Shown: one piece after another, positions 1 to 24,362 of the stretch
Layout of the letters: each line of letters begins with the position of its first letter
Position numbering within the stretch: the first letter of the stretch is position 1
Virus record (IMG/VR): IMGVR_UViG_3300034355_000029
Coordinates: 1 to 24,362 of that record
Length of the DNA stretch: 24,362 nucleotides
DNA from: a virus
Direction: 5' to 3' (one strand)
Position numbers and translations under genes: made by a program
The notes under the pieces: generated by a model
What the model was told of the DNA's origin: nothing
The model's database searches: none
The model's input: the letters and a program-made list of their open reading frames with translations, nothing else

Positions 1-3000
1 TAATAACTTACCAGAACCTATAGACAACATTGGAACTTTAGTAATAGGATCATTTCCAAAATTAAATAACGAAGGTGTTACTGGTTTAGAAATAGCTAAT
101 GGTTTGTAACCTTTGAAAGTTTCATAATCATCATGTTGTTCTGCTGTTAAAATTTCAGGCTTATCAGATAATCCTACCCAGCTTAACATACGATCCCAAA
201 TACCGAATTCAGGATTAGGGTATGTAGATTGGTCTAATACTTCTACGCCTGATAGCATTGGTGCTATCATATCCTTGCCCCAGTCGCTTACTAACTTGCC
301 ATTTAAGGATTTTGCAAGACTTGAAAAATCAATATTCTCTAATAACGCACTTGTTGTAGTACTATCTAGTACATTATCTGGCGCTAAATCATCAATGATC
401 TTATTTGATACCACAGGGTCTGAAAATACTTTTGGATAAAATTTTGATAATACATCTTTAGATGGAGAAGTTAAGAAGTTCAATACAGGCGGAACATCTG
501 CATTAGCGCCTGCATTTGGAATGATCCAATTCAAAGCTTTGTCAAACATCGAAGGAGGTGCTAATTTATTAAAATCTTGACCATTTTGTTGTAATACCCA
601 TTCAGCACCAAGTCTCTGAGCTTCTGTCATAGGCTTCCCAGATCTAACATACTGCATAAGATTATTTAATTGGCTTTGAGCCATCTTTGCGTCAAAATCT
701 GATAAACCAATTTTAGAATCATTTGGAAAATATCCAGTATTTAAAGGCTGGTTAGTAAGATTCTTTAGAGTAAACTGCTTCCCAATTGAACTACTAAAAT
801 CGCCGGCTAGCTCATCTACGCCAAAAGGAAAACTGTTAACAGGAATATTAGGCAATGCTGCCATTACATCCGGAATACTGTTGACAGCGATAGATTGAGC
901 ATACCCATCTGCAGTTAAACTTTTATAATAGTCTTGCATTGTAATTGCAACATCAACACCTGACTTATAAATCTTACTTGCAAGATCTGCTATTAGTTGA
1001 CTGCCATCTGTACCAAACTTTTTAATACCAGCAGGAGTTAAATTCTTAGTGATTGTATCCATTATACTGGTATTTGGCTTATTAGTACCAAATTTTGATA
1101 AATCAATTTTGACAGCTTTTGAGTAATCTACTAAATCTGATGTTTTAGGTTGCATCCAATCACTGACTTTAGATTTTCCAGTAGCTACATTTGAAATCAA
1201 TTTAGCTGTTAAACGGTTGGTGGTGTCTTCTGATACCTTTATTTTTGGTAATTCCCACTTGCCTGCTTTATTCAACTCTAACATAGGCTTATCTGTAGGA
1301 ATTCTCTCTGTTACGAGATCACCTGCAGCACTAGTAAGGCCTAAGACAGTCTCACGCATCTTTGTACCATTTGCTACAGCTTCTTCAGTGTAATTGTACA
1401 TTCCACTGTTTTTCTCTAATGCCCAACTACCTGTACCTAGTTGGCCGTCTTTAAGCAAACTGGCCATAACATTAGAAGGAATTTGGAACCCATTTAAGCC
1501 TACAGCACTTTTAGTAGATCCCGCAACAACTTTACTTAGAATATTAGAATCGACTAATCCTTGGTGAATTGCTTTGATATCATCATCTGAATATGGAGAT
1601 CCATCTGCTTTCAAAGGTAACTCAAAAGCTTTTTCTGTAGCTTCTAATATTTTTTGAACTTGAGCGTTAGGCTTAGGTTGTACTGCTGTGCCTAAATAAT
1701 TATTAGAAGCGTCAGGATGGTATGTATTGATTAAATCTAAAGCCTTTTGTCCGAAATAATCTTCCCAATAGTTTATAGAAGAATGACCAGATACACTTGA
1801 AGTTTTTGCAAGTTCTTTTTCATAATGAGTTGAACCTTTGGTGTTTTGCCAGAAAACTGCTGCATCTGCTAACGGATTTTCACTTTTTGCTAATAATTCA
1901 GAATATTGCTTATTTTGTAATCCTATTTTAGCTAATGCAGTGGCATTATTCATACCAGCTGGCCATACATATCCATCAATGCTGTCATTCAAATTGAATA
2001 ATGATGATGCACCTGTTCCTGCAAAAATGCCTAATGTACCTAAATTTGGTTTAAACTTTTTAAGCGTATTTTGGGATTCTTCATTATACGCACTTATCAC
2101 AGGAAAGGAAGCTTCTCTGACAGCATCCATTTGTGCAACTGTTGTGTTATCAAAGAATTGTGTATTCCCTAAATAGCCTGAATTTTCAATTAACTTATTT
2201 ACTTCTGATTGAGTTCTCCAAGGTCCTAAAGAACCTTTGGCAGGTTCAAAAGCTTTAGTTTTAGGATTTTGATTGAATACACGCAGTAAACCTTTACCTG
2301 TTTGCTTATCAGCAATAGAATCAAATCGTCTAAGGTTTAAATAGTTATGCGCTCTAATTGCAGCCATATCTTCTACTGACATAGAAGGATCATTAGGCAA
2401 CAGAATACCTGTACCAAACCAATTACTATCATCATTTAAGAGATTAGGAACTTGTCTAGCGCCATTATCACTTAATATGAACTTAGTAGTCATATCAGTA
2501 GGTTTTATATCCGAGTATCCGATAGCTTCGCCTTGCTTTCCAAAAGTATACCTTAACTGCTCCATAGTATACTGAGATGTGCCAGCTATAGGCGTTTCAG
2601 AAATATCAGGAGTCCAATCAGACATTTCTCCAGTATTATCCCAAGAGTATTTCCCTAGCGCTGTCCTAACTAATTGGCCTGCACCACTAATGCCCTTCAT
2701 CATTAATTTATTGAAAGCAGCTATATTATAACTCTTACCATTATAAGCAACAGAAGAATTTGAAGGCAATCCTGATGTAAATGCAGAACCTAATGAATCC
2801 ATTATAGGCGCATATTCAGATTTCCAGTAATGTCCTGTTGGATTTCCAGCAGCATCATAGGTCTTTAGTTTACCAATTGCATCAAAGAAACCTTTGTTAC
2901 TAGTCGTAGAATATTTTCCAGTTTCAATACCTTTCGCATAATCACCTAGATTAACACCTTCTGGCATTCCTTTCCCAAAAGTACCAGCTCTAATTTGATT
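1..3000 (-). other. C-terminal region of the tape measure protein, no recognised domain (open at window edge)
   Basis: About 1,000 residues (4690-5689) that look globular: mixed charge, many Asn, Pro and Trp, and no long repeats or membrane segments. Readable stretches include AAIRAHNYLNLRRFDSIADK (about 2390-2310). No enzyme motif was found. The frame continues past base 1, so its end and any tail-tip domain are not visible. Confidence 0.5.
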
Positions 3001-6000
3001 CAGTACATCAGCATACTCAGCAGTTTGCTTAGCAGGAATAATATACTCACCATTCGAAATTCTAATAACATTAGAATCAGAGGTACCTGTCCCTGAGCCT
3101 TGGAATATACCACCACCTATTTTTGCATCAGCGTTAGGCGTACCTGTTACACCACCTGTTTTAAAGATACTTGAAATAAATTTACTAAAATCTAATTTAT
3201 CTAAGCTTTTAAACCCAGCTGCAACCCAATCCCACACAGCGCCACCGACAACTTTAGCTTGGTTCACCCAACTACTAGGTTCGAAAGCTGGCATCTCAAA
3301 GTCTCTAAACCACTGGGTTAGGCTATCGCCTACTGTAGTGCCCATGTCGACAACACCACCCCATGTGAATGTGGCTAAATCTTTAATTTTACTTCCTACC
3401 GTTGCCGAAAGATCTGTAGCTGTTGACCACAACCAATTACCTTTTGTGGTGACAAAACTTGTAAGAGCTGTCCCAATATCCACAGCATTTGTCCAAACCC
3501 AATTAGCACCTTTGGCTAAGAATGCTTTAATATTCGCGCCAACATCTATTGCCTTTGCCCATGCCCAGTTTGCAGACTTATCAATAAACGCAGTAATACC
3601 CGCACCAAGGTCTGTTGCTGTTGTCCATGTCCAATTTGCAGCTTTGCTAAGATAAGTTTTTAAGCTTGTTCCAATGTCTGCAGTACCGTTCCAGATTATT
3701 TTACTTGTATCTGAGATGACCGCAGCAGTGCTGCTGACAACCTGCTTACCTACATCCAAAGTCCCAGTTATAAAGCTACCGGCCTTTGTTGTAAACCATG
3801 AACCAAGACTGCTGGAAATATCTGCAATACCTGACCATGTTATATTAGCCGCAGTGCCTAGCCAGCTTGTAACACTTTTACTTATATCTACAGTACTAGT
3901 CCATGCCCATTTTGCAATAGTTGGAACAGCCTTACTAACGCTATCACCTATATCTACTGCTGTTGACCATAACCAATTTCCTGCAGTTTTAAGATATGTA
4001 CCTACACTTACAGAAATATCTGCACCTGTATTCCAAACCCAATTACCTGCTTTCGATAAATAAGTTTTGAGACTTTCCCCTATCTCTGCAGCTCCAGACC
4101 AAACGATATTAGATGCAGTGCCTAGCCATGTTTTTAAATTGGCGCTAATATCAACAATTCCTGACCATGCAATTTTCCCAGTTTCAGCTAACGTTGAACC
4201 GACTGTATTTACAACTTGTGAACCGACATCTAAAGTACCAGTAATAAAACTACCGGCCTTTGTTGTAAACCACGCACTAAGGCTTGTAGAAATATCAGCA
4301 AGACCTGACCATGTAATATTGGCAGCAGTTCCTAACCAGTCGGTGACACTTTTACTTACATCTACAGCTTTTGTCCATGTCCAATTACCTGCAGTACCTA
4401 TCCAAGTACCAATGCTTGAACTAACATCTGCAATACCTGACCATGTTATATTTGCTGTCTCTTTTAACCATGCTGTAAGACTTGAGCTGATATCTACAAT
4501 ACCTGACCATGCGACTTTTCCAGTCTCAGCTAGTGTTGCTCCTGTATCAGTTAACACTTGCCCAGCATTTGTAAAGAGAGTTGATGCATTAGTACTGATC
4601 CAGCTCCCTAGTTTTGTTCCAATATCTACGGTGCCTGTCCAAAACTTGCTACTTGTTGTGTCTATCCAGTCACCGATTTTTGTACCTACTGCTACTGTCC
4701 CTGTCCAAAAGTCAGAAGCTTTTGTGGTAATCCAATCTCCAGCTTTCGTACCTAAAGCTACAGTACCTCCCCAAAAGTTATTGGCACTTGTACCTATCCA
4801 ATCCCCAACTTTTGTACCTAATGCTACAGTACCTGTCCAGAATTTACTAGTGGTTGTACCTATCCAATCTCCAGCTTTCGTACCTAAATCTATAGAGCCT
4901 TTCCAAAAGTTATTTGCGGCTGTTTCTATCCAAGTTTTTGCGCTGTCAGCCAAATCAATAGCACTTGTCCACGCCCATGTGATTCCTTTACCAATATCGG
5001 CACCAAGATTTACAGTACCTTTCCAAAGCGTTGCAGCGTTTGTAGTGACCCAAGTACCAATACTGGCGCTAATATCTACAGCAGTATTCCATGCCCATTT
5101 AGCATTATCTGTAAAGAACCCGCCAACCTTAGCGCCAACATCTACAATACCGGTCCATGCCCATTTAGTGGTGTCTGTAAAGAAATTCCCAACCTTCTTA
5201 CCGACATCTATAATACCATCCCATGCCCATTTAGTGGTGTCTGTAAAGAAATTCCCAACCTTTTTGCCAACATCTACAATACCGGTCCATACCCATTTAG
5301 TGGTGTCTGTAAAGAAATCCCCAACCTTCTTACCAACATCGATAACACCGTCCCATACTAATTTTGCATTTTTCGAAATAGAGTCTCCAAGTGCAGCACC
5401 AACATCAATAATGCCACTCCATGCCCATTTAGTGGTGTCTAAAAAGAAATCTCCAACCTTCTTACCGACATCTATAATGCCACTCCATGCCCACTTTCCA
5501 GTATCCGCAAAGAATGTACCGACCTTTTTACCGACATCTACAATACCATCCCATGCCCATTTAGTGGTATCTGAGAAGAAATCTCCAACCTTAGAGCCGA
5601 CATCTACAAGATTAGTCCATGCCCACTTTCTAGCGTCTGCAAAGAATGTACCAACTTTCGATCCAACATCAATTAAGCTATTCCATGCCCATTTAGCACT
5701 GTCTGTAAAGAATGCACCGACTTTAGTACTTACGTCAATTAAACCATTCCATGCCCACTTTCCTGCGTTTGCAAAGAATGCACCGACTTTAGTACTTACG
5801 TCAACAAGACCGCTCCATGCCCATTTAGTGGTATCTGAGAAGAAATCTTCAACCTTAGAACCGACATCAACGATACCATTCCAAGCCCACTTTGCATTCT
5901 TCGAAATGAAATCTCCAATTGCAGTACTAACATCAACGATGCCATTCCATGCCCATTTAGCACTGTCCGAAAAGAATGTACCGACTTTAGAGCCAACATC

Positions 6001-9000
6001 AATAAGACCGTTCCATGCCCATTTCCCGGTATCTGAAAAGAATTTAAGAACTTGCTTACCGACATCAACACCAACACCAGTTAAAGATGTAACAGGGGTA
6101 CTACCGCCTGCGGCTGCAGCTAACTTATCCCAAAGACTTGACCCTTTAGCTGCTGAATCAGATAAATCAGTTGCTGACTTATTTAATTTAAATGCAGAAG
6201 TATCTAGAATTTCGGTATCAATAGTTACATTGGTTTGAGTAGGTTTTTCTAAGACAGGGATATTAGAGAATAAAGGACTTCTTGTTTCTGCATTAGCAAT
6301 CTTATTTACCATACCACCTAATGCAAACTTAGGAAGTTTATCATTATTAATAGCATTAATCAAATTACCATATTTAGCAGTTGATTTAGCATTTATAACA
6401 AATTCACCATTGGATAATTTAGCCATTATCGAATCAGATGTACCAGTTCCCGGGCCTACTATCGGACCGCCCTCTGCAAAGCCAAAGAAATTACCAACAT
6501 CATTTTTAAAGAAACTGCCGACACTCTTAGAGAAATTACTAGTTGCAGCAGAAGCAGTAGTAACTCCTGGAATAGAATTAATACCCTTATCAAACATCTT
6601 AAAGATGCCTTCACCAAGGCCTGATGCCATGTTTTCAACAGCACCGCCTTTACCAAAGCCTAATGAATTAGTTACACCAGTAGAAAAAGAGTTAATAGTA
6701 GAGTCGATTAAATTTTGTTTGAGTTTAGAAGCAAAGGTTTGGAATGCATTTTGTCCACTATCTTTTTCGCCACGTAACAACCCTTTAAATGCGTCTGTAA
6801 AGCCAGTAGTTAATGTGCTAGAAAAGGCCTTTCCAGCGTCTCTTGCTGCTCTAATACTAGCCGCTGCAACTTCTGACTTGTCCCCCATATCCTTGATATC
6901 ATCGCCAAGACTAAGAATTTTACCTGCTGTATCAACAGTTGATTTACCTGCTTTTGCGTCAACAGCCATTTGATATTCTAAATCAGCTTGTTGATGGACT
7001 AATATGCCTGTTTTAACCTTATCTTCTTCTGTCATAAGATCAATATTTTCAGCGCTTAATCCGCTATATTCTCTAAGGAATGCTGTAATATTTCCTGTAG
7101 AAGCTTTACGGAATGCATCCATTTCTTTTAAGGTAGTAGGCATTGTGTTTGCAGCCAGACCTTTATTAGTACCTTCGACACCTGCAGATGCATTTAGTCT
7201 ATCTTGGAGAAACTGCTCAGTAGGTTTACCAGCTTTAATTGCAGCATCTATATCAGCTTTTAATTGATTAATTTTACCGGCAACAGTTAATGCATAATTC
7301 TTAAGCTCAGTATTCATACCTAAGAATGCGTCTTCAGTAAAGCCAGCTTCAGTTATTAAAGTCTTTTGTGTTTCACGACCTAATGCGCCACCTGCTTTAA
7401 CTAAATCAGCATTAGCAGTGTTTAATGTTTCTTGATTATTAGCCGCTATCTTATATGTTTCAATCCATAATTGAAACGCAGAAGCCATTTCATCTTTTAC
7501 TGTATTAGCTTTTAATGCAACAGTATTTAATGTTCCATCAACTTTAGTTACTGGGGCAGATGTATCAGCAACAGGAGCGCCCTTAAGATACCCATACACA
7601 TCCCTAAATCTGGAAATTTGATTTTGGGTCTCTGTATTATTATAGCTATTGCCAAAGCCTACATTATAACCGCCTGCAGTCATTGCAAGATCTTCGTTAT
7701 TTCTTTTCAATCCTGACTTATAGTATTTAGCACCTGCAAATATATTTTCACGAGCATCTGTATAGTCATTAAGCTTATGCCATCTAGGCACTAATTGCAT
7801 AACACCAATAGCACCTTTATCACTTACAGCATCTTTCTTTAATCTGCTTTCAACAATTCCTAATGCTTTTAAAGCTATCCAATCAACATTGTATTTAGTT
7901 GCCGCTTCTTTGAAGATTGCATCATATGTTGAATTATTTAGTTCTTTGGCACTGAATCCTTCTGGGACTGCCATGCTTGACGCTTTTGGCATCGGTGCCA
8001 GCTCTGACTGCGGAATAGCTGTTTGTGGGGACTCTGCGGTACCGCCTGTGGCCGGCTTTCCTGCAATTAGGTCAGTGACAGCCCCACGAAATTCTGAGGC
8101 ACCTGACTTGATATCTGCGCCAGCTGTGAGAAGCATTTCAGAGAAACTTTGAGGTGGTGTCAATTTGCCAGCAATGTTTAAATTAGCAAACTCTTTACCA
8201 AATCGCGATTCCATTCCAGATAGGATATCCTTAATCGGCATACCACCTTTAAGTTTATCTGTTGCAAAATTATACATTTCACCTGACATAGAGTCCATCT
8301 TTTGCAATGCTTCAGCAAAATAAATTGTATCTGCACGATTCTTAAGCTCTACCTTTTGTGTAGTTGGTAATGCAGCATATTGAGATGCATTGATATTTAA
8401 ATCAGGTAATCCCGATTTGATTTTCTCAAATGAAGAAGTAAACCCGTCTGTTATAGTCTCCTTAAGGCGCGTCTTCATATCTACGAAGAAACCTAAGAAT
8501 GACGTATGAGATTTTAGATTTTCAAAGCTAGTTGCAAGTGCTTCAGTTGAAGAAGTCATATCAGACTCTTTCATAGCTTCTTCTAATGCAGTTTTATATT
8601 GTGTAGCAGTACCTGATAATTGTGCCCATAATTTAGAGGGCAACCCTGCCATCAACGCTGTAGACATATTAGAGCCAAAAACTTCATTTACTGTAGAAGT
8701 TTTCGAAGTAAGATCTGCAAAACCTGCTTTGATCTCTTCTCTGCGTTTCTCAGCTTTAGCTAATTCTATGCTAAGTGTTTTAATTTTACCAGTATCATTA
8801 CCTGCTAGTTTAATATCAGAGTTTAGATTAAAGATTTGCTTATCAACACTATCAATTTCTTTCAACAAGTCTACACTGACTGCCCTAAACTTACGAGGAG
8901 CATCTAGCCCAAATTCTGGGAATTGAATCTCTCTGTGCGCTATCGCAGCTTCTGCTCGAGCTAATTCATCTTCATAATTATTTATTAATCCTTGTGGATC

Positions 9001-12000
9001 TCCACCTGCAATTTTATATTTACCATCTCTAAGATCTTGAATAGCATTCTTAAGTCTAGCAATGTTAGTAGCCGCCTTATCAGCGTCGGCTCTTCCAAAA
9101 TCTTTAAACACTTGTTGATAGTTAATGCCTGATGTTTCAATATCTTTTAAACCTTGCAAAGCTTTGGCAAATGGATCAGTATCTTGAAATCTTTTAGTAT
9201 CGGCAGCAAGTTGAACCATCCATAAATCTATATTCTCTAAATCGTATTTTCGCTCTTCAAGACGTTTATTATAATTATCAGCTGCCGTTGCATTTTCTCT
9301 TTCAACCTTAATCCATTCAGCAGTATCTTTTAAAAATGGATTAGGTTTATCTTCAGGTTTGGTTAAAGTAGCTTCTATATTTGCCCTAGCTGCTACTACT
9401 TTTAATGCAAACCTATTCAACGATTCTGCAGTAACCTTATCATCAATAGGGATAATAAGAGGCTCTTTAAGTGCAGGTGGTAAAAATGAACTCAAATCTC
9501 TTGTAGTAGCCTTAGGTAAAAGAGAAAATTTATTAGGCGCCCCTAACATATTTAATGCAGGGATATCATATATTGAAGGCGTTTTGATAAATGCAGGGTT
9601 TACAGATTTAAATGGAACTTGCTCAGGAGCATTTACTTCTTTTATATTTAAATCACGAGGAGGACTTTGGACACCTCTTTGCACATTAGTCCTTAAATCA
9701 TTACCCACAAGCGCACGACTAATTCTTTCAGGTGATGTAGTCATCATCTGCCCGTAAGTAGCCTGCTTGATATCAAGAGTTGCTTTTTCATTTACAAAAC
9801 GTAATGCTTCTACACCTCTAATTCCAAGCTTCTCTATATTTTTGGCTAAAGCTACTGGACCAATTGTTGCAGTATCAGCTGCCATTTCTTGTGCAAGTTT
9901 AGCTTCTCTTTCAACAGCTCTTAATGTAGATAAAGTTGCGTTTCGATCTTTAGTACTGAACGTATGATCGAGATGGTCTTTTAATCTTTTAGCTTCTAAC
10001 CCTAATTGTTGCAATCTTGAAATTGCAGCATTATTTTCAGATTCAGGTAATATATCATTAGCGGTTATACTTACATTAGCATCTTTTAAATTACCTACTA
10101 ATGAACTTACAAGATTAGTGTATATTTGTTCATCTGCAAGCGCTTTTGCAATTTCTTTTGCACGTGATACGAATTTGCCTAAGGCATCTACTGATTTTTC
10201 AAAATAAGAGATATCAACTTTTAAATCTGGACTGCCTAAAAGATTCTGCATAGACATAGAACTCAGATCTTCATTTATCTTTGTTGTATATTTATATACA
10301 TCATTACTTGCAACTGCAAGACTCATTTTGAAATTTTCATCAAGACCGGGCAATTCACCTAATTTAACAGCTTCATCCGCCATTGCCTTAAGTTCAAAAA
10401 TACGTGCTTTTACTGCATCTTGCTCAGGTGTCAAGTACGCAGTACTCATAGTCATTTCACGTGCAGAAATTGTTCCGCTTGCTTTTGAACCTTTCCGCGT
10501 AGGTAGAGATAATGAGTCTGCGCCACCAAACACTTCATCAAGACGAGTTGACCGCTCCACTGTAAAATTCTTAAAAAGATCTACAGTTTTCTGCATATTG
10601 AACCTAGATGCTCGCATTGCTTCTGCAGCTTTCTTATTTAATACTTCAGCTGCTTTCTCTGCATCTTTTTGTAAAGCTGATTTATCACCAGAACCGCCTT
10701 TATCCTCAGCATTCTTTAAAGCTTCCATAGAAGATTTAAATGTTTCTTGAGCCTTGGTGTATCTCTCAAATATCTGAGGATCTTCAATATTAGACTCATC
10801 AATTAGCCTTGCATCATACTTAAGAGAAATTCCATATTGAGTAGCAGTGTCAGCTTCACTTTTTAGTAATCCAGTCTTTTTATCTTTTGCTGCTGAATGG
10901 ATCCCAAGTATCTTTTTAACTTTTTCGTATATATCATCCAAGGCTCCCATTAATGTGCCGTTACTACCCATTAAATACATTGCAAGAATGCCGCCTGTAA
11001 GCGCAAATATATTAAAGCCTAAAAATAATCTTGGAATAAATTTTGCAATAGTGATAAAGAATGAAGTAATTTTAGGGATAACCATTGAACTGAACATCAT
11101 GGCTAATCCAGCGCCAATACCTGCACCTGTTTCTCCACCAATCTTATTTCCTACATAAGCACCTGCCGCCCCTGCTGCAACGAGAGTGGTAGCGGTTGCT
11201 CCAGCACCTGCAATACCTTTAGTTAATGCGCCCTTAGCACCTAGCAATGCTCTATTAGGATTTGCCATATAATATTGCATGTAGCTTGCTTGGTTCATTG
11301 GCAATCCGCCATAACTTCCCATGCGGTTAAAATCTTTGCGTCTATCTGCTGGAGTCATTCCTGCATATTGCGCTTCAAGATCTTTTTGCAATAATTGCTT
11401 CTTTATGGCAGCATTACTAGTATATAAACTTCTATCAACATTAGCAGGAGTCAATCCTTGTGAAATCTTTGTATCTAATACGTTATTAGCAAGTTCTTTT
11501 GCTGCATTAAATCTACTACGTTGTACACCAACAACACCTGCTGCAATTGCTGGAATTAATCCACCAAAGAGTGTAGCTGCTACGTCCACGTGAGAACCAC
11601 CCAGTTCGAAAGAACCCATAAAGGCTTTTCTTCCGCGTTCACCGGCCTTCTTAAACTCGTCAGTACTTTCTAAGAATGGTATACGAAATAAAACTGCAGC
11701 GCCAACACTGACTATGGCTGCCCGCCAAGTAGATATAAATTTCAGAGTATTAACCATCAGGGCTAAAGCTTTGGTCATCAATGTTATTCTATTTGTTAGA
11801 CCAGTAAGGCCTCCCATTGCGCCTGCTACTTCTGCTAACCATAGGGATACAAACTTACCCCCCATTGTTTCTCTTAAAATAGCTGTTGCACGTGCCATTG
11901 CATATAATTCAGCTGTATATAGTTTAAGTCTTGGAACAAATTTGTCTGGACTAGTTCTGGCAAGTATTTCACCTTTTTCTTTTACAGTATCAAATACTTT

Positions 12001-15000
12001 TGTTAAATTAGGAAACTTTTGGAATCCTTGCTGCAATACAGTTCCTGCTCCGCTTGTAATAGGCGCTGAGCTTTCTTGTAAGAATCTAGCAAACCCTCTA
12101 ACTGCTGTTTGGCCTTTAGTTTCTGGACCTTTACTTGGATTAGGCTCAAAAGCGCTTCTGAACCTATCAAAACGAGATGTTCGTTCTTCTTTATAAGTTC
12201 TTTTTCTATTTCTAAGATCTGCAGCAACTGCTTCTGCCATAGTTCTATCGGACATGCCTTGTTTTAATTCAGAGCTATATTTACTGATATTAGCGCCTAA
12301 GTTCTTGACTATACTACTACCACCGATCTTACTTGCTAGCTTATCTAGAATAGGAGATGCTTGACGCATCGTATCCCACAACGCACTTACATAGAGACCT
12401 GTATAAGACTTCATGTTTAAGCCAACAGACTTTAATCCTGATGTAGCTGCAATACCTTGAAATGCAAGTAATTGATTACCTAAAGCTGCTAATGCTGCTC
12501 TAAATAATGTAATAGGGCTTAATGCTAATTGCAAATTAATCAGAGGTTTATATAGAGCTGTTAACGCCCCAGCTAGTAGTGCAATACCGCCAATAGCTAC
12601 TTGGCTAGGTGTGAGACTGTCCCACATGCCTTTTAAACTTGTTGGTAAGATATCTGAAATATTTTGAATAAGATTTTTAAGACCATTAGTAATAGATAGT
12701 GATAATCTGTCATATCCGTATCCTACTTCATCTGCAATCTTTTGTAATACAGTATGGCCTGTACCACGACCTGTCATTTCTCTGAAACTAGGAACAGGAA
12801 TTCTATGATACGGTTTTACAGTTTCAGCACGAGGTTTGTTTATTAAGTCTGTAGGTGGCCCTTGTGGAGCTTCTTGAATACCTCTGTAAAATGTCTCACC
12901 ATTCAATGAAGGTGTCATTGTATCAGCGCTTGACATATTAGAAAATGTTAATGCACCAAGTGCTGCTACAGCTAACATAATCCATTTTACAATAGGATGC
13001 CCAAACGCGGATGCAAGAAGTGGTGATACCGCTGCAAATCTTGTTGTTGCATAGTTATAGGCACTTTCAATAGAATTATAAAAAGCTCCTAATGAAGTTG
13101 CGGGTATTCCTGTTGGTCCAAAAAGTAATCTAGAAAAGAATGTTCCCGTACCAGTGCCAGTAAATGCAGAAGCAAAACGTTCTCTCATACCTGCAAATAA
13201 ATTAGCAAGTATAGAAGGATCTCTTACCATGCTGCCTAGCATTCCAAACATTCTTACAAGATTGCCTCTTATAGTACCCTCTGGAAATAGCATAGATAAT
13301 TCGCGCATTACCGGATATATAATTTTAGATCTAATTGCATCAATACCGCTTGGCCCCATTAACGCTAATGCAATTAAACCGCCTTGCATATATGCATGCC
13401 CTAAAGGACTATCATAGAATACTTGATCAAACATCCCTAATTGATCAGCAACCAATGCGACCATTGCACTAGAACTTACTACATTGCCTGAACTAAAGAA
13501 TGAGGATGACGCACGACTCATTGCAGTTTGTGGTCTAGACTGGTATCCAACTCCAGGAGGTAATGGTGGCCCCATTCCTACGTGTGCAGGGTTAGTCATT
13601 AAACGTGTCATATTGTGGCCAGCAACAGCAGTATTTGCCATTGTTCCACCAAAGAATGAACCAATAGAGCCTGTTACTTTGAATATTCTAGAAATTTGCT
13701 TTTCAAATATTCCTAATGTAGATAACATTTTAAGAGCGGGTCCGCCAAATAGTAATGCACCAATCAAGCCACCAGCTGTACTAAACTGAAATAGATCCAG
13801 TATCCCATATACCATGCTCGCAACAGTACCTACAATTGGGATACTCTTCAAGAAGCCTTCAACAGCACCGCCAATGAATCCTAACAGATTAGATATAATT
13901 GCAGGCAAGTCCGCTAATATTCCTAATAAAACTGTTCCAGCTACTTTGCCTGCCACTTTGCCAGCTTCTACAGAGAAGCTAACACCAAATCTTACATCAG
14001 CAAATACGTTAGCAAATGCTAGCCCTGCAGCAATAGCGGCTCTTAAGAATAAGCCACCAAGCATAGAAGTAATTCTATTTTCTGGCAGTAATAGCGATAC
14101 AAAAGCTAATCCAAAAACATTAGCAAAAGCTGTTAATGAATGTTTTAATTCTTCTGGCAACCCATCAAATAAGTTTTTAGCAAAGTCTTTAGCTATTTCA
14201 ATAGATTTTCTAAAATTGCCTGTTGAGATGCTGATTACAAAATCACTACGTAAGGTATCTGCGACTATGCTTCTAATTTTTCTAAAGCTACTTACAACAC
14301 CGTCACCAATACTTGACAATACATTTGCAGCCATTGGTGAAATAGTTTTAACAGCTTCCAACATTTTCTGGAGATTGCTAGAAATATCTACTGTAGAAAT
14401 TCTTTTAAATATGCTTATAACAACTTCATAAATTGCTTGGAATACACGAATAGTATTTCCTGCAAATTGTTTCAAACCACCGTCAGTATTATTTTTAAGA
14501 CTTCTAACTGTACTGATTATTGAATCAATGGTATCTGTCCACCATGAATTACCGATAACAGCATCATATATTTTAAAGAATACTTCTATTACATTTTCAC
14601 CAAATTTAGAAATAGCGCCAAAGGCCTTTTCTAATTTATTGGTTTGATTCTCAATACCGTCAAATAATTTATTTATACTCTTAGCTAAATCTTTTGCGCT
14701 GAAGCTTATATTAGTTGAACTCTCAAGATCTTTTAGTTTACCACGAATTCCTTTGATAAAGTTTCCAAAAAGTTTTTCAATGAATCTAAGACCTTGAAGA
14801 AGTCTATTGTAAACGCCAGCTGTGTCAAAAGCTTCATTAATAGAGCTTAAAGTACTTTTAATTGTAACAAATGCTTGGTATAGAGTCTTAGCTAATACTT
14901 TTAGGATTGTACCAGTGCCTTGCAAACTCTTAAATACTTTACCAATATTCTTAGCAAAAGTGTCACTCTCAAATTTAATTACTAATTCATTTTGTAAAGA

Positions 15001-17067
15001 TCTAAAGTAACTCTTAATTCCAGCTAAAGCTTTATTGGTGTCTTGTGTTACACCGCTAAACATTTTTGCAAACTTAGTTGTTACACCAAATTTATTAAAT
15101 GCTTTTTGAATCTTATCAAATACTATAATTGATTTGTTATAAAATTCGTCTAATTGTATAACAACAATATTAAATACTTTTCTAAAAGATAACGAAGGGC
15201 CTTTCATTTGGAATAGAGAAGCAAAACTATCTCTTAAACGCCCAGTAATAGTTTGTGAACGATTTGTAATGTAATCTAAGAAAGACCAGTCAGTCAATTC
15301 TTTTGTTTTATCAGAAAGATAGTTAAAGCCTTCTGATAATTTAGAAGCAATAAAATAGAATATATCATTTAATATTTTAGCAACTTTTCTATTATCAGAG
15401 GATCTGGCAATAAAACTGCTAAACAAATCGCTTACTACAAGGCCTTTTGCAATTCTAGAAAACATACTAGAAAGCGCATCAAAAAGATACACTCCCATTC
15501 TACCAATAACACGAGGAATTTCTGCACGAAAGTCAAGAATATCTGACATATATGTTTTTAAGAGATATCCTGTTTTCTTTGCAATTAAAACTTCCCCAAG
15601 CATTTGAGGTAACATTGCAAATACAGATTTTAAATTCTCTTTAAGTACTCTACCGCTTGAAAGCATTCTAGAGCCTAATACACTCAGTTGTGATTTATAC
15701 ACAAGGAAAGTATTTTTAAATGCTGTAATAATCATAGGAGAGTCATCTACAGACCAAATACCCTTACCTACACCTCTTTTACCAAGTGTACGTAATACAG
15801 CACCATATGCTTCATATGAGCGTACTGCAGTTTTAATATATGCATCAAAGATATATTTGGCTTCGCCAATCTCTTTCTTAACAAAAGTTGAAATGCCTAA
15901 TGCGCCAAGTAATAATTTAACTTTTAAGACAATTTTCTCAAAACCAAAAATGATTGGTTCTGCAAAATCTTTCATTCTCTCTTTTATGTTAGTTATTACT
16001 CTACCAAAATTGACACCCATTTCAAAAGCATTTTTAGAAACTTCACTTAATGCATGAATAGCATCTGAAAGAAATTCCCCAAAGAAGTCTGATAATCCTA
16101 ACCCTTTTTCAAATTCAGATGCAATAGACTTAATCATTTCGCCTAATTTACTAACACCCTGCGCCATTGTAGGTTTCATTACAGCAAATTCTTTATTAAT
16201 TTGCTTAGCTTGATCTAACAAGGCTTTCATTACAACTGCTGTTGTTACTTGTCCTGTGGAGGCTAATTCTCTTAGTTTACCTAAACTCACATCTAAATTA
16301 TCAGCGATAGCCTTAGCAATACGAGGAGTTTGTTCCATCACTGAATTTAACTCTTCACCGCGTAATGCACCAGCAGATAATCCTTGGTTTAATTGGAATA
16401 GTGCAGCATTAGCACTATCAGTAGATGCACCAGACACTGCTACAGCTTTCTGAATAGTTTCAGTAACACCTAGTAAAGTCTCCATAGAGACTCTAGTGTC
16501 TTTCATTGCTCTGCCAAAGCCTGTAAATACAGTAGTTGTCGATGCGTATAGCGTTCTTGTACGCAATGCTACATCATTAAGGCTAAGCATCGTTGCTGCA
16601 AGTTGTTCAGAACGTCCTACAACATTAGCAATTTGGTTTTCTAAATCTTGAAAATCAGAAGACACTTTAGTGAGTCCTGCAAAGGCTCCGCCAAACGCAA
16701 CTGCACCAAATGCAGCTTTTAAATTACCAGCAAGACCTACTGCGAGATCATTAATACTTCTTAATGAATCACCAGTTTTATCTAAAGATTTGTTTACTTT
16801 TAAATCACTTGATTTATTTAAAAATGAACCAGTAAATGTTTTATCTGTCTTAGTTAACGTATCTTTAAAATTACTAGATTCTTTATTTAATTTACTAATA
16901 CTTTCTGTAGGCTTTTTACCAATTTCTTTTGATAAAGAACCTTCAGTTAGCGCTTTTTCTATATTATTTGTGTTCTGAGATATCTTGGCCAGAGATCTTG
17001 CTAAAGCATCAATACTACCCTGTGCCTTGTCAACTTTAGCCTCGATATCAATTACGATACCTGTCAT
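1..17067 (-). CDS. Giant tail tape measure protein with embedded lytic transglycosylase (partial, C-terminus beyond window)
   Basis: This protein sets tail length, occupies the tail lumen and probably aids genome entry. The frame opens at ATG 17067, with GGAG seven bases upstream, and stays open to base 1: at least 5,689 codons. I translated many sampled stretches in this frame and found no stop. Layout by residue: tape-measure domain about 95-290 (GEELNSVMEQ at about 236-246); amphipathic helices to about 970; membrane-like and Gly/Ala-rich segments about 970-2050; charged coiled-coil stretches about 2050-2790; Ala/Pro linker and SLT-type transglycosylase about 3048-3150, probable catalytic Glu 3073; GTGTSDS/SNGE modules at 3538-3569 and 4657-4689 flanking about 42 Trp-rich 22-residue repeats (3666-4590); then a C-terminal region with no recognised domain. 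It lies just after the chaperones and gp10-like gene, the normal siphovirus position. Most tape proteins are 700-2,500 residues. Processing and the true C-terminus cannot be seen. Confidence 0.93.
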   Translation of the reverse strand, partial: MTGIVIDIEAKVDKAQGSIDALARSLAKISQNTNNIEKALTEGSLSKEIGKKPTESISKLNKESSNFKDTLTKTDKTFTGSFLNKSSDLKVNKSLDKTGDSLRSINDLAVGLAGNLKAAFGAVAFGGAFAGLTKVSSDFQDLENQIANVVGRSEQLAATMLSLNDVALRTRTLYASTTTVFTGFGRAMKDTRVSMETLLGVTETIQKAVAVSGASTDSANAALFQLNQGLSAGALRGEELNSVMEQTPRIAKAIADNLDVSLGKLRELASTGQVTTAVVMKALLDQAKQINKEFAVMKPTMAQGVSKLGEMIKSIASEFEKGLGLSDFFGEFLSDAIHALSEVSKNAFEMGVNFGRVITNIKERMKDFAEPIIFGFEKIVLKVKLLLGALGISTFVKKEIGEAKYIFDAYIKTAVRSYEAYGAVLRTLGKRGVGKGIWSVDDSPMIITAFKNTFLVYKSQLSVLGSRMLSSGRVLKENLKSVFAMLPQMLGEVLIAKKTGYLLKTYMSDILDFRAEIPRVIGRMGVYLFDALSSMFSRIAKGLVVSDLFSSFIARSSDNRKVAKILNDIFYFIASKLSEGFNYLSDKTKELTDWSFLDYITNRSQTITGRLRDSFASLFQMKGPSLSFRKVFNIVVIQLDEFYNKSIIVFDKIQKAFNKFGVTTKFAKMFSGVTQDTNKALAGIKSYFRSLQNELVIKFESDTFAKNIGKVFKSLQGTGTILKVLAKTLYQAFVTIKSTLSSINEAFDTAGVYNRLLQGLRFIEKLFGNFIKGIRGKLKDLESSTNISFSAKDLAKSINKLFDGIENQTNKLEKAFGAISKFGENVIEVFFKIYDAVIGNSWWTDTIDSIISTVRSLKNNTDGGLKQFAGNTIRVFQAIYEVVISIFKRISTVDISSNLQKMLEAVKTISPMAANVLSSIGDGVVSSFRKIRSIVADTLRSDFVISISTGNFRKSIEIAKDFAKNLFDGLPEELKHSLTAFANVFGLAFVSLLLPENRITSMLGGLFLRAAIAAGLAFANVFADVRFGVSFSVEAGKVAGKVAGTVLLGILADLPAIISNLLGFIGGAVEGFLKSIPIVGTVASMVYGILDLFQFSTAGGLIGALLFGGPALKMLSTLGIFEKQISRIFKVTGSIGSFFGGTMANTAVAGHNMTRLMTNPAHVGMGPPLPPGVGYQSRPQTAMSRASSSFFSSGNVVSSSAMVALVADQLGMFDQVFYDSPLGHAYMQGGLIALALMGPSGIDAIRSKIIYPVMRELSMLFPEGTIRGNLVRMFGMLGSMVRDPSILANLFAGMRERFASAFTGTGTGTFFSRLLFGPTGIPATSLGAFYNSIESAYNYATTRFAAVSPLLASAFGHPIVKWIMLAVAALGALTFSNMSSADTMTPSLNGETFYRGIQEAPQGPPTDLINKPRAETVKPYHRIPVPSFREMTGRGTGHTVLQKIADEVGYGYDRLSLSITNGLKNLIQNISDILPTSLKGMWDSLTPSQVAIGGIALLAGALTALYKPLINLQLALSPITLFRAALAALGNQLLAFQGIAATSGLKSVGLNMKSYTGLYVSALWDTMRQASPILDKLASKIGGSSIVKNLGANISKYSSELKQGMSDRTMAEAVAADLRNRKRTYKEERTSRFDRFRSAFEPNPSKGPETKGQTAVRGFARFLQESSAPITSGAGTVLQQGFQKFPNLTKVFDTVKEKGEILARTSPDKFVPRLKLYTAELYAMARATAILRETMGGKFVSLWLAEVAGAMGGLTGLTNRITLMTKALALMVNTLKFISTWRAAIVSVGAAVLFRIPFLESTDEFKKAGERGRKAFMGSFELGGSHVDVAATLFGGLIPAIAAGVVGVQRSRFNAAKELANNVLDTKISQGLTPANVDRSLYTSNAAIKKQLLQKDLEAQYAGMTPADRRKDFNRMGSYGGLPMNQASYMQYYMANPNRALLGAKGALTKGIAGAGATATTLVAAGAAGAYVGNKIGGETGAGIGAGLAMMFSSMVIPKITSFFITIAKFIPRLFLGFNIFALTGGILAMYLMGSNGTLMGALDDIYEKVKKILGIHSAAKDKKTGLLKSEADTATQYGISLKYDARLIDESNIEDPQIFERYTKAQETFKSSMEALKNAEDKGGSGDKSALQKDAEKAAEVLNKKAAEAMRASRFNMQKTVDLFKNFTVERSTRLDEVFGGADSLSLPTRKGSKASGTISAREMTMSTAYLTPEQDAVKARIFELKAMADEAVKLGELPGLDENFKMSLAVASNDVYKYTTKINEDLSSMSMQNLLGSPDLKVDISYFEKSVDALGKFVSRAKEIAKALADEQIYTNLVSSLVGNLKDANVSITANDILPESENNAAISRLQQLGLEAKRLKDHLDHTFSTKDRNATLSTLRAVEREAKLAQEMAADTATIGPVALAKNIEKLGIRGVEALRFVNEKATLDIKQATYGQMMTTSPERISRALVGNDLRTNVQRGVQSPPRDLNIKEVNAPEQVPFKSVNPAFIKTPSIYDIPALNMLGAPNKFSLLPKATTRDLSSFLPPALKEPLIIPIDDKVTAESLNRFALKVVAARANIEATLTKPEDKPNPFLKDTAEWIKVERENATAADNYNKRLEERKYDLENIDLWMVQLAADTKRFQDTDPFAKALQGLKDIETSGINYQQVFKDFGRADADKAATNIARLKNAIQDLRDGKYKIAGGDPQGLINNYEDELARAEAAIAHREIQFPEFGLDAPRKFRAVSVDLLKEIDSVDKQIFNLNSDIKLAGNDTGKIKTLSIELAKAEKRREEIKAGFADLTSKTSTVNEVFGSNMSTALMAGLPSKLWAQLSGTATQYKTALEEAMKESDMTSSTEALATSFENLKSHTSFLGFFVDMKTRLKETITDGFTSSFEKIKSGLPDLNINASQYAALPTTQKVELKNRADTIYFAEALQKMDSMSGEMYNFATDKLKGGMPIKDILSGMESRFGKEFANLNIAGKLTPPQSFSEMLLTAGADIKSGASEFRGAVTDLIAGKPATGGTAESPQTAIPQSELAPMPKASSMAVPEGFSAKELNNSTYDAIFKEAATKYNVDWIALKALGIVESRLKKDAVSDKGAIGVMQLVPRWHKLNDYTDARENIFAGAKYYKSGLKRNNEDLAMTAGGYNVGFGNSYNNTETQNQISRFRDVYGYLKGAPVADTSAPVTKVDGTLNTVALKANTVKDEMASAFQLWIETYKIAANNQETLNTANADLVKAGGALGRETQKTLITEAGFTEDAFLGMNTELKNYALTVAGKINQLKADIDAAIKAGKPTEQFLQDRLNASAGVEGTNKGLAANTMPTTLKEMDAFRKASTGNITAFLREYSGLSAENIDLMTEEDKVKTGILVHQQADLEYQMAVDAKAGKSTVDTAGKILSLGDDIKDMGDKSEVAAASIRAARDAGKAFSSTLTTGFTDAFKGLLRGEKDSGQNAFQTFASKLKQNLIDSTINSFSTGVTNSLGFGKGGAVENMASGLGEGIFKMFDKGINSIPGVTTASAATSNFSKSVGSFFKNDVGNFFGFAEGGPIVGPGTGTSDSIMAKLSNGEFVINAKSTAKYGNLINAINNDKLPKFALGGMVNKIANAETRSPLFSNIPVLEKPTQTNVTIDTEILDTSAFKLNKSATDLSDSAAKGSSLWDKLAAAAGGSTPVTSLTGVGVDVGKQVLKFFSDTGKWAWNGLIDVGSKVGTFFSDSAKWAWNGIVDVSTAIGDFISKNAKWAWNGIVDVGSKVEDFFSDTTKWAWSGLVDVSTKVGAFFANAGKWAWNGLIDVSTKVGAFFTDSAKWAWNSLIDVGSKVGTFFADARKWAWTNLVDVGSKVGDFFSDTTKWAWDGIVDVGKKVGTFFADTGKWAWSGIIDVGKKVGDFFLDTTKWAWSGIIDVGAALGDSISKNAKLVWDGVIDVGKKVGDFFTDTTKWVWTGIVDVGKKVGNFFTDTTKWAWDGIIDVGKKVGNFFTDTTKWAWTGIVDVGAKVGGFFTDNAKWAWNTAVDISASIGTWVTTNAATLWKGTVNLGADIGKGITWAWTSAIDLADSAKTWIETAANNFWKGSIDLGTKAGDWIGTTTSKFWTGTVALGTKVGDWIGTSANNFWGGTVALGTKAGDWITTKASDFWTGTVAVGTKIGDWIDTTSSKFWTGTVDIGTKLGSWISTNASTLFTNAGQVLTDTGATLAETGKVAWSGIVDISSSLTAWLKETANITWSGIADVSSSIGTWIGTAGNWTWTKAVDVSKSVTDWLGTAANITWSGLADISTSLSAWFTTKAGSFITGTLDVGSQVVNTVGSTLAETGKIAWSGIVDISANLKTWLGTASNIVWSGAAEIGESLKTYLSKAGNWVWNTGADISVSVGTYLKTAGNWLWSTAVDIGDSVSKAVPTIAKWAWTSTVDISKSVTSWLGTAANITWSGIADISSSLGSWFTTKAGSFITGTLDVGKQVVSSTAAVISDTSKIIWNGTADIGTSLKTYLSKAANWTWTTATDLGAGITAFIDKSANWAWAKAIDVGANIKAFLAKGANWVWTNAVDIGTALTSFVTTKGNWLWSTATDLSATVGSKIKDLATFTWGGVVDMGTTVGDSLTQWFRDFEMPAFEPSSWVNQAKVVGGAVWDWVAAGFKSLDKLDFSKFISSIFKTGGVTGTPNADAKIGGGIFQGSGTGTSDSNVIRISNGEYIIPAKQTAEYADVLNQIRAGTFGKGMPEGVNLGDYAKGIETGKYSTTSNKGFFDAIGKLKTYDAAGNPTGHYWKSEYAPIMDSLGSAFTSGLPSNSSVAYNGKSYNIAAFNKLMMKGISGAGQLVRTALGKYSWDNTGEMSDWTPDISETPIAGTSQYTMEQLRYTFGKQGEAIGYSDIKPTDMTTKFILSDNGARQVPNLLNDDSNWFGTGILLPNDPSMSVEDMAAIRAHNYLNLRRFDSIADKQTGKGLLRVFNQNPKTKAFEPAKGSLGPWRTQSEVNKLIENSGYLGNTQFFDNTTVAQMDAVREASFPVISAYNEESQNTLKKFKPNLGTLGIFAGTGASSLFNLNDSIDGYVWPAGMNNATALAKIGLQNKQYSELLAKSENPLADAAVFWQNTKGSTHYEKELAKTSSVSGHSSINYWEDYFGQKALDLINTYHPDASNNYLGTAVQPKPNAQVQKILEATEKAFELPLKADGSPYSDDDIKAIHQGLVDSNILSKVVAGSTKSAVGLNGFQIPSNVMASLLKDGQLGTGSWALEKNSGMYNYTEEAVANGTKMRETVLGLTSAAGDLVTERIPTDKPMLELNKAGKWELPKIKVSEDTTNRLTAKLISNVATGKSKVSDWMQPKTSDLVDYSKAVKIDLSKFGTNKPNTSIMDTITKNLTPAGIKKFGTDGSQLIADLASKIYKSGVDVAITMQDYYKSLTADGYAQSIAVNSIPDVMAALPNIPVNSFPFGVDELAGDFSSSIGKQFTLKNLTNQPLNTGYFPNDSKIGLSDFDAKMAQSQLNNLMQYVRSGKPMTEAQRLGAEWVLQQNGQDFNKLAPPSMFDKALNWIIPNAGANADVPPVLNFLTSPSKDVLSKFYPKVFSDPVVSNKIIDDLAPDNVLDSTTTSALLENIDFSSLAKSLNGKLVSDWGKDMIAPMLSGVEVLDQSTYPNPEFGIWDRMLSWVGLSDKPEILTAEQHDDYETFKGYKPLAISKPVTPSLFNFGNDPITKVPMLSIGSGKLL
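3001..3099 (-). repeat. Second GTGTSDS...SNGE module of the tape measure protein
   Basis: Residues 4657-4689 read GSGTGTSDSNVIRISNGEY and then IIPAKQTAEYADVL. It is a diverged copy of the module at 6361-6456, keeping GTGTSDS and SNGEx(V/I)I, an Ala-Lys pair and a following Tyr. It starts about 65 residues after the last Trp-rich repeat. Confidence 0.7.
3298..6072 (-). repeat. Array of about 42 tandem 22-residue (66-bp) Trp-rich coding repeats
   Basis: Residues about 3666-4590 consist of head-to-tail 22-residue units. The common unit begins D-V-G, has KVG at 5-7, an aromatic pair (FF or W-I) at 9-10, and KWAW or a related W-containing block at about 15-18, followed by G and two hydrophobic residues. 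I counted about 42 units, with one short unit (18 residues) and two of about 26. The first 15 (about 5080-6072) are the KWAW type; the later ones drift to TGTV, NITWSG and NWxW types. Period 66 is directly visible, for example CCATGC starting at 5155 and 5221 and CCATAC at 5287. Trp/Phe-spaced tandem repeats are known in other tape proteins, typically with 11-residue units or multiples. Confidence 0.93.
6361..6456 (-). repeat. First GTGTSDS...SNGE module of the tape measure protein
   Basis: Residues 3538-3569 read GPGTGTSDSIMAKLSNGEF and then VINAKSTAKYGNL. This Gly-rich turn plus SNGE(F/Y)VI pattern recurs near the C-terminal part of many tape measure proteins, and its function is not established. 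A second, diverged copy lies at 3001-3099, and the two copies bracket the Trp-rich repeat array. Confidence 0.7.
7600..7925 (-). other. Lytic transglycosylase (SLT/goose-lysozyme-like) domain within the tape measure protein
   Basis: Residues about 3048-3150 carry the order of motifs typical of soluble lytic transglycosylases: VDWIALKALGIVESRL with the probable catalytic Glu at residue 3073, then SDKGAIGVMQLVP, then ENIFAGAKYY, and finally the AGGYNVGFGN block that corresponds to the family's AYNxG motif. Such domains cleave the glycan backbone of peptidoglycan and are known inside several tape measure proteins, where they open the wall for DNA entry. It is preceded by an Ala/Pro-rich linker (about 7930-8110). 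All the expected motifs are present, so it looks active. Confidence 0.87.
8700..10900 (-). other. Charged, probable coiled-coil region of the tape measure protein
   Basis: Residues about 2056-2790 are rich in Lys, Glu, Ala and Leu with heptad-like spacing, for example SALQKDAEKAAEVLNKKAAE (from about 10680) and NYNKRLEERKY (about 9275). Long helical rods of this type are the expected tape-measuring material in siphovirus tails. No enzymatic motif is visible. The assignment is by composition only. Confidence 0.55.
10921..14160 (-). other. Hydrophobic, membrane-segment-rich part of the tape measure protein
   Basis: Several stretches here translate as long uncharged segments, for example VAIGGIALLAGALTALY (from about 12600), GGLIGALLFGG (about 13770) and IFALTGGILA (about 11010), with Gly/Ala-rich stretches such as AGAGATATTLVAAGAAG (about 11220). 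They fall at residues about 970-2050. Tape measure proteins commonly carry such segments, thought to help form a channel in the host inner membrane during genome delivery. The number of true transmembrane helices cannot be fixed by eye. Confidence 0.6.
16200..16785 (-). other. N-terminal tape-measure family domain of the giant tail protein
   Basis: Residues about 95-290 match the tape-measure N-terminal family (TIGR02675 type) by eye. The best signature is LRGEELNSVMEQTPRIAKAI at residues 235-254, followed by a short linker and a second helical segment (LGKLRELASTGQVTTAVV). The family is known from Gram-negative siphoviruses and prophages, and this block is what identifies the giant frame as a tape measure protein and not another large structural protein. 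It is preceded by about 90 charged residues rich in Lys, Asn and Ser. Confidence 0.85.
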
Positions 17068-17080
17068 TTGTTTTCTCCAT

Positions 17081-17124
17081 AAAAAACCCCTCCACTAATA
17101 CCATAAAGGTAATAATAAAGGGGT
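17081..17124 (-). terminator. Intrinsic terminator directly upstream of the tape measure gene
   Basis: On the minus strand, ACCCCTTTATTATTACC pairs with GGTATTAGTGGAGGGGT around a five-base TTTAT loop: 17 paired positions with three G-T wobbles and one mismatch, the outer six perfect. It is followed at once by TTTTTT. It begins just past the tandem stop codons of the gp10-like gene and ends 13 bases before the tape start. It probably lowers transcription into the tape gene, whose product is needed in few copies, compared with the tail tube gene. Confidence 0.8.
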
Positions 17125-17128
17125 GTTA

Positions 17129-17422
17129 TTAATTAGGTGTTACGATAACACCATTCGCGTTAACGTTTCCATTAGCTAACAAAGTTCTCTCAATAAAATG
17201 AGAAGGTGCTTGTTTACTTGAGCCAGCATTCAACTCCTCTATATATTCAACTTCATTAACTATTTTTCCATCTTGAAGTTTCCAACCATCACGTGCTCTT
17301 CCCGTGTCTACTGGAGTTGCTTCTTTTAACGCTTCTATTAATTTTAAAGATTCACGCTCTAAGATAGTTTTAGATCTTTTTGCTAGTTCGGCTCTAAAAT
17401 CAAGATTTATTTTTACAGTCAT
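17129..17422 (-). CDS. HK97-gp10-like head-tail/tail completion protein
   Basis: A 97-residue protein. The central stretch EATPVDTGRARDGWKL (residues about 34-49), followed by a V-E-Y-I-E-E-L-N-A-G segment and FIERTL, is characteristic of the HK97 gp10 family, whose members act at the head-tail joint or in tail completion. The N-terminal third is an amphipathic helix rich in Lys and Glu. The start ATG overlaps the TGA of the upstream chaperone frame (ATGA), suggesting translational coupling; a GGGGAG lies about 11 bases upstream. Two in-frame stops (TAA TAA) end it. In many siphoviruses this family is encoded before the tail terminator gene, so a place between chaperone and tape gene is unusual. 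Confidence 0.72.
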   Translation of the reverse strand: MTVKINLDFRAELAKRSKTILERESLKLIEALKEATPVDTGRARDGWKLQDGKIVNEVEYIEELNAGSSKQAPSHFIERTLLANGNVNANGVIVTPN

Positions 17423-18077
17423 AATTTAAGAGTCTCCCCACCAACTGCTCCAGCTATTTTCTGGAAGAATCCAGAACGTTTAAAGTTACTAGGGCTGAGT
17501 GCATTATCTTGTCTATCTTCTGATTTACTATTATAAATTGCATCCAATGAAGAAAACAAATTCCAAGGCTTCTCTTTAACGCCCTGTGCTTGTATTAATT
17601 TAGCCGCTCTATCATCTGCCCTCCATTCATATGGCCTACGCTCAAAGTAGTTAAGCCACCCTAAGAATTCATCATAAGGCATTTCATCTACCATTTTATA
17701 CACAGGCATCTTTAAATGAAAAGCTATTTCATAGATAGGTAAATCATTATCACTTAGTTTTACTTTCCCGCGTCAGAGCCTTGACCTAGGCCTGAATACT
17801 TCATAATTTCATTAGATAATTTAGACAATTCATCCATCGGGAAATTATCGAATTCTGAATCATCAAGGTCCGAACCGCCTTCAACAGCAGAACGAATAAC
17901 AGTCTTTAAGAGTTCTAAACCAGCTGAATCATCTTTTTCGATATTAGCAGCTTTAGACTGAATTTCTAGCACTTCTGCAACAGTAAGCTTAGAAATCTTA
18001 ACATCACTGTTTAAGAATTTAACTGTTTTGGTCATACGTTGGCCAACTAAGTTTTTGATACCTTTTGCTTCTGACAT
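17419..18077 (-). CDS. Tail assembly chaperone GT fusion (programmed -1 frameshift product)
   Basis: Read as 18077-17763, then re-reading base 17763 in the -1 frame to 17419, giving 219 residues. The first 105 residues are the G-like part; the shift occurs at GGGAAAG (17769-17763), right before the G stop codon. The extension reads VKLSDNDLPIYEIAFHLKMP, then MPYDEFLGWLNYFERRP and a W-R-A-D-D-R-A block, the signature of the lambda T-type domain. In lambda, G and GT coat the tape measure protein and recruit tail tube subunits, and the fusion is needed for tube assembly. Codons of the T frame upstream of its first ATG (17709) encode family-like sequence, which supports fusion over separate translation. 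Confidence 0.88.
17760..18077 (-). CDS. Tail assembly chaperone, G-like short form
   Basis: A 105-residue protein made when ribosomes do not shift. It begins MSEAKGIKNLVGQRMTKTVK and is acidic toward its end (DLDDSEFDNFPMDEL). Siphovirus G-type chaperones bind the tape measure protein and are absent from the finished virion. I place the start at 18077 because AAGG lies eight bases upstream and the ATG is one base after the stop of the previous gene. An upstream ATG at 18107 would overlap that gene and has no ribosome site. Identification rests on position, the frameshift and the T domain, since G proteins diverge strongly. Confidence 0.83.
   Translation of the reverse strand: MSEAKGIKNLVGQRMTKTVKFLNSDVKISKLTVAEVLEIQSKAANIEKDDSAGLELLKTVIRSAVEGGSDLDDSEFDNFPMDELSKLSNEIMKYSGLGQGSDAGK
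17763..17769 (-). promoter_or_regulatory. Slippery heptamer GGGAAAG for -1 ribosomal frameshift
   Basis: In the G frame the codons are GCG GGA AAG TAA, so the heptamer sits in the required X-XXY-YYZ register and the stop TAA (17762-17760) follows directly. A -1 slip gives GTA AAA CTA AGT and enters the T-type frame. GGGAAAG is the same heptamer used in phage lambda G/GT. I do not see a strong downstream stem. Confidence 0.88.
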
Positions 18078-18078
18078 A

Positions 18079-18294
18079 TTACTTACCTTGATTAATTTTG
18101 CGTTCATCTAGTTGTGCTCGCATTTGATGTAAAATTGAAAGTGCTTCGAAAGCTTCAGTCTTCTTGTCTGGAGATAACGAAGCATCTTTTGTTCTTTCGA
18201 ATGTTTTATTAATACTAATATCGATGCTTTTGAGCATATGTTTGACAGTGATGCCAATAACATACTCCAAGCTGAATGGTTTATCCTGAGCCAT
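18079..18294 (-). CDS. Small protein of unknown function between tail tube and chaperone genes
   Basis: A 71-residue, charged, probably all-helical protein beginning MAQDKPFSLEYVIGITVKHM. I do not recognise the family. The start at 18294 is chosen because AGGA lies seven to eight bases upstream; the in-frame ATG at 18321 would begin inside the preceding hairpin region and has no ribosome site. Its stop lies one base before the chaperone start, so the two are probably translationally coupled. No membrane segment, cysteine pair or catalytic motif is visible. The position suggests a tail-assembly accessory or tail tube partner, but that is inference from neighbours only. Confidence 0.78.
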   Translation of the reverse strand: MAQDKPFSLEYVIGITVKHMLKSIDISINKTFERTKDASLSPDKKTEAFEALSILHQMRAQLDERKINQGK

Positions 18295-18317
18295 TTTTAT
18301 TCCTAATGTTATATAAA

Positions 18318-18341
18318 GCAAGGGAGCGCTAACTCCCTTGC
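18318..18341 (-). terminator. Hairpin after the tail tube gene, weak terminator or processing site
   Basis: Perfect nine-base-pair stem: GCAAGGGAG at 18318-18326 and CTCCCTTGC at 18333-18341, with a six-base loop. It starts 15 bases past the tail tube stop. On the minus strand it is followed by TTTATATAA, a poor T-tract, so it may only attenuate transcription or protect the upstream message from 3' decay. Confidence 0.6.
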
Positions 18342-18355
18342 ATAATTAATATCGC

Positions 18356-18991
18356 TTACGCGGCAGCGCCTACAGTGTATGCACCGCGAATATCAGATTG
18401 TACTGTGATTGTCAATTTAGCAGACAATGCATCAGTCAAACTTGGAGTTACTTCTAACGCTTCAAATTTACCTAAGAAGTAGTAAGAAGAGTTACCTACT
18501 GAACCAATAGAGTTGTCATCACCGGTAGCGTTAGCAACTGATAAGTAACCTTCTGGTTCTAATGCTAATAAAGAGAATCTGAATAGATAAATATTACCAT
18601 CATTAATATATATTTTTGATTTAGCAAAGGTACCAGCAGTAGCGCCTTCAATAGATAAAAATGAATCAGCCCATAAGCCTGGAACATAGTTCAAGGTGAT
18701 TTCCATTGTAGGAGAGTCTGCTTGACCTTGAATTTGTTTAGAAGTTTTAGCACCATATTCAGGTACTTTAACGACGTTAGCTGGTGTACCAATAGCTGGA
18801 AATTCTTTGATGTGCGTAATGCGAATAAATTGACCTGCAGCAGGTGTACCAACATCAGTAGGTCCGGCTTCTGTGGCAAAATGTGTAACTGGGCCATCAA
18901 CAATAGCTGTAAGGTTTGCGGTAGTTTTTGCCATAGAACTCACAGACAAATCTGTGAACATTGCAGCGCCAATAGAAGAAATGTGTGCCAT
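18356..18991 (-). CDS. Major tail tube protein
   Basis: A 211-residue protein that polymerises into the hollow tail. Ser/Thr/Gly/Ala-rich and beta-prone throughout, with an N-terminal arm (MAHISSIGAAMFTDL) and a C-terminal segment SYYFLGKFEALEVTPSL that then runs into a DALSAKLTITVQS strand, as in lambda gpV-like tube subunits. It lies directly after the tail terminator gene and before the chaperones, the conserved order. A clear AAAGGAA sits seven bases before the ATG. The family is called by size, composition and position; tube proteins keep little sequence identity. Confidence 0.82.
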   Translation of the reverse strand: MAHISSIGAAMFTDLSVSSMAKTTANLTAIVDGPVTHFATEAGPTDVGTPAAGQFIRITHIKEFPAIGTPANVVKVPEYGAKTSKQIQGQADSPTMEITLNYVPGLWADSFLSIEGATAGTFAKSKIYINDGNIYLFRFSLLALEPEGYLSVANATGDDNSIGSVGNSSYYFLGKFEALEVTPSLTDALSAKLTITVQSDIRGAYTVGAAA

Positions 18992-19009
18992 TTTTTAATT
19001 CCTTTAAAT

Positions 19010-19420
19010 TTAAGTAGAACTTCCGAAGAAGTTGAAAGTAATTGTGTAGGTACTTTTGTGAATAACTGGTAAAGCTTTATCAGGGCCTACATGCGTAAGA
19101 CTGCTTATACCAAATTGTGTAACGCCAGAACCTGTAGTCTTAGATTTGTTTACTAAGTATTTATCTAAGACATCTGCTATTACCATAGCACGTCTTGTGC
19201 CAGAGCCTGCAGCTATAAAAATATCAATTATGAGAATGCCTGCTAATGAGTATCTATTTATAGGTTTTCCACTAGGTATCACTGATACACGAATAAATTC
19301 ATCATTAGTAGTATTCATAACTACAAAATTTGTCGGGAATGTTTTTATATTTTCAGCTTTCCATCCATTAGACGAAAATACTGAGTAAACGTCTTTTTCT
19401 AATAATTCATATTTGCCCAT
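19010..19420 (-). CDS. Tail terminator (tail completion) protein
   Basis: A 136-residue protein that would cap the tail tube and offer the surface that joins the head. The alternating helix and strand pattern, the segment SLAGILIIDIFIAAGSGTRR and the following MVIADVLDKYL helix are typical of gpU/DUF4128-type terminators. The C-terminus, rich in Thr and Phe, ends STYTITFNFFGSST. GAGGT lies six bases before the ATG. It stands between the probable stopper and the tail tube gene, as in most siphoviruses. The call is by pattern and position. Confidence 0.75.
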   Translation of the reverse strand: MGKYELLEKDVYSVFSSNGWKAENIKTFPTNFVVMNTTNDEFIRVSVIPSGKPINRYSLAGILIIDIFIAAGSGTRRAMVIADVLDKYLVNKSKTTGSGVTQFGISSLTHVGPDKALPVIHKSTYTITFNFFGSST

Positions 19421-19422
19421 AA

Positions 19423-19767
19423 TTATACCTCATGATAAAGTTCAACAACTGAAATATGATTGTTTGAAGTAATCACATTACCAAGATGCCATTTATCACT
19501 ACCTATATACACATGGTCTGTCATCGAAAACGGCCCAACTTCTTTTGTTTTAAACATAATAGTCATCGTTTTCGCTTCTGTAGTTTTAGACGTTTTTGTA
19601 ATAATTATTTTTGTCGTTATTGAAGGTATAGTCGTATCATTAACTTCACCAGTGCTAAAGTCAAATTCAGAATTAACTGTTTTTGTAAACACTGCTTCAA
19701 TAGCCAAGTCCTTAGCTGCATTAAATGCTTTATTTAGCTGGACACCAATTAATGAATTATAAGCCAT
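19423..19767 (-). CDS. Probable head-closure (stopper) protein
   Basis: A 114-residue protein, mostly beta strands: TTKIIITKTSKTTEAKTMTI, then DHVYIGSDKWHLGNVI, then a VVELY end. Small beta-barrel stoppers seal the portal channel after packaging and bind the tail terminator. Its start overlaps the adaptor stop by one base (TAATG), and its own stop is two bases before the terminator start, so all three joining genes are tightly packed. I do not recognise a specific family, so the role comes from order and fold expectation. Confidence 0.62.
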   Translation of the reverse strand: MAYNSLIGVQLNKAFNAAKDLAIEAVFTKTVNSEFDFSTGEVNDTTIPSITTKIIITKTSKTTEAKTMTIMFKTKEVGPFSMTDHVYIGSDKWHLGNVITSNNHISVVELYHEV

Positions 19768-20249
19768 TAATTAGCCCTCCACCATGTTCTCTTACCACTA
19801 TTCCGGAGTAATGGTTTGATGAGTGTCTTTGCAACCATGGGGATTTTATCCGCAGGTCTAATCACACTAAGTTTAATGCCACTAAGTTCTAAATCTTTAA
19901 TTAAGCCTGTATTGTCTAAGAGTCCGTCATTATTTAATAAATGATAAGCTAACTCATAAGTAGCTTTAATGACTCTTTGATCAACAACAGTAGAAACTAA
20001 AGAAACAAGTATACCAAGCTTAGGATCAAAATATTCACCATCTTTACGGGGATGAGCAAGTGACTGAGCTGAATCTGTAGCTACTCCGATCCAATCCAAT
20101 TCATCCAACATAAAAGTAGCAGTGCATAGGGCTTGTTCTTTCTGAAGAGCAGGAGCATCAGTCCATGCCGCTACATCTAGTCTGTTCTCAAAATAAGTAC
20201 TGGCCTCAGTTACGGTAGCATTTGAATTAACACCTTTAACTAGTGCCAT
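19767..20249 (-). CDS. Head-tail adaptor, DnaT-like family
   Basis: A 160-residue protein expected to bind the portal from outside and extend the channel. The sequence TEASTYFENRLDVAAWTDAP and the helix KEQALCTATFMLDELDWIGV (residues about 37-56) resemble the phage protein family annotated as putative DnaT-like or gp6-type adaptors, where residues W-K-G or similar follow a long helix. The C-terminus is basic (RNSGKRTWWRAN). AAGGAG stands six bases before the ATG, the best ribosome site in the window. It directly follows the capsid gene, as adaptors usually do. Confidence 0.75.
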   Translation of the reverse strand: MALVKGVNSNATVTEASTYFENRLDVAAWTDAPALQKEQALCTATFMLDELDWIGVATDSAQSLAHPRKDGEYFDPKLGILVSLVSTVVDQRVIKATYELAYHLLNNDGLLDNTGLIKDLELSGIKLSVIRPADKIPMVAKTLIKPLLRNSGKRTWWRAN

Positions 20250-20259
20250 AACCTACTCC

Positions 20260-21501
20260 TTAAGAATGGAATACAGGTAAGATACCTAATGATAATGCAG
20301 AAGCTGTTTTACGTGTCCATGTACCACGTGCGTTAGCAATAGTACCAGTTGCAGTCAATGCTTTAGAAGTACCGCTTTCAACAACACCCATGTAATTTGC
20401 ATCAGATGGGAATTCAGTTTTAGCACCATTCCAATCGTAACCAGCAGGAGATAATACATAACCCCAACGATTCCAAATAGAAGTTGTACCACCACCTTTG
20501 TATTTGTTAGCGTCACGGTAAACTTCAACTGAATCAGGAACCGTCAACTGTTCCATTGCAATCGCACCTGGCAATACAATGAATGAAGTTTTCTTATTAG
20601 CAGCAAAAGTAGTTGCAGCACCAACGCCAGCACCAGTACGTAACATTGTTAATTCAGCAGCAGAAAGCGACTGAGCAGCACGTGTAGTGATTAGACGGAA
20701 TTTACCATTGAAGATTGTGTTAAAGTTAATGTTACCATCAACAATAGTTGTTTCATCGACAAAGTTAGCTGAACGAAATGAAGCCATAGTTTCAGGAGAT
20801 ACAATTAAGTACGCCCATTCTGGTTCATAATCTTTAAATGCCATACCAAATGCATTTAAGAAACCTTCAGCACGTGAAGCACCTTGATATGCATAGTTAG
20901 TAACCGCACCAGGAGCCACACCATTAGCAGTAACGATTTTCTCAGAACCAAGATCTACGTAGAAACCATATTTCTTATCTGTAGGATCGTTAGAGAATGT
21001 TTGACCGCCAAGACCGGTTGAACCTGAACCTGTAGCAGCACCGTTTAATGCTTCAGCTACAGCAACACCTTTCAATACAGAAAGAATAGCATTGTGTTCG
21101 TCTTGAGCGCGGGTTTCACCGAAGTCACGACCAATTTTAGCTAAGCCGTCTTGTTGTGTAACAATTTGTTGCATGTTAACTTTTTCGGCACCGTGTGTAC
21201 GCACAGTTTTAATATATGTGCTGTAGTCAGTGTCGTAATTGGTTTTGACGCCGTCTGCAGATTCAGTTAATGACGCAACGTTAATAGTTGGGTTTAACGG
21301 TTTCATCCAACGCATTTGACCAATAAAGGTTTCTGTGCTAGTATCAATTTGTGGATTAGAAGAAGTAATACCTGTGCCAGATAATTTTCTTGCATTGGTA
21401 TAAGCTTCATCGCTGTAAGCACCAATTGCTTCTTGTAATACATAGTTATTTGTTAAGCCAGCCTGCATACCTGTAGGCAAGGTACTTGTTGTAACGCCCA
21501 T
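20260..21501 (-). CDS. Major capsid protein (HK97-fold expected)
   Basis: A 413-residue shell protein. The stretch from residue about 125 (KIGRDFGETRAQDEHNAIL and the following SVLKGVAVAEAL helix) has the look of the HK97-fold spine helix. VPDSVEVYRDANKYKGGG at about 325-342 followed by a Trp-rich W-G-Y-V-L-S-P-A-G-Y-D-W segment is common near the end of phage coat proteins. Codons here are visibly more GC-rich and regular than in the tape gene, as expected for a very highly expressed protein. AAGGAAAA precedes the ATG. The scaffold gene lies directly upstream, which confirms the role. No N-terminal delta domain or protease gene is seen, so a separate scaffold is probably used. Confidence 0.9.
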   Translation of the reverse strand: MGVTTSTLPTGMQAGLTNNYVLQEAIGAYSDEAYTNARKLSGTGITSSNPQIDTSTETFIGQMRWMKPLNPTINVASLTESADGVKTNYDTDYSTYIKTVRTHGAEKVNMQQIVTQQDGLAKIGRDFGETRAQDEHNAILSVLKGVAVAEALNGAATGSGSTGLGGQTFSNDPTDKKYGFYVDLGSEKIVTANGVAPGAVTNYAYQGASRAEGFLNAFGMAFKDYEPEWAYLIVSPETMASFRSANFVDETTIVDGNINFNTIFNGKFRLITTRAAQSLSAAELTMLRTGAGVGAATTFAANKKTSFIVLPGAIAMEQLTVPDSVEVYRDANKYKGGGTTSIWNRWGYVLSPAGYDWNGAKTEFPSDANYMGVVESGTSKALTATGTIANARGTWTRKTASALSLGILPVFHS

Positions 21502-21521
21502 TTTAATTTTCCTTAAAGTAT

Positions 21522-22160
21522 TTATTTCCTGCGAAGTGATCCTTCAGCAGCACGTTTAAGCACTTCATCTTGTGATAACTGGAATAAAGATTTATTCGAA
21601 GTATCTTGAGAAGTACTGCTAGAACTTGTCTGACCGGCCCCTGTCGAAACTTTTGGTTTGAATAAGAAAGAATTGTTATCGTCTTCAGAAAATTGTTTTA
21701 TAAAGGTTCTTAGATCAGTTCCTGATTTATGCACCCATACTCCATTTTCATTTTGTACAAGTTGCGATGCCACATCCATATATGCCATATCCGCAGCTTT
21801 ATCACTTCTAAACGTATATCCACTAAGAACAGATTTTACTTCTAAATCCCTAGCGAGTTCTATGTTACGTTTTGTTATCGTTTCCAATTTAGCATTGGCT
21901 TCCGCTAACTGAAGTTCATAAACTTCTTTATGTTTTCCTTCTTCTTGAAGTCTTTTTATTTCAGCTTCTTTCTCTTTTTGTTCATACTCAGCAGCTTTCT
22001 TTAACGCATTGTCTCTTTCGCTGTACGCTTTATCGAGTTTTTCTTTGATTGGTTTAAGAGCTTCTTGGATCTTCGTGTCCATATCATCCACAGGAGAATT
22101 GGTAGCAGTAGTATCCGGAGTAATATTATCAGTTTCTTTTTCTTCGACATTTTCGGTCAT
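21522..22160 (-). CDS. Capsid scaffold protein
   Basis: A 212-residue internal scaffold that would guide capsid assembly and then leave or be degraded. Order: acidic N-terminus rich in Thr (residues 1-28), a long coiled coil (about 30-105, for example KLDKAYSERDNALKKAAEYE), a small folded part (about 105-165), then a Ser/Thr-rich low-complexity linker and a basic tail ending SLRRK, like the capsid-binding tail of known scaffolds. The start at 22160 has AAGGAA seven bases upstream. An in-frame GTG at 22211 would place 17 residues across the two hairpin palindromes and has no ribosome site, so I reject it. This is the first gene of the head operon. Confidence 0.83.
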   Translation of the reverse strand: MTENVEEKETDNITPDTTATNSPVDDMDTKIQEALKPIKEKLDKAYSERDNALKKAAEYEQKEKEAEIKRLQEEGKHKEVYELQLAEANAKLETITKRNIELARDLEVKSVLSGYTFRSDKAADMAYMDVASQLVQNENGVWVHKSGTDLRTFIKQFSEDDNNSFLFKPKVSTGAGQTSSSSTSQDTSNKSLFQLSQDEVLKRAAEGSLRRK

Positions 22161-22173
22161 TTTATGTTTCCTT

Positions 22174-22211
22174 TGAGTACAACTCAGTGTTATAAAGTGA
22201 ATACAATTCAC
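22174..22211 (-). promoter_or_regulatory. Two related short palindromes (TGARTACAAYTCA) in the scaffold leader
   Basis: GTGAAT-ACA-ATTCAC at 22197-22211 and TGAGT-ACA-ACTCA at 22174-22186 (plus-strand reading) are perfect stems of six and five base pairs with the same three-base loop, and share the 13-base pattern TGARTACAAYTCA. Centres are 24 bases apart. They lie between the probable promoter and the scaffold ribosome site. They could be a paired operator, RNA 5' hairpins, or hairpin promoters in the style of phage N4 virion RNA polymerase. Confidence 0.65.
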
Positions 22212-22246
22212 CCTATAGGATATTTGTTTTTAGTATTTAGGGTTAA
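22211..22246 (-). promoter_or_regulatory. Candidate promoter of the structural operon
   Basis: Minus strand: TTAACC (22246-22241), 18-base spacer, TATCCT (22222-22217), then AGGG, which would suit a weak sigma-70 type promoter. Overlapping it, CTATAGGG (22218-22211) equals the start-site core of T7-class promoters. Transcription from here would begin at the first palindrome. The two readings cannot be separated by eye. Confidence 0.45.
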
Positions 22247-22255
22247 TTTAACGGG
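22236..22255 (-). repeat. 20-bp direct repeat, promoter-proximal copy
   Basis: TTTAGGGTTAATTTAACGGG on the plus strand, identical to the copy at 22350-22369. It contains the inverted repeat GTTAA-T-TTAAC. On the coding strand its TTAACC would form the -35 of the candidate promoter. Confidence 0.9.
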
Positions 22256-22262
22256 TTCTATA

Positions 22263-22303
22263 ATCCCTTAAGATAATTATCTATTAGTATATTTCTAAGG
22301 GAT
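22263..22303. repeat. Inverted repeat with internal palindrome in the leader region
   Basis: ATCCCTTA (22263-22270) and TAAGGGAT (22296-22303) form a perfect eight-base stem; the loop begins with the 12-base palindrome AGATAATTATCT (22271-22282), and AGATAAT recurs at 22304-22310. It lies between the two 20-bp repeats. The function is unknown; a protein binding site or transcript stem is possible. Confidence 0.6.
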
Positions 22304-22349
22304 AGATAATAGACTGATTAACTAAAGGGATTAAATAAAGGGGGACCGC

Positions 22350-22369
22350 TTTAGGGTTAATTTAACGGG
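22350..22369 (-). repeat. 20-bp direct repeat, distal copy
   Basis: Identical to 22236-22255, 114 bases away. It lies 25 bases after the stop of the 44-residue gene, so in both copies the element is intergenic. A second candidate promoter could start here: TTAACC, 17 bases, then TATTTA on the minus strand, which is weaker than the first. Confidence 0.9.
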
Positions 22370-22394
22370 GTCTCTGTAAAGAACCTGTGCATTA

Positions 22395-22529
22395 TCATTT
22401 ATGTTTAGCCCCGCATACCGTACATGTAAATCCTTTCTTCTGATCTGGATTCATCACTCTCATTCCATTACCATGAAGTTTATCCTGATTAGGATGTTGG
22501 CATGTACATCTTTTAATTTCTGCGTTCAT
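22395..22529 (-). CDS. Small putative zinc-binding protein (44 residues)
   Basis: It begins MNAEIKRCTCQHPNQDKLHG and ends TCTVCGAKHK. The pairs CxC (residues 8 and 10) and CxxC (about 36 and 39), with nearby His, suggest one bound zinc ion. Similar tiny Cys-His proteins, with a C-T-C-x-H-x-x-Q-D-x-L-H-G start and a C-T-V-C-G end, are common beside virion genes in tailed phages; their role is unknown to me. The start lies three bases past the polymerase stop, and a weak TAGG stands about nine bases upstream, so it is probably coupled to the upstream gene. It is too small for most gene finders. Confidence 0.82.
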   Translation of the reverse strand: MNAEIKRCTCQHPNQDKLHGNGMRVMNPDQKKGFTCTVCGAKHK

Positions 22530-22532
22530 ATT

Positions 22533-24362
22533 TTAGCCTATACCGTAAAATCCCCAATCATCCTCAAATTTAGTAGGATCAGGAATATCGCTTAATACAT
22601 CTTTCTTTGTTAAGATGTCTGCTTCTGTTAATGTTTTACCACCGACAACTGATTTACCAGCAACTGGAATTAATCCTTTATCAATAGCTTCTTCTAAATA
22701 TTGATCATATAATTCTTTTGGAAAACCTCTAGCTAACATTTCATCTAAAGTAACCTTGACAGGGTTCTTATCTAGTACGTTAGCATATAGCTTTCTTATA
22801 CCCTTCCGGGCCTCCAGCATATCGGCTGCATTGGCGAAAAACGCATCGTGAATGGTGCTTGTGGCAATCTTATTGTCTCGTCCCCATAAATGGAAATTCT
22901 TGACCAACGTAGCATCGTTTGAGTGATTCCCGTTAACGGCATATGCTGTTCGTGCTTTAGTCGCGTCTGCAATGTCATTTATCTTTCCTTCAGCATTTAC
23001 TACTTGTTCCCACCAAGTGGCTTCTGTTTTCTGTTGCACTTGAACTAAATTATTAACCCAATTACCATCTTTATCTTTATAGACTAATCTTTCTTCAAAT
23101 GACTGGGTAAAGTTTTGCTCAATAACTTTTCCATCAAAATTAACCCATGGGACATTAGTCCAAGACTTGGGCAGCTTATTAGCATAAAATATTTCAAAAC
23201 CTTTAGAGATATTTAATTTTTCTATAGGCTCTACTTTAAATACTTTAAATCCAGTTCTACGATCTTTTGGGCCTTTTACACCATAAATAAGATCAGCCAA
23301 GGTTCCGTCAGGTTTCCAACCATCAAATCTCTTTAAAAACTTTTCAGACAAAGCTTCTCCAGGCCTTAATCCTAATATTTCACTAACTCTATCAGGTAAT
23401 ACATAACCCTTTTTACGGGTACCTAATATACTAGTAGCGCCTATAGATTTCCAATCTAATGCAGCTTGTGAAGGCTTAGCATTAGTTAAATAATCTTCAG
23501 CTAGCCTACCAAAGAATTTAGTAAAATCTTTAAGAATAGGAACCTGCTCACCTAAATGTTCAGACATTAATTTAGCAATAGCTTGGAAGTCTTTTGGAGT
23601 GACAACCATATCATATGAACGTGTCATCTTTTCTACTAGGTCTTTAGTAGCTGGATCAAGGAAGTATAATTGTTCCATTATCTCATCACCAGGGTCTAGT
23701 CCTTTATTAAAGATGTCTTTTACATTTTCTCTTAATTGCTTAAGTTCTGCAGTTGTTTCAGGATCAAACTTTTCATATCTTGCTGCACGTGCCGATATTT
23801 CATTTAATACTTTGTCTCTATCACTAGCTCTAACTACTAATGTAGGTGCAAATGTTTCAGGCTTTTTAGTTACATTAATCAATTCTTCTTGTAATGCTGA
23901 ACTAAGATCTGCTATAGTCTTTTCTGTGTTTGCAGTAGCAGGTGTAAATCCTGCATCTTCTAAAGCCATTTCAGCAGCTTGTTTATTTGTCTTTAAATTA
24001 TAAACACTCGCTTCATCTTTAATGATAGTGTCTTCACCAAACCTGTTTGACTTTAAAATACGTTTTTGAGCTTCTAATAATTTAAAGGCTCTTGAATCGG
24101 AAGGGACATTTAAAGATTTTAAATGCTCATCTAAAAATTCACCGAGTTCTTCAACAACTTGCATAGCAATATATTTCTTAGTATCGCCTTTTGAGCGCTG
24201 TTCAAATTTAGCTTTATTTTCAGCTATCTTTTCTTTAGAAAATTTTTCACCAGTCTTATGATCAAATGTTTTATATGTAGCACGCTCTTTTCTTTCATCT
24301 GTTAATTCAATATCAGAAGTATGTAGCCATTTAAACGTATTTTTTAATTCTGCAGGAGACAA
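22533..24362 (-). CDS. C-terminal part of a T7/N4-type single-subunit RNA polymerase-like protein (partial)
   Basis: 609 residues are visible; the frame is open past the right edge. Landmarks match the last 160 residues of T7 RNA polymerase in order and spacing: VPWVNFDGKV (about 404-413, T7 VHWVTPDG), NHSNDATLV (479-487, T7 VHSQDG), then IHDAFFANAADM (504-515), which is palm motif C with the catalytic Asp at 506 (T7 D812). The end DDWGFYGIG resembles the aromatic C-terminal foot. The N-terminal 200 visible residues are Lys/Glu-rich helices. Motif B (R-x3-K-x3-MTxxYG) is not convincing: MTRSYD at 246-251 has a plausible spacing, but Lys and Arg are not at the expected positions. Motif A is not found and may lie outside. 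The place beside structural genes suggests a virion-packaged enzyme as in N4. It may instead be inactive. Confidence 0.8.
   Translation of the reverse strand: MSPAELKNTFKWLHTSDIELTDERKERATYKTFDHKTGEKFSKEKIAENKAKFEQRSKGDTKKYIAMQVVEELGEFLDEHLKSLNVPSDSRAFKLLEAQKRILKSNRFGEDTIIKDEASVYNLKTNKQAAEMALEDAGFTPATANTEKTIADLSSALQEELINVTKKPETFAPTLVVRASDRDKVLNEISARAARYEKFDPETTAELKQLRENVKDIFNKGLDPGDEIMEQLYFLDPATKDLVEKMTRSYDMVVTPKDFQAIAKLMSEHLGEQVPILKDFTKFFGRLAEDYLTNAKPSQAALDWKSIGATSILGTRKKGYVLPDRVSEILGLRPGEALSEKFLKRFDGWKPDGTLADLIYGVKGPKDRRTGFKVFKVEPIEKLNISKGFEIFYANKLPKSWTNVPWVNFDGKVIEQNFTQSFEERLVYKDKDGNWVNNLVQVQQKTEATWWEQVVNAEGKINDIADATKARTAYAVNGNHSNDATLVKNFHLWGRDNKIATSTIHDAFFANAADMLEARKGIRKLYANVLDKNPVKVTLDEMLARGFPKELYDQYLEEAIDKGLIPVAGKSVVGGKTLTEADILTKKDVLSDIPDPTKFEDDWGFYGIG

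Follow-up and report, generated by a model that had tools for sequence, protein, structure and literature searches.

A gene on the minus strand of a 24,362-base virus record stretch (hereafter, the window) encodes 5,895 residues in 17,688 bp including its stop codon, more than the 5,002 residues (15,009 bp) of the P23-45 tape measure protein (TMP; PMC10770324), which is the longest that we found in print. Judged from its sequence, this product is itself a TMP. The single frame described in the earlier note, which runs from the ATG at 17067 to base 1 (5,689 codons, zero internal stops), is still open at the window edge, and the stop that the note had sought to the left of base 1 was found in three other IMG/VR records, G002 (3300042338_000192), G003 (3300044731_000425) and G021 (3300042382_000033), in which the frame continues for another 206 residues before a stop codon. 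These records show 0 differences from the 17,067 bases of the window. Two parts of the earlier interpretation are supported, namely that the product is a tape measure and that it exceeds the longest TMP found in print, and the figure of about 5,000 residues given there for the largest tape protein, that of P74-26, fits the 5,002 of P23-45. No TMP longer than 5,002 residues is named in the text available from the open-licence literature covered.

In our judgment, this is probably the TMP of a long-tailed siphovirus, the C-terminal cassette of which would lie in the tail tube and count toward its length, with a predicted tail of ~0.9 μm. Within what could be searched, a protein of a familiar type reaches a record length here. 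The largest TMP found is raised from 5,002 to 5,895 residues and the site of the extra length can be pointed out, namely two large inserts between copies of a repeated motif (Table 1). The earlier note mentions neither the three motif copies nor the replaced cassette.

Table 1. Features of the tape measure gene and of its neighbors (window positions; residues are those of the 5,895-residue protein)
Feature	Position	Strand	Basis
Tape measure gene (5,689 of its 5,895 residues in the window)	1..17067	-	Frame and completing records
TMP_3 domain, residues 132-320	16108..16674	-	Pfam, 5.8e-48
Hydrophobic segment cluster, residues 976-1093	13789..14142	-	Kyte-Doolittle
SLT lytic transglycosylase domain, residues 3052-3148	7624..7914	-	Pfam, 1.8e-14
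First motif copy, residues 3516-3584	6316..6522	-	Related stretches in JBD30 and Douge tape measures
Replaced cassette (window part), residues ~3650-5780	1..6120	-	Other sequence in G001
22-residue (66-bp) repeat array, residues 3666-4590, ~42 unit lengths	3298..6072	-	Repeat analysis
Second motif copy, residues 4635-4703	2959..3165	-	Motif scan
Second insert, to residue 5767, ~1,060 residues	1..2958	-	Second inter-motif gap
Gene resembling tail completion/Neck1 proteins	17129-17422	-	phrog_169, 1.4e-10
Gene weakly like minor tail protein T	17419-17709	-	Located, like the previous small gene, between tube and tape measure genes
Major tail (tube) protein	18356..18991	-	phrog_158, 7e-08
Tail terminator	19010..19420	-	phrog_179, 1.8e-05
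Head-tail adaptor	19767..20249	-	phrog_477, 3.7e-17
Major head protein (query for relatives)	20260..21501	-	40 and 48% identical to nearest annotated head proteins
Head scaffolding protein	21522..22211	-	phrog_206, 5.1e-09

Tape Measure Domains and Neighboring Genes

The N-terminal tape measure domain proposed in the earlier note was recovered by Pfam as TMP_3, a domain common to JBD30 and other solved tape measures, and 21 among the 25 PHROG matches listed are to tape measure families. Besides the cluster given in Table 1, hydropathy analysis (Kyte-Doolittle scale, 19-residue window, threshold of 1.6) yielded hydrophobic segments at residues 372-397, 1358-1377, 1492-1510, 1827-1849 and 2014-2033; by hydropathy alone, segments for channel formation are thus present. 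Hydrophobic residues show a periodicity of 4 and 7 positions within residues 1-2000, weakly beyond, and also one of 11 (z = 3.6) within residues 1-1000. The C-terminal ~40 residues are similar in all 11 C-termini compared, and by analogy with JBD30 this end could anchor in the hub. In a relative with a 74% identical TMP N-terminus (L135, also G031), another sequence, without a Pfam match, seemingly occupies the site of the SLT domain (residues ~2690-2870 of its frame). An RNA polymerase fused within the TMP was also considered and rejected, as the 5,895 residues contain no DxDxD sequence and no Pfam match to such an enzyme.

The operon position claimed in the earlier note also proved correct, with tail genes upstream of the TMP gene and presumed tail-tip genes downstream. 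The head genes come first, followed by those for the adaptor, the terminator and the tail tube, then by the small tail genes and the tape measure gene, and finally by genes of 276, 165 and 1,744 residues, after which G002 has one of 612 residues. The 1,744-residue protein combines a weak Phage-tail_3 match (0.00077) with an S74 chaperone domain. A short way downstream of the tail genes, locus L084 (20677-21345) has a PhoH-like gene. No tRNA was found in the window, nor any Rfam family that reached its gathering score.

If the protein works as described for JBD30 and Douge, the C-terminal ends of three chains would be fixed in the hub at the tail tip, and the tube protein would polymerize around the chains up to their N-terminal end. 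At infection, the chains would be expelled, the SLT domain would cut peptidoglycan and the hydrophobic parts would help make the DNA channel. The cassette would lie in the tube and count toward tail length, and its exchange would change both this length and the sequence meeting the host envelope. The SLT domain and the cassette may nevertheless not span the tube.

Repeated C-terminal Motif and Two Large Inserts

The C-terminal TMP motif (GTGTSDS..LSNGEFVIN) occurs three times, at residues 3516-3584, 4635-4703 and 5768-5833. Many relatives also repeat the motif: of 26 family frames, 17 carry three copies, four carry two, four carry one and one carries none (duplicates of the same phage are included in these counts, and the frame without a copy, as well as that of G026, is cut by a contig end). 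What differs is the spacing: the motif starts lie 121-339 residues apart in most family frames, up to 630 in G028/G029, 717 in G027, and 530 and 1,134 in G022/G023, and they are 1,119 and 1,133 residues apart in the 5,895-residue TMP. With 3,515 residues, the part ahead of the first motif has a size usual among the long relatives (2,837-3,868 residues), and the record length is therefore due to the two inserts.

The first insert contains an array of 22-residue repeats, the units of which have diverged (71-79% matches). It matches weakly two PHROGs of unknown function, 37712 (2.3e-07) and 34247 (5.4e-05), and an HMM of the repeat found 32 units above threshold in the 5,895-residue TMP and one in G022/G023. 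The array is Leu-poor, with 11.7% Gly, 13.3% Thr and less than 1% Glu. Its aromatic residues peak at lags 22 (z = 22.7) and 44 and are depleted at lags 11 (z = -4.6), 18 and 33; hence, Trp/Phe residues at the 11- or 18-residue intervals described for TP901-1 were not observed in the array, nor was an aromatic signal at lag 11 detected in the TMP core. The AlphaFold2 model of the array is all-beta (pLDDT of 75) and matched no PDB entry at E ≤ 0.001 (best, 0.25). This fold is doubtful because AlphaFold2 is reported to produce confident but false beta-solenoid models of repeat sequences (PMC11795689).

The second insert showed no Pfam or PHROG match over window positions 1-3000 and no convincing PDB match; a hit to the ThsA macro domain (E of 0.011 over 58 residues) was judged to be due to chance. 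Its AlphaFold2 model, built from four sequences, is unusable (pLDDT of 31). Relatives of this insert were found only in this phage group, and among 43 stretches of a genome collection that matched a pattern none was confirmed as a relative.

Replacement of the C-terminal Cassette

Comparison of G002 with G001 (78,740 bp), the record from which we judge the genome to be of ~79 kb, shows a replaced block between two nearly identical phages. With aligned pieces of less than 300 bases left out, both are 98.2-100% identical over G002 positions 10,324-66,324 except for 35,855-42,244, which corresponds to TMP residues ~3,650-5,780, i.e., from shortly past the first motif into the third (the left edge lies ~65 residues past the first motif and the right edge within the third). 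Inside this region just two short alignments were found, 83% over 488 bases and 75% over 363. The G001 cassette carries instead a different array, with a period of 105 bases (35 residues), and a second insert that is 45% identical. The ends of G001 overlap by 58 bases within its array; if they belong together, its TMP has at least ~5,362 residues, with an uncertain number of repeats. A further version was found in G099, the TMP of which is 99% identical over residues 1-600; from there to residue 3,500, identity is mostly 92-100% but falls to 64-89% in patches. Past that residue, its identity drops to 43% and below, and a third array version, with 558 residues between motifs 1 and 2, precedes the contig end.

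Such sequence comparisons indicate that mosaic exchange is common among the relatives. Among 11 pairs compared along the TMP, G004/G010 are most divergent at residues 3,100-3,300 and G018/G019 from 2,700 on, G016/G017 and G007/G005 show the reverse pattern, with a more similar C-terminal end, and G005/G013 and G004/G018 differ all along the protein. G013/G012, G007/G014, G022/G023, G028/G029 and G016/G020 (cut) hardly differ anywhere along the protein. A clean replacement of the block from motif to motif was seen in one record pair only, G001/G002.

The motif copies flanking the large blocks would provide matched sequence at which recombination could swap a block, and a swap at these sites would spare the anchor and the N-terminal part. 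Recombination may use the motif in this way. We propose tentatively, as a possibility that we rate rather low, that the C-terminal third is a swappable cassette between repeated anchor motifs, of which one species would hold several versions of differing length and sequence, such that tail length and the envelope-meeting part would be exchanged in one recombination step. If so, strains of one species should have tails differing by tens of nanometers. In the tape measure literature, consulted mostly at abstract level and not for cassette exchange as such, no description of this build was found.

It is likewise possible, though doubtful, that the cassette is swapped mainly because of its contact with host-envelope or defense proteins at injection, with tail length as a by-product. 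Where both records have sequence, G001 and G002 differ strongly in two places, the cassette and a second variable region (G002 ~5,946-10,324; the first 5.9 kb are 94.9% identical), the stretch of a gene with modules of the chitin-binding type (CBM_5_12) that may encode a host-contact protein. In line with this alternative, the second insert, common to G022, G023 and L087 at 80% identity overall, is 94% identical to that of G022 over the first 590 residues of the alignment, then 44% over 298 and 96% over the last 110, with a like pattern in G023 and L087. The TMP core of G022 shows just 24-28% identity in the two longest blocks that align. Moreover, the accessible text on the SNIPE defense reports that it binds tape measures and that a change in the lambda TMP alters inner-membrane protein use (PMC13190303). 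However, the sites concerned, at TMP residues 100-150 and 304 in that text, lie nearer the N-terminus, outside the C-terminal third. In G002 (L114), the second variable region encodes a 1,091-residue protein with three CBM_5_12 stretches, located between a terminase-like gene and the gene that precedes the MuF-polymerase gene (see below).

Predicted Tail Length

The ratio of tail length to TMP length is known for several phages. In the published descriptions, as far as available, JBD30 has a 180 nm tail and a TMP of 1,158 aa (0.155 nm per residue), a trimer that fills the tail and of which 33 C-terminal residues are resolved in the baseplate core; Douge has a 269.6 nm tube for 1,699 aa (0.159 nm); TP901-1 has 118 nm for ~810 measuring residues (PMC5099701); and P23-45/P74-26 have 875 nm, the upper end of the range in the Douge paper, for 5,002 aa (~0.175 nm). 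Hotorobo has 540 nm for 3,327 aa (0.162 nm; PMC4982279). Applied to 5,895 residues, the ratios of measured phages predict 859-1,031 nm. The 875 nm value is, we assume, that of P74-26.

The flat 0.15 nm per residue of the earlier note may fail for the last 40% of the TMP, which consists largely of the 22-residue repeat array, lacking a helix-like composition, and of the second insert of ~1,060 residues. What speaks against a helical tape is the Gly/Thr-rich composition of the array and its all-beta, though doubtful, model. It is conceivable, if rather unlikely in our estimate, that the tail is measured solely by the residues that precede the first motif (~3,516), with the cassette compact at the tail tip or carried as cargo, and that the tail is of ~0.55 μm; the estimate is ~545 nm if only those residues count and ~770 nm if only the array is compact. 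Such a division would agree with an array whose composition and predicted structure are unlike a helical tape, and with a first motif whose start, at 2,838-3,869 in the long relatives, leaves a preceding part of ordinary size here. On the other hand, Douge has 0.159 nm per residue over its whole TMP despite internal motif copies, and there the sequence after the first motif thus seems to count. Furthermore, deletions in the repeat region of TP901-1 are reported, in the part of the study available, to shorten the tail proportionally (PMC5099701).

Alternatively, the three motifs could be processing sites at which the protein is cut into several chains, leaving a measuring chain shorter than the gene. 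We regard this as improbable: the cleavage proposed for JBD30 in the accessible text, at residue 1066, does fall within the stretch that aligns to the motif (1010-1082), but this cleavage is a predicted one that pertains to ejection, not assembly, and the tube length of Douge fits an uncut TMP. The two near-identical genomes that differ in the cassette constitute a natural experiment. Their comparison could reveal whether each TMP residue adds to the length of the tail, which regions lie within the tube, and why about a fifth of a phage genome would be devoted to one gene.

Comparison With Other Tape Measures

A search of 101 related virus records returned a TMP match in 88 (28/30, 9/20, 48/48 and 3/3 by set), none longer than 5,895 residues, many of the frames being cut by contig ends. 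These records, mostly longer contigs, came from loci identified through the head protein, the TMP domain, the array, the second insert or the stretch at motif 1; 48 of the at least 80 loci listed were taken into the record search, along with 50 others from two sets. Outside this phage and its close kin, the longest frames span 4,751 and 4,742 residues from stop to stop.

Among described phages, P23-45/P74-26 also combine a giant TMP with a long tail, in a genome of 84 kb as against ~79 kb here. The P23-45 protein, however, is 893 residues shorter, has a metallopeptidase domain where the present TMP has the SLT domain and contains a polymerase, and the C-terminal motif was not found in it. JBD30 gp46 (1,158 aa) shares the TMP_3 domain and the C-terminal motif, but with one clear copy and in one fifth of the length. 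Douge gp16 (1,699 aa), from a mycobacteriophage, carries the motif twice (963 and 1411), repeated as here, and is a trimer anchored in the hub according to the available account, but its copies are ~450 residues apart versus ~1,100 here; Douge is absent from the relatives found by head protein. The Gordonia phages Hotorobo, Woes and Monty have tape measure genes that are reported to be among the longest, 9,984 bp, and tails of ~540 nm (PMC4982279), compared to 17,688 bp for the gene described here. The nearest annotated major head proteins are those of DSS3_VP1 (Naomviridae) and EBPR siphovirus 1, 40 and 48% identical, respectively, and both phages show a similar gene order, but their TMPs, of 1,655 and 2,141 residues, are far below 5,895.

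Integrity of the Reading Frame

At the composition of the window, a stop is expected in ~6% of codons, and the chance of 5,895 stop-free codons has a log10 of about -161; a run of this length by chance is out of the question. The third-position G+C is 0.19-0.30 in each 500-codon block of the whole frame. In comparisons with relatives, dN is below dS in every segment covered (residues 1-3663 and 4690-5689, on either side of the repeat array); against G031, dS is saturated and only the direction of this ratio is used.

The concern in the earlier note about joined frames or a hidden stop has become very unlikely to be justified because identical records carry other dataset numbers, with samples that are possibly related, and all of them are short-read style metagenomes that agree at the level of the record. 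An assembly artifact, whether an in silico junction of two genes or a repeat that was collapsed or expanded, has a probability close to nil: the frame does contain tandem repeats, and the contigs of some relatives (G001, L130 and L225) end inside their own arrays, but three records are base-for-base alike, a fourth (3300042292_000241) is 100% identical in protein over residues 1357-4824, with the repeat array within, and the divergence among array units allows reads to place them. Assembly error was rejected on the basis of the identical records. An open frame of 723 codons on the opposite (plus) strand, at window positions 4067-6238, overlies the 22-residue repeat array and is most likely a by-product of the repeats rather than a gene.

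A Head Protein Joined to an RNA Polymerase

The gene at the right edge of the window (22533-24362, minus strand) encodes the end of a 1,775-residue protein, the full gene of which is found at L114:14114-19441. In this protein, a Mu F-like minor head domain (residues 146-250) is joined to a T7-type RNA polymerase, with sequences like polymerase motifs at 1009, 1077 and 1669, presumably those named A, B and C. The same genome encodes a separate T7-type RNA polymerase of 739 residues. The fusion suggests that the polymerase would travel inside the virion head, like that of N4, yet attached to a head protein. MuF-enzyme fusions were described in work on polyvalent proteins (PMC5512222), and in the accessible part of that paper and related literature no description of a MuF-polymerase fusion was met.

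Homologous genes occur in the two phages with the nearest annotated head proteins. The 1,463-residue "minor head protein" of DSS3_VP1 is homologous to the MuF-polymerase protein and retains such motifs. In EBPR siphovirus 1 (L137, 7772-13145), the homologous head-polymerase gene is seemingly split: the alignment of gp47 covers just residues 19-1082 and stops close to polymerase motif B, and downstream of gp47 come a gene for an HNH endonuclease and another ORF, an arrangement that could correspond to an intron or to a split gene.
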